From assembly GCA_037447655.1 (NCBI GenBank), contig JBBHKE010002782.1:85851-149850 (forward strand): DNA of 64,000 nt, given 5' to 3'. This document shows positions 1 to 64,000 of this stretch, piece after piece. How positions within the stretch are numbered: position 1 is the first letter of the stretch; each line of letters starts with the position of its first letter. The stretch comes from Zygnema cylindricum. Taxonomy: Eukaryota > Streptophyta > Zygnematophyceae > Zygnematales > Zygnemataceae. The position numbers and the translations under genes are program-made. The notes below the pieces were generated by a model. The model was not told where the DNA came from, made no database searches, and saw only the letters and a list, made by a program, of their open reading frames with translations.

Positions 1-297
1 CACCGCGAATCGTAATTAGTAGTGTTAACTTATCGCCATAACACCGATTTTGATAGTTATCTGTTATCGAACGGTCTGAGGTCCCGATATATCGGTCAAA
101 GACCAACAAATTCCATATCGGCGATAACTTAAAAAAATATAGTATGCATACAATAGTACTATATAATATAATATATTATATTATTGGCTTAACATAGCGT
201 GGTATGCCACGTGTAAGAATTTGTTCCTTCCGCTTTTTAACTAAAATTCATTACAGATAGCGCGGCATATAAACATTGACAAATTGAAAATAATACT
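1..297. other. Left flank with TATCGG-type repeat
   Basis: AT-rich flank outside the nested stack. Bases 1-20 are the reverse complement of the end of the inverted-repeat element near 47020-47042 (TAATTACGATTCGCGGTG). Bases 30-130 hold a diverged version of the TATCGG/CCGATA-rich sequence seen at 45900-46075 and 48520-48690. No coding potential was seen. The last four bases (TACT, 294-297) are the left target duplication of element E1. Confidence 0.6.
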
Positions 298-577
298 TGT
301 CGAGCGTGCCTGATTAATCGTGAGGGAAGGGCCCACAGCCCGGAGTCGTCGCCATTGGAGTCTTACAAATAAACCTCGAATGCTGATGCTTCCGAAAATG
401 ATGCTCATGCACACTGCTACCCGCATCCCTCCCAGATATATGCCTGCAAAATAAGAGAGATGCTTGAACAAGGAATAGGGATGAGTGCAGGGGGAAGGCG
501 AAAGTTATCCCCTCCCCCTTCCTCCCCCCCCCCCCCTGGCCGGTGAAAGGGATTTAATCTGGCTGATATCCCAATTT
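298..577 (-). repeat. E1 terminal block B (3' end)
   Basis: This 280-bp block follows the polypurine stretch (GAGTGGGG on the minus strand, just above 577) and ends CTCGACA at the target duplication. It matches 31907-32190 and 35134-35422 in E2. E1 has no copy of block A after it, unlike E2. Confidence 0.75.
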
Positions 578-585
578 CCCCACTC

Positions 586-1107
586 TTAGTCAACCTTGAC
601 TAAGATATAAAAAGAATTACCCGCTCCATTTGCAGTTCCCACAAACCAGGTGCGGAAGTGCAAACGGTGTGGCTCCCAAGAGGAGGGGAGACAAGCTAAA
701 TGCCAACACTGACCACAGTGATTGCAACCCAATAGGTCGTGCAGCTGGGAGGACTGATTGCAAGCTGATGAACACGAAGGAGGATCGACAAAGTAAGTTA
801 AGTGGAAAGTGGGTTCGTCTTCTAATCCGCGAAGATGGCAGGGGGCCACATTGATCTGATTCTCTTTAATTCGTCGACCATCTTTCCCCTCCAATGTAAG
901 AACCCCTTTGTTGGAAACCTCAACCACTTTTAAAATTACTCTTTCGGCAGGAATATCCAGCGTGTCCTTCTTCTGTTGCATCCGATATACAAAGTCCCTC
1001 GGCATAAATCGTCGATGCCAAGGCACATAATTACCGCTCTGGCGTTGGGAATACCACAAGTGATCGCGGTGGTGAGCTGCCTGCAAATTGCCCATGGCGA
1101 GAGGCAT
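586..1107 (-). pseudogene. E1 integrase C-terminus with PHD-like zinc finger
   Basis: This is the last part of the E1 polyprotein. After an SH3-like integrase tail (around VILKVVEVSNKGVLTLEG) comes a Cys-rich module: SCSSAC at plus positions 765-782, then CNHCGQCWHLAC at 691-727, then a Trp followed by a CGNC pair at 632-643. The spacing C-x2-C-x4-H-x2-C, then a Trp shortly before the final C-x2-C, is that of a PHD finger. Here the final CGNC is out of frame by one base, and the E2 copy (31676-31890) also has it in a shifted frame. PHD fingers usually read histone H3 tails. A role in targeting integration is inference. Chromoviruses carry a chromodomain in this position. Confidence 0.65.
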
Positions 1108-1584
1108 CTATCGGTGGAATATCTTCGCTCTGTCAGCGATCTGTTTTTCGACTGTCCCCTTGTCATCCATCTCCGGTAGGACCACCGCTTGGGCCGATGC
1201 ATCTCCGGGCAAGATAGGATGCCGTCGAAATAGAATGAAATAAGGGCTATAGGAGTGGAGAGAAGTCTGCGTGCTAAATTTGTAACCCATAGCAATCCAA
1301 GGCACTTTTCTGTCCCACTCCCCCAAATCTTCTTCCACGACATATTTTCGTAGTGACCGCTTCACTATCTGTACGCACCTTTCGACCAAACCGTCAGCTT
1401 GAGGATGGTCACGGCTTGTCAGCAAATGGTCGACCAGGCATTTTTCGAAGAGGTTGGAAAATTCTCCGTCTAATTCGGAGCCTTGGTCGGTTAGAACTTC
1501 TGTAGGCGCTCCGAATTGGGCTAAAACCCTTTGCAAAAAGGCAGCTGCAATTGCTAGGGAATCCTTCCGGGGCAAAACCACCAA
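1108..1584 (-). pseudogene. E1 integrase catalytic core (DDE)
   Basis: The integrase core shows LAQFGAPTEVLTDQGSE (second catalytic Asp) and TSRDHPQADGLVERC, a normal Ty3/gypsy block carrying the catalytic Glu. The first Asp lies in the upstream fragment (SLDLLGPLP). The frame closes at 1108 and continues in another frame downstream, so the chain is interrupted. Together with 1606-2427 and 586-1107 it makes one integrase. No tyrosine recombinase was seen, so despite the odd termini this is a DDE-integrase element. Confidence 0.8.
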
Positions 1585-1605
1585 CTCGATCCACTTCGAA
1601 AAATG

Positions 1606-2427
1606 TTACATCATGACCAACACGAAGCGGTTCCCCCGCCTGCTGGTCGGAAGAGGTCCCAAAAGATCCAACGACCACCGATAAAACATCCCTCGGATAG
1701 GAAGCGAATGTAGCTCAGTCCCGCCCTTCTTGTCAAAAGCTGCCTTAACTCGATCGCATGAGGAGCAAGTCTGCACAATTCGGTTGACTTGGGTCCGCAA
1801 CCAATGCCACCAATAAGAGCCCGTAACCAGGGAAGTGGTCCACTTCTGCCCAAAGTGTCTACATTGCCGATGGAGATTGGAAATCAGAGTTTCCCGGTCA
1901 GAGGGGGGAGGAACCACTTTCCTCGTACCGTCTGACCATTTCCGAAAGAGAACGCCTCTGTCCTTATCATACGCAGCCATCCGCGTCTTCACTCGTGATA
2001 ATGGAACTCTAGTCAAGTGGGGAAAGAGGTGACCCTTGCTGGATAGATTTGAGAGCATCGGGGTCGTTCCAGATGTCCTTCCATACGGCCCCGATTTGCG
2101 CCTTCCCCTCCACGTCGGCTGAGAAAGTTGACGGTTCTCCCCCAGATTGTGGAAGCCAGATGAAAACGGAGGATGCTTCAATGATTCTGAACTGATTTCA
2201 GGGTCCTCATCATGCCGAGCCCCGGTAGAATCTATGGTGGAAGGATCAGGATTTTGGCTAAGTCCGTTGGCATTCCCATTGATTTCCCCTGCCCAATGAA
2301 CAATGTCTAAATCATATTCCTGTTGGATAAGAATACATCTGGCGAGTTTGCCGGTTAACTTACTATTTTCCATGATCCATTTCAGAGGCTGGTGATCCGT
2401 AATCAAGGTGAAATGGACTCCGTACAA
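1606..2427 (-). pseudogene. E1 RNase H C-terminal part and integrase zinc-binding domain
   Basis: The fragment opens with FTLITDHQPLKWIM, the C-terminal block of the Ty3/gypsy RNase H, followed by DIVHWAGEINGNANGLS (family form HRAGxxHxNADxLSR). It then carries the integrase HHCC finger: His pair around LHRQCRHFG and the CSSC pair. It ends in the start of the integrase core (FYRWSLDLLGPLP). Substitutions such as NANG for NADG show decay. It follows the RNase H N-terminal fragment at 2535-2726 after a frame break. Confidence 0.75.
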
Positions 2428-2534
2428 ATAAGGACGGAAATGCTGGATGAACCATACCGCTGCGAGTCACTCTCCGTGGTAACTGCTATAATTCCCTTCT
2501 GCTCGTTGTTGCTCCGACTGGCGTAGGCCACCAC

Positions 2535-2726
2535 TTATTCAGCTCCGGCATCATCGACTTGAGCTAGAACCGCTCCTAATCCGAACCTGCTCCAATCGGT
2601 ATAAAGGAGGAAAGGTCTGTGGTGATCAGGCATTCGGAGCACGGGGTGCTGTTTTAGAGCATCCTTCAAGAATTGGAAGGAAATCTGTTGTTCTTCGGCC
2701 CACTGCCACTCTTGGTCCTTCCGCAA
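2535..2726 (-). pseudogene. E1 RNase H N-terminal fragment
   Basis: It contains FLKDALKQHPVLRMPDHHRPF and FLLYTDWSRFGLGAVLAQVDDAG, the start of the gypsy RNase H with its first catalytic Asp (TDWS) intact. In the sister copy E2 this Asp is changed to Asn (TNWS, 29583-30008). The frame is broken on both sides. Confidence 0.75.
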
Positions 2727-2781
2727 TAGCTGGTTAAGGGGCTAGGCGTGACTACAACTCGAGGAAAAAATAGATAGTGAT

Positions 2782-4197
2782 TCAAAGAAAGGTCTTGGTC
2801 GAGATGTCCTGTGGTGGGGGAAGAGCGTCAAAGGCGGCCACCTTGACCATGTGGGGACCCAATGTCCCGAGAGTCACCTCATGTTCGAGGTAAATGATAA
2901 TCTGTACCCCAAAAATGCCTTTGCGCGGGTGACATTTCAAGCCCACTACTTGGAGTGCCCGCAGAACGATCCGGATATGCTCCAGGTGTTCCTCAAAAGT
3001 CTGGGAGAATATAATAACGTCATGAATATAGCACAGGGCACAATTGATTCCTCGGAGCGCTTCGTCCATTACCCGTTGGAATTTCTCCAGTGCATTCTTA
3101 AGCTCGAAGGGCATGTAAATCCATTGATAAAGTCTTGAACCAACCCAAAATGCAGTTCTCTCCTGGTGCTTTAGTTCTATAGCAATCTGGTGGAAACCAT
3201 TCTTCATGTCCAGAGTGGAATATATAGTGGCACCAACAAGAGAGTCCAATATCTCTTCCGGAGTCGGCATTGGATACCGATCAAAGATGGTGGCTGTGTT
3301 CAACATGCGATAATCTCTGCACATCCGGAAATCTACAGTTTTCCCGAACGAGTCCTTCTTGGGAGGGAGGACTGTTGGGGAAGCGAACTTATGAAGTCCG
3401 GTACTTTCTTGAACTAATCCGGCTTCAACCAACGTATGGACTTTTGCTGTGATGAATTCCTTTTCCTTCAAACTCAGAGGATACTGCTTCTGCGAAAAAG
3501 TAGCCGTCTCGTCGATCAAATCGATCCGGAAAGGTGTTCTTTTATAAATAGCGACATCTGTTTTTGACCATGAGAAAGCCTGTTTGTTTTTGGCCAATTG
3601 TTCACAGTGTCGTGCCTTCTGTTGAGGGTCCAACTGCTCCCCCAGGGTCCAATCCATTTTCTCCGGCTCAACGGCTGCCCAAGCTTCTGGCGGTCTTCCC
3701 CAGAGGTTAATGTCGAATTCCAATCCTACCGGTGGATCTGCCCCTACCTCTCCGGCTAGGACACTACTGCTGACAACTTCCGCTAAGCTGTCGCCATCTG
3801 AGCCGCCGTCCCCCCCCACTAGGAAAACTTGCGGCGGTAAACTGTGAATTTTTGTTTTTCTTCTCCTTCCTCTCCCCCCCTCAAGGTGCAAAGTTGCCTG
3901 CGTCGCTAACAACTGAGGAGCTTGAAGGTAAATAGCCGTTGATTCCGGGGACATTAGACTGGAAAAGGCAAGTGCATGCTTGAGTACCCATGTGACCGAG
4001 TTCAAATCCATACTTTGCCCTATAAGGCTGCACCTTTGAAGGTTTGATATTCCTGGTGCTACCGTGGTACCTTTCTGGAATCCCATTGCTTCTTCCCGTT
4101 CGGCAATTGTCGGGGTTGTCCATAGCCCTGCCTTGCTGTCAAAAATAATTCTTGCCCGTCCTTTACGATATGCGTGACTTTTTGGAAAAGAGACCAA
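2782..4197 (-). pseudogene. E1 methyltransferase C-terminus fused to reverse transcriptase
   Basis: This is the longest open stretch in E1 (471 codons). Its N-terminal part carries the last methyltransferase motifs: PTIAEREEAMGF (motif IX-like, 4078-4123) and RCSLIGQSMDLNSVTWVL (motif X-like, about 3983-4034). A linker of about 150 residues follows, then a Ty3/gypsy RT with FRMCRDYRMLN, TPEEILDSL and STLDMKNGFHQI. The catalytic YxDD box reads YIHD (3019-3030), so the first active-site Asp is lost. The E2 copy keeps YIDD. The direct fusion of MTase and RT in one frame shows that both were made as one polyprotein. Confidence 0.8.
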
Positions 4198-4221
4198 GGT
4201 AGGGAGAGCTTTCCTTAAGAA

Positions 4222-5130
4222 TCACGGTATGTTGCACCGAAAGAAAGGGGGGCGGTCGCGTTGAGTCACAAGGGTGGCTATTCTACCTTCACCAAGTATT
4301 TGCTGAACATAATTTTTCGGGTCGGGGATTTCCTTTTCCAACAGTCGCCGGAGGACAAGAAGCGGGATCATATTGGTCCAATATACCTTGACTCTGTGTC
4401 CTCGGGATCCCATCTGTGCGGCGTCAAAAACTAAGGGAGTCATTAAAATCCGGGTTACGTGATCCCAGCTGTCTACCACTTGTTTCCATTTATCATCTCC
4501 CGGGTGGACATTTTCCAGCACGTACCCCACCGGTTTTTCCTGGAGCTGTTGAAGCCACGAGATTAATTCGATCAACCGGAAAAAGGTTCCACTTCTGCGG
4601 TCTTGATGCCCTTTTCCTTGTATTGCTAGGGAGTATCCCTGACACGGCCAGCCTGCCAACACCAAATCCACTCTTCCCAAACTGGCCAGGTGTGTCTCCA
4701 TGATGTTTTCTACATTATGGGGAAGTCTACGGTGAGCTTTGGAGAAGGCTGATAGTGGAAGCAGTTGAGGATATAGGTGATGAAGTTGTTGGAGGCGATG
4801 TTCGCTGACAGCCCGCGCCTCGGGTGATATTTCCACGGTTGTGTATGACTACACCAGATATCCTGTTTTTGAAACCGCTTCCGAATCAGAACTAATTCTC
4901 GAAAATAACGATAAAATACGCAGTCCAGACTTGGGAACTGCCAAAGACACCACTTGTCAATTGTATTCCTCATTACTGGTCTTGGGGTTGGAAGCATTAG
5001 ACTGTGGTGTAGAGACGACTTCCTTCAATGATAAGGCTGTAAATGCTTTATCCACTCCCCACCGGAGTTTTGCTACCTGCAATAATCTATTCTTATATTA
5101 TTTTCTCCACCGCTTGGAAATTGGGAATTG
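4222..5130 (-). pseudogene. E1 cytosine-5 DNA methyltransferase domain (Dnmt3-like), catalytic part
   Basis: Motifs of a C5-cytosine methyltransferase are visible in order. Motif I is ILSLFSRISSD (about 4884-4920; E2 has FSGI). Motif IV is WPCQGYS with the catalytic Cys (4630-4650). Motif VI is the ENV triplet (4507-4515). Motif VIII is HRVKVYWTN (4374-4402). Motifs IX-X follow in the next fragment. The block VFDAAQMGSRGHRVKVYWTN resembles the DAxxVSAAHRARYFWGN region of Dnmt3, while the PCQ box is typical of most other C5 MTases. The domain lies between protease and RT, in frame with both apart from single stops: TAG in VESYT (E1 only), TGA before VVSLAVP, TAA further upstream, and TGA at 4222. 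No AdoMet or target-recognition specificity can be read from sequence alone. Confidence 0.85.
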
Positions 5131-5133
5131 CTA
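5125..5133 (-). promoter_or_regulatory. Possible readthrough stop: UAG-CAA-UUC between protease and methyltransferase
   Basis: The protease frame ends in TAG followed by CAATTC, and the methyltransferase lies downstream in the same frame. E2 has the identical stop and following six bases (27334-27342). The TMV-type leaky signal is UAG-CAR-YYA, so this differs only in the last base. Function is inferred. Confidence 0.55.
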
Positions 5134-5718
5134 GATTACTTTGGCGATTTCTATAGAACTGCCAAACAGTTCCGTCGGAGATGATGTTGTGTTTTCCGGG
5201 TAGCCACCAGACACTGTGTTATTTGTTTTTCCTCGGTTCCATAAACCCAAAGGAACCACCACTTTAGTTCCTTCCGGATTTTTAGGGTCCCGGAAGGTAC
5301 ATTGTTCTTTCCACACGCTCAAACTCATATTGAGCCAGGTCCAAGTGGCCATTCCCAACAGAATTTTGAATTGAATCCCTTCCACCACCAAGAAGGGAAG
5401 CTCAATTTTCACCCTTTGGCCTCCGTCATCAGAAAACTCGATTTCCATGGCATTGATTATTCCATGGACTGGTTGACTGCCGCTGCTTACGGTGCTTAAG
5501 CAAATGTTGCTTAGGCATATTTTGGGCCGGAGTTCCTCGAGCATTTTCTGCAAAGCGGAGGTGGTAATGAGGTTAGGGTGGGCTCCGGTGTCGACCACAA
5601 CGTCGTGATATCCCTCGTATCCGTTAAGCTTGAAATTCCCTGCTTGGTTCAGTATAAGAGCCACTGATAATGCTTTGTAGTCCCTATCCACTTTAGGGGT
5701 TTTACGATCGGTTGACAA
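5131..5718 (-). pseudogene. E1 retropepsin-type protease
   Basis: It shows VVVDTGAHPNLITTSALQ, the DTGA active site of an aspartic protease, and later FLVVEGIQFKILLGMATW, matching the second conserved block (ILG). The reading frame is open for 195 codons, from VDRDYKALS to the TAG at 5131. The acidic linker at 5702-6229 overlaps its N-terminus in another frame, so a frameshift lies between gag and protease, as in many gypsy elements. E2 shows a similar shift, so it may be original. Confidence 0.8.
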
Positions 5719-6913
5719 AAATACTGCAGTTGGCAGAGTGGTCCTGCCTACCCCCCCCCTTTCCAGAGTGGATCTCCTCTCCCAATGCCTGAATGAGGAT
5801 TTCTTCGGGCAAGTTGTGGGAGGATGCCAGAGTCTTCACGTGGGTGAGGGCATAGGGCATGAGGTGCCGGACTAGCATGACAACTCGTTTGGAGGATGGA
5901 AGTGTCGCTTTCGGTGAAGATGAGGTCGAGTCTGGTTCTTGCAGATCCGGATCTGGTCCTTCAGTCTCACTCTCGGAGTCAAAATCTGGGATTAGAGGGG
6001 TTTGGGGAGTGTCGTTCTCCGGTTGTTCTGCCATATATTTCTCAAACCAATCCTGATTGTCCTTTTTTCTCTCGTTCCAATGACTCCTTCTTTGCTGCTC
6101 TTTCTCGGTCTGGTAATTTTCAAAACCAGGAGGCAATTTAGGTTTGGGAGGAAGAGATGGTGGCTGATTGGGCTTGATTCCTAAGTCGATGTCGGTGTTC
6201 AGCATTATTGCCCGGGGAGTAAATGACAAAGGCCTTGTAGTTTTCTGGTTGTGATCCCTCTAACCCATTTTCTGCCTGTCTTGTCTTTGCATCGAGGTGG
6301 AATGGCAGAGTTGGCGGCGGTTGTCTCCCACCCCAACATTCCAAGCTTGGGACAAGAAGGTTTGGGCATGGTGGGCATTTGGGGGTTCCAAATCCCAGCC
6401 CAATAAGTCGTCATCGTTGGCACCTGCTGTGCCTTGAAGCTCAAGCTCCGCGAGCTTCTGTAACAACTCATGTTTATGCTTTTGGAGTCGTTCTGCTGCT
6501 GTGAGAGGAGCAGGCTGGGAAGAAGAGCCCAAGCGGAGGGCAGCCAACTCTGGAGCCATTGCAGCCAGCAGTTAACTCTGCTTTTGTATGATGATCCCCG
6601 GCGTAAGCTTAGCCAGAGCAACCGGGGTTCGCTCAAGTCTCTCGGCCGTGGGCATAAATTGGCGCCCACACGGGTTAAGAAGTTGGAGTGGGAGAGGGTT
6701 AACGACTGTTTCTCCTTCTCCCGTAAACAAAGCAAACTGCATCATTTCCTTGGGTACTCCATTTTTCCGGAAATATTGCCCTTCTTTGTGCCCCAGAAAT
6801 CCACAAGCTTCGCACTTGGAACCCTCGGTGGTATATTTACTCCGGATCTTGTTGGAAAATTGGGCGTCATCAAACTTTGAAAGTTTGATTTGCCGCAAAT
6901 GAGATTGGGACAT
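5702..6913 (-). pseudogene. E1 gag C-terminal part: second CCHC knuckle and acidic linker
   Basis: This is a set of fragments in shifting frames (6572-6913, 6260-6559, 5702-6229). The first holds a CCHC-type knuckle, CEACGFLGHKEGQYF, in which the last Cys has become Tyr (E2 keeps CKACGFLGHKEGQCF). The rest is a Gln/Ala-rich helix (LAALRLGSSSQPAPL) and a Pro/acidic linker (PPSLPPKPKLPPGFENYQ ... SESETEGPDPD) leading to the protease. It probably gave nucleocapsid and spacer peptides. Confidence 0.65.
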
Positions 6914-7018
6914 TTTAGAGGTTTCGCTCCATAGAATGGGACGGTAAGTATCCTTGGTTACTGGTGTCTTGTCCTCTCCCCTCCCTTCGTTGAGCTTTTT
7001 TTGCTGTTACAAGGTCCT

Positions 7019-7558
7019 TTATGCACGTTTTTTCTCCCATTTCTTAAGTTTCAAAGCCAGCTCTGATTTAGGTTTCCATGTGTAGTGCTTCCACCCATGA
7101 CCCGATTGCTGACAAATCATGCAATTATAGAGAAATACTCGCTCATCTGCTCCCATAGCTGGCTCTGACCCGCTCTCAGCCGCTTGGTTCCCCTTAGGCT
7201 TCCGCAAAGCTTGAAGTTCAGCTTGTTCCTCTTCATTCAAGGAGGTCTCCCCGACGAATCCTGCAAAATTTGCTCGGGCTTTGCAGGTCACGACCTTCTC
7301 CCTTGCCTCACTATGGACAAAGTGGTCATATAATTTCATCGCCACCAGTGAGATTTCCTCGGCGGAGGGATTGATGTCCTGAATTGCTCCGGCAATCCAA
7401 TTATCTAGAGCTGTTTGCCCTGTCGGTCCGAATGAATTACATACAGCGATAAAATATTTAGTTGCCATTGTGGGAAGGTCAATCATGGACAATTTGTTTT
7501 CTGACAAAGGCTTGAAAGTCGGTTGAAGAGAGTCTTGGGAGTCTTGTTCTTCAAGCAT
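7019..7558 (-). pseudogene. E1 gag capsid region with first CCHC knuckle
   Basis: The helical capsid-like segment (ATKYFIAVCNSFGPTGQTALDNW, LVAMKLYDHFVHSEAREKV) is followed by YNCMICQQSGHGWKHYTW. That is a CCHC knuckle whose final Cys is replaced by Tyr. The matching E2 region (25126-25980) keeps all four ligands (CLNCQQPGHGWKHC). The frame runs uninterrupted for 180 codons and closes at 7019. Confidence 0.7.
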
Positions 7559-7689
7559 CGGAATTCCGTGAATTCCTTGATGGTTGACTCGTTCGTCTCT
7601 GTGTAAAGGAGTCTCCAGATGTTAAGCAGGGTGGTACAAGGATTGGGATTGGCGACCATGGGAGTCGCTGCATGGGATTCCTGGATTGC

Positions 7690-8274
7690 TTACAGCTGGT
7701 TAACATAGGCACGTCCTTGCGCTTGTAGTTTCATATCCTCTGTAAAGGTAACAGTCACAGAGGTCGCCTCTGCCGCGACCAAGTCAGCCTCCGCTTGCAA
7801 AACATCGGCATCAAAGGCTGGATCAGAGATTTTAATGTTAGGAGCCATCAAAAGAGGTTGACGCTCCTTGTAATCCGCCAACGCCCCTCGATACAGTTAA
7901 TTGACCATCATCGGGAAGAGGGTGATTTCGAAGTCATCCGAAATGGCCCCCCCCCGGTACTTGTTGATTTCAGATTGGCTGAAAGATTTCCACAACAACT
8001 CGAAATCTGAAAATGCAATTCCCGAGCTATCTCTTGTAAAGATCCAGATATCCCCCATCTCCTTTTCTTCCTCTGCAAAGTTTGTGAAATGGGAAGAGGA
8101 AGGCCCGGTGGGGCTGACAAACTGAGTTGGCGAGATGACTCTCGTATCCTCTTCCTCGGGATCGGAACCAAATCCTTCTCCGCTAGAAGGTGCAGCTCCC
8201 TGGGGTGTGGATCCCCCTTTCAGAGAGGAAGTCCTAGCGCAGGAGAGTATCGTGGGAGGGAGGATATTCCCCAC
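7690..8274 (-). pseudogene. E1 gag upstream part
   Basis: Two fragments (7897-8274 and 7690-7881) are separated by a single stop. The first is acidic (SDPEEEDTRVISPTQF) with a Phe/Trp-rich stretch (SDFELLWKSFSQSEI). The second is Ala/Glu-rich and reads into MKLQAQGRAYVNQL, which is also found at 24733 in E2. No known domain is recognised. It sits directly upstream of the capsid-like region and is part of the long E gag precursor. Confidence 0.55.
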
Positions 8275-8348
8275 TACTCCTCTATATCTAGGAGAGTATT
8301 CTTATTCCTTGATAACGTGAGCCACCGATGGGATGTGGAGATGAGGTC

Positions 8349-9311
8349 TGTTGTTCTATGACTACCGATACAGGTGGAGCTGCAACAATAGTGGTAGAAT
8401 TAGATATAACTTACACAGAAGCTAACCAAGAAACCAATCAAACACTGTTGTTTCACTCACTATAAAACCTGATCCACAAGTACAAATTACACCAAATTTA
8501 GCATAGAATATTACCAGCATACACACTGTAATTTCCCAAAATTACATCACAATTTAACCTGTAAACCATAAGATATGACATCTGCAAGTTTCACAAAAAC
8601 TGCATTCAGATTTGCATTATCTCAAAACTGGTTACCAAATATTTCTAAGTCCTAAACTTGTATACACTGAGTGTCTATCTACTGATCCTTTTGACCAATC
8701 AGATTGTAGTATCTGAAAAGTCATACTGTACTATAGTACGACAGAGTACCTAATGTATTTCCAAAGAATCCTGTTTCCCACTTACCTAATTTAAGCATTG
8801 TCACATTAAATTTAAATTCACTAAACTCCAGAAACCGTTTGTTCAGGTTTTCTTCATTTGGCGCGGTACAACAATGTTGCTGCTTAGTTAGCAGTAGTTA
8901 AACAAGTCCAACCGGCTGTGGTTAGTCTTGTACGAATATTTGGAGTGATTACGGAGTACTTCGTTATCTGTGGTCCACACTCAAATCGTAACCATTAGTT
9001 TAGTTCAAATCGACGTCTTGTATTTATTCTTCACACTTGTTTTCCCAGATGTCCGGTATTCCTTTTCGTCCGTCCGATGCGCCGGTTTGACTTCTTCCGA
9101 TGTGTTACATGTGTCAGATTTATTCCGCCTTTTCTGTATTGTCCCTCATACTGACGCGTGTCTATCATACCGTACACTACGCTCAAGAGTTACTCATCCA
9201 GTGTCACACTATACAAGGTAAGTATTATAACTTCAAAGACCCAAAAATATTCTAAGTTATAAACCTCCCCTCACAACCTTATCTACTGAGGATAAAGCTT
9301 TGAAACGAACA
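8349..9311 (-). repeat. Family-A LTR (3' end of the tandem)
   Basis: It is 963 bp and reads TGTTCG...CAACA on the minus strand. The polypurine tract CTTTAGGGGAG lies just upstream (above 9311). The distal end contains the family-A gag start region; here the start ATG has become ATA near 8405. It matches 36245-37026 closely. Confidence 0.75.
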
Positions 9312-9334
9312 CTCCCCTAAAGGTTTAGACTCAG

Positions 9335-10762
9335 CTATTCACTCAGACCAATAGCTTGTCTACAGAACTCTAATTTGGGTGGAAGCAGAGCTTTAGTAAG
9401 CATGTCTGCAACCATGTGTTCATCAGGCAAATAAGACAATTTTATGACTCTAGCAAGTACCTTCTCTCTGACAAAATGAAGTCTGACATTCATGTGCTTA
9501 CTCTTGAAGTGGTGGCTAGGATTAGAGGCGATTGCAATTGCTGCCTGGTTGTCACACCAGATCACCTGAGGACCAGTTTGCATGTATCCCAATTCCTACA
9601 AAAGTGCCTTCACCCATAGGAGTTTTTTGAGGGCAGAGCTTGTTGCCATATATTCCGATTCCATTGTTAACTGGGCTGTGACCTTTTGAAGTTTGCTGCT
9701 CCAACAACAAGTTCCATTTCCAATCTGCAAAACAAAACCTGTAGTAGATTTTCTGCTGGGCATGTCACCATAGCTACCATCGCTCCAAGTTTGCAGTTTT
9801 ACTTCTCCTCCTCCAAAAACAAGCTTGAGATTTCGAGTTCCTCCCAGGTATCTCAGAACTCTCTTTGCAGCCTCCCAGTCTGCCTTTTTCGGATTCTGCA
9901 GACTTCTACTTAAAGAGCCAACAGCAGCTGCAATGTCAGGCCTCGTGCAATTCATAAACTATATGAGGCTACCGACTACCTTTCTATATAGTTTTGATGC
10001 CATAAAGTCCTCCTCCCCTAACTCTAGGCTCTCACTGACTAGAATTCCTGAATCAGAGTCACTTCCCTCTATTTTCTGCCGGAATTCCATAGGAGTTACA
10101 CACCCTTTTACTTCCTTCATTTCAAATTTTTGAAGCATGGAACCTATGGCTTCCTTTTGAGTTAACATTATCTATCTCTTATTTATATCTCTCTCTACTT
10201 GTATCCCTAATATATATTTGGCTTCACCAAGATCCTTCATCTCAAATCTGGAGGTTAAAACTCACTTAATACGATTTATTTCATCCATAGATTTGCTAAT
10301 TAGTAGCAGATAATCTATATATACAACAATATAGAGTATTCCATCATTTCCTTGTAGAACATACACAAAGTGATTTGAACTTAGTCTTTTAAAGCGTAGT
10401 GCAGTTAGGAACTCATCCAACTTCAAGTTCCATTGTCTAGGGGCTTATTTCAGCCCATACAAGGATTTCAGCAGTTTACAGACTAGTCTTTCCTGTCCTG
10501 TCTCTTCGTACATTTCTGGTTGCTTCATATAGATAGTTTCTTAAAGCTCTCCAAGAAGAAAAGCAGTCTTAACATCCATTTGATGAACTTCCATATTTTC
10601 AATTGCAGCTAGACTTAACAGAATTCTGACAGTTGGAAACCTTACCACCGGAGAGAAGGTTTCCTCAAAATCAATTCCCTCCTTCTGATTGTAACCCTTT
10701 GCCACAAGTCTGGCTTTGTATCTCTCGATTGTTCCATCCGGATTTAACTTAACTTTGAACAC
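9335..10762 (-). pseudogene. A1 reverse transcriptase and RNase H (copia)
   Basis: Fragments at 10541-10762 ([21 protein letters not shown]), 9959-10168, 9596-9955 and 9335-9592 make up a Ty1/copia RT and RNase H. They include QTWSDGSYGDMPS, SKLQKVTAQLTMESEYMA and VIWCDNQAAIAIASNPSHH. The catalytic YVDD has become YIDY (near 10310-10322), which removes one Asp. Stops TAA at about 10446 (LK*APRQWN) and 10538 (GEL*ETIYM) are also present in A2 at the same sites. Confidence 0.8.
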
Positions 10763-10804
10763 CCATTTGCAGCCAATAGCTTTCCGGTCCGGAGGAAGAT
10801 CAAC

Positions 10805-12166
10805 TTACTCCCACGTTTGAGCCTCCATTATCGATTTTATCTTGTCATTTGCTGCCTCAATCCAGTGAGTTCTTTCGGTTGATGAGAAGGCCTCTCGGAT
10901 GGTCAGAGGTTCTCCTGAAGTTGAAGAAAATGCAAAATGGGAACCTGATTGCAGACGGCTGCTAGATCTCCTTCCCCCCGGAAATTCTGAGGCGGAGACC
11001 GATGGCTGTCGTGCGTTTTTTGTCTGTCTTGTAACCTGCCTTTGTTGCTCCTGGAGCCTCTCAGCCTGATCATGCTGAGGTTGTACATGATCCTGCTGAT
11101 CGGAAGAAACTTGCTCTGCAATAGGTTGCTGAACCACGGGAAAGTAAGTCGTTTTGAGAGTATCAAAAATGACATATTCCTGAGATTTCATTTCAGCCTG
11201 TTTGTCAGTCATTGTAAATAGATCTGCTAAATCTCCTTCATTTTTTACAATAACATTTCTGGACACCACAATCTTGTTCTTTTCTAGAACATATACCCTA
11301 TATCCTTTTGAATAATCATCATACCCCATGAGGATTCGCGGTAACCCTTTTGGCTCCATTTTCCACGTAGACCGAGAAGTATTTAAGGTAAAGCATTTAC
11401 TCCCAAACACTTTAAAATGACCGACCTGGGGTTTTCTTCCTGTCCATAGTTCAAAAGGTGTTGTGCTAACCGATCTGGACCCAAGTCTATTTTTGATATA
11501 CACTGCACAATTTAGGGCCTCAACCCTGAATTTCATATCTATACTTTTATCAGCAAGCATAGATCTAGCACACTTTGTAACTGTTATATTTAACCTCTCT
11601 GAAACACCATTTTGTTGAGGTGTGTAAGGAACAATTAGCTGACGACTGATGCCTTCATCCAAAAGAAACTTTTTAAATTCATTTGACCTATACTCGCCTC
11701 CATTATCCGATCTGAGTTCCAAAATTGAAGTACCATGGAGCTTTTCCGCCCAAGCTTTGTAGTGTTGAAAGTGTGAAGAAACCTCATTTTTTTCTTTCAT
11801 GAAATACACTTTAGTATATTTGGAAAAATCATCAATAAAAGTCACCATGAAGCGGACCCCCCCAGCAGATGGTATTTGAGCCGGGCCCAACACATCAGAA
11901 TGAACAAGCTGTAAGACCTTCGTTGATCTGTGCTCCGATTCTTGTGGAAAAGGCAGCTTGTGAATCTTCCCCCAAGAGCAGCCATCACATGTTTTAAGTG
12001 GCTGATCTGATAAAGTAACACCCTCTATTTTGCCAGATTTCACCATTTTGTTCAAGCTGTCATAATTAACATGTCCTAGCCTTTTATGCCATAACTCATT
12101 CTCAGACATTACACTTGAGTAGAGAACATCATTTTCTTTAGAATCTGCCATATCCATACGATACAT
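10805..12166 (-). pseudogene. A1 integrase region (copia)
   Basis: An open stretch of 453 codons. It holds the pre-integrase finger (ELWHKRLGHVNYDSL ... CDGCSWGK), the first catalytic Asp in LVHSDVLGP, RSDNGGEYRSNEF with the second Asp, and PQQNGVSERLN with the catalytic Glu. All three are intact here, while A2 has lost the first (NSHVLGP). It ends in a Gln-rich linker and TWE followed by TAA, a stop shared with A2. The upstream part of the element is cut off at 12187 by the E2 insertion and resumes at 35427. Confidence 0.8.
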
Positions 12167-12191
12167 TTTTCTTTTATCTCTAGTTCCTGTG

Positions 12192-13375
12192 TGTCAAGCT
12201 CATGTGCTTTTCAAGCATGACTTTATATCACCAAGGATTTCCGAGCCCCTTTTTCCCTATACGGTCCTCAGAGTACGGATGAGTGAGTGCACCAAGCCGG
12301 ACGAGATCCTTGCATTTCCTAAATTGAGCGGAACGCACTTTATTTGGCGCCAAACGGAGGCCGGATGACAAAGTTCTACCGTCTCAACAATTGCAATTCC
12401 GTTACAAGGAGCCATTTGCCACCAGCCCCCGTGGGGGGTACATTGTGGATTGCCATGTAACTTTTCGGATTTGCATTTAGATTATGCTGGTAGCCGTCAG
12501 TAGGAATTTAGTTCAGTCTCAGCTGACTTTTTCTCCATTTATTACGTTAGGTCAAAGTCTGGCAAGTTAGTGTCATTTTCAGGATTTTGTCTTATAATTG
12601 TGGACCGAATAAATACTTCCGGCTGCAAATCTAGCCGCAGTCCGGAGCACAACTTTTTGCCTCGAGTGTAGTACGGATTAATTTGTCTTATATCAGTTCA
12701 ATTACACTTGCTTGCCGCTCATTGGTTAATAGCGTAGTTTTGACTTTTGGACTCGCAATTTGACAAACTTTGATGTATAAGGCACTTGGGGTCGAAGGAG
12801 ACAGGTTGCTTTTCAGTACTGTCTCCTGTGAAAACCCTCAGAAATTCCAACAAACCTTCTTTTGGAGAATCTTTGTGTTGTTTCGACTCTATTGCCATCT
12901 TGGTTTTGGATTTGTCTTTTGTGGAAGTCACAGTCCGGGCGGGTAGTTGGCAATATCCTCCTTTTTGGGTGATTTTGGACTTTTTGCTGTTTGGAACCGA
13001 GAAGAGTCTGGTCGGTTCCGAGCTGCGGACACCGCAGGTTGCGGGAGTACCATACCTTTTTGACAATACTATCGGGAGAGGGTTCGCCTTTTTCTCATTC
13101 TCATCGTTGATTGCTGGGGTATTTGAGCTTGTTTCTCTACATTTCACATTTTCTATCTTTTATTCTGTTTTCTGGGGCAAGGTGATATTGTTAAATCTGG
13201 AAAGCCAATCATATTTATTTATTTATATATATCTACGTGATAGTATATTTGTGTCTTCATCTAGAGTTCTCTTTGCTTTGGAGTTACGGTTCCAGAGTAA
13301 ACTGAAACCTCTCCCCCAGATCAGGACAGTGGGTTTTTAGGGAACAAATGCTATAGACTTCTTGTAGACAAAGCA
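12192..13375 (+). repeat. E2 terminal block A, first copy
   Basis: A 1184-bp block, repeated at 32193-35133 (apart from element X) and on the minus strand at 44401-45577. It starts TGTCAAGCTCATGTG and ends GACAAAGCA. In both E1 and E2 the internal region follows (AGTACT...). After the second copy in E2, block B follows instead. Short ORFs in it are not conserved as proteins. Confidence 0.75.
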
Positions 13376-13581
13376 CAGTACTGAAAAGCCACCCTCTCAG
13401 CTCGGATTTGAGGGGATAGGAGCTTGAACTTCGGAAGCTCTCTCTTTGGAAGTGAGTTCTAGATATATTCCATATTATTTCTCTCGTTTTCTCTGTCGTC
13501 ATGGGGGGAGGAGAGACTCCGGATAATGGAGCCGGAGAGCAGGGTCGATAGGAGAGGCTTGCCCAGGGGGGAAATACTCAA

Positions 13582-14778
13582 ATGGTCGAGGAGTCTGTAC
13601 CCATGGAGTGCGGATTTGATTCTCCTATCAAGGAACCAGCTTGTGCTTCTTCTCCTCCTCTTCCCCCAGACCTGACTCCCGAACATTACCCTTCCTTGGC
13701 GGAGGCCGCCAGGGCCTATGCTGAGGAAAGGAAGGAAGCCAGGGCTCAGGCCCACGAAAGGAACCGAGTGTCTCCCAGGGCCAGTCCAAAGCGCCAGGCG
13801 CAGAGGGAGCCCCATGTGGGTCCCCTTCCGGAGGTCGGGCTTCACACGCGATCGAGAATTCCCAGGCCGAGATCCAGATTGACCCCGCGGTTTTAAAGGA
13901 TCCACGTCACCCAGGTCGTAAAGAACTCCTCGCACTTCATGACCTCCATGACCTCAAGGTGAAGAAGGAGTTGGTACCGAGAATGGCTCGGACATATCGA
14001 GTCAGAGTGGTTAGACCCGTGGGAGGGGTGGTGGAGATTTTGAGCAGTTCTTCGGAGAGCAGCTTTTCACAATCGGTGCAGGACCAGTCCCCGAGAGCCC
14101 CCTATTCTCTCCCTCCCCTATCTTCCTCTCAAGACACGGCACCCACCAGACCCACCCGAGAAGGTACCTCTTCTCGGCCTCGTAGAGGAGAAGGGGGTAT
14201 CAAGAGGGAAACACGAGATCCATTGAGGGGGAAGAGGTTTGACCACCGTGAAAGCAATGGGAGATTTGCACCGCTTCCCAAGGAGGAGACTTCCCCAACT
14301 TCTATGTCCGCATCAACCGAGAAACTAGCTCCTGCACCACCGCGTGACATCTCACCCGAAGGGTTCTGGCGATCCGAACCAACTTATCTAGAGGTTCCGG
14401 GTACGGGACCAGAAGATTTGTCCGAGGGGTGGTGGTGGACCTGACCCAATGATCCCAAAATCCCGGGAATCGAGATAGCAGATCTTACCAAAGTAGTGGA
14501 AAAAGCCAAGGAACTAGTGGAGGTTCTGAGATCCCAGATACAGGCTACGGCGGGGGCCGGACCCGTCACAATAGATTGGGAGGCCTTAGAGGAAGAGAGG
14601 CGAAAGGCATGGGAACAGGAATTGACGCTCATTAGGGAAGCTCGGCGTAGGACAAGTGGGATTCTTAGCGGAAAGATTCCTCCTACACCAAAGATAGGGC
14701 CGAATTCAGAATTTCCCGCAGCGGGGACTTCACCTCTCGCCAGTACCCAGCGTGAAATGCCTTATTCAGAGCCAAGCG
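13582..14778 (+). pseudogene. E2 N-terminal ORF region, function unknown
   Basis: Fragments at 13582-13896, 13959-14444 and 14496-14778 match the E1 region 44191-41651 on the minus strand. Conserved pieces are PPDLTPEHY, a charged helix (AYAEERKEARAQAHERN), a Ser-rich stretch (VVEILSSSSESS), an Arg/Pro-rich stretch, and a probable coiled coil (KAKELVEVL ... DWEALEEERRKAWEQEL). No known domain was recognised. It precedes the capsid region by about 1.5 kb of element sequence, so it is either a long gag N-terminus or a separate first ORF. It is cut at 14778 by B1. Confidence 0.5.
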
Positions 14779-15809
14779 TGAAACTCTGAGACCTCTATAA
14801 GACCTCAAAGTAGGCAGCTCACACGAAGCCTCTAAGATAACCCTGACCCCTTTGTGTTTCAGCACAAATAACTGCAACCTTGGCAGACAAAAACTCTGAC
14901 CACCTTCACCCGTGTAAAGGCAAGACTCCCTTGTGTCTATAGCAAAAAGAATCTCTGAATTTGCTCCCCTGAGCAGTAAGTTATGAAGAGTCAAAGTTGA
15001 CCTTTTGTACAGGAGCTCTCTCAGAGGGATGGTCTAATCTATCAAAAGTTTCTAAGTCCTATCTCTCTCTAAACTCTATCTACTGAAGTACGGCACCAAT
15101 CATAAGAGTGTATCGTACATAAAGGTACATGTGCCGATGTTATTTGTGTACAGCCATTGTACAACATGGCCAACAAGTCGACACATGTCATTTTTGGATT
15201 TGTTCCCGGAATCCCCAAAGATGCCGAAATCCAATGTGATTGTGCCACGTGGCAATTGATGTGACGTCGACCATAAACCGCCGAAAACTCATTCCACGAT
15301 CTCGGCATGCTTCGTGGCCGTCCGATGAAGTCGGATTACAATCGTGGCCGTCATAAATACTTGCGCACTATTTGTTTCGCCTTCGAAACAAAATGCGCGG
15401 TATCCGTTTCGGATGTTCCGTGGCCGTACATTACAACTGTATCTATGTCTAACTATTCCGTTGAATGAAAATAGGCTACGTATTAACATCTAAATAATTA
15501 CGAAACCTATATGTCCAACCATGATGCCAGACTAACTGGCTAAGGGCTACCGGCTACATTGACTGGCGGTAGGTACCAAGTTCAAATCCTGGGTCCGTCA
15601 ATTTCTATTTTGGTAAATCTACCAAAATCTACAACTCGTAACTCTATCTCTAATCACCATAGGCAGCCATGGCTCTAGCTTCCTCTTCAACCTTCAGTGA
15701 CTGCGACAAGTGTGGGAGCTGAAGAGAGAAGTTAGAGGCAGACTGCCTCGGCTTCTTTTTTGCATTTTGCAAAACCTAGAAAATACTAAAATAACCTTTA
15801 TTTTCTACA
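14779..15809 (-). repeat. B1 3' LTR (family B)
   Basis: 1031 bp, TGTAGAAAATAAAGG ... CTCAGAGTTTCA on the minus strand. It is preceded by the polypurine tract AAATAAGGGTAG. The five bases on its outer side are AAGCG; the matching right-hand duplication was lost in the deletion at 24725. Confidence 0.8.
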
Positions 15810-15834
15810 CTACCCTTATTTTCTAGTCACTCTT

Positions 15835-17385
15835 TTATTTAAGACCACACTTCTCCCGGCAGAAAATTAGTTTAGGGGAAGGGACAGGTTTCGTCATCAT
15901 ATCACCTACCATTTCACTATCTGGTTTATACTCCAAACTGATTATCTTGTTTTCTACTTTCTCCCTAACAAAGCTAAGTCTAATGTCAATGTGTTTGGCT
16001 TTAAAGTGATGTTTAGGATTGGCAAAAATGGCAATGGCAGCTTGATTGTCACAAAACACTTTTTGGGCACCACTCTTAAGATAACCAAGCTCACCAAGCA
16101 AAGACTTGACCCACATTAATTCTTTTACAGCAGAGCAAGAAGCCATGTACTCAGTCTCCATGGTGGACTGAGCAATGACCTTTTGCTGCTTGCTGCTCCA
16201 GCAGCAAGCCCCTTCACCCACATACAATACATATCCAGATGTGCATCTCCTCATAAGAGCATCCCGATAGCTGGCATCACTCCAAGTGGTGATGTCAGTA
16301 TTGTTCCCACCCAAATGCAACCATAGATCCCTAGTCCCTATGAGATATCTAAGGATTCTCTTAGCTGCCTCCCAATCTTTCTTAGTGGGAGAATTCAGAC
16401 TCCTACTTAGTACTCTTACAACTGCGCCTATGTCCGGACGGGTACAATTCATAAAATTTATTAGGCTGCCCACTACTTGTCTATAAGGGATGGTCTGCAT
16501 AAATCTTTTCTCTTCCGGGCCTACCTCATCATCTAAGATTATAATTCCCTCTTCCTCACTCCCCTTACTTCCTTTCTTTAATTCCATAGGAGTGGTACAA
16601 CTATTAGCCTTGTCCATTTGGAATTTTTCTAACATGTTTCCAATGGCCTCTTTTTGAGTTAATCTTATTATCTTTCTATCTCTATCTCTCTCTACCTGAA
16701 TTCCCAAAATATACCTTGCTTCTCCCATATCCTTCATCTCAAATCTTCTTTTTAAATTAATTTTTAACTTATTTATTTTATCCATAGATTTACTTAAAAC
16801 AAGCAAATCATCGACATAAATTGCAATAAAAATAATTCCTTCCTCATCTTCAAACAAATAAATTGAGTATCTGAGCTGATCCGAATATATCCCAAACCTG
16901 TAAGAAACTCATAGAGCTTCTTGTTCCATTGACGCAGCGCCTGTTTTCTGCACATACAAAGATTTGATCAATCGGCATACCTTGCTTTCTTCCCCTTGCT
17001 CCACAAATCCTTCGGGCTATCGCATAAAAATTTCCTCTTCCAACTCTCCATGTAGGAAGGCCGTCTTGATGTCCATCTGATGCACTTCCATATCTTCTGC
17101 TGCCGCCATACTGAGAAGTATCCAAACCAAAGGAAACGTGACGACCGGGGCAAAAGTCTCATCGTAGTCAATTCCCTCTCTCTGGGTAAATCCCTTCGCC
17201 ACTAACCGAGCCTTATAACGCTCAATGGTGTTATCCGGGTTGAGTTTCAGCTTAAATACCCACTTACACCCAATTGGCTTCCTGTCAAGAGGACAATCCA
17301 CCAATTCCCATGTATCGCCCGCCATAATTGAGGCCATCTCCTCGTTAATGGCTGTCTTCCACCGGTTTCTTTCACGACAAGTCAT
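15835..17385 (-). pseudogene. B1 reverse transcriptase and RNase H
   Basis: Fragments 17017-17385 (WKTAINEEMASIMAGDTWEL, GCKWVFKLKLNPDNTIERY) and 15835-16857 (IFIAIYVDDLLVLSKS, TWSDASYRD, QKVIAQSTMETEYMAS, VFCDNQAAIAIFANPKHHF) cover the copia RT and RNase H. The YVDD box is intact. A frameshift near 16850 separates palm from fingers. The chain ends normally at GLK and a stop at 15835-15837. Confidence 0.8.
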
Positions 17386-17400
17386 TGCCTCATTATAAGT

Positions 17401-18990
17401 TTAAGGTTCATCGGGGTGAGACAGTTTGGTTACCTTATTGTTAACTTGTCTCTTTTGTAGTCTTTTGCTTCTTCTTCTTCCTCCCTCAAACTCGGTTGCC
17501 GGAATAGATGGCTCTCTTAGATTCTTCCAAACAGTTTCTACTTCTCCCCTATCCCTTGATTCCGATTCGATTTCCACCACGTCTTCCACTTCGGTTGGAG
17601 TTAATACTAGGGGTTCCACATTTGGGTCCTTCTCGATCTGATCCGTACCTGCAAGATCATCATCTTCTTAAAATCCTAAATAGTTAGGAAGCTCAAAGTC
17701 ATCATATTTTTCTGACTCAAATCTGATTTTGATTGTCTTTGTATGCTTAAAGGGATCTATAGATTTTCCTTCATCCATAACCACTAGATGCTTCACTAGG
17801 ATAATATCCTCTCTTTTGAGATCATAGAGTCTGTATCCTTTTACATCTTCATCATATCCTAGTTGATATCTTGGTTTTCCTTTTGGATCTAACTTCCAGT
17901 TTGACCGATCTGTGTCTAAACTGAACACTTGACTACCGAAAACCTTTAAGTGTGAAAAATCTGGTTTTCGGCCTGTCCATCTCTCATAGGGTGTTTGGCC
18001 TTTAACTGCTGAAGTAACAACTCTATTTTTGAGATAATTTGCACAGTTCATTACTTCGTCCAAAACTTCATTCCTATCTTCTTGTCTGACAGCATACTCC
18101 TAGCACTATCACTCAGTGTTCTATTTATTCTTTCAGCTACAGCGCTCTGCTCACGATTTTCAGGAACTGTCTTTTGGTGTTGCACTCCATCTTCTCTCAG
18201 AAAATCCTCAAACTGGTTAGAGGTATACTCTCCACCATTGTCACTCCTTGCTCTCTTGATTGAGGTTTCATGGAGTTTTTCACTCCATTCTTTATATTGT
18301 TTAAAACATTCCTGAGCCTCTGACTTATTTTTCAAAAAATACCTCCTGGAATACCGAGACCAATCATCGGTGATAGTCATCATAAATCTCTTCCCCCCGG
18401 GCGATGGCACTCTGGCCGACCCCCAAATATTTGTGTGTACTAAATCTAGAATAATTTCTCCCTTAAAGGTGGCAGTTTTTGGGAAACGTAACGTGTGCGC
18501 TTTACCTTGAGCACATCCACTACAATCACTTAGATTCTCACTTTCACCGAACTAAATCCCTTCCACTACTCCCATCTTTTTCATCTCTCTTAACTTATCT
18601 TGATTCACATGCCCAAGCCTCTTATGCCACAACATTATATCATGAACACCAACATAATAAAGTTTCTTCTTTTCATTGCTTAAAATTAGCCTAAACATCC
18701 CTTGGCTACCTTTTTCAGCAGTGAAATAAACTTCCTCCTCAAAACTAGCAGTAAAGACTCCTTTCTTAGTGTTAGTATCAAAACCCTTATCATCTAATGT
18801 AGACGTAGAGATGTGGTTTTTGTTCAGCTCCGGAATAAACAATACATCGGAGAATGTAACTATAGATGTCTTTCCTTCTACTAACACTTTTGATCTACAG
18901 ATCCTACAAGAGTAGTAGTGACTATCCTCCCATCCCCGTACTCTATTTCTACGGTGGGAATCTTTTTTATCTTAGTGAACATGTGTTTAT
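17401..18990 (-). pseudogene. B1 pre-integrase finger and integrase
   Basis: Fragments 18552-18887 (MLWHKRLGHVNQDKLREMKK), 18051-18410 (RSDNGGEYTSNQFEDFLRED, ENREQSAVAERINRTL) and 17668-18063 (NYLKNRVVTSAVKGQTPYERW) make a copia integrase. EQNG has changed to EQSA. Fragment 17401-17619 is the acidic linker to RT. It starts abruptly at the C-type LTR fragment. Confidence 0.75.
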
Positions 18991-19001
18991 CTTTATACAT
19001 G

Positions 19002-19088
19002 TGCAATTCTGTGTCCTCCATTGGACCACAGAATACAGGAAGCCTCTAGATAGTATTTAACTAACCCACTTTAAGCCACAACCACTGC
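19002..19088 (-). repeat. C-type LTR end at the 5' side of B1
   Basis: 87 bp nearly identical (about three differences) to the last part of the C LTR (61264-61350), ending ACAGAATTGCA. It retains the in-LTR gag start ATGGAGGAC. It directly abuts pol of B1, with PBS and gag missing. Confidence 0.7.
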
Positions 19089-20153
19089 TGCCCAAGAAGG
19101 CAAATGTAGAAACTAATGGTTTTATTAGTATTTTCTAGGTCTGAAAAGAAATATAGAAGTCGAGGCAGTCTATCTCTAACTTCTCTCTCTAACTCTCAAA
19201 CTTGTCGCAGTCACTGAGAAATTGGAGAGGAAGCTAGGAGCCATGGCTACCTTGGCTATCCTGAGGTTTACGGGAATTTTATATTAGGGTTTATTTATTT
19301 ATTTAAAAGGTATGTGCCGGCGGCAGGATTTGATCCTTGTACCTACCGGCAGGCAGACAGGAAATAGCCGGTAGCCTTAGCCGTTAAGTCTACCCGTAGT
19401 ATTATGTAATATGTAGTTCGATATTTTTTTAAATGATTATACGTGCGATAAATCATTTAACAGAAATGAATTACGGGATACATAGATCCAATAATATATA
19501 ATGTACGAATTACGGTACAGACAAAAATCAATACCGCGCATTTTTTTCGTAAGTGAAACAAATACCGCGCATGTATTTATTACGGCTACGATTAAATCCG
19601 AATTTAATCGTACGGCCAAGATTAGCGCCGAGATCGCGGAGGAAGATTTCGGCGGTTTGTGGCCATCGCCACATCGGATGACGCGTGGCGAAATTACATT
19701 GGATCGTGGAATATCCGGAGATTATGGCACCAAATCCTGATATGACATGTGTCGACATTTGGGCCATGTCGTACAATGTCCGTACCTAGAGTACACCGGC
19801 AGCTGTACTTTTGCGTACGGAACTCTATTCTGATTGGTTTCGTACATCTGTAGATAGATTCTGTGAGAGAGATAGGACTTAGAAAAATTAGGAGATAGGA
19901 CCCTCTCTCCCAGAGAGCTACTGTACAAAAAGTCAACTCTGACCCTCCATAACTTACTGCTCAGGGGAGCAAATTCAGAGATTCATTTTGCTATCGACTT
20001 AGGGGAGTCTTCTTTTCACAAGGGTGTAGGTGGTCAGGGTTTTTGTCTGCCAAGGTGGCAATTATTTTTGCTGAAACACAAAGGGGTCAGGATTATCCTA
20101 GAGGCTTCTTGGAAGCTATCTACTCTGAGGACTTATAAGGTCTCAGAGTTTCA
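19089..20153 (+). repeat. B2 5' LTR
   Basis: 1065 bp, TGTAGAAACTAATGG ... CTCAGAGTTTCA. It includes a tRNA-like module in antisense (19313-19394) and a short ORF MATLAIL... from 19243 with start context GCCATGG. Confidence 0.8.
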
Positions 20154-20157
20154 GGTT

Positions 20158-21195
20158 ATGGGCCCACCCTCTAGGGTACCAATCTTTAATGGAACTGGTT
20201 TCATATACGGGGAAAGTATGATGATAGGAGCTCTATGCGAAAAAACGTTTTGGGGGATAGAGAGTGGACGGTTGGGGCGTCCATCAAGTCTTGGAATTCT
20301 TTAGTGTTTCGAGGAACCAGATTCACCAGGAAAGAGGATCCACCTTCAACGTAGGAAACAAAAAAATGAGAGGTGGTGGACAAAGGAAAGGAGAAGGAGA
20401 CGATCACACCAATAGCAACTGGTTCGACATTTATGTCACCTATTCCGAGGAATGAGGAGAATGATACTAAAACCTGGGACTTTAACAATATGGCGGCAAA
20501 ACACTTCATCCTACGCCATCTCACTCAAGGACTTGCATGTCCTCATTTGCAGGTAGAAAGGGCATCCGATCTTTGGATGGCTCTCATAGAGATGTACCGA
20601 AGTGGTACGATTCAGCAACAACAGTTGGCTGATCAGAAAGTTAAGGAGTATGTATACAAAGGGGGAAATATGTTGGATTTTTGCAATGAGCTTGCTACAC
20701 TCTTCATGGAGCTAGAGAGTGCGGGAAAAGATTTTAGTGAAAAAGAAAAGGTTAACTGTTTACTGATGAAGTTACCTGATGAGTTCGTGAACATAGTTTA
20801 CCGTGTGCAGGACTTGCCTGACTCAAGGTGGATATGGAACTCAGTGGTAGGGATGATTCTCGTTCAAGAGAATACAATTGAGATCCGAAGGGGAGGAAAG
20901 AGTGGCCAAGCCTTGGCAATAGCAACTGATTAGAGGAACAGAGATTCCCGAAAACCGGTCAGAAACTATGGGGGTAGGGAGCAGAAAAAACAGGCCGACG
21001 AGTTCGAACAAAGGGCTCCCAAAGGTTTATGTCATTTTTGTAAGAAACCAAGGCACTATATGGCAGAGTGCACTAAGCTAACCGAGCTTCGGTAAAAAAA
21101 AAGGGCAGACCGGTGGTACCCCGAGAGGAAAGAAAAAGGCCCTTGTCACACAGGTACTTGAGGCGGAATCCGAGGACGAGGACGATGAGCGCCTT
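20158..21195 (+). pseudogene. B2 gag (copia)
   Basis: It starts at the ATG inside the PBS (20158): MGPPSRVPIFNGTGFIYGE, the copia gag N-terminal fold region. A frameshift near 20300 and a stop at 20931-20933 break it. The body (NNMAAKHFILRHLTQGL ... QQQLADQKVKEYVYKGG) matches the UBN2-type gag domain. Its CCHC knuckle GLCHFCKKPRHYMAECTKL (about 21028-21085) keeps all four ligands, unlike B3, C and D. The in-LTR start seen in B3 is ATA here. Confidence 0.75.
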
Positions 21196-22536
21196 TTGGA
21201 TGAGGAGTTGGAGGCGAAAAACGAGGTCAAAATTCCACGAAGGCAGAAATGTGTTTACGGTGGATTGAAAAGTGAAGCAGGCTGGATTGTAGATTCAGGT
21301 GCCTCCATGCACATGTGTAAGGATAGACACTTGTTCACTAAGATAAGAAATATTCCCACCGTAGAGATAGTGTACGGGGATGGGAGGAAAGTCACCACTT
21401 CTCTTGTAGGATCGGTAGATCTGAAAGTGTTAGTAGAAGGAAAGACATCAATAGTAACATTCGCCGATGTATTGTTTATTCCGGAGCTGAACAAAAACCT
21501 CATCTCTACATCTGTATTAGTGATAAGGATTTTATTTACTAGCACTAAGGAAGGAGTCTTTACTGCTAGTTTTGAGGAGGAAGTCTATTTCATTGTTGAG
21601 AAAGGTAGCCATGGGATGTTAAGGCTGATATTAAGTAATGAAATGAAGAAACTTTATTATGCTGGTGTTCATGATATTATAATGTGGCATACGAGGCTTG
21701 GGCATGTAAATCTAGATAAGTTAAGGGAGATGAAAAAGATGGGAGTGGTGGAAGGGATTCAGTTCAGTGAGAGTGATAATATAAGTGATTATAGTTAGTG
21801 TGCTCAAGGTAAAGCACACAGATTACTCTTTCCTAAAACAACCACCTATAAGGGAGAAAAACTTCTAGATCTAGTACACACAGATATTTGGGGTCCGGCT
21901 AAAGTGCCCTCACCGGGGGGAAAGAGATTTATGATGATTATAACTGATGATTGGTCTCGGTATTCCCGGGTGTATTTTTTGAAAAACAAGTCATAAGCTG
22001 AGGATTGTTTTAGACAATATAAAGCATGGAGCGAAAAACTCCATGAAACTCCAATGAAGAGAGTAAGGAGTGACAATGGTGGAGAGTATACTTCTAACCA
22101 GTTTGAGGATTTTCTGAGGGAAGATGGGGTCCAACACCAAAAGACAGTTCCAGAAAATATGGAACAGAATGGGGTAGCAGAAAGGTTAAATAGAACACTA
22201 AGTGATAGTGATAAAAGTATGTTGTCAGATAAAAAGATAGGAAAAAGATTTTGGGTAGAAGCAATGAACTGCGCTAATTATCTCAAAAATATAGTTCTTA
22301 CTTCAGCTATAAAAGATCAAACACCTTATGAGAGATAGACAGGCTAGAAACCAAACATATCTCACTTAAAGGTTTTCGGCAATCAAGTATTCAGTATAGA
22401 TACAGATCGGTCCAATTGGAAGCTAGATCCTAAAGGAAAACCGGGATACTTATTAGGATATGATGAACATGTTAAAGGATATAGAGTTTATGATCTAAAA
22501 AGGGAATATATAATCTCAGTAAAACATCTAGTAGTT
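21196..22536 (+). pseudogene. B2 protease, pre-integrase finger and integrase
   Basis: GWIVDSGASMHMC carries an intact DSG protease active site. Next come MWHTRLGHVNLDKLREMKK and, after stops at 21796 and 21994, the core RSDNGGEYTSNQFEDF and EQNGVAERLNRTLSDS. A further stop lies at 22336 (PYER followed by TAG). The mutations are mostly single-base nonsense changes. Confidence 0.75.
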
Positions 22537-24493
22537 ATGGATGAAGGAAAGTCTGTGGATCCTTTCAAATATACGAAGTTAGTAAAAATCAGATTTGAGT
22601 TTGAAAATTCCAATGACTTTGAGCTTCCTAACTATCCAGGTTTTAGAGACGATGACATTCTTGCAGGTACAAATCAGACCGAAAAGGACTCGGCTGTGGA
22701 AACTCTAGTGATAACTCTACCCGAAGCGGAAGACGTGGTGGAAATTGATTCGGAATCAGCGGATAGGGGAGAAACCGAGTTTGTTCGAAAGAATCCACGA
22801 GAACCATCTATTCCGGCCTCAGATTTTGAGGGGGGAAGGAGAAGTAGTAAAACACTGCAAGAAAAAAAGGTTAATAACAAGGTAACTAAAATATCTCATC
22901 AAGATGAACCTCAAACTTATCGAGAGGCGATGACTTGTCCAGAAAGAAATCGGTGGAAGACAACCATCAATGAAAAGATGACCTCAATTATGGCAGCCGA
23001 TACTTGGGAGCTGGTGGATTGTCCACCTAACCGAAAACCAATCGGTTGTAAGTGGGTTTTTAAATTAAAACTGAACCCAGATAACACAATCGAGCGCTAC
23101 AAGGACCGACTAGTGGCAAAGGGATTTACACAAAAGGAGGGAATTGACTATGAGGAAACCTTTGCCCCGGTGGTCAGATTTTCCTCCGTTCGCATACTTA
23201 TCAGCTTCGCAGCAGCGGAAGACATGGAAGTGCACCAGATGGACATCAAAACAACCTTTTTGCATGGAGATATGGAAGAGAAGATCTTCATGCGACAACC
23301 CGAAGGGTTTGTGGAAGAAGGAGAGGAGAGTAAGGTATGCCGGGTGATTAAATCTCTTTATGCTTTGAAACAGGCGCCTCGACAGTGGAATAAGAAGCTT
23401 GATGAGTTTCTTACCGGTCTGGGATATATCCGGATCAGCTCAAATCACTAAATCTATGTTTTCGAAGATGTGGAAGGTTTTATATTTATTGCAATTTATG
23501 TTGATGATTTGCTTGTTTTAAGTAAATCAATGGAAAAAATTAATAAAGTGAAAACCGATCTTAAGGGGAAATTTGAAATAAAAGATATGGGGGAAGCAAA
23601 ATATATTTTGGGAATTCAAGTAGAGAGAGACCGAAAAAGGAAAATTATAAGATTGACTCAAAAGGAAGCAATAGGGAACATGCTTGAAAAATTTCAAATG
23701 GATAAAGCTAATAGTTGTACAACTCCAATGGAGTTGAAGAAGGGAAGTGAGGGGAGTGAGGAAGAAGGAGTCATAGTCTTAGACGAGGAATTATCTCCTG
23801 ATGAACAGAAGTTCATGCAGACTATTCCTTACAGGCAAGTAGTGGGAAGTCTAATCTATTTTATGAATTGTACCCGGCCAGATTTAGCTGCAGCTTTAGG
23901 AGTGTTGAGTCGAAGTCTAAATGCTTCCACTAAGAGAGATTGGGAGGCAACTAAGAGAGTCTTTAGATATTTGATAGGTACTAGGGATCTATGGTTGCAT
24001 TTGGGTGGGGAGAATACTGACATCACTACTTGGAGTGATGCCAGTTATGGTGATGCTCCGATGGTGATGCTCCGATAAGGAGATCCACTTCTAGATATGT
24101 ATTAAATGTGGGTGATGGGGCTTGCTGTTGGAGTAGCAAACAGCAAAAACTTATTGTTCAGTCCACCATGGAGGCTGAGTATATGGCATCTTGCTCTGTT
24201 GTAAAAGAATTGATGTGGGTTAAGTCTTTGCTTGGTGAGCTTGGTCACCTTAAGAGTGGTGTGCAATTTTTTTTTTGTGATAATTAGGCAGCAATCGCTA
24301 TTTCTGCCAATCCTAAACATCATTTTAAAGCAAAACACATAGACATTAGATTGATCTTTGTTAGAGAGAAAGTAGAAAACAAAATAATCAGTTTAGAGTA
24401 CCGACTAGATAGTGAGATGGTAGCAGACATGATGACCAAACATGTGCCTTCCCCTAAGCTATTTTTTTGCATTGAAAAGTGTGGTCTGAAATA
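22537..24493 (+). pseudogene. B2 reverse transcriptase and RNase H
   Basis: 22537-23451 holds the acidic linker and RT fingers/palm (GCKWVFKLKLNPDNTIERY, EVHQMDIKTTFLHGD, LYALKQAPRQWNKKL). After one stop at 23449, 23470-24078 holds YVDDLLVLSKS and CTRPDLAAALGVLSRSL. A 12-base tandem duplication near 24053-24073 (GATGCTCCGATG) causes a frame change in RNase H (TWSDASYGDAPM). The remaining part to 24493 is readable in pieces. Confidence 0.75.
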
Positions 24494-24519
24494 AAGGATT
24501 GACTAGAAAATAAGGGGAG

Positions 24520-24725
24520 TGTAGAAATTATGGTCCGTTTAAAGTAATTTCTAGGTCTTAATAGAAATATAGAAAAAGTCAATGCAGTCTATCTCTAACT
24601 TCTCTCTCCAACTCTCAAACTTGTCGCAGTCACTGAGAAATTGGGAGAGGAAGCTAGAGCCATGGCTACCTTGGCTATCCTGAGGTTTACGGGAATTTTA
24701 TATTAGGGTTTATTTGTTTAATTAC
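24520..24725 (+). repeat. B2 3' LTR, first 206 bp only
   Basis: It starts TGTAGAAATTATGGTCC after AAAATAAGGGGAG and stops inside the region following the GCCATGGCTACC start. E2 gag sequence (ACAGGGCATGAAACTAC) follows. Confidence 0.7.
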
Positions 24726-25980
24726 ACAGGGCATGAAACTACAGGCGCAAGGAAGGGCCTATGTTAACCAGCTGCAGGCGATCCAGGAAGCCCAGGCAGC
24801 AACTCGCATGGTGGCCAACCCAAACCCTTGTACCACCCTGCTGAATATCTGGAGACACCTCTACACCGAGAGGAACGAGTCCGAAATCAAGGAATTCACG
24901 GAATTCCGATGTTTGTAGAACGAGACTCCCCAGACTCTTTTTAACCGGCTCTCCAGTCGCTGTCAAAAGACAAAGCTGTCCACGATTGATCTTCCGGCAA
25001 TGGCCACAAAATATTTCATCGCCGTCCGTAATTCTTTCGGGGTGACAGGGCAGACTGCACTGGACAATTGGATTGCCGGATAGGCAATTCAAGACATTAA
25101 TCCCTCAGCCAAGGACATTTCTCTGGTGGCCATAAAGTTATATGACCACCTCGTCTATAGTGAGGCAAAGGAGAAGGCCGTGACCGGCAAGGCCCGAGCA
25201 AATTTGGCAGGATTCGCTTGGGAGTCCTCTTTGAATGAGGAGGAACAGGCTGAACTTCAAGCTCCCCGAAAGCTTAAAGGGAAGCAAGTGGCTGACAGCG
25301 GGTCAGAGCCAGCTATGGGAGCAGATGAGCGGGTATTTCTCTATAATTGCCTGAATTGTCAGCAACCGGGTCATGGGTGGAAGCATTGCACCAAAAAACT
25401 TAAACCGGAGCTGGCTTTGAAACTTAAAGAATGGGAGAAAGAACGGGCAGAAAGAACCTTGAAACAACAAGAAAGGCTCAAGGGGGGGAGGGGAGAGGAC
25501 AAGACACCGGTAACCAAAGAAACTTACCGTCTAACTCCACGGAGCAAAACCTCTAAGATGTCCCAATCTCAGTTGCGGCAAATCAAACTTCCAAAGTTTG
25601 ATGACACCCAAATCTCCAACGAAATCCGGTGTAAATATACTACCGAGGGCGCCAAGTGCAAAGCTTGTGGATTTCTAGGGCATAAGGAAGGGCAATGTTT
25701 CCGGAAAAATGGAATACCCAAGGAAAAAATGCAGTTTCCTTTGTTTAATGGGGAAGGGGAAACCGCTGTTAACCCTCTACCCCTCCAACTCCTTTACCCG
25801 TGGGGGCGCCAACTTATGCCAACACCGGAGAGACCTGAGCCAGTTCCGGATGCTCCGGCAAAGTTTACGCCGGAGATCATTATACAGCAACAAAGTCAGC
25901 AGTTGGCCGCGATGGCTGCAGAGTTAGCTACCCTCCATTTGGGATCTTCTTCGCGGCCTTCACCTCTTACACCAGCCTAA
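24726..25980 (+). pseudogene. E2 gag with two CCHC knuckles
   Basis: 24733-24918 (MKLQAQGRAYVNQLQAIQEAQ...) and 25126-25980 are separated by stops. The second is open for 284 codons. It has the capsid-like helix (MAIKLYDHLVYSEAKEK) and two complete knuckles, CLNCQQPGHGWKHC and CKACGFLGHKEGQC, separated by about 80 residues of charged sequence. A Gln/Ala-rich helix follows (IIIQQQSQQLAAMAAELATL). This is the better preserved of the two gag copies. Confidence 0.75.
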
Positions 25981-26776
25981 TGACTCCAAAGGCAAAGACA
26001 GGAGTTGCTATAGAAGCTCGCGGAACTTGAGCTTCAAAGCACAAAGGGTGCCAATGATGATGACTTATTGGGCTGGGATTTGGAACCTCCAAATGCCCAC
26101 CATGCTTGAAGCTTCCCGTCCTGAGCTTGGAATGTTGGGGTAGGAGACAGTCGTCGTCAACTCCGCAACTCCACCTCCATGCAAAGACGAGTGGCAGAAA
26201 ATTGGTCAGAGGGATCACAACTGGAAAGCTACAGGGCCTTTGTCATTTACTTCCCGAGCCGTAATGCTGAACAACTACATTGGATAGGGAATCAAGCCCA
26301 CTCACCAACCATCTCTTCCTCCCAAACCTAAATTGCTTCATGGTTTCGAAAATTAGAAGAACGAAAAACAGCAGCGAGAGAAAGAGGTACTGGAACAAGA
26401 GGAAAAAGACTATCAGGACTGGTTTGAAAAGTATATGGCTGAACGCCCGGAGAATGATACCCCCCAAACACCTCCTGTTCCAGATTCCGACTCCGAGAGT
26501 GAGCAAGAAGGACAAGATCAAGATGAGCAAGAACCGAACTCATCTCCACCTTCACCAAAAGCAACGCTTCCCTCCTCCAAGCCGGTTGTCATGCTAGTCC
26601 GGCACCTCATGCTATATGCTCTCACACACGTGAAGACTCTGGCATCCTCCCACAACCTACCCGAAGAAATCCTCATTCAGGCATTGGGAGAGGAGATCCA
26701 CTCTGGAAGGGGGGTGGTAGACAAGACCACTCCGCCAACCGCATTATTTTTGTCCACCGATCTTAAAACCCTATAG
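25981..26776 (+). pseudogene. E2 gag-protease linker
   Basis: Degenerate stretch matching 5702-6559 of E1. The open part, 26435-26776, is acidic and Ser/Pro-rich (DTPQTPPVPDSDSESEQEG) and ends in the conserved MLVRHLMLYALTHVKTLASS helix. The protease starts in another frame at 26776, as in E1. Confidence 0.6.
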
Positions 26777-27336
26777 TGGATAGGGACTACAAAGCCTTAT
26801 CCGTGGCTCTCATACTGAACAGAACCGTGAACTTCAAGCTCAACAGATACGGAGGATACCAGGACGCTATGGTCGACACTGGAGCTCTCCCCAACCTCAT
26901 TACCACCTCCGCTTTCCAGAAGATGCTCGAGGAACTCCGGCCCGAAATCTGCCCAAGCAACATCTGCTTAAGCACCGTAAGCAGCGGCAGTCAACTAGTC
27001 TATGGGTTAATCAAGGCCATGGATATCGAGTTTTTGGATGACGGAGGCTAACGGGTGAAAATTGAGCTCCGTTTCTTGGTGGTGGAAGGGACTCAATTCG
27101 AAATTATTTTGGGAATGGCCACATGGACCCGGCTCAATATGAGTTTGAGCATGTGCAAAGAACAGTGTACCATCTGGGACCCCAAAAATTCGGAAGGAAC
27201 CAAAGTGGTGGTTCCTCTGGATTTATGGAACCAGGGAAAGACAAATGTCCCAGTGTCTGGATGCTACCCAGTGTACACAACATCATCTCTGACAAAAGTG
27301 TTTGGCAGTTCCACCGACATCGCCAAAGAAATCTAG
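26776..27336 (+). pseudogene. E2 protease
   Basis: It shows AMVDTGALPNLITTSAFQ (DTGA active site) and FEIILGMATWTRLNM. One stop (TAA at 27049-27051) lies in the middle. It ends at TAG 27334-27336, the same stop as in E1. Confidence 0.75.
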
Positions 27337-27342
27337 CAATTC
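27334..27342 (+). promoter_or_regulatory. Readthrough-like stop context TAG-CAA-TTC
   Basis: The TAG ending the protease is followed in the same frame by about 65 open codons before an apparent indel, then by the methyltransferase. The identical TAGCAATTC in E1 (5125-5133) suggests it was part of the active element rather than decay. Confidence 0.55.
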
Positions 27343-28510
27343 CCAATTTCCAAGCGGTGGGAAGAGGAATATAAGAATAGATTATTACAGGTAGCAAAAC
27401 TCCGGTGGGGTGTGGATCAGGCATTTTCAGCCTTGCCGTTAAAGGAAGCTACCTCACATCTAATGCTTCCAAACCCAAGACCAATAACAAGGAATTTAAT
27501 CGACAAGTGGTGTCATTGGCAGTTCCCGATTCTGGGCTGCGTATTTTATCTCTATTTTCAGGAATTAGTTCTGATTTGGAAGCGGTCTTGAAAACATGAT
27601 ATCTAGTGGAGTCATACACAGCCGTGGAAGTATCTCCCGAGGCTAGGGGTGTCAGCGAACATCGCCTCCACCAACTTCATCACCAATATCCTCAACAGCT
27701 TCCAGTATCCGCCTTCTCCAAAGCTCACCGTAGTCTTCCCCACAATGTAGAGAACATCATGGCGACCCACCTAGCCAGTTTGGGAAGAGTGGATTTGGTG
27801 TTGGCAGGCTGGCCTTGTCAAGGATACTCCCTAGCAAGACAAGGAAAAGGGCACCAAGACCGCAGAAGTGGAACCTTTTTTCGGTTGATCCAGTTAATCT
27901 CGGGGCTTCAACAGCTCCAGGAAACGCCGGTGGGGTACGTTCTGGAAAATCTCCACCCAGGAGATGATAAACGAAAACAGGTTGCACACATCTGGAATCA
28001 CGTAACCCGGATCTTAGGGGCTCCCTTAGTTTTCGACGCCGCACAGCTGGGATCCCTAGCACACCGAGTCCGGGCATATTGGACCAACATGATCCCGATT
28101 CCAGTCCTCCGACAACTGTTGGAGAAGGAAATCCCCGACCCGAAAAATTGCGTTCAGCAAATACTTGGGGAAGGTAGAATAGCCACACCTGTGACTCGAC
28201 CCGATCGCCCACCTTTCTTCCGGTGCAACAGACCGGGATTCCCAAGGAAAGCCCTCCCAACATTGGTCTCTTTCCCTCACAGTCACGCATATCGCAATGG
28301 GGCGGCAGGAATGATTTTTGACAGCAAAGGAGGACTCTAGACAACACCGACGATTGCCGAACGGTAAGAGGCAATGGGATTTCAGAAAGGAACAACGGCA
28401 GCACCAGGTATGTCAGACCTTTAGCGGTGCAGCCTTATGGGGCAAAGTATGAATTTGAATTCGGTCACATGGGTACTCAAGCATGCACTCGCCTTTTCTA
28501 GTCTCACGTC
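27337..28510 (+). pseudogene. E2 cytosine-5 DNA methyltransferase domain (Dnmt3-like)
   Basis: The full motif set is present. Motif I is ILSLFSGISSDLEAV (FSGI at 27555-27566). Motif IV is WPCQGYS (PCQ at 27813-27821). Motif VI is ENL (27945-27953, normally ENV). Motif VIII is HRVRAYWTN (from about 28062). A motif IX-like stretch is PTIAER...AMGF, and a motif X-like one is MGQSMNLNSVTWVL (about 28437-28480). Lesions are few and differ from E1: TGA at 27597-27599, TAG at 28338-28340, and a TAA in motif IX. The region from 27606 to 28340 is open for 244 codons. The catalytic Cys is retained in both copies. Expected product: a methyltransferase module released from, or part of, the Pol polyprotein. 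Confidence 0.85.
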
Positions 28511-29510
28511 CCCGGAATCAAGGGCTATTTACCTTCAAGCTCATCAGCTATTAGCGGTGCAGGCAACTTTACAGCTTGAGGGGGGGAGAGAAAGGAAAAG
28601 AAAAACTAAACTTCACATTTTACCGCCGCAGGTTTTCCTAGTGGGGGGGGACAACGGCTCCGATGGTGATACTCTAGCAAAAGTTGTCAGCAGCAGTGTC
28701 CTAGCCGGAGAGGTAGGGGCAGATCCAGCGGTAGGGTTAGAATTCGACATTAACCTCTGGGGTAGACCACAGGAAGCTTGGGCTGCCATAGAGGCGGGGA
28801 AATTGGATAGGACCCTGGGGGAGCAGTTGGACCCCCAACAAAAGGCGTGACTGTCGGAGCTATTGGCCAAAAACAAATAGGTGTTCTCATGGTGAGAAAC
28901 AGATGTCGGTATCTACAAAGGAACACCTTTCAGAATCGATTTGATGGACGAGACGGCTACTGTTTGGCAGAAGTAGTATCCTTTCAGTTTCAAGGAAAAG
29001 GAATTCATCACGGCTAAAGTCCAGACCTTGGTGGAAGCCAAATTGGTTCAGGAAAGTACCGAACCTCATGGGTTCGCTTCCCCGACAGTCCTCCCTCCCA
29101 AAAAAGACTCGTCCGGGAAAACTATAGATTTTCGGATGTGTGGAGACTATCGCATGCTAAACACGACCACCATCTTTGACCGGTATCCGATGCCGACTCC
29201 GGAAGAGATATTCAACTCTCTTGCAGGCGCCACTATATATTCCACTCTGGACATGAAGAATGGTTTCCACGAGATTGCAATGGAACCGAAGCATTGGGAG
29301 AGAATTGCATTTTTGGCGAGTTCCAGACTTTATGAATGGATTTACATGCCCTTCGGGCTTAAGAATGCACCGGCAAAATTCCAACTGGCTATGGACAAAG
29401 CACTTCGAGGAATCGATTTTGCCCGGTGCTATATTGATGATGTTATTATATTCCCAAAGACTTTTGATGAACACTTGGAGCATATCCAGATCGTTCTCCG
29501 GGCACTCTGA
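28511..29510 (+). pseudogene. E2 linker and reverse transcriptase
   Basis: The linker (28511-28850, AGEVGADPAVGLEFDINLWG) is followed by several stops. RT lies at 29028-29510 with FRMCGDYRMLNTTTIFDRYPMP, STLDMKNGFHEI, YMPFGLKNAPAKFQ and an intact YIDDV (29430-29441). It is therefore a better template for the RT active site than E1 (YIHD). A stop at 29508 ends it at the thumb. Confidence 0.8.
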
Positions 29511-29582
29511 GCAGCAGGCTTCAAATGTCACCTGGGCAAAGGCATTTTTGGGGTGTAGAAAATCATTTACCTCGAACATGAG

Positions 29583-30320
29583 GTGACACCCGGGACTGTG
29601 GGTCCCCACATGGTCAAGGTGGCAGCCCTGGACGCTCTTCCCTCACCACAGGACATCTCGGCCCTTCGCACTTTTCTGGGTTTGGCCAATTACTATCGGC
29701 CGTTTATCCCTAAGTTTAGTAGTCACGCCCAACCCCTTAACCAGCTACTGCGGAAAGACCAAGAGTGGCTGTGGGCCAAAGAACAACAGATCTCCTTCCA
29801 GTTCATAAAGAATGCTCTGAAGGAGCACCCCGTGCTCCGAATGCCTGATCACCAAAGACCTTTCCTCCTTTATACTAATTGGAGCAGGTTTGGATTGGGA
29901 GCGTTTCTGGCTCAAGTCGATGATGCCGGAGCTGAATATGTGGTGGCCTACGCCATCCATAGCAACAACAGGGCTGAGGGGAATTATAGCAGTTACCATG
30001 GAGAGTAACTCGCAGGGGTTTCGGCCATCCAGCATTTCAGGCCTTATTTGTACGGAGTCTATTTCACACTGATTACGGATCACCAACCCTTGATTTGGAT
30101 CATGGAAAATAGTAAGTTGAGCGGCAAACTCGCCAGATGGGTTCTTATCCTGCAAGGATATGATTTCGACATTGTTCATAGGGCAGGGGAGATCCATGGG
30201 AATGCCGACGGACTTAGCTGGAATCCTGATCCCCCCACCATGGATTCTACCGGGGCTCGGCATGATGAGGACCCTGAGATTAGCTTGGGAATCATTCGAG
30301 CCTCCTCCGTTTTCATCTAG
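29583..30320 (+). pseudogene. E2 RNase H
   Basis: 29583-30008 starts in the RT connection (FLGLANYYRPFIPKFSSHAQPL) and shows YTNWSRFGLGAFLAQ, with the first catalytic Asp changed to Asn. 30048-30320 continues with FTLITDHQPLIWIM and HRAGEIHGNADGLSWNPD. One stop separates them at 30006. Confidence 0.75.
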
Positions 30321-30414
30321 CTTCCCCCATCTGGGGGGAAACTATCAACTTTCCCTGGCGATGTGGAGGGGCAGACGCCCATAGGGGCCGGACGGAAGGA
30401 CAGTTGGAACGACC

Positions 30415-31364
30415 TTGATGTTCTCCAATTTTTTTCAGCAAGGGTCACCTCTTCCCCACTTGACTGGAGTTCCCTTATCCCGCGTACAGACCCGGATGGC
30501 TGCGTATGATTGGGACAAAGGTGTTCTCTTTCGGAAATGGTCAGACGGTGCGAGAAAAGTTGTTCCTCCCCCCTTTGACCGAGAAACTCTGATTTCAAAC
30601 TCCATCGGCAATGTGGACACTTCGGGTAAAAGCGGACCACTTCCCTGGTTACGGGCTTTTATTGGTGGCATGGGTTGCGGACTCAAGTCAACCGAATTGT
30701 GCAAACTTGCTCCTCATGCGATCACGTTAAGGCAGCTTTTGACAAGAAGGGCGGGACAGAGCTTCATTCGCTGCATATCCAAGGGATGTTTTATCGGTGG
30801 TCGTTCGATCTTTTGGGACCTCTTCCGACCAGCAGGCGGGGGAACGGTTTTGTGCTAGTCATGATAGAACATTTTTCCAAGTAGAACGAGTTGTTGGTTT
30901 TGCCTTGGAAGGAGTCCAAGGCAATTGCCGATGCCTTTTTGCTAAGGGTGCTGGCCCAATTCGGAGCGCCTGCGGAAGTACGGACCGACCAAGGCTCCGA
31001 ATTTGCCGGAGAATTTTCCAATCTCTTGGAAAAATGCTTGATTCACCATCGGCTGACCAGCCGTGACCACCCTCAAGCCGACGGTTTAGCCGAAAGGTGC
31101 GTATAGACACTGAAGCGGTCACTACGAAAATATACCGTGAAAGAAGATTTGGGGGAGTGGGACAGAAAAGTGCCTTGGATTGCTATGGGTTACAGATTTA
31201 GCAGGCAGGCTTCTCTCCACTCCTATAGCCCTTATTTTATTATATTTGGATTACATCCCATCTTGCTCGGAGCTGCATCGGCCCTAGCGGTGGTCATAGT
31301 GGAGATGGATGACAAAGGGACTGTCAAAAAATTGATCGCCGACAGGGCCAAGGTATTCCACTGA
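30415..31364 (+). pseudogene. E2 integrase, zinc finger and core
   Basis: Pieces in two frames: 30675-30884 (VNRIVQTCSSCDHVKAAF, RWSFDLLGPLP with the first Asp), 30891-31106 (LAQFGAPAEVRTDQGSEF, TSRDHPQADGLAERC with the second Asp and the Glu) and 31137-31364 (WDRKVPWIAMGYRFS, SPYFIIFGLHP). The three catalytic residues are all present. The frameshift before 30675 disrupts the first finger His. Confidence 0.75.
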
Positions 31365-31367
31365 GAT

Positions 31368-31890
31368 ATGCCTCTCGCCATGGGCAATTTGCAGGCGGCT
31401 AAACACCGAGATCAATTGTGGTATTCTCAGCGCCGGAGTGGGAATTATGTGCCCCGGCAGCGACAATTTATGATAAGAGACTTTGTATATCGAATGCAAC
31501 TGAAGAAGGACACGCCGGATATTTCTGCCGGGAGAGTAATATTGAAAGTGGTCGAGGTGTCCAACAAAGGGGTTCTTACATTGGAGGGGAAAGATGGTCG
31601 ACGAAAAAAGAGAATCAGTTCAATGTGGCACCCTGCCATCTTCGGGGATTGGAAGACGAACCAACTTTTCACTTAATTACTGTGCCGATCCTCTCTCTTG
31701 TTCATCAGCTTGCAATCAGTCTTCTGGCTGCACCACTTATTGATCTGCAATCAATGTGGTCAGTGTTGGCATTCAACCTGTCTCCCCTCCTCTTAGGAGC
31801 CACACCCTATACCCTCCTGCATCTGGTTTCTGTGGGAATTGCGAATGGAGCGGGTAATTCTTTCCATATCTTAGTCACGGTTGACTAAGA
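31368..31890 (+). pseudogene. E2 integrase C-terminus with PHD-like zinc finger
   Basis: The integrase tail (VILKVVEVSNKGVLTLEGKDG) is followed by a Cys/His module read in alternating frames: SCSSAC (31697-31713), CNQCGQCWHSTC (31746-31781) and CGNC (31831-31842) followed by EWSG and a stop. Spacing C-x2-C-x4-H-x2-C ... W-x-C-x2-C fits a PHD finger and agrees with E1. Single-base indels break the frame. The module lies immediately upstream of the polypurine tract, so it is the natural C-terminus of Pol. Confidence 0.65.
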
Positions 31891-31906
31891 GGGGGGGAAA
31901 ATTAGG
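31890..31906 (+). promoter_or_regulatory. E2 polypurine tract
   Basis: AAGAGGGGGGGAAAA just after the end of pol and directly before block B. E1 has GAGTGGGG at the same site. It marks where plus-strand priming would begin, that is, the expected start of U3 in block B. Confidence 0.65.
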
Positions 31907-32190
31907 ATATTAGCCATATTACCGAGACCCTAGTTTCTTCCCCCGGCCAAGGGGGGGGGAGAGGAAGGAGGAGGGGATAACTTTCTCCTTCCCCTTTGCC
32001 CTCAACCATATTCCTTGCTCATGCCTCTCTCCTATTTTTTTGCATGCATATCCATGGGAGGGAGGCGCGCAGCAATGGGCATGATCATTATTTTGGGAAG
32101 CCCTCGCCTTCAAGGTGTATTTGCAGGACTCCAATGCCGACGACTCTGGGCTGTGGGCCCTTCCCCCATGTTAATCAGGCACGCTCAACA
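31907..32190 (+). repeat. E2 block B, internal copy
   Basis: Starts (A)AATTAGGATATTAGCC after the polypurine tract and ends CTCAACA. Two bases (AC) then separate it from TGTCAAG of the second block A. The B-AC-A junction is a near-palindrome. Confidence 0.75.
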
Positions 32191-32192
32191 AC

Positions 32193-35133
32193 TGTCAAGC
32201 TCATGTGCTTTTCACACATGCCTTTATATCACCAAGGATTTCCGGGCCCTTTTTTCCCTGTACGGTCCTCAGAGTACGGATGAGTGATTGCACCAAGCCG
32301 GACGAGATCCTTGTATTTTCTAAATTGAGCGGAACGCACTTTATTTGGCGCCAAACGGAGGCCGGATGACAAAGTTCTACCGTCTCAACAATTGCAATTT
32401 CGTTATAGGGAGCCATTTGCTGTTGTTTTGGAAACCTTGAGTTCTCTCTATACCTTGCTGCTATGCTGCCATGCTGCGCTAAGTCTTGTTGTTTTTAGAA
32501 TGCTTTAGTCCTCTTTATGCCTCAGCTGTGAGAGAGAGCTGTTCAGGACTTAAGCTATTTTTGGTTGAGTTCGGTTCAGTACTTACCGAAATTAGTGTGA
32601 TAGTGAAGTTGGGAGTTCACGGTTCATTCACACTTGGGACACGTGTCGTCACTTGGGAGAATGCGTGAGTATGTCCTCCGTGGACGTACGGAAATTCGGC
32701 AGGACCACTGGACTTCGTGAAGTCAATTCTACGGTGCCAAATCCTCTAATCGGACCGCTGACAACCGCCGCCAACAAATAGTGATGAGGCGTGACTAGAT
32801 CATTATCACTTTACGTTGTCTGAACTTCGGTGTAAATATTTGTGATAGAATGTTAGATGTATGGCTGGAATTCCTCCGTACAGCTTAGTGTAGTTTCGGT
32901 GTATAAAAGTAGGACTTAGTGAATTTGATTTTTAGGAACAAATGATATGAAAACTGTACACTCAGTTTTATGTAATTTCATTTCTACATATCTCACAGAT
33001 TTGTCAGCGGAATTAATTGAAATTTTGTGTTTGTGTTCCTTTTTATGTTATCTACATTGTGGCAAAGTTTCAGAACGTTTGAAGGATATTTCTGAAAGTT
33101 ATAGTCTGTCAAAGTTTCTGTTCAGCCATCGGTATTTGTGGAAGCTTCCTCTCTTGATTTGTTCTACGATGACTACAGCTGCATCTTCTTCATCTTCAGT
33201 ACCAGCACTTGTCTCAGGAGAACAAGTCTGACAGCGCAGCTAGAAACCTTGAGCACTCTACACTTGTTGCTGTGCTCCTATGCTGCTCTGATTTGACATC
33301 GCAGCTGCGCTGCTCTAATATCACAACTGCGCTCATAGATCATAGCAGTCATAGCAGTCGTAGCTGAGTTATAGCAGCTATAGCAGTCTGCGCAAGAAAG
33401 GTGTTTTGAATATGAGTCAGTTTGTGTGAAGATAAATTGACGGGGACATGATTTAGTGAGTATGTTACTCGAAAGGGAGTACACAGATTCGGTGCACTTC
33501 AGGCACACGTGTCGGTCCGTGAGAAAGTCAAGTTTGGTTGTTCTTGAAGAAAAGGTACAGTTACATTTGAGGACCAAAGTTACACGTGGAGGTTCATCTT
33601 CGGTGATGAAAGAATACGTGGAAAGCGGACGAAGTCCGCCGTCATTTTTGAAGAGAAGTATTGACTGTAGCGTCATTTCAGCGGACAAACTTTAATCGCG
33701 TACTATTTCATTTCTAGCGGCTGTCTGATTGGTGTAAATAATTATGTGCATTCGACGGTGGGATTTTGTTAATGAAGAAGTAGTGTACCAATTGACCATG
33801 CTAGTTGTAGTACGGTGTGATCAACTGTAGGCTCACTTGTATATATAGGACTTAGATTACTTTAGGAAAAGTAGGATTGTTGTGTAGAAAAAACTGCGAA
33901 GCAGTTTTTGGGTGTGTTTGAATTATAAGATCATCGTGATCTTTTGTCAGAACTTTGTGAAATTCTGCATGTGGTTTATTTGGTGTATATTTTATATTAT
34001 GGCAAATTTGCAGACCTAGGGTGTGTCAAGTTTGCTTGGGGCTTCATTGTGAAGTTGGTTGTTTGTGGGATTTTGTGAGAGTTTCCTCTTTGCACAATTG
34101 ATTATCATGGCAACTGCCGGTGCTTCTTCATCTTCTTCAGTGGCACCAGCTGCCTCAAATCAACATTTGCCACCAGCTCCTGTGGGGGGTACATTGTGGA
34201 TTGCCACGTAACTTTTCGGATTTGCATTTAGATTATGCTGGTAGCCGTCAGTAGAAATTTAGTTCAGTCTCAGCTGACTTATCGTCCATTTATTACGTAA
34301 GGTCAAAGTGTGGCAAGTTAGTGTCATTTTCAGGATTTTGTCTTATAATTGTGGACCGAATAAATACTTCAGGCCGCGGATCTAGCCGCAGTCCGGAGCA
34401 GAACTTTTTCCCCGAGTGTAGTACGGATTAATTTGTCTTGTGCCAGTTCAATTACACTTGCTTGCCGCTCATTGGTTAATAGCGTAGCATTGACTTTTGG
34501 ACTCGCAATTTGACAAACTTTGATGTATAAGGCACTTGAGGTCGAAGGAGACAGGTTGCTTTTCAGTACTGTCTTCGTGAAAACCCTCAGAAATTCTAAC
34601 AAACCTTCTTTTGGAGAATCTTTGTGTTGTTTCGACTCTATTGCCATCTTGGTTTTGGATCTGTCTTTTGTGGAAGTCACAGTACGGGCGGGTAGTTGGC
34701 ACTATCCTCGTTTTTGGGTGATTTTGGACTTTTTGCTGTTTGGAACCGAGAAGAGTCTGGTCGGTTCCGAGCTGCGGACACCGAAGGTTGCGGGAGTACA
34801 ATACCATTTTGACGATACTATTGGGAGAGGGTTCGCCTTTTCTCATTCTCATCGTTGATTTCTCGGGTATGTTGAGCTCGTTTCGCTACATTTCACATTT
34901 TCTATCACATTTTCTATCTTTTATTCTGTTTTCTGGGGCAAGGTGATATTGTTAAATCTCGAAAGCCAATCATATTTATTTATATATATATCTACGTGAT
35001 AGTGCATTTGTGTCTTCATCTAGAGTTCTCTTTGCTTTGGAGTTACGGTTCCAAAGTAAACTGAAACCTCTCCTCCGGATCAGGATAGTGGGTTTTGAGG
35101 GAACAAATGCTATAGACTTCCGTAGACAAAGCA
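32193..35133 (+). repeat. E2 block A, second copy (interrupted by X)
   Basis: Without the 1745-bp element X and its duplicated 5 bp, this copy is about 1190 bp, the same length as the first. It ends GACAAAGC/A and runs directly into block B (AAATTAGGATATC) instead of the internal region. Confidence 0.75.
32421..34165 (+). mobile_element. X: 1.75-kb solo-LTR-like insertion with a duplicated LTR-like structure
   Basis: It runs TGTTGTTTTGG ... TCAAATCAACA, flanked by TTTGC (32416-32420 and 34166-34170). Inside are two diverged units. Each has GAAACCTTGAG near its start, a TATA box followed by GGACTTAG (TATAAAAG at 32902, TATATATA at 33840), and an ATG opening a Ser/Ala-rich peptide: MTTAASSSSSVPALVS from 33169 and MATAGASSSSSVAPAAS from 34107. 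The second peptide is open to the end of X, like the in-LTR gag start of family A. X is therefore probably a solo LTR from a copia-like element whose LTR carries a duplicated promoter-leader module. Confidence 0.65.
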
Positions 35134-35422
35134 AATTAGGATATCAGCCCTATAACTGAGACCCTAATCCCTTCCCCCACCTAAAGGGGGGGGAGGAAGG
35201 AGGAGAGGATAACTTTTTCCTTCCCCTTTGCCCTCATCCCTATTCCATGCTCATGCCTCTCTCCTATTTTTTTGCATGCATTTCCATGGGAGGGATGCGG
35301 GCAGGAGTGGGCATGATCATTATTTTGGGAAGCCCTCGCATTTGGGGATTATTTGCATGACTCCAATGCCGACGACTCTGGGCTGTGGGCCCTTCCCCCA
35401 CGTTAATCAGGCACGCTCGACA
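35134..35422 (+). repeat. E2 block B, terminal copy
   Basis: 289 bp, AATTAGGATATCAGCCC ... GCACGCTCGACA, ending exactly at the TGTG target duplication (35423-35426). Confidence 0.75.
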
Positions 35423-35426
35423 TGTG

Positions 35427-36243
35427 ACTACTACTTTTCCTAGCTTGCTTATAACCTGTCTACCCCCCTAAAGGGTTACTTTAAAACCTTTGCTATCAAC
35501 TAGAGACGTAGAAAAAAGATTCTTTTTTAAAGTCTGGAACATAGAAGACATTGTGTAAAGTTATTTCAACCGACTTGCCTCCTATATCTACCAGCAATGA
35601 AACATCACCCTGAGCATAAGTCTGGTCACTCATGCCACAGACATAGTATATATTATTTGCAGGTGTATTCTAGAGAGTAGTAAAAAAGGCTTTGTTCCAA
35701 CACATGTGAGCCGAAGTTTCGTGTCCATGATCCACCCGGCGTCCTTTGACCCTTCCATCGCCGCGGCCATGGCAAATAACTCCGATGTATCGTTCTCATC
35801 GAGACAAGAGGACTCATCTTCCTAAGTTACAGATGAAAAAAACAGTGAGTTGTTTTGTAAACGATTACCAGAAAAGCCCTGATTAAACTGACTTTGCTGC
35901 CACCCTGGCCTATATAAACCAGTTTCATTTGCATTTTTGAGCTTATGACATTACTGATATCCATGACCTTTCTCTGAACTGTAAAAGCATGTAGTAAAAG
36001 ACTGCCTATTTTGCCCTTGATTAAACTGATTAAATTGTCTTGGATTCCAAGGACCCTGATTTTTGAGCTGATTAAAATAATTCTTTGACTGTTTAAACTG
36101 TCCCATTGTGTCAAAATCTGTGTTAAACGCTTCTACTTGCTTTTCTCAATTTAGCATTTTTGAGGTAGACACTTATTCCAAAATTATATTGATAGCTACC
36201 TGAAGTGTCAAGCTAAACTTATCATGCCTTTTCAATTCGGCAG
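35427..36243 (-). pseudogene. A1 gag-protease part, separated from its pol by E2
   Basis: Matches 39902-40729 of A2. On the minus strand it runs from the gag zinc-knuckle region to the protease (GGWIMDT, frameshifted) and stops at the E2 insertion point. The knuckle has the same TAA before its last Cys (near 35945) as A2. At 36243 it joins the shared LTR directly, so the gag N-terminus, PBS and LTR end of A1 are deleted. Confidence 0.75.
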
Positions 36244-36244
36244 A

Positions 36245-37026
36245 TGCATCAAAATTACATCACAATTTAACCAGTAAACCATAAGATATGACATCTGCAA
36301 GTTTCACAAAAACTGCATTCAGATTTGCATTATCTCAAAACTGGTTACCAAAATATTTCTAAGTCCTAAACTTGTATACACTGAGTGTCTATCTACTGAT
36401 CCTTTTGACCAATCAGATTGTAGTATCTGAAAAGTCATACTGTACTATAGTACGACAGAGTACCTAATGTACTTCCAAAGAATCCTGTTTCCCACTTACC
36501 TAATTTAAGCATTGTCACATTAAATTTAAATTCACTAAACTCCAGAAACCGTTTGTTCAGGTTTTCTTCATTTGGCGCGGTACAAACAATGTTGCTGCTT
36601 AGTTAGCAGTAGTTAAACAAGTCCAACCGGCTGTGGTTAATCTTGTACGAATATTTGGAGTGCTTACGGAGTACTTCGTCATCTGTGGTCCACACTCAAA
36701 TCGCAACCATTAGTTTAGTTCAAATCGACGTCCTGTATATATTCTTCACGCTTGTTTTCCTAGATGTCCGGTATTCTTTTTTGTCTGTCCGATGCGCCGG
36801 TTTAACTTCTTCCGATGTGTTACATGTGTCAGATTTATTCCGCCTTTTCTGTATTGTCCCTCATACTGACGCGTGTCTATCATACCGTACACTACACTCA
36901 AGAGTTACTCATCCACTGTCACACTATACAAGGTATGTATTATAACTTCAAATACCCAAAAATATTCTAAGTTATAAACCTCCCCTCACAACCTTATCTA
37001 CGGAGGATAAAGCTTTGAAACCAACA
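36245..37026 (-). repeat. Family-A LTR shared by A2 and A1
   Basis: 782 bp. On the minus strand it starts TGTTGGTTTCAAAGC after CTTTAGGGGAG. It is at once the 3' LTR of A2 and the truncated 5' LTR of A1. It lacks about 185 bp at its end compared with 8349-9311. Confidence 0.7.
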
Positions 37027-37049
37027 CTCCCCTAAAGGTTTAGACTCAG

Positions 37050-38519
37050 CTATTCACTCATACCAATAGCTTGTCTATAGAACTCTAATTTGGGTGCAAG
37101 TAGAGCTTTAGTAAGCATGTCTGCAACCATGTGTTCATCAGGCAAATAAGACAATTTTATGACTCTAGCAAGCACCTTCTCTCTGACAAAATGAAGTCTG
37201 ACATTCATGTGCTTACTCTTGAAGTTGTGGCTAGGATTAGAGGCGATTGCAATTGCTGTGTGGTTGTCACACCAGATCACCTGAGGACCAGTTTGGCTAT
37301 ATCCCAATTCCTGCAAAAGTGCCTTCAACCATAGGAGTTCCTTGAGGGCAGAGCTTGCTGCCATATATTTCGATTCCATTGTTGACTGAGCTGTGACCTT
37401 TTGAAGTTTGCTGCTCCAGCAACAAGTTCCATTTCCAATCTGCAAAACAAAACCTGTAGTAGATTTTCTGCTGGGCATGTCACCATAGCTACCATCGCTC
37501 CAAGTTTGCAGTTTTACTTCTCCTCCTCCAAAAACAAGCTTGAGATTTCGAGTTCCTCCGAGGTATCTCAGAACTCTCTTTGCAGCCTCCCAGTTTGCCT
37601 TTTTCGGATTCTGCAGACTTCTACTTAAAGAGCCAACAGCAGCTGCAATGTCAGGCCTCGTGCAATTCATAAAATATATGAGGCTACCGACTACCTTTCT
37701 ATATAGTTTTGATGCCATAAAGTCCTCCTCCCCTAACTCTAGGCTCTCACTGACTAGAATTCTTGAATCAGAGTCACTTCCCTCTATTTTCTGCCGGAAT
37801 TCCATAGGAGTTACACACCCTTTTACTTCCTTCATTTCAAATTTTTCAAGCATGGAACCTATGGCTTCTTTTTGAGTTAACATTATCTGTCTCTTATTTA
37901 TATCTCTCTCTACTTGTATCCCTAATATATATTTGGCTTCACCAAGATCCTTCATCTCAAATCTGGAGTTTAAGGCTCTCTTAATACGATTTATTTCATC
38001 CATAGATTTGCTGATTAGCAGCAGATCATCTACATATACAACAATATAGAGTATTCCATCATTTCCTTGTAGAACATACACAAAGTGATTTGAACTTAGT
38101 CTTTTAAAGCCTAGTCCAGTTAGGAACTCATCCAACTTCAAGTTCCATTGTCTAGGGGCTTATTTCAGCCCATACAAGGATTTCAGCAGTTTACAGACTA
38201 GTCTTTCCTGTCCTGTCTCTTCGTACATTTCTGGTTGCTTCATATAGATAGTTTCTTAAAGCTCTCCAAGAAGAAAAGCAGTCTTAACATCCATTTGATG
38301 AACTTCCATATTTTCAATTGCAGCTAGACTTAACAGAATTCTGACAGTTGGAAACCTTACCACCGGAGAGAAGGTTTCCTCAAAATCAATTCCCTCCTTC
38401 TGATTGTAACCCTTTGCCACAAGTCTGGCTTTGTATCTCTCGATTGTTCCATCCGGATTTAACTTAACTTTGAACACCCATTTGCAGCCAATAGCTTTCC
38501 GGTCCGGAGGAAGATCAAC
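37050..38519 (-). pseudogene. A2 reverse transcriptase and RNase H (copia)
   Basis: 37050-38141 is open for 363 codons: YIVVYVDDLLLISKS (catalytic YVDD intact), YRKVVGSLIYFMNCTRPDIAAAVG, TWSDGSYGDMPS, KVTAQSTMESKYMA and CDNHTAIAIASNPSHNF. The Glu of TMEAEYMA is Lys here. Upstream, 38256-38477 holds [24 protein letters not shown] stops near 38161 and 38255 match those of A1. Confidence 0.8.
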
Positions 38520-40250
38520 TTACTCCCACGTTTGAGCCTCCATTATCGATTTTATCTCGTCATTTGCTGCCTCAATCCAGTGAGTTCTTTCGGTTGATGA
38601 GAAGGCCTCTCGGATGGTCAGAGGTTCTCCTGAAGTTGAAGAAAATGCAAAATGGGAACCTGATTGCAGACGGCTGCTAGATCCCCTTCCCCCCGGAAAT
38701 TCTGAGGCGGAGATCGATGGCTGTCGTGCATTTTTTGTCTGTCTTGTAACCTGCCTTTGCTGCTCCTGGAGCCTCTCAGCCTGCTCATGCTGAGGTTGTA
38801 CATGATCTTGCTGATCGGAAGAAACTTGCTCTGCAATAGGTTGCTGAACCACGGGAAAGTAAGTCGTTTTGAGAGTATCAAAAATGACATATTCCTGAGA
38901 TTTCATTTCAGCCTGTTTGTCAGTCATTGTAAATAGATCTGCTAAATCTCCTTCATTTTTTACAATAACATTTCTGGACACCACAATCTTGTTCTTTTCT
39001 AGAACATATACCCTATATCCTTTTGAATAATCATCATACCCCATGAGGATTCGCGGTAACCCTTTTGGCTCCATTTTCCACGTAGACCGAGAAGTATTTA
39101 AGATAAAGCATTTACTCCCAAACACTTTAAAATGACCGACCTGGGGTTTTCTTCTTGTCCATAGTTCAAAAGGTGTTGTGCTAACCGATCTGGACCCAAG
39201 TCTATTTTTGATATACACTGCACAATTTAGGGCCCCAGCCCAGAATTTCATATCTATACTTTTATCAGCAAGCATAGATCTAGCACACTTTGTAACTGTT
39301 ATATTTAACCTCTCTGAAACACCATTTTGTTGAGGTGTGTAAGGAACAGTTAGCTGACGACTGATGCCTTCATCCAAAAGAAACTTTTTAAATTCATTTG
39401 ACATATACTCGCCTCCATTATCCGATTTGAGTTCCAAAATTGAACTACCATGGAGCTTTTCCGCCCAAGCTTTGTAGTGTTGAAAGTGTGAAAAAACCTC
39501 ACTTTTTTCTTTCATGAAATACATTTTAGTATATCTGGAAAAATCATCAGTAAAAGTCACCATGAAGCGGACCCCCCTAGCAGATAGTATTTGAGCCGGG
39601 CCCAACACATGTGAATTAACGAGCTGTAAGACCTTCGTTGATCTGTGCTCCGATTCTTGTGGAAAAGGCAGCTTGTGAATCTTCCTCAAAGAGCAGCCAT
39701 CACATGTTTTAACTGGCTGAACTGATAAAGTAACACCCTCTATTTTGCCAGATTTCACCATTTTGTTCAAGCTGTCATAATTAACATGTCCTAGCCTATT
39801 ATGCCATAACTCATTCTCAGACATTACACTTGAGTAGATAACACCATTTTCTTTTGAATCTGCCATATCCCTACGATACATTTTGCTTTTATTTCTAGTT
39901 GCTGTGACTGCTACTTTTCCTAGCTTGCTTAGAACCTGTCTACCCCCCTTAAGGGTTACTTCAAAACCTTTGCTTTCAACTAGAGACGTAGAAAACAAAT
40001 TCTTTTTGAAGTCTGGAACATACAGGACATTGTGTAAAGTTCTTTCAACCGACTTGCCTCCAATATCTACAAGCAATGAAACATCACCCTGAGCAGAAGT
40101 CTGGACACTCATGCCACAGACATAGTATATATTCTTTGCAGGTGTATTCTGGAGAGTAGTAAAAAAGGCTTTGTTCCAACACATGTGAGCCGAAGCTCTC
40201 GTGTCCATGATCCACCCGGCGTCCTTTGACCCTTCCATCGCCGCCGCCAT
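38520..40250 (-). pseudogene. A2 protease, pre-integrase finger and integrase
   Basis: Open for 576 codons. The protease site reads DTR (WIMDTRASAHMC) instead of DTG. The pre-integrase finger ELWHNRLGHVNYDSL ... CDGCS follows. In the integrase the first Asp is lost (LVNSHVLGP); the second (LKSDNGGEYMSNEF) and the Glu (PQQNGVSERLN) remain. A Gln-rich linker leads to RT. The long open frame with three active-site changes suggests point decay without many stops. Confidence 0.8.
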
Positions 40251-40430
40251 GGCAAATAACTCCGATGTATCGTTCTCATCGAGACCAGAGGACTCATCTT
40301 CCTGAGTTACAGATGAAGAAAACAGTGAGTTGTTTTGTAAACGATTACCAGAAAAGCCCTGATTAAACTGACTTTGCTGCCACCCTGGCCTATATAAACC
40401 AGTTTCATTTGCCTTTTTGAGCTTATGACA

Positions 40431-41242
40431 TTACTGATATCCATGACCTTTCTCTGAACAGTAAAAACATGTAGTAAAAGACTGCCTATTTTGCCCTTGA
40501 TTAAACTGATTTAATTGTCTTGGATTCCAAGGACCCTGATTTCTGAGCTGATTAAAATAATTCTTTGACTGTTTAAACTGTCCCATTGTGTCAAAATCTG
40601 TGTTAAACGCTTCTACTTGCTTTTCTCCATTTAGCATTTTTGAGGTAGACACTTATTCCAAAATTATATTGATAGCTACCTGAAGTGTCAAGCTAGACTT
40701 ATCATGCCTTTTCAATTCGGCAGATGCATCTTTCATACTGTTAGGAAGACCTCTAATGATTAAAGCAGCCTGCTGAAACTCTGGGAAAGAGCCACCAACA
40801 CACGCATGAGAATCAATAAGAGTTCAAAAGTTGTCAGTATATTCCGCCATCGTTCCTTCGAGTATTTGTAATCCCAAATTTTTCTTGCCAACAAAAGCTC
40901 ATCCTGAACATTCGCCTTCTCATAAGAAGATTTGAGGGAAGTCCAAATATGAATCGCTTTCTTCATTTTGATACAAGACATAACCATGTTCTTCGAAAGG
41001 CAAAGCTTCAGAGCATTCCGAGCTGACGAATTTTTCTTCGCCCATGATGGATCAGCTTCATCAAGAGATCCATCTATCACTTCCACCAAACCTTCAGTTT
41101 CAGAATATGACTCAACCATATCCGCCCAGTAAGCATACTTCGGCCCATTAAAGACTGGTATTCTTGGAGATAGGCCCATGACTTCTTGTTCTATGACTAG
41201 CAGTACAGGTGGAGCTGCAGCAGTAGTGGTAGAATTAGACAT
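40431..41242 (-). pseudogene. A2 gag (copia) with LTR-encoded N-terminus
   Basis: The start ATG (41240-41242) lies inside the LTR remnant. The chain MSNSTTTAAAPPVLLVIEQ crosses the LTR end (41184) and the PBS and continues as MGLSPRIPVFNGPKYAYWADM. A frameshift near 40860 breaks it. 40431-40652 holds the CCHC knuckle CFYCSEKGHGYQ with TAA directly before the last Cys. The same TAA is found in the A1 copy. Confidence 0.75.
41169..41183 (-). other. Family-A primer-binding site (degenerate)
   Basis: AGTCATGGGCCTATC on the minus strand aligns with GGTTATGGGCCCACC of families B, C and D and lies directly after the LTR end. Five of 15 bases differ, so priming by the initiator tRNA is uncertain. 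Confidence 0.5.
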
Positions 41243-41397
41243 AACTTACACAAAAGTTAACCAAGAAACTAATCAAACACTGATGTTTCACTCACTATAA
41301 AACCTGATCCACAAGTACAAATTACACAAAATTCAGCATAGAATATTACCAGCATACACACTGTCAATTCCCAAAATTACAGCACAATTGAACGTTT
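41184..41397 (-). repeat. A2 5' LTR remnant
   Basis: Only the last about 214 bp of the family-A LTR, starting AAACGTTCAATTGTG on the minus strand at the GAGGTC duplication. The normal TGTTGG start and about 750 bp are absent. Confidence 0.65.
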
Positions 41398-41403
41398 GAG
41401 GTC

Positions 41404-42570
41404 CTTGGGGAAGGGTTGGTGGCGGAGAAGGGGACGACTGGAGGCTCTGGGGAGAAGGTGTCTGTCTCTGGAAAGGTGTGTGTCTCCTTGGTCGCGTTCT
41501 AGAGGTCTCGGGAGGAGGAGTCTTGGAGCTGGAGGATGGGGAACGTCGGTGAGGAGGTGAGTAAGCGGAGACGTGCTTGTAAGGTAAAACAAGAGGCTCC
41601 GGAGACCCTCGGACTGCTGCAGTGAGAGAAACGGATAGTGAAGGGCAGTCTCAGGGCTTTGTAGTAGGACCTGGGGAGGGAGAGGAATGAGGAGGAGGAG
41701 AAGATGGGAGATCTGGAGATGCTCTTAGAGGTGAAGGGGGAGTTGTCGGCCTCAAGGGAATGTGAATTCTCTTGTCCGGTCGTAACTCCACCAAAGCCTC
41801 CACTGCCAAAGACAACTCCACCGAGACAAAGGTTGTCTCTTTCTGGGGAACCGCAGTAGACTCAGTAGGTAAATCTATACCCAAACCCCTCCTGTTAGGT
41901 CCTGTTGTTCCCCTCCCTTCGCGCTGAAGAGGAGGCTCTTGGCTGGGCCCGGAAGAAGGAACGTCGGGCTGTGTTCTTGCAAGAGGAGAAGTTCCCAGAG
42001 CATGTGCTTTGGCATGAGGCTCGGTCTTCGGTGTAAGAGGGGTTTGCCCGCTTAGAAACCCACTAGTCCTACGTCGAGCTTCCCGAATAAGCATCAATTC
42101 CTGTTCCCATACCTTTCTCCTTTCTATCTCCAAGGCCTCCCAATCTACGGTGGCAGGTCCGTCCCAGGCGGTAGCGTGTTCTTGCGATTTTAGAACCTCC
42201 ACTAGTTCCTTGGCCTTTTCGACCACTTTGGTGAGATCCGCCATCCCCATCTCTAGAATTTCCGGATCATTGGGTCTGGTCCGCCACCTTCCCTCGGATA
42301 AATCTTCTGGTCCCGTACTCGGAACCTCTGGATTAGTTTATTCGGATCGCCAGAACCCTCTGGCAGGGCGGTCACGAGGTGGGGTAGGAGAAGTTCTCTT
42401 GGTTGATGGTGACAGTGGAGTAGGGGATGTCTCCTCCTTAGGAAGAGGTGCAAATCTCCCTTTGCTCTCCCAGTGGTCAAACCGCTTTCCTCTCAATGGA
42501 TCTCGAGCCTCCCTCTCGCTTACCCCTTCTCCTCGACGTGGCCGCAAAGAGGTGCGCCCTCGGGGAGGTC
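41404..42570 (-). pseudogene. E1 N-terminal ORF region, second part
   Basis: Main open part 41651-42250: a probable coiled coil (VEKAKELVEVLKSQ, DWEALEIERRKVWEQELMLIREARRR) followed by Pro/Ser/Thr-rich sequence. It matches E2 14496-14778 and extends it. Frames shift at 42253-42570 (Arg/Pro-rich, RPRRGEG). No known domain. It is interrupted at 42570 by the solo LTR. Confidence 0.5.
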
Positions 42571-43640
42571 TGAAACTCTGAGACCTCCATAAGTCCTCAA
42601 AGTGACTAGCTTCTAAGAAGCCTCTAAGATAACTCTGACCACTTTGTGTTTCAGCAAGAACAATTGCCACCCTGGCAGACAAAAACTTTGACCATCTTCA
42701 CCCTTGTGAAGGCAAGACTCCCCTGAGTCGATAGCAAAAAGAATCTCTGAATTTGCTCCCCTGAGCAGTAAGTCATGGAGGGTCAAAGTTGACCTTTAGT
42801 ACAGAAGCTCTCTGCGAGAGAGGGTCCTATCTCCTAATTTCTCTAAGTCCTATCTCTCTCACAGACTCTATCTGCTGATGTACTGAGCAAATCATATTCC
42901 ACTTTCGTACACAAAAGTACAGCTGCCGGTGTACTTTTTGTACGGACATTGTATGACTTGGCCTAAATGTCGACACGTGGTATATCCGGATTGCTCCCTT
43001 AATCCTCGGAGATGCCGCGATCGAATGTTATTCTGCCACGTGTCATTCGATGTGGGGATGACCACAAACCGCCGAAATCCTCTTCCGCGATCTCGGCGTT
43101 CATTCCGGCCGTCGGATTAAATTCACATTTAATCGTAGCTGTAAAAAATACCCGCGCGGTATTCGTTTCGCTAAAGAAACAAATGTGCGGTATTCGTTTC
43201 TTTATCCGTACCACAATTCGTACTTTTACATTACTGAATCTATGTATCTCGTAAATTGTTTCAGTTAAAGGAATTAGCCTACTTGGTAATGTATCATTTA
43301 ATATCAAACCCAATAGTACGTAAAACTAAGTCTTAACTTAAAAGGCAAGGCTACCGGCTACCGGCTGATTACCGTCCGGCAGGTACCAGGATCAAATCCT
43401 GGGTGCAACACAGATCCTTTTAGTAAATAAACCTCTAACGGTAAATAAACTAATATATATATTTCCCGTAAACCCCTAGATAGCCTAGGTAGCCATGGCT
43501 CTAGCTTCCTCTCCAATTTATCAGTGACTGCGACAAGTTTGAGAAGTTGGAGAGAGAAGTTAGAGGTAGATTGCCTCGATTTTTTTCTATATTTCTATTT
43601 AGACCTAGAAAATACTTTAAACGAACCATTAATTTCTACA
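42571..43640 (-). mobile_element. Family-B solo LTR in E1
   Basis: 1070 bp, TGTAGAAATTAATGG ... CTCAGAGTTTCA on the minus strand, flanked by AGGTC (42566-42570 and 43641-43645). No internal copia sequence is present, so it arose by LTR-LTR recombination. It carries the tRNA-like module at 43331-43412 and retains the in-LTR gag start ATGGAGGTCTCAGAG. Confidence 0.85.
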
Positions 43641-43645
43641 AGGTC

Positions 43646-44400
43646 TACTGGCTGCGGTATCCTGAGAGTGAGATGGAGGAGGGCGAGAATAGGGAGCTCG
43701 TGGTGACCTGTCCTGCACCGATTGTGAAGAGCCACTCTCCGAAGAGCTGCTCAAAATCTCCACCAGCCCTCCCACGGGTCTAACCACCCTGACTCGATCT
43801 GTCCGAGCCACTCTTTGTACCAACTCCTTTTTCACCTACAGCTCATGGAGGTCGTGAAGGGCAAGGAGTTCCTTACGACTTGGGTGACGTTCAATCTGAA
43901 TCTCAGCCCGTGGAATCTTGGATCTGGTGTGAAGCCCGACCTCCGGAAGAGGACCCAAATGGGGCTCCCTTTCCGCCTGCCGCTTGGCCGGGCCTGGGGA
44001 GGCACTTGGTTCCTTTCGTTTGCCTGAGCCCTGGCTTCCCTCCTTTCCTCAGCATAGGCCTCGACGGCCTCCACCAACGAAAGGTAATGTTCGGGAGTCA
44101 GGTCGGGAGGAAGAAGAGGAGAAGAAGCATCAGCTCGTTCCTTGATCGAAGAATCAAATACGAACTCTATGGGTACAGGCTCCTCTGACATTTGAGCCTT
44201 TTTCCCTCCTGGGCAGGCCTCTCCTGCCGACCCTGCTCTCCGGCTCCATTATCAAGAGTCTCTCCTCCCACCACGATGATAAAGGGAACGAGAGAAATAA
44301 TATGGAATATCTCTAGAACTCACTTCCAAAAAGAGAGCTTCCGAAGTTCAAGCTCCTATCCCCTCTAATCCGAGCAGACAGGGTTGCTTTTTAGTACTAT
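43646..44400 (-). pseudogene. E1 N-terminal ORF region, first part
   Basis: 43832-44191 is open from ATG (MSEEPVPIEFVFDSSIKE): the start, PPDLTPEHYLSL and the charged helix YAEERREARAQANERN are shared with E2 13582-13896. 43646-43835 continues in another frame with the Ser-rich VVEILSSSSESG. It is the first ORF after block A; its function is unknown. Bases 44192-44400 form the leader, including AGTACT just after block A, where a primer-binding site would be expected. None was recognised. Confidence 0.5.
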
Positions 44401-45577
44401 GCTTTGTCTACGGGAAGTCTATAGCATTTGTTCCCTCAAAACCCAATGTCTTGATCCAGGGGGAGGTTTCTGTTTACTCTGGAACCGTAACTCCAAAGCA
44501 AAGATGACTCTAGATGAAGACACAAATGCACTATCACGTGGATATATATACAAATAAATATGATTGGCTTTCCAGATTTAACAATATCACCTTGCCCCAG
44601 AAAAGAGAATAAAAGATATAAAATGTGAAATGTAGCGAAACGAGCTCAACCTACCCCAGCAATCAACGATGAAAATGAGAAAAGGGCGACCCCTCTCCCG
44701 ATAGTATCGTCAACAATGTATGGTACTCCCGCAACCTTCGGTGTCCGCAGCTCGGAACCGACCAGACTCTTCTCGGTTCCAAACAGCAAAAAGTCCAAAA
44801 TCACCCAAAAAGGAAGATAGTGCCAACTACCCGCCCGGACTGTGATTTCCACAAGAGACATATCCAAAACCAAGATGGCAATAGAGTCAAAACAACACAA
44901 AGATTCTCCAAAAGAAGGTTTGTTGGAATTTTTGAGGGTTTTTATAGGAGACAATACTGAAAAGCAACCTGTCTCCTCGACCACAAGTGCCTTATACATC
45001 AAAGTTTGTCAAGTTCAAAGTCCAAAAGTCAAAGCTACGCTATTAACCAATGAGCGGCAAACCAGCGAAATTAAACTGACAATAAACAAAATAATCCGTA
45101 CTACACTCGGGGCAAAATATTTTGCTCCGGACTGCGGCTAGATCCGCGACCGGAAGTAATTATTTGTTCCACTGTTATAAGACAAAGTCCTGAAAATGAC
45201 ACTAACTCGCCAGACTTTGACCTAAGGTAATTAATGGACCACAAGTCAGCCGAGCCTAAACTAAATTCCTGCTGACGGCTAACGAGATAATCTAGAAGAG
45301 CATCCAAAAAGTTACGTGGCAATCCACAATGTACCCCCCCCGGGTTTGTGGCAATGTTTCCATGTAACCGGATGGTAATCTTTGAGACGGTATAACTTGG
45401 TCGTTCGGCCTCCGTTAAGCGTGAAACAAAGTGCGTTCCGCTCAGTTGGGAAAATCCAAGAATTTGGTCTGACTGGGTGCACTCCTTCCGCCGTACAGGG
45501 ATGACCGTAGTGGTTGGAAAGGTCTCGGAAATCCTTGGTAATATAAAGGTGGGCTTGTAAAGCACATGAGCTTGACA
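44401..45577 (-). repeat. E1 terminal block A
   Basis: 1177 bp, TGTCAAGCTCATGTG on the minus strand to GACAAAGC. Its start is at the TACT duplication (45578-45581). It aligns with both E2 copies. Confidence 0.75.
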
Positions 45578-46075
45578 TACTTTATAGTTCTAAAATTATA
45601 GTAGCGAAACGATAAAAATATATTAGATTGTAAATTTGTAAAATCTAACTTTTTCGAAAACCAGACGAACAAAGCAGACGAACAAATCAGTCAGACATGC
45701 GCCAATAATTGCCATTTATAAAAAAATATCAGTCAAAAGGACATTCTCGAAAGGGTACCCAAGTAAAACCCCCTTAAAATATAAATAATAAAGTAAATAT
45801 CGCGATAGATCAAGGGGAACAGGGTCCGCGACGCGTCTAGGGAATAACACGTACAGTTGAGTGTACTGGCCATACATTTATCTGTACGGTCCGTACAAGT
45901 ATCGCCGATAGTTATCGATATCAGTGTTATCGCCGATAATAAACAATAAATATCGGGTATTTATCGGCGACAACACCGAAAAAGATTTATTGTACCAATA
46001 TATCAATTATCAGTTACTCCAAAAAAGGCCCGTATCGGTTATCGACAAATTCTTACCGATACACAACACAAGTAA

Positions 46076-47042
46076 TTAGAGTAAAGAAAGAGAAAAAAAT
46101 AATTAGAGTTATTAACTCTAATTTGTGTGATATAACTTTTTCAAAAAATAATTTACTATAATTTAGTAATTTTTTTAAGCATTAATATTTGACGCGCTGA
46201 ATATCTCCACGGTAAATTAGGTGTTTGTACAAAATCTGAAAAAAACCTACAGTTTATCGTCACTATGACGTTTGCACTACACAGTTTGATAAAATATAGT
46301 TACATGATAAGGACATGTATTCAATCATTATTTGTACTTTTTTACTTAATAAAGTACAATTTTGCACGGTCAGACACAGACCGTACGCCACCTTTTTAAA
46401 AACGACACTGTATTAGAGTTATTAACGCTCATTCAAAATGTAAGTTAAATAGTATAATGAAAAATTTACAATCATTTACTCTATTTAACGTGATAGAGTC
46501 AAAATTTAGGGCGACCGAATTAGAGTTATTTACTCTAATTACAATTCGCGGTGTAGCTATTCACGATGGATTTTACAATACAGTATGGGTATCGAAGAAG
46601 CGTCCATACAAGTGTGGGACCCGCGACACCCTTTCGGCACCCCTCGACGCCTTCGGCACCTCGCGCGGTCGGGTATGCGGAAAGGGCTCGTATGCTTAGG
46701 GTCGTTTATTATTCCTTTGGGCTGTTTTTTTATAATATTAAAAAACACAAACCCAGATAAAATAAACCCTAAACATATGGTCGCACGCAAAATACGGGTC
46801 ACATAGACACTTTCGGATCCTCGGAATGCCCGAAAAGTTGCAAGATTCAGTACAGTACACCGCGAACACCTAATTTATAGTAGAGATATTCAGCGCGTCA
46901 AATTAGAATACTTAAATAAACTAGAGTAAATTCCTTTTTGAAAAATTTATATCACACAAATCAGAATTCATAACTCTAATTATTTTTTTCTCATTTTTTA
47001 CTCTAATTTTTTCTTTACTCTAATTACGATTCGCGGTGTACA
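46076..47042. repeat. Nested AT-rich inverted-repeat element
   Basis: Left arm 46076-46235 (TAATTAGAGTAAAG ... TCAGATATTGACGCGC-like core) and right arm 46855-47042 are inverted copies sharing TGACGCGCTGAATATCTC and ACACCTAATTTA-type landmarks. The right end, CTCTAATTACGATTCGCGGTG, recurs inverted at 1-20 and partly at 46530-46555. The centre (46560-46700) is GC-richer and non-coding as far as can be seen. Confidence 0.45.
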
Positions 47043-48159
47043 ATACTTTACAAAAATGACGAAATGCGGGCCTTATTATCCACGATCGGGAGGGCACCCA
47101 AGAGTGTGCCTGTAATAGGATCTCCTACCTCTCAAAAAATCCCATTACTTCAATCAATTTCAACCACACATTCCACACATTGGAAAATACACATCCACAT
47201 TGGAAAGCACTCACATAAGGACAAACTTTAAATTAGAAGAAGCTTCTGTCCACATAACATTAGCTTTGTCTCTTGCCCTCGTGGCTCAACCCTTCTTATT
47301 AAAGTGTTTTCTTCTACTCTCCACTCTTAATAATTATATCTCTTAACTACTAAAACACTACTTAGTTTGTTAGAGATTTCAATCCCAAAATGCTAATGCT
47401 CCAATTTAGTTTTAATCGCTCAAGACCAAGATCAGCCAGCATTTCCACAAACTTTTCTTAAAGAAAAGATGTTTACTCTTCTCTTAGACTTCACTATTTA
47501 TCCATCATCGCCCTGGACTCGCCAAGCCAGAGTCAACGCTCCGTTGAAAAGGTTTTACCTGGGCCAATCATTGATCAGGAAGGACTCAAACTGACCAATG
47601 CAAAAAGGTGCGAAATCTCTTACTAACTACGTAGCATTTCTAACCAATCAAACGCTATGTTTCACTACGTTACATTTACGTGCAAAAGTGCGCGCCAAAC
47701 GAAACGCAACTTCTCACAAACGTGCGTCGCAAATTTCGCACGCGAAACTTCCTACGAAATTCCATTAACTGAAAGTGACGTTTCGTACTAAAAATTGTAC
47801 GAAACAAACCATCGTGCGTACCAAACGAAATATTAGTACTTTATAAACGTACGCCTTAAATTCCGCGGATAGTTTGACCCTTAACCCGTAAGAATGAACA
47901 CCCAATCGTTATTTTGACCTCGCGTTGTCGCCTAAATACACCAATCACTATATCATTTAAAATACAACCCCAAATCATGCGATTATTTCGCGGACGTCTA
48001 TCAAATTCAAAACTGTATTTTCGTAAGACTAAAAAATACCCATTTACGAACAATTTCGATCCACTATTACTGTTACATTGCCCCTGTTTATTTGAACTCC
48101 GCGATCGTCGGCGTTTGTGATTTTTTGCGTCTGACTTTGACGACACTTTCTGTCTAAGC
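47043..48159. other. No gene recognised
   Basis: AT-rich sequence inside the inverted-repeat element. Short open frames show no family likeness and no conserved motif. Contains several CGTACG-like and GCGCGCC words only. Confidence 0.5.
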
Positions 48160-49439
48160 GAAGTAAATGCGCATAATGTAGCAGATTATGTCCGAATCGT
48201 AAATTTTGTGGTAAAGTTAAAACTTAAAAGCCACGGATGTACCCACATAATGTAGGCTTCACCTGAATGTACTTTCTCGTACGCTTGATAAAGTTTTTGG
48301 ATTTATCGATAATCGTGAGAATCTGTTTATTTAACGAAAGATATTGTTAATTATAGGTTTTATTGTTAATGTCGTTGACAATGTTATTGGCCTAATATAG
48401 TAATATGCCGTTAAATTATGGGTTCAAACCTTGCGGACACTAAAGTTCAAGTTGCAAATATAAAACAAACATAAAGTATAGGAAACGTTTAAGTACTGAA
48501 AAATAGTGTTGTGTATCGGTAAGGATTTGTCGATAACCGATATAGACCTTTTTTCGGGTTGCCGATAATCGTTATATTGGTATGATATATCGTTATCGGT
48601 GTTATCGTCGATAATTAATTGATAATATTGGTTGTTTATCGGTGATTACACCGATAACGATAAATATCGGCGAAACCTATACGGACAATACAGATAAATG
48701 TAAGGCCATTACACTCAGCTGAACATGTTTTCCACGCAGATGCCGCGGACCCCCTTCCCCGCGATTATGCGTAAATAATCGCGATATTTCGATGATTATT
48801 TATAATTTAAGGGGGTTTTACTTGGGTTCAACGCTCGACTGTCATTTTCGTTTGTAAGGTTAATTACAACCTCATATTACTTCCATGGTGGCAGTAAATG
48901 GCGACAGATGTGTTCTTCTGCTCAGTTCGTATATTCGTCACTTCGTTTGTTTTTCGAAAAAAAATTGATTTACAAATTTACAATGTAATTTAGTATTTCC
49001 GTTTCGATACTATAGTTTTGGGAACTATGTTGAAAGAAGTAATTAATATTCAATTCTTAATTTAGACACTAGAGTGAAGAGAGAGAGAGAGAGAGAGAGA
49101 GTCACCATGGCTGCCGCCATAGTCAAAAAGAAACAGGAAAACATGCAGACAGATTGGATATATTGCCAAAATGATGCCTTGAACGAGATTTGAACGTAGG
49201 TCTACAAAGTATTATATACGCCTTAACTATTAAGTCGTTAACGAAACGATACACGTTCCAGTTGCTTGCTATGTATTTAAAGTGTTTCCGCAAAACGTCA
49301 CTTTCATTAAAACATACCAAAATTGACGAAAAGGACATCTATAATCAAACGGCGCTAGCGGACGCGAATCTTAACCGTGTAAACTACATGATCAGACGGA
49401 CGTAGTCGCCCCCTCCAAACCCGAAGAATCTTTGGCGGA
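48160..49439 (+). repeat. Segmental duplication, left copy
   Basis: GAAGTAAATGCGCATAATG ... AATCTTTGGCGGA, 1280 bp, repeated at 50630-51901. It spans part of the inverted-repeat element and the first 412 bp of a D-type copia LTR. Confidence 0.85.
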
Positions 49440-49587
49440 GTCTTGCCTTCACAGGGGAGCAGGTGGTCAGGGTTTTTGTCTGCCAGGGTTGCAGTTATAA
49501 TTACTGAAACACAAAGGGGTCAGAATTATCCTAGAGGCTTCTTGGAAGCTGTCTACTCTGAGGACTTATGGAGGTCTCAGAGTTGCA
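49028..49587 (+). repeat. Chimeric copia LTR (D start, B end)
   Basis: Starts TGTTGAAAGAAG like the D LTR. At about 49437 it switches to the end of a B-type LTR (GAGTCTTGCC ... GGTCTCAGAGTTGCA). No PBS or gag follows. The B part retains ATGGAGGTCTCAGAG. Confidence 0.65.
49081..49101 (+). repeat. GA microsatellite
   Basis: (GA)n run just before the GTCACCATGG short-ORF start in the D-type LTR; the same run is at 51545-51570 in the other copy. Confidence 0.8.
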
Positions 49588-50629
49588 CGCTCGTTCTTCA
49601 CTGACAGGAGGGCGCTCAGCCTGCTTGCGTGCGACCCACACCTCATGCTGCTTGACAATCAGCACTCGGGCTCATGGTTGGACCTGACGAATGCAGGCTG
49701 TGGCGACTTGGTCAGTGCATTGAAGGCAATGCAGAAGGGCAGGCTGAGGCGGGCGTTCTACAGAGGGACAGGAGACATGGTCATTGAGGAGCGCATACCA
49801 CTCGTTTACTCATTCTCACTTTCGCACGTGGTGAGTACTTTCACGACCATGACACGGCTCGGTGCTCGCCAAGCTGGGTGCTGCTATGTGTATGACAAAG
49901 CCGGCAGTGATGGAGTGGTCTTCTCAATTTGAGGAGCACGCATGGCACTGCTTGGGGAGGACAGGACACAAGGTGTCATGATGCTGCCTGGCAAGAATCC
50001 GATCACTGAGTTGGCCGTCACACTTGCGACTCTTGGTGTGTCGAGTAAGACTCTCGTGTCCTTGTTCATGCGAGATGAGTTTGACCTGCTGGATGATGAT
50101 GTGACGCAGGTGGTGAAGAACACTGCTGTCGTGTTGCAGTTTTGAGCAATGCTGGCATCTCATGGAGTGAAGGTGCGATACTTGCGCACGCGTATTGCTA
50201 AAACTGCCGGCTCGGCGTCACTCATGGCGGGCTCGTCTTCATGTGGGTTAAACAGCTTGCGGCCGGTGGACTTGTGTTAAGCTGGCGAAGCAAGAGAATT
50301 GTTCATAAATGATCGACTACGAGTCGCATGCCTTGGGGTGCTGAATGGTGAGACGTGAGGAGTGGTGGGTCTGTATCATACAACTCTCATCGCGAGGAGA
50401 GTATCGTGGCACTTGATGATGTGCGCGATTGCTTCGCGGATCTGAAAAAGTGGAATATCCAACGGCCAGGAATTACGCCTACATCAATGGAGCCTCCCGA
50501 TAGCATTCCAGTAACGATGTTTCGGCTGACAAAAAAAAAAAAAGGTACGGCTTTGTACGGCGACGTACGAAAACGTACGGCGTCCAGTAACGAATCCCAA
50601 TTTTCGTCGAATGGAATTCCACCATTAGT
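49588..50629 (+). pseudogene. Unidentified GC-richer coding-like island
   Basis: Two neighbouring open stretches on the plus strand, 49645-49932 (95 codons, LDLTNAGCGDLVSALKAM, GARQAGCCYVYDKAGSDG) and 49942-50145 (67 codons, VMMLPGKNPITELAVTLATL, LFMRDEFDLLDDDVTQVV), are separated by one stop. Their composition differs from the AT-rich surroundings, and the residues look protein-like in one direction. I do not recognise the family, and it does not resemble the gag or pol of the window. From 50160 on it decays. A poly(A) run (50529-50541) and repeated GTACG words close the island. It could be a captured host or viral gene fragment. Confidence 0.35.
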
Positions 50630-51901
50630 GAAGTAAATGCGCATAATGTAGCAGATTATGTCCGAATCGTAAATTTTGTGGTAAAGTTAAAACTTAAAAG
50701 CCACGGATGTACCCACATAATGTAGGCTTCACCTGAATGTACTTTCTCGTACGCTTGATAAAGTTTTTGGATTTATCGATAATCGTGAGAATCTGTTTAT
50801 TTAACGAAAGATATTGTTAATTATAGGTTTTATTGTTAATGTCGTTGACAATGTTATTGGCCTAATATAGTAATATGCCGTTAAATTATGGGTTCAAACC
50901 TTGCGGACACTAAAGTTCAAGTTGCAAATATAAAACAAACATAAAGTATAGGAAACGTATAAGTACTGAAAAATAGTGTTGTGTATCGGTAAGGATTTGT
51001 CGATAACCGATATAGACCTTTTTTCGGGTTGCCGATAATCGTTATATTGGTATGATATATCGTTATCGGTGTTATCGTCGATAATTAATTGATAATATTG
51101 GTTGTTTATCGGTGATTACACCGATAACGATAAATATCGGCGAAACCTATACGGACAATACAGATAAATGTAAGGCCATTACACTCAGCTGAACATGTTT
51201 TCCACGCACATGCCGCGGACCCCCTTCCCCGCGATTATGCGTAAATAATCGCGATATTTCGATGATTATTTATAATTTAAGGGGGTTTTACTTGGGTTCA
51301 ACGCTCGACTGTCATTTTCGTTTGTAAGGTTAATTACAACCTCATATTACTTCCATGGTGGCAGTAAATGGCGACAGATGTGTTCTTCTGCTCAGTTCGT
51401 ATATTCGTCACTTCGTTTGTTTTTCGAAAAAAAATTGATTTACAAATTTACAATGTAATTTAGTATTTCCGTTTCGATACTATAGTTTTGGAACTATGTT
51501 GAAAGAAGTAATTAATATTCAATTCTTAATTTAGACACTAGAGTGAAGAGAGAGAGAGAGAGAGAGAGAGTCACCATGGCTGCCGCCATAGTCAAAAAGA
51601 AACAGGAAAACATGCAGACAGATTGATATATTGCCAAAATGATGCCTTGAACGAGATTTGAACGTAGGTCTACAAAGTATTATATACGCCTTAACTATTA
51701 AGTCGTTAACGAAACGATACACGTTCCAGTTTGCTATGTATTTAAAGTGTTCCGCAAAACGTCACTTTCATTAAAACATACCAAAATTGACGAAAGGACA
51801 TCTATAATCAAACGGCGCTAGCGGACGCGAATCTAACCGTGTAAACTACATGATCGGACGGACGTAGTCGCCCCCTCCAAACCCGAAGAATCTTTGGCGG
51901 A
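50630..51901 (+). repeat. Segmental duplication, right copy
   Basis: 1272 bp, about 99% identical to 48160-49439. Nearly all differences in its second half are single-base losses, mostly in short runs (for example GGG to GG, TTT to TT, AAAA to AAA). Confidence 0.85.
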
Positions 51902-52397
51902 TTTTGAACATAGCGGCGCGCTGTGCCACGTGGCGCCACATCATTGGACGCGGGAAAGAATGAGAGGAGGAATGATGGCTCCGTGTTGACAAGTGTCAAC
52001 CAGAAGGCCATGTTGTACAATGGCCGTACAAGAAGTAAACCCGACCACTATACCTTGTTGTACTATACACCATTTTGATTGGCCGAGGGTAGATTAGTAA
52101 GAAGTTGTGAGTAGGAGTTAAAGGACATGGCCTGTTTGAGGCGCCTCTCTCCAAGTGACTTTTTGTATTTATAGGCCATCTTTGGCCAGCCATAACTTAC
52201 TGCTCAAGGGAGCAAATTGAGTGATTATTTTTGCGTTTGAATCAAGGGAGTCTTATCCCCACAACAGTGAGGGTGGTCAGAATATTTGTGTGCCTGGGAG
52301 GCACTTATTTAGTGGGAAAGTGAAAGGGTCAAATATTACCCTAGAGGCTTTACATAGGCTGCTCATTTTGTGGGTTAATAAAGACCACCGAATTTCA
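51497..52397 (+). repeat. D 5' LTR
   Basis: 901 bp, TGTTGAAAGAAGTAATT ... CCGAATTTCA, directly followed by the PBS. Contains GCCACGTGGC, a short ORF from 51576 and a tRNA-like module (51645-51712, antisense). Confidence 0.75.
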
Positions 52398-52401
52398 GGT
52401 T

Positions 52402-53602
52402 ATGGGCCCACCCTCTAGGGTGCCCACATTTAATGGATCAGTCTTTCTTTATTGGGAAATGATGATGGAGGGAGAAATTTTTGAGAAGCACCTAGGGGCC
52501 ATAGTGTCCGGGCAAATTCGATGCCCACCTCCACCTGGGTTTGGAGGAACACATTTTTCTGGCACCTCCGTCACAACAGCTGTTAAAACATCAGCCACCA
52601 TCACGAACGGTGACGAAGAAGGGGAAGAAATAATCATGGAAGGAGAAAAGGGAGGAGTTGCTTCTCGAGGGACTCTATTGTCAAGGACGATACCGGCTGC
52701 AGCACCACCAGCAATGGTGACAAGGAGTCAGACCGAACGGTCAAAATATGAAAATTAGAACTATAAGGACAAGGTGGCTAAGCTCTTATTTTCTTAAAAT
52801 GTAGTGAAGGGTATTGCCATTCCCCTTATGCATGTTAGATCCTCCTCTCACATTTGGGTATCTCTAGTAAACAAATATAAGAGTGGGTCATTGCAGCAGC
52901 AACAGCTGGCAGAAAATAATATTTCAGCTTATACTTACAAGGGAGGAAGTATAAATGGTTATTTCAATGACTTAGGAGCATTATTTGGAGAACTAGAGAT
53001 TGCAGGTAACTCATGGTCTGAGAGAAAAAAAGTAAATACACTGATAATGAAACTACGTGAAGAGTATGAGAATATCATTAATCGGTTGTACGATCTAGGT
53101 GATAGCAATTGGAATTGGGATGATACAGTGGGGATGATTTTAGTGAAAGAGAGAACCATAGAACTTAGGAGAGGAATTCCGAGTGTTCAAGCATTGGCTG
53201 CAAGATCTGGTTGGCGAAGCGTGATGAGGAAAAGGGAAAGGATCCCTATCGAAACTTTGGAGGAAAAGGACAAGGAGGTGGCAGATTTTAATCGACAAGG
53301 GAGAGGAGCTCCTCGAGGTGGATTATGTCACTTCTACAAGAAATCGGGACATTATATGGCAGATTCTGTCAAGCTTGCGGATCTCCGACTGAAAGATGGA
53401 CAAGGTTCCTCAAAAGATGGAGGAAAGAAAAAAGCTTTAATGACTCAAGTTCATGACGAGGAAGAAGATGACGTAACCGAACTGAAAGAGGAGCTTGAGG
53501 AGCTTCTTTTTAAATCAAAACCATTGAGAAGAATGCAGACATTCTACAAAGACAAAAGTGTGCTTTCAGAGGTAAGAGACATCCACCTGAGGATGGGTGG
53601 AT
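52402..53602 (+). pseudogene. D gag (copia)
   Basis: Starts at the ATG inside the PBS: MGPPSRVPTFNGSVFLYWEMMM. Stops at 52756 and near 52796. The part from 52804 has IWVSLVNKYKSGSLQQQQLAENNISAYTYKGG, the copia gag core. The knuckle is damaged (GLCHFYKKSGHYMADSVKL, two ligands lost). B3 interrupts the following protease. Confidence 0.75.
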
Positions 53603-53746
53603 CATAGTGTAGAAATAAAAGGTTATTTTAGTATTTTCTAGGTTTTGCAAAATGCAGAAAAGAAGCCGAGGCAGTCTGCCTATAACTTCTCTCTTCAGCT
53701 CCCACACTTGTCGTAGTCACTGAAGGTTGAAGAGGGAGCTAGAGCC

Positions 53747-53767
53747 ATGGCTGCCTATGCTGATTAG
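53747..53767 (+). CDS. Short LTR ORF MAAYAD with strong start context
   Basis: AGCCATGG start, six codons, TAG. Related short ORFs lie at the same place in the other LTRs: MAASAP in C (60492), MATLAIL... in B2 (19243), a longer one in D (51576; 49107), and minus-strand versions in B1 and the solo LTR. Probably in the transcribed leader. Expression is not shown. Confidence 0.35.
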   Translation: MAAYAD

Positions 53768-53814
53768 AGATAGAGTTACGGGTTATAGATTTTGGTAGAT
53801 TTACTAAAATGTAT

Positions 53815-53890
53815 ATTGACGGACCTAGGGTTTGAACCTAGTACCTACCGGCAGTCAACTTAGCCTGTAGCCTTAGCCATTTAGTCTGCC
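53815..53890 (-). other. tRNA-like module, antisense in the B3 5' LTR
   Basis: Read on the minus strand: A-box-like ATGGCTAAGGCTACAGG, then B-box-like GGTTCAAACCC inside a self-complementary T-arm (CTAGG...CCTAG). Spacing is close to that of a tRNA gene. No proper seven-base anticodon loop was made out, so it is a tRNA-derived relic or module, not a tRNA gene. Confidence 0.5.
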
Positions 53891-54147
53891 ATCATGCTTG
53901 AAGATATATAGTTTGATAGATATTTAAATGTTGACACGTAGTCTATTTCATTTAACGGATCTTTAAACATAGACACACTTTGTAAAGTACGGCGTACGAA
54001 ACATCCGAAACGAATACTGCGCATTTTGTTTAGAAAGCGAAACAAATACTGCGGAAGTATTTATGACGGTCACGATTGTAATCCAGCTTAATCGGACGGC
54101 CACGAAGCATGCCGAGATCGTGGAATAGGTTTTTGGCGGTTTGCGGT

Positions 54148-54173
54148 TGACGTCACTTCAATTGCCACGTGGC
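54148..54173 (+). promoter_or_regulatory. CRE/as-1-like and G-box motifs in the B3 LTR
   Basis: TGACGTCA (54148-54155) and the palindrome GCCACGTGGC (54164-54173) lie 8 bp apart. Repeated in the 3' LTR (59529-59554) and in B1; D keeps GCCACGTGGC. Plant bZIP factors bind such sites. Upstream position in the LTR fits an enhancer. Confidence 0.5.
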
Positions 54174-54617
54174 AAAATCACATTGGATTGCGACATCTCT
54201 TGGGATTCCAAGAACGAATCCAAAAATGGCATGTGTCGACTTGTTGGCCATGTTGTACAATATCCGTACATAAAGTACATCGGCACTTGTACCTTATGTA
54301 CGATACACTATTATGATTGGTGCCGTACTTCAGTAGATAGAGTTTAGAGAGAGATAGGACTTAGAAAAATTTGATAGATTGGACCCTCTCTCCCAGAGAG
54401 CTGCTGTACAAAAGGTCAACTTTGACCCTTCATAACTTACTGCTCAGGGGAGCAAATTCAGAGATTCTTTTTGCTATAGACTCAGGGGAGTCTTGCCTTT
54501 ACAAGGGTGAAGGTGGTCTGAGTTTTTGTTTGCCAGGGTGGCAGTTATTCTTGCTGAAAGACAAAGGGGTCAGGGTTATCCTAGAGGCTTCGTGTGAGCT
54601 GCCTACTCTGAGGTCCT

Positions 54618-55782
54618 ATGGAGGTCTCAGAGTTACAGGTTATGGGCCCACCATCTAGGGTGCCTATATTCAATGGAGTTGGCTTCATATACTGGGAAAG
54701 TATGATGACAGGAGCTCTATGTGAGAAACGGTTTTGGGGAATAGTGAGTGGACGGGTGAGGCGTCCATCCAGTCTTGGGATACCTCCAGGGTTTACAGGA
54801 GGAAAATTCACTAGAGATGCAGATTCATCTTCAACGGAGGAGACAAAGGAAGGAGAGGTGATGGACAAAGGCAAGGAGAAGGAGACGGTCACACCAATAG
54901 CAACCGGTTCGGCATTCATGTCACCTATTCGAAGGAACGAGGAGAATGATATCGATACGTGGGACTACAACAATATGGCGGCTAAGCATTTCATCCTTCG
55001 CCATCTTAGTCAAGGGCTTGCATCTCCCCATTTGCAAGTAGAGAGGGCATCCAATCTTTGGATGGCTCCCATAGAGATGTACCGAAGTGGTACGATTCAG
55101 CAACAACAGTTGGCTGATCAGAAAATTAAGGAGTATGTATACAAAGGGGGGAAGATGTTGGATTTTTGCAATGAGCTTGCTACACTTTTCATCGAACTAG
55201 AAAGTGTTGGAAAAGTATTTAGTGAAAAGGAAAAGGTTAACTGTTTACTGATGAAGTTACCCGAGGAGTTCGAGAACATAGTCAACTGTGTGCAGGACTT
55301 GGCGGACTCAAGGTGGATTTGGAATTCAGTGGTATGGATGATTCTCGTTCGCGAGAATACAATTGAGATCCGAAGGGGAGGAAAGAGTGGGCAAGCTTTG
55401 GCAGCCGGGACCGATTGGCGAAACAATGATTCCAAGAAACAGGTTGGAAATTATCGGGGGGAGGGGCAAAAAAATCAGACCGAGGAGTTCGGACCAAGGT
55501 CTCCTAAGGGACTGTGCCATTTTTCTAAGAAACCTGGGCACTATATGGCTGAATGCACTAAGTTAACCGAGCTGCGGTTAAAGGAGGGGCAGACTGGTGG
55601 ACCCTCGAGAGGAAAGAAAAAGGCCCTTGTGACACAGGTACATGAGGCGGAATTCGAGGACGAGACCGATGAACTCCTATTGGATGAGGAGTTGGAAACG
55701 AAAAACGAGGTCGAAATTCCACGAAAACAGAAATGTGCTTTCGGTGGATTGAAAGGTGAAGCAGGCTGGATTGTAGATTAGG
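54618..55782 (+). pseudogene. B3 gag and start of protease
   Basis: An in-frame ATG in the LTR (54618, MEVSELQV) precedes the ATG in the PBS (54642, MGPPSRVPIFNGVGFIYWE). Either could start gag; the first is conserved as ATG in several LTRs. The copia gag core (NNMAAKHFILRHLSQGL ... LPEEFENIVN) is followed by a knuckle with the second Cys replaced by Ser (CHFSKKPGHYMAEC). It runs 380 codons to GWIVD, where a missing C in the protease DSG codons shifts the frame into a stop at 55779-55781. Confidence 0.85.
54638..54652 (+). other. B3 primer-binding site for half initiator tRNA-Met
   Basis: GGTTATGGGCCCACC directly after the LTR, like Drosophila copia, which uses the 5' half of initiator tRNA-Met. 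It matches the plant form of the tRNA anticodon arm over 15 bases (from memory). It also contains the ATG of gag. Confidence 0.75.
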
Positions 55783-56536
55783 TGCATCCATGCACATGTG
55801 TAAAGATAAACACCTGTTCACTAAGATACGAAAGATTCCCACCGTAGAGATAGAGTACGGGGATGGGAGGATAGTCACTACTACTCTTGTAGGATCGGTA
55901 GATCTAAAAGTGTTAGTAGAAGGAAAGACATCTATAGTTACATTCTCCGATGTGATGTTTATTCCGGAGCTGAACAAAAACCTCATTTCTACGTCTGTTT
56001 TAGATGATAAGGGTTTTGATACTAGCACTAGGAAAGGAGTCTTTACTGCTAGCTTTGAGGAGGAAGTTTATTTCACTCCTGAAAAAGGTAGCTAAGGGAT
56101 GTTTAGGCTGATTTTAAGCAATGAAAAGAAAAAACTTTATTATGCTGGTGTTCATGATATAATGTTGTGGCATAAGAGGCTTGGGCATGTGAATCTAGAT
56201 AAGTTAAGAGAGATGAAAAAGATGGGAGTAGTGGAAGGGATTCAGTTTGGTGAAAGTGAGAATCTAAGTGATTGTAGGGGATGTGCTCAAGGTAAAGCAC
56301 ACAGGTTGCCCTTCCCAAAAACTGCCACCTATAAGGGAGAAAAGATTCTAGATTTAGTACACACAGATATTTGGGGGCCGGCCAGAGTGCCATCACCCGG
56401 GGGGAAGAGATTTATGATGACTATCAGTGATGATTGGTCTCGGTATTCCAGAGTGTATTTTTTGAAAAATAAGTCAGAGGCTCAGGAATGTTTTAAACAA
56501 TATAAAGCATGGAGTGAAAAACTCCATGAAACCTGA
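55783..56536 (+). pseudogene. B3 protease remainder, pre-integrase finger, integrase N-terminal part
   Basis: Continues after the frameshift: ASMHMCKDKHLFTKIRKIPTVEIEYGDG, then TAA at 56093-56095 (from a Gln codon, GSQGMF in relatives), then MLWHKRLGHVNLDKL ... CRGCAQGK and VHTDIWGPARVPSPGG with the first catalytic Asp. TGA at 56534-56536 (a Ser codon in relatives) ends this part. Confidence 0.85.
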
Positions 56537-58975
56537 ATCAAAAGAGTAAGGAGTGACAATGGTGGCGAGTATACCTCTAACCAGTTTGAGGATTTTTTGA
56601 GAGAAGATAGAGTGCAACACCAAAAGACAGTTCCTGAAAATCCTGAGCAGAATGGTGTAGCTGAAAGATTAAATAGAACACTGAGTGATAGTGCTAGGAG
56701 TATGCTGTCCGATAAGAAGATAGGAAAGAAGTTTTGGGCCGAAGCAATGAACTGTGCAAATTATCTCAAAAATAGAGTTCTTACTTCAGCAGTAAAAGGC
56801 CAAACACCTTTTGAGAGATGGACAGGCCGAAAACCAGATGTTTCACACTTAAAGGTTTTCGGTAGTCAAGTGTTCAGTTTAGACACAGATCGTTCAAACT
56901 GGAAGTTAGACCCAAAAGGAAAACCAGGATATCTACTAGGATATGATGAAGATGTAAAAGGATATAGAGTCTATGATCTCAAAAGAGAGGATATTATTCT
57001 AGTGAAGCATCTAGTGGTTATGGATGAAGGAAAATCTATTGATCCCTTTAAGCATACAAGGACAGTCAAGATCAGATTTGAGTCAGAAAATTCTGATGAC
57101 TTTGAGCTTCCTAACTATCCAGGATTTCAAGAAGATGATGATCTTGCAGGTACGGATCAGATCGAGAAGGACCCAAATGTGGAACCCCTTGTATTAACTC
57201 CAACCGAAGCGGAAGACGTGGTGGAAATCGACCCGGAATCAAGCGATAGGGGAGAAGTAGAAACTGTTCGGAAAAATCCAAGAGAACCATCTATTCCGGC
57301 AACCGAGTTTGAGGGAGGAAGAAGAAGCAGCAAAAGACTGCAAGAGAGACAAGTTAACAATAAGGTAACCAAACTGTCTCACCCCGATGAACCTCAAACT
57401 TATAATGAGGCAATGACTTGTCCTGAAAGAAACCGGTGGAAAACAGCCATAAATGAGGAGATGGCCTCAATTATGGCGGCCGATACATGGGAATTGGCGG
57501 ATTGTCCTCCTGACAGGAAGCCAATTGGGTGTAAGTGGGTATTTAAGCTGAAACTCAACCCGGATAACACCATTGAGCGCTACAAGGCTCGGTTAGTGGC
57601 GAAGGGATTTACCCAGAAAGAGGGAATTGACTACGAGGAGACTTTTGCTCCGGTCGTTAGGTTTCCTTCGGTTCGGATACTTCTCAGTATGGCGGCAGCA
57701 GAAGACATGGAAGTGCATCAGATGGACATCAAGACGGCCTTCCTACAGGGAGAGTTGGAAGAGGAAATTTTTATGCAACAGCCCGAAGGATTTGTGGAGC
57801 AAGGGGAGGAAAGCAAGGTATGCCGATTGATCAAATCTTTGTATGGGCTGAAACAAGCGCCCCGGCAATGGAACAAGAAGCTCGATGAGTTTCTTACAGG
57901 TTTGGGATATATTCGGATCAGCTCAGATCACTCTATATATTTGTTTGAAGATGAGGAAGGAATTATTTTTATTGCAATTTATGTCGATGATTTGCTTGTT
58001 TTAAGTAAATCTATGGATAAAATAAATAAGTTGAAAAATGATTTAAAAGGAAGATTTGAGATGAAGGATATAGGAGAAGCAAGGTATATTTTGGGAATTC
58101 AGGTAGAAAGGGACAGAGAGAGAAAGATAATCAGATTAACTCAAAAAGAGGCCATTGGAAACATGTTAGAAAAATTCCAAATGGACAAGGCTAATAGTTG
58201 TACCACTCCTATGGATTTAAAGAAGGGAAGTGAGGGGAGTGAGGAAGAGGGAGTTATAATCTTAGATGATGAGGTAAGCCCGGAAGAGAAAAGATTTATG
58301 CAGACCATCCCTTATAGACAAGTAGTGGGCAGCCTAATATATTTTATGAATTGTACCCGTCCGGACATAGCCGCAGCTGTAGGAGTACTAAGTAGGAGTC
58401 TGAATGCTCCCACTAAGAAAGATTGGGAGGCAGCTAAGAGAGTCCTTAGATATCTCATCGGAACTAGGGATCTATGGTTGCATTTGGGTGGGAAAATTAC
58501 TGACATCACCACTTGGAGTGATGCCAGCTATGGGGATGCTCCTATGAGGAGATGCACATCTGGATATGTATTGTATGTGGGTGATGGGGCTTGCTGCTGG
58601 AGCCGCAAGCAGCAAAAGGTCATTGCTCAGTCCACCATGGAGGCTGAGTACATGGCTTCTTGCTCTGCTGTAAAAGAATTAATGTGGGTCAAGTCTTTGC
58701 TAGGTGAGCTTGGTCAACTTAAGAGTGGTGTCCAAAAAGTGTTTTGTGATAATCAGGCTGCCATTGCCATTTCTGCCAATCCTAAACATCACTTTAAAGC
58801 TAAACACATGGACATTAGGCTTAGCTTTGTTAGAGAGAAAGTAGAAAACAAGATAATCAGTTTGGAGTATAAACCAGATAGTGAAATGGTAGCTGATATG
58901 ATGACCAAACCTGTTCCTTCCCCTAAATTAATTTTCTGCCAGGAGAAGTGTGGTCTTAAAATAAAGAGTGACTAG
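56537..58975 (+). CDS. B3 integrase core, reverse transcriptase and RNase H
   Basis: Open for more than 800 codons. Integrase: VRSDNGGEYTSNQFEDF and NPEQNGVAERLNRTL (second Asp, Glu). Linker with acidic Pro-rich sequence. RT: GCKWVFKLKLNPDNTIERY, EVHQMDIKTAFLQGE, LYGLKQAPRQWNKKL and YVDD at 57980-57991. RNase H: TWSDASYGD, QKVIAQSTMEAEYMAS and FCDNQAAIAISANPKHHFKAKHMDIRL. It ends just before the polypurine tract at 58975. This is the best-preserved coding region in the window. Confidence 0.9.
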   Translation: MKRVRSDNGGEYTSNQFEDFLREDRVQHQKTVPENPEQNGVAERLNRTLSDSARSMLSDKKIGKKFWAEAMNCANYLKNRVLTSAVKGQTPFERWTGRKPDVSHLKVFGSQVFSLDTDRSNWKLDPKGKPGYLLGYDEDVKGYRVYDLKREDIILVKHLVVMDEGKSIDPFKHTRTVKIRFESENSDDFELPNYPGFQEDDDLAGTDQIEKDPNVEPLVLTPTEAEDVVEIDPESSDRGEVETVRKNPREPSIPATEFEGGRRSSKRLQERQVNNKVTKLSHPDEPQTYNEAMTCPERNRWKTAINEEMASIMAADTWELADCPPDRKPIGCKWVFKLKLNPDNTIERYKARLVAKGFTQKEGIDYEETFAPVVRFPSVRILLSMAAAEDMEVHQMDIKTAFLQGELEEEIFMQQPEGFVEQGEESKVCRLIKSLYGLKQAPRQWNKKLDEFLTGLGYIRISSDHSIYLFEDEEGIIFIAIYVDDLLVLSKSMDKINKLKNDLKGRFEMKDIGEARYILGIQVERDRERKIIRLTQKEAIGNMLEKFQMDKANSCTTPMDLKKGSEGSEEEGVIILDDEVSPEEKRFMQTIPYRQVVGSLIYFMNCTRPDIAAAVGVLSRSLNAPTKKDWEAAKRVLRYLIGTRDLWLHLGGKITDITTWSDASYGDAPMRRCTSGYVLYVGDGACCWSRKQQKVIAQSTMEAEYMASCSAVKELMWVKSLLGELGQLKSGVQKVFCDNQAAIAISANPKHHFKAKHMDIRLSFVREKVENKIISLEYKPDSEMVADMMTKPVPSPKLIFCQEKCGLKIKSD

Positions 58976-58988
58976 AAAATAAGGGGAG

Positions 58989-60018
58989 TGTAGAAATTAA
59001 AGGTTATTTTAGTATTTTCTAGGTTTTGCAAAATGCAGAAAAGAAGCCGAGGCAGTCTGCCTCTAACTTCTCTCTTCAGCTCCCACACTTGTCGTAGTCA
59101 CTGAAGGTTGAAGAGGGAGCTAGAGCCATGGCTGTCTATGCTGATTAGAGATAGAGTTAGGGGTTATAGATTTTGGTAGATTTACTAAAATGTATATTGA
59201 CGGACCTAGGGTTTGAACCTAGTACCTACCGGCAGTCAACTTAGCCTGTAGCCTTAGCCATTTAGTCTGCCATCATGCTTGAAGATATATAGTTTGATAG
59301 ATATTTAAATGTTGACACGTAGTCTATTTCATTTAACGGATCTTTAAACATAGACACACTTTGTAAAGTACGGCGTACGAAACATCCGAAACGAATACTG
59401 CGCATTTTGTTTAGAAAGCGAAACAAATACTGCGGAAGTATTTATGACGGTCACGATTGTAATCCGGCTTAATCGGACGGCCACGAAGCATGCCGAGATC
59501 GTGGAATAGGTTTTCAGCGGTTTGCGGTTGACGTCACGTCAATTGCCACGTGGCAAAATCACATTGGATTGCGACATCTCTTGGGATTCCAAGAACGAAT
59601 CCAAAAATGGCACGTGTCGACTTGTTGGCCATGTTGTACAATATCCGTACATAAAGTACATCGGCACTTGTACCTTATGTACGATACACTATTATGATTG
59701 GTGCCGTACTTCAGTAGATAGAGTTTAGAGAGAGATAGGACTTAGAAAAATTTGATAGATTGGACCCTCTCTCCCAGAGAGCTGCTGTACAAAAGGTCAA
59801 CTTTGACCCTTCATAACTTACTGCTCAGGGGAGCAAATTCAGAGATTCTTTTTGCTATAGACTCAGGGGAGTCTTGCCTTTACAAGGGTGAAGGTGGTCT
59901 GAGTTTTTGTTTGCCAGGGTGGCAGTTATTCTTGCTGAAAGACAAAGGGGTCAGGGTTATCCTAGAGGCTTCGTGTGAGCTGCCTACTCTGAGGTCCTAT
60001 GGAGGTCTCAGAGTTACA
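58989..60018 (+). repeat. B3 3' LTR
   Basis: 1030 bp, same ends and modules as the 5' LTR (tRNA-like module 59196-59271 antisense, short ORF at 59128). It ends at the CATAG duplication. Confidence 0.95.
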
Positions 60019-60344
60019 CATAGGCTTAAAGGCCTCAATGCATATGTGCAAAGATAAGAGGTGGTTTACTAAATTAAGAAAAAATCCAACAGTTGAGATA
60101 GAGTATGGAGATGGTAGAGTAAAAACCACAAGTTTTGTTGGATCCGTTGATTTATAAGTTTTAGTTGATAGAAAGGCTTCAATTGTAACACTCTCAGATG
60201 TTTTTTTACATTCCACAGCTTAGCAAGAATCTAGTCTCTACAACTGTTCTAGATGAAATAGAGTTCGAAACATGAGCTAAGAAAGGTATGTTCACAACTA
60301 GCTTTAATAATGAGGTTTATTTCATAGCTAAAAAAGGTAGTCAA
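60019..60344 (+). pseudogene. D protease/pre-integrase fragment
   Basis: ASMHMCKDKRWFTKLRKNPTVEIEYGDGR ... SVDL then a stop, SIVTLSDVF, and a damaged SKNLVSTTVLD block. It continues the D frame left of B3 and ends at TGTTGAAATAAG of the C LTR. Confidence 0.75.
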
Positions 60345-61350
60345 TGTTGAAATAAGTAGTTTTTGTATATTCTAGGTCTAAAATAAATTAGCGGAAACAT
60401 ATATAGAAAATGATGGCAGCCTGCCTCCATGTCTTCTCTCTTTCCCCCATACTTGTTGTAGTCACTGAAGGAGAGAGAGAGCGATGGAGCCATGGCTGCC
60501 TCAGCTCCATAGGAAGGACTAAAGAGTGACTTAAGTCACTCTCAACAAAAGGTTGAGTCCGGCGGGACTCGAACCCCCGACCAGTAGAGCGTGGCGTAGC
60601 CGTTAGCTCTAACCAATCTGTCGTAGAAGTCCGTTAGATGATATAGGGTTTCATTTATATTTAAACTATTGTATTACACTAAAATGATTTAATTGACATA
60701 TGGACGAAACGAACATAGAACTTGTTAAGGTTTAGTGCGAACGTCATTTCGCACGAAACAAATATAACGGACATTTGTTTTAAACGGTCGACATTTAATG
60801 TCGGATTTAATCCGACGCCGCACATCATCGCCGAGATCGCGGAATGGTCACTTTGGATTTTATGGACGTGGCATGATGTGGCGCCGCGTGGAAGGATGAC
60901 ATTCGGTCGCGAGAATGCGAGAGAATATACGAACGAGTGGAAAAATGACACGCGTCCACTCAGTAACCTTGTCGTACACCGGCCGTACAGAAAGGACATC
61001 GGTCGTAGTACCTTTCTGTACTTTACAGTAATATGATTGGTTCGTACTTTAGTAGATAGGGGTTGTGAGAGAGATTTAGGACTTAGGAAATTTTGGTAGA
61101 TAGACACCTCTCTCTCTAAGAGAGCCTTGAATAAATTGGCATTTTTGCTGGCTCATAACTTATCTGCTGGTTGGCCATTTTCAGTGATTCTTTTTGCTAC
61201 AGACTCAAGGGAGTCCAGGCTACACCGGGGTGCAATCAAATTATCAGTTTGCCTTCTTGGGCAGCAGTAGTTGTGGCTTAAAGTGGGTTAGTTAAATACT
61301 ATCTAGAGGCTTCCTGTATTCTGTGGTCCAATAGAGGACACACAATTGCA
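60345..61350 (+). repeat. C 5' LTR
   Basis: 1006 bp, TGTTGAAATAAGTAG ... GGACACACAATTGCA. The in-LTR gag start seen in B is ATA here, but ATG in the C-type remnant at 19002-19088. Short ORF MAASAP at 60492. Confidence 0.85.
60546..60635 (-). other. tRNA-like module, antisense in the C LTR (best preserved)
   Basis: On the minus strand: AGATTGGTTAGAGC (A-box) and GGGGGTTCGAGTCCC (B-box in a perfect T-arm), ending CCGGAC. This is close to a true tRNA D-arm and T-arm with normal distance. Other copies: 15525-15601 and 43331-43412 on plus; 19313-19394, 49184-49252, 51645-51712 and 59196-59271 on minus. Each lies antisense to its LTR. Confidence 0.6.
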
Positions 61351-61365
61351 GGTTATGGGCCCACC
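61351..61365 (+). other. C primer-binding site
   Basis: GGTTATGGGCCCACC, identical to B and D, with the gag ATG at 61355-61357. Confidence 0.75.
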
Positions 61366-62956
61366 CTCTAAGGTGCCCACCTTCTATGGATCTGGGTTCA
61401 TCTATTGGGAAGCCATGATGATGGGAGCTTTGTGTGAAAAACGATACTGGGGTATCATCAGTGGACAACTAAAACGTCCACCTTCGGGAACTCCACCAGG
61501 ATTTGGGGGAGTAAGGTTTCCTGCAACAATGGTTGCCTCAGCGGAGGAGGCAGATGTTGGGGACAGCAGTGTTTCCGAAAAGGGGAAAGGGAAGGAGACA
61601 CCCCTCACTCCTATTGCCAAAATATCGGGGGCGGCGACCGTAAAGACCGTGGAGAACGATACTCAAATGTGGGAGGATGTAAACATGGCTGCCAAGAACT
61701 TCATTGTGAGGCACCTCACTCAAGGTTTGGCCACTCCTCATCTTCACATATACAAGGCCGAGGAGTTGTGGATGAGTTTGGTTGAGATTTATAGAGCTGG
61801 AACTATTCAGGAGCTCGAGTTGGCTGAGCAAAAGCTAGTGAGTGACACTTACAAAAGAGGAAAGATGTTAGATTACTGTAATGATCTTTCTTTTTTGTAT
61901 ATGGAAATGGAAGGTGCCGGGTGAACAGGTACAATGAAAATGAAAGTTAACACCCTTATCATGAAATTACCAGATGAGTTCGAAAACATAGTGTACCGAG
62001 TACAGGGAAAGCCTGATAGTTCATGGAAATAGAAAACAGTAGTCAGGATGATACTTGTGCAAGAAAACACAATGGAGATTAGAAGAGGAAGAAAGAGCAT
62101 TCAAGCTTTAGCAGCAGGAGGGGACCAATGGGGGAAGGACCCGAAGAAACCATATAGAGGGGAAAAATATCATTTTGGGGGAAAAAGGCCCCCCAAGGGT
62201 CTTTGTCATTATTGCAAAAAGCCGGGACACTTTACGGCAGATAATGTTAAGCTATCAGAGCTGAGGCTCCAAGAGAACCGTGGAGGGGGTTTTTCCGGAG
62301 GGAAGAAAAAGGCACTTGTGGTTACAAAAGTGTCAGGAGAAACCGAGGATGAGTCCTCTGAAGAGGATGGGGAGCTTCTTCTTGACGAGAGTTTGGAGGA
62401 GAAGGAGATTCCTTGGAGGCAAAAGTGTGCCCTTAGAGCAATCCGGGAAGCTCCACAGGAAGAATGGATAATCGACTTAGGTGCATCCATGCATATGTGT
62501 CGTGATAAAGAACTCTTCACTAAGTTAAGAAAGATTCCTACTGTAGAGATAGAGTATGGGGATAGGAGAGTGGTTACTACAGATCTAGTGGGATCATTAG
62601 ATCTGAAAGTCTTAGTGGAGGGTAAGACTTTTATACTTACATTCTCAAATGTACTTTACATTCCTCAGCTGAGTAAAAATCTTGTCTCTACGTCTGTGTT
62701 AGATGACAAAGAGTTTGATACCTTCACTAGAAAGGGAGTCTTTACAGCTAAGTATGGGGATGAAGTTTACTTCACAGCAGATAAGGGTAGCCAGGGAATG
62801 TTTAGGCTTAACCTGAGTAGTGAAAAGAAGAATGCTTACTATGTTGGTGTTTCTAAGGTGATGATTTGGCATAAGCGGTTGGGGCATGTGCATTTTGATA
62901 GGTTAAGGGAAATGAAAAAAGCTTGGGGAAGTAGATGGCATTCAGTTTGGGGATAA
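61355..62956 (+). pseudogene. C gag, protease and pre-integrase region
   Basis: MGPPSKVPTFYGSGFIYWE starts in the PBS. Gag core (NMAAKNFIVRHLTQGL) runs to a TGA at 61922; TAG near 62030. 62048-62956 is open: knuckle CHYCKKPGHFTADN (last Cys is Asn), protease site DLG instead of DSG (EEWIIDLGASMHMC), then IWHKRLGHVHFDRLREMKK. A frameshift near 62935 follows. Confidence 0.8.
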
Positions 62957-64000
62957 TGAAATGATGGATGATTGTAGTGGTTATGCTCAAGGTAAGGCTT
63001 ATAGACTTCCCTTTCCCAAAGCCACCACATATAGAGGTGAGAAAGTGTTAGATTTGGTCCACACAGATATTTGGGGACCTGCAAAAGTACCTTCGGTTGG
63101 AGGAAAGAGGTTTATGATGACAATAATCGATGACTGGTCTAGATACTCTAGAGTCTACTTTCTAAAAACAAAGTCTGAAGCATCATCTACTTCAAAAAAT
63201 ATAAAGCCTGGAGTGAGAAGTTGCATGAAACCCCCATTAAGAGGATAAGGAGTGATAATGGGTGGGAATATACCTCTAACCAGTTTGAGAAATATCTGAG
63301 AGATGAAGGAGTGCAGCACCAAAAAAACTGTACCATATAACACGAAACAAAATGGGGTAGCTGAGAGGTTGAATCGAACACTAGGAGATAGTGTATGCAG
63401 TATGTTGGCCGACAAGAAAATAGGAAAGAGATTTTGGGTAGAAGCAATGAACTGTGCGAACTACATTAAGAATAGAGTCCTTACCTCAACTGTAAAATGA
63501 GTGACACCTTATGAGAGATGGGTTGGAAGGGAACCAGATATCTCACACCTTAAAGTATTTGGTAGCCAAGTTTACAGTCTTGACACGGATAGGAAAAACT
63601 GGAAACTAGATGCTAAGGGAAAACCTGGATACTTTGTGGGATATGATGAGGATGTTAAGGGATATAGAGTCTATGGCTTAGCAAAGAAAGGTATCATTCT
63701 GGTCAAACACTTAGTTGTCATGGATGAAGGGAAGTCATTTGACCCCTTCAAATATACAAAGAAGATAAGGATCAGATTTGAGTCCGTAAGTGAGGAGAAC
63801 TCGGTCGTTCCCAAAAGGGACATGGGTGAAACCGTGATTACAGATTCAAGGGAGATCCAAGATACAGGAGACTCACCAGAAACCTCACATACTCCTATGG
63901 ACTTCGAGGAGATAGAAGAAGCGGGACAAGAACCGGTTTCCATTGACAAGGGAGCCGATAGGACAGTGAGAAGAAATCCAAGACTTCCATCTATTCTTGC
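62957..64000 (+). pseudogene. C integrase (partial)
   Basis: 62961-63248: CSGYAQGKAYRLPFPK, VHTDIWGPAKVPSVGGKRFMMTIIDDWSRYSR with the first Asp. After frame breaks: IRRSDNG-like stretch near 63245, NTKQNGVAERLNRTLGDS with the Glu (63303-63500), a TGA at 63498-63500, then the DISHLKVFGSQVYSLDTDR and YDEDVKGYRVYGL linker region to the window end. Confidence 0.75.

What the first reader, a model, noticed from the sequence alone, without database searches (positions are those of the whole stretch)
27337..28510. A cytosine-5 DNA methyltransferase is built into the Pol polyprotein of a gypsy-like retrotransposon
Both copies (E2 27337-28510; E1 5130-3983 minus) carry the ordered motifs of a C5 methyltransferase (FSGI, PCQ with catalytic Cys, EN-V/L, RxRxYWTN, motif X GQSMxLNSVTWVL) between protease and RT. 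The domain is in frame with RT (E1 reads from motif IX through RT without a stop). Each copy is broken by different stops, so the frame was open in the ancestor. An element that carries its own writer of the mark normally used to silence it could methylate its own cDNA or the host genome. From memory, methyltransferase-bearing retrotransposons were reported in dinoflagellates and charophytes (de Mendoza and colleagues, 2018); whether this family is one of those is unknown to me.
Basis: partly seen in the sequence, partly recalled or inferred. Interest (0 to 1): 0.95.

Follow-up and report, generated by a model that had tools for sequence, protein, structure and literature searches.

The report
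Retrotransposon carrying its own DNA methyltransferase
A large family of jumping genes in this unidentified eukaryote carries its own enzyme for tagging DNA with methyl groups and a domain that probably reads histone tails, so a DNA parasite holds tools that cells normally use to silence such parasites.

Summary
Confirmed and extended. The domain between protease and RT is a Dnmt3-type C5 methyltransferase (PF00145 2.9e-7 and 1.3e-7; model pLDDT 94, the 50 listed PDB folds all DNMT3). It is no one-off: 59 of the 60 RT copies nearest to E2's have it just upstream. It evolved under purifying selection, and at least one open, very recent insertion exists. Closest known: KnitGypsy-Dnmt3 of Klebsormidium nitens (de Mendoza 2018), DIRS-like repeats included.

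New here, as far as searched:
(1) E2 is one nested element, 12192-35422, built A1-gag-pol-B1-A2-B2, with TG...CA ends and a 4-bp target duplication; this suggests a DDE integrase opening end-joined cDNA at the B|A palindrome.
(2) UAG CAA UUC between protease and methyltransferase in 15 of 17 rows, a probable readthrough site.
(3) A PHD finger behind the integrase.
(4) A young subfamily with ECQ for PCQ in the catalytic motif.
(5) Three relatives with bryophyte names.

Host species unidentified. Function is inferred; the K. nitens enzyme gave no methylation in yeast (inconclusive).

The parts
12188..12191 (.). left target-site duplication TGTG of element E2, in an older copia
   Evidence...CCTGTG|TGTCAAGC; the uninterrupted copia copy at 39885-39930 reads GCTGTGACTGC
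12192..13375 (+). A1, left terminal repeat of E2 (starts TGTCAAGC)
   Evidence: 95% identical to A2
13376..14777 (+). leader and gag N-terminal part of E2, before the nested copia insertions (14778-24721)
   Evidence: 14147-14777 matches 42572-41942 of another left end (E4)
24722..26600 (+). gag remainder of E2 (ORF 25084-25980)
26640..27333 (+). aspartic protease part of E2 (counterpart of E1 5131-5835)
   Evidence: the E1 piece hits Asp_protease_2 at 0.0033, below cut-off
27334..27336 (+). conserved in-frame UAG, followed by CAAUUCCC; probable readthrough site between protease and methyltransferase
27501..28502 (+). Dnmt3-type C5 methyltransferase domain, copy E2 (stops at 27597, 28338, 28365, 28422)
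28977..29510 (+). reverse transcriptase of E2
   Evidence: RVT_1 1e-19
29640..31888 (+). RNase H, integrase and PHD remnant of E2, pol stop TAA at 31886-31888
   Evidence: alignment to E1; E1 pieces hit RT_RNaseH and H2C2, and rve below cut-off; PHD by comparison with open copies
31889..31899 (+). polypurine tract GAGGGGGGGAA
   Evidence: sequence
31899..32190 (+). B1 repeat, ends GCTCAACA
   Evidence: 89.7% identical to B2
32191..32192 (+). 2-nt spacer AC at the B|A junction
32193..35132 (+). A2 repeat, holding a 1.74-kb insertion (about 32420-34164)
35133..35422 (+). B2, right terminal repeat of E2 (ends GCTCGACA)
35423..35426 (.). right target-site duplication TGTG
298..8350 (-). element E1, gag to B, right end at 298; left part cut off at about 8350
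3958..4959 (-). Dnmt3-type C5 methyltransferase domain, copy E1 (stops at 4959, 4851, 4224)
5131..5133 (-). same conserved UAG, copy E1
2953..3483 (-). reverse transcriptase of E1
   Evidence: RVT_1 2.4e-18 in 2782-4218
1108..2463 (-). RNase H end, integrase zinc domain and integrase core (rve 2.4e-5, below cut-off) of E1
589..800 (-). PHD-finger remnant at the C-terminus of E1 Pol
   Evidence: by eye against open copies
41651..45580 (-). third copy (E4): left end only (A1 45580-44400, leader, gag), split by a copia LTR at 42570-43640

Best explanation
This is a multi-copy Ty3/Gypsy retrotransposon family that long ago captured a Dnmt3-type cytosine-5 methyltransferase into its polyprotein and kept it under selection. 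Shown by sequence: order gag - protease - UAG - methyltransferase - RT - RNase H - integrase - PHD finger, inside split direct repeats A1 ... B1-A2-B2, with TG...CA ends and a 4-bp target duplication. Inferred: (1) the UAG is read through at low rate, so in this family the methyltransferase is made with Pol rather than with Gag. (2) Reverse transcription gives cDNA of form B-A-internal-B-A, running from polypurine tract to primer site; its ends are joined, and the DDE integrase cuts at the palindromic B|A junction GACAGCTGTC and inserts A-internal-B-A-B. (3) The methyltransferase acts on this double-stranded cDNA or on the insertion site, so the new copy arrives CG-methylated and passes as host DNA. 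(4) The PHD finger steers the integrase to nucleosomes with a particular H3 tail, probably H3 without K4 methylation. Confidence: what it is, about 0.95; repeat architecture 0.9; UAG readthrough 0.7; cDNA or insertion-site methylation 0.4 (lowered from 0.45 after reading that the K. nitens enzyme gave no methylation in yeast); PHD targeting 0.45.
For: Methyltransferase: PF00145 in both window copies. PDB sequence hits led by DNMT3A, 3B and 3C; then, for the E1 domain, DRM2 and 4onj (recalled as tobacco DRM), then HhaI. AlphaFold pLDDT 94.1, pTM 0.93 for the domain of genome copy L010; the 50 listed of 1217 PDB fold matches are all DNMT3 entries, TM 0.62-0.70 by query length; the five best viral C5 enzymes reach 0.58-0.61. 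Integral part: 59 of the 60 nearest RT places. Selection: E1/E2 substitutions 33/30/70 at codon positions 1/2/3 of the domain; median dN/dS 0.25 in 19 usable of 105 pairs, RT 0.15 (22 of 91), integrase 0.10 (15 of 45); in the ECQ subfamily 0.11 for the two pairs of L019 and L020 with L008. Recent activity: one copy with a 2395-aa frame without stops, A1 = A2 over 931 bp, B1/B2 99.6%, TSD TTGG. Repeats in E2. B|A palindrome also in the distant element L084. UAG: TAG in 16 of 17 rows, next codons CAATTC in 15 of 17, wobble bases of CAA and TTC constant in all 17; L084 has TAG CAA TCA after its methyltransferase, an exact type I readthrough context UAG-CARYYA (PMC5382211, passages). PHD: 1.5e-9 in L019 and 4.3e-10 in L084, over cut-off; nearest PDB PHDs include PHF12, KDM5, BAZ2B, PHF21A, ORC1B, ATXR5. 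Catalysis in the kind: the isolated DNMT domains of two SymbioDIRS-Dnmt3 copies methylated CG de novo in yeast (PMC5890265 section 10).
Against: In the same yeast test the K. nitens KnitGypsy-Dnmt3 and SymbioLINE domains gave no methylation; the authors call this inconclusive because human DNMT3B also failed. No methylation, expression, translation or binding data exist for this genome here. Both window copies are dead. Target duplications were found in 2 of the 4 copies tested (E2, L019); L010 and L023, which end at B without A2-B2, show none, so the end model is not general. The readthrough context in the E family is CAA UUC, one base off CARYYA, and L019 has no such stop. The PHD of the E subfamily is below Pfam's cut-off (0.0044 in L010). 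No tRNA primer site was recognised after A1 (by eye). The ECQ subfamily has lost the near-invariant Pro of motif IV. Elements without a methyltransferase also transpose (Discussion of PMC5890265).
Confidence: 0.75

Rival explanations
1. Self-restraint: the methyltransferase methylates the element's own copies so that the host silences them, which limits copy number and sustains both partners.
For: CpG decay: of 410 aligned places with CpG in E1 or E2, 187 keep it in both and 123 are CG against TG or CA; for GpC 313 of 468 are kept. Offered as one option in the Discussion of PMC5890265.
Against: Host enzymes could methylate these copies anyway. The family is large (2908 RT candidates, 150 of them scored), so restraint is weak. 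CpG depletion is no stronger in E1/E2 (0.64-0.69) than in the copia elements of the window (0.47-0.60).
Confidence: 0.2
2. The domain is kept for binding nucleic acid or SAM, or for RNA methylation, not for DNA methylation, at least in the ECQ subfamily.
For: Motif IV reads ECQ instead of PCQ in 7 of 83 covered rows and ECK in 1, including a very young open copy, with dN/dS 0.11 against L008. The related K. nitens domain gave no methylation in yeast, judged inconclusive.
Against: The catalytic Cys is kept in 82 of 83 covered rows. Two SymbioDIRS-Dnmt3 domains do methylate CG in yeast.
Confidence: 0.17
3. The shared UAG is an inherited inactivating mutation, or the boundary to a separately started ORF, not a readthrough site.
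For: No direct evidence of readthrough; the L019 copy has a single frame without it.
Against: TAG in 16 of 17 rows over two subfamilies about 50% alike, in copies otherwise open on both sides such as L010, with constant wobble bases in the next two codons. L084 has the same arrangement at another place.
Confidence: 0.25
4. A chance match or a one-off insertion of a host gene fragment.
For: None found.
Against: Profile, fold and family-wide presence.
Confidence: 0.01

Closest known systems
KnitGypsy-Dnmt3 of Klebsormidium nitens (de Mendoza et al. 2018, PMC5890265; abstract, sections 9, 10 and 11 and found passages read)
   Same: Dnmt3-type, unpermuted methyltransferase in the Pol ORF of a Gypsy LTR element; purifying selection; figure legend states that the repeats are arranged as in DIRS.
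   Different: Another genome (352.8 Mb), large family, at least three subfamilies. The held text has 0 hits for 'PHD', and its one 'stop codon' hit concerns Symbiodinium LINEs. The figures were not seen, so a PHD may be drawn there.
SymbioDIRS-Dnmt3 and SymbioLINE-Dnmt of Symbiodinium (same paper)
   Same: Retrotransposon with a DNMT in its coding region; SymbioDIRS has two sets of repeats, A and B, in the DIRS arrangement.
   Different: Those are tyrosine-recombinase DIRS elements or LINEs. Here the integrase is rve (DDE) and the ends are TG...CA with a 4-bp target duplication.
Chromoviruses (Gypsy elements with an integrase chromodomain; recalled)
   Same: Chromatin-reader domain at the integrase C-terminus.
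   Different: Reader is a PHD finger, not a chromodomain, and a DNA methyltransferase is added.
Animal DNMT3A/B
   Same: Catalytic domain fold and sequence; reader plus writer in one protein (ADD domain, recalled).
   Different: 20-24% identity to the L010 domain; motif IV PCQ instead of PCN; reader is a C-terminal PHD far behind RT and integrase.

Membership tests
Ty3/Gypsy LTR retrotransposon | Pol order PR-RT-RNase H-integrase with rve core behind RT | tested here: met
Ty3/Gypsy LTR retrotransposon | TG...CA ends and 4-6 bp target duplication | tested here: met
   met in 2 of 4 copies tested: E2 TGTG, L019 TTGG; not found for L010 and L023
Ty3/Gypsy LTR retrotransposon | Two identical LTRs at the two ends | tested here: not met
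   ends are A1 and B1-A2-B2
Ty3/Gypsy LTR retrotransposon | tRNA primer-binding site behind the 5' repeat | tested here: inconclusive
   none recognised by eye after A1
DIRS-type element | Split direct repeats A1-B1-A2-B2 | tested here: met
   E2 and L019
DIRS-type element | Tyrosine recombinase, no target duplication | tested here: not met
   rve instead; 4-bp duplications
Dnmt3-type methyltransferase | Nearest to DNMT3 among C5 enzymes, motifs in canonical order | tested here: met
   no tree with reference DNMT3, DRM and DNMT1 was built
Dnmt3-type methyltransferase | De novo methylation of DNA | not testable with these tools
   no bench or bisulfite data; the K. nitens counterpart was inactive in yeast, judged inconclusive by its authors
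KnitGypsy-Dnmt3 | Dnmt3 in Pol of a Gypsy element with DIRS-like repeats | tested here: met
   against the text of PMC5890265
KnitGypsy-Dnmt3 | Common descent with the K. nitens sequences | not tested
   the K. nitens sequences were not at hand
Type I stop-codon readthrough | UAG followed by CARYYA | tested here: inconclusive
   E family UAG CAA UUC (last base differs); L084 UAG CAA UCA fits exactly

The most novel reading that the evidence does not exclude
The element is a self-contained reader-writer parasite. A PHD finger on the integrase reads the H3 tail, a Dnmt3-type enzyme writes the DNA mark, and integration proceeds from end-joined (circle-like) cDNA cut by a DDE integrase at an internal palindrome, so that new copies enter silent-type chromatin already methylated. 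The young ECQ subfamily has changed the catalytic motif of the C5 enzymes while keeping it under selection.
Probability: 0.28. Interest if true: 0.88.

Novelty: new variant of a known kind. Interest (0 to 1): 0.72.

Why it matters
Cytosine methylation is a main defence against transposons. A large, recently active element family that keeps its own Dnmt3-type enzyme and a probable histone reader under selection asks what a parasite gains from the mark that silences it. The genome offers many copies of different age, open and broken, with and without the catalytic Pro, so the question can be tested by comparing methylation of young and old copies. The relatives named Sphagnum, Calypogeia and Marchantia (3 of 75 proteins), if they too are element-borne, which I did not test, would extend the kind to bryophytes; a 2019 opinion paper states that methylase-bearing transposons are not present in land plants such as tracheophytes (PMC6338049, passages). 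The repeat structure gives a concrete, testable model of how split direct repeats and a DDE integrase can work together.

Tried and rejected
Host identity: window tRNA and Rfam scans were empty. MatK gave no match, and that search rang in no control either. A protein search with a copia polyprotein gave 5016 hits, the 120 listed at 32-47% identity from many sources, no help. A GRAS-family search and a pattern count of B|A junctions did not complete. So the host is only an unidentified eukaryote of 352.8 Mb; streptophyte is a guess from the three named relatives.

Ordinary paired LTRs for E1/E2: none found in the window; this led to the split-repeat reading. Gag-to-protease frame: E1 and E2 differ by one-base gaps there, so whether a programmed frameshift exists was left open. 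Right ends were looked at in 9 copies: 6 run on from B into A2 (E2, L006, L012, L017, L018, L019) and 3 stop at B (E1, L010, L023). Deletion by B1 x B2 recombination would keep the target duplication, which was not seen in L010 or L023; unexplained. A scan of viral contigs with the single protein found no relative; with the alignment it found 37 loci at 22-57%, generic phage-type C5 enzymes by my reading; the filtered output showed no other element parts in them. Literature: searches listed, by title and start of abstract, no paper on the PHD, the UAG, bryophyte relatives or a DDE element with split repeats; they cover open-licence papers only and I opened none of those listed. PMC12344493 (passages) calls the streptophyte elements Copia; my domain order says Gypsy.

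Rows dropped: the dN/dS medians use only pairs with 0.02 < dS < 0.8 (MTase 19 of 105, RT 22 of 91, IN 15 of 45). One pair, L007-L015, gives 1.95 on 15.5 N and 2.5 S changes, and L019-L020 0.32 on 1 and 1; three of the six ECQ methyltransferase pairs have saturated dS. The gag columns (18/36/18) were counted in the pol frame and say nothing. The tree holds 61 of 92 rows, those covering at least 72% of the domain. The 17 rows leave out L008, L009, L014, L019 and L020 (other subfamily, or domain start missing) and L011 (no element); L005/L006, L012/L013 and L023/L024 do not differ in the tree, so the rows are not independent.

Full report
1. The stretch between protease and RT matches PF00145 in both copies, and the PDB chains nearest in sequence are DNMT3A, 3B and 3C; HhaI, and for the E1 domain DRM2, are weaker. 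Motifs I, II, IV (AGWPCQG), VI, VIII (HRVRAYWTN), IX (AERE.AMGF) and X (GQSMDLNS) stand in canonical order, so this is Dnmt3-type and not the permuted DRM form. An AlphaFold model of the domain of an open genome copy (L010) has pLDDT 94.1 and pTM 0.93; the 50 PDB folds listed are all DNMT3 entries, and viral C5 enzymes are less alike.

2. It belongs to the element. In the host genome (352.8 Mb, 2689 contigs, no name) PF00145 has 123 scored matches out of 782 candidates, the E2 methyltransferase 150 listed out of 1646 candidates, and the E2 RT 150 out of 2908. All counts are lower bounds. Of the 150 RT places, 73 have a listed methyltransferase place 587-1052 bases upstream. For the 60 RT places that score best against E2 (at least 83% identity), 40 were paired in the lists; of the other 20, whose 1.15-kb upstream stretches I fetched, 19 carry methyltransferase sequence, some only in part. 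That is 59 of 60; the exception is L041. The other 57 unpaired places of the 150 were not looked at.

3. It was under selection. Between the dead copies E1 and E2 the domain differs at 33, 30 and 70 sites at codon positions 1, 2 and 3 (351, 351 and 350 sites counted in frame), compared with 25/25/38 of 206/206/205 for the RT piece. Among copies, median dN/dS is 0.25 for the methyltransferase (19 of 105 pairs), 0.15 for RT (22 of 91) and 0.10 for the integrase core (15 of 45). Neutral decay after insertion raises all these figures.

4. Structure of E2. A copia element is interrupted at the same point at window 12191|12192 and 35422|35423. Both edges carry TGTG, and another copy of that copia reads straight across. 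Between them lies one element: A1 (12192-13375), leader and gag, nested copias (14778-24721), gag, protease, methyltransferase, RT, RNase H, integrase, polypurine tract, B1 (31899-32190), AC, A2 (32193-35132, with an insertion) and B2 (35133-35422). A1/A2 differ by K2P 0.05 and B1/B2 by 0.11, so the insertion is old. E4 (45580-41651, minus) is a second left end beginning with the same TGTCAAGC.

5. A young copy confirms this. On contig C1344 (L025, L019, L026) A1 is 85514-86444, B1 94737-94978, spacer GC, A2 94981-95911 and B2 95912-96154. A1 and A2 are identical over 931 bp, B1/B2 are 99.6% alike, the target duplication is TTGG, and the reading frame is 2395 aa without a stop. At the A2|B2 joint the end of A meets only GGG of the polypurine tract. 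The B|A junction is a palindrome, GACAGCTGTC, in L006, L018, L019 and L084, an element of another, unknown organism; L012, L017 and E2 differ from it by one or two bases. The simplest reading is that cDNA runs B-A-internal-B-A, its ends join, and integrase opens it at B|A after CA, which gives A-internal-B-A-B. This is inference. Copies L010 and L023 end at B and show no matching duplication, which the model does not explain.

6. Conserved UAG. The TAG shared by E1 and E2 occurs directly between protease and methyltransferase in 16 of 17 aligned rows (one TAA, L021). The next six bases are CAATTC in 15. The wobble bases of these two codons are the same in all 17 rows, whereas those of the three codons that follow agree in 59, 82 and 100% of rows. 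L010 is open on both sides, with 1520 aa of pol after the UAG. L019 has no stop there (single frame). In L084 the UAG stands after the methyltransferase, followed by CAATCA, an exact CARYYA (definition in PMC5382211, passages). So the methyltransferase lies on the Pol side in the E family and on the Gag side in L084.

7. PHD finger. Pfam finds a PHD finger at the C-terminus of the integrase in L019 (1.5e-9) and L084 (4.3e-10), and below cut-off in L010 (0.0044). Its Cys/His pattern is visible in L006, L010, L012, L014, L018 and L023, in L017 with one Cys changed, broken in L015, and as remnants in E1 and E2 (by eye). The nearest solved PHDs include PHF12, KDM5 (lid), BAZ2B, WSTF, PHF21A and ORC1B. 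Several of these bind H3 unmethylated at K4 (recalled), as does the ADD domain of animal DNMT3 (recalled).

8. Subfamilies and relatives. An alignment search found 75 proteins, among them Sphagnum troendelagicum (P0025), Calypogeia fissa (P0056) and Marchantia polymorpha (P0075); whether these three lie in elements was not tested. In a tree of 61 rows the 59 retrotransposon-type rows stand apart from 2 bacterial rows (P0076, P0077), and the host rows fall into three groups, two of them sisters. Motif IV is PCQ in 73 of 83 covered rows, ECQ in 7, ECK, PCK and PYQ in 1 each. The ECQ host group includes the youngest copy seen and has dN/dS 0.11 in the two pairs with L008; other ECQ/ECK rows sit in a second clade, and the fork between the two is unresolved. 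L084 is a 9.3-kb contig filed under a Synechococcales MAG; it carries gag to PHD of this family at 45-51% identity over its two longest Pol matches and its ends overlap by at least 39 bases, so it is most likely misbinned eukaryotic DNA.

9. Comparison. De Mendoza et al. 2018 (PMC5890265; abstract, sections 9, 10 and 11, passages) report Dnmt3 in the Pol of a Gypsy element of Klebsormidium nitens, with DIRS-like repeats and Ka/Ks below 0.2. In yeast, domains of two SymbioDIRS-Dnmt3 copies methylated CG de novo, while those of KnitGypsy-Dnmt3 and SymbioLINE-Dnmt did not; the authors call the latter inconclusive, as human DNMT3B also failed. This family is of the KnitGypsy-Dnmt3 kind. I could not test common descent. 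I found no mention of the PHD in the held text, and none of the PHD, the UAG or the bryophyte relatives in the listings of searches; the figures were not seen.

10. Verdict. A real, selected, recently active methyltransferase-bearing retrotransposon family: a new variant of a known kind, with an unusually testable anatomy. What the enzyme does for the element is still open.

Noticed in passing
window 14778-24721, 35423-41393, 53606-60018: Dense nest of copia elements; one (about 53606-60018) has an 812-aa open Pol frame (56537-58975) and LTRs 99% alike (53606-54637 / 58987-60018).
   Followed up: partly
window 48157-49439 and 50627-51901: A 1.28-kb direct repeat, 99% identical, not identified.
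   Followed up: no
L008, L009, L019, L020; P0023, P0041, P0051, P0067: Motif IV of the methyltransferase reads ECQ (or ECK) instead of PCQ, in two clades of the tree (P0051 was not in it), under purifying selection in the host subfamily.
   Followed up: partly
L084 (CADCWO010000201.1, 1-9197): A Gypsy-Dnmt3-PHD element filed in a Synechococcales MAG; probably eukaryotic contamination; its ends overlap.
   Followed up: partly
L010, L023: Copies ending at B without A2-B2 and without matching target duplications; unexplained.
   Followed up: partly
L016 (4462-5463 and 8145-9142, counted on the reverse complement of the locus): Two methyltransferase-bearing copies follow each other on the same strand 3.7 kb apart.
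   Followed up: no
L011 (C514): A PF00145 match in 35% GC DNA without element parts; perhaps an exon of a host methyltransferase.
   Followed up: no
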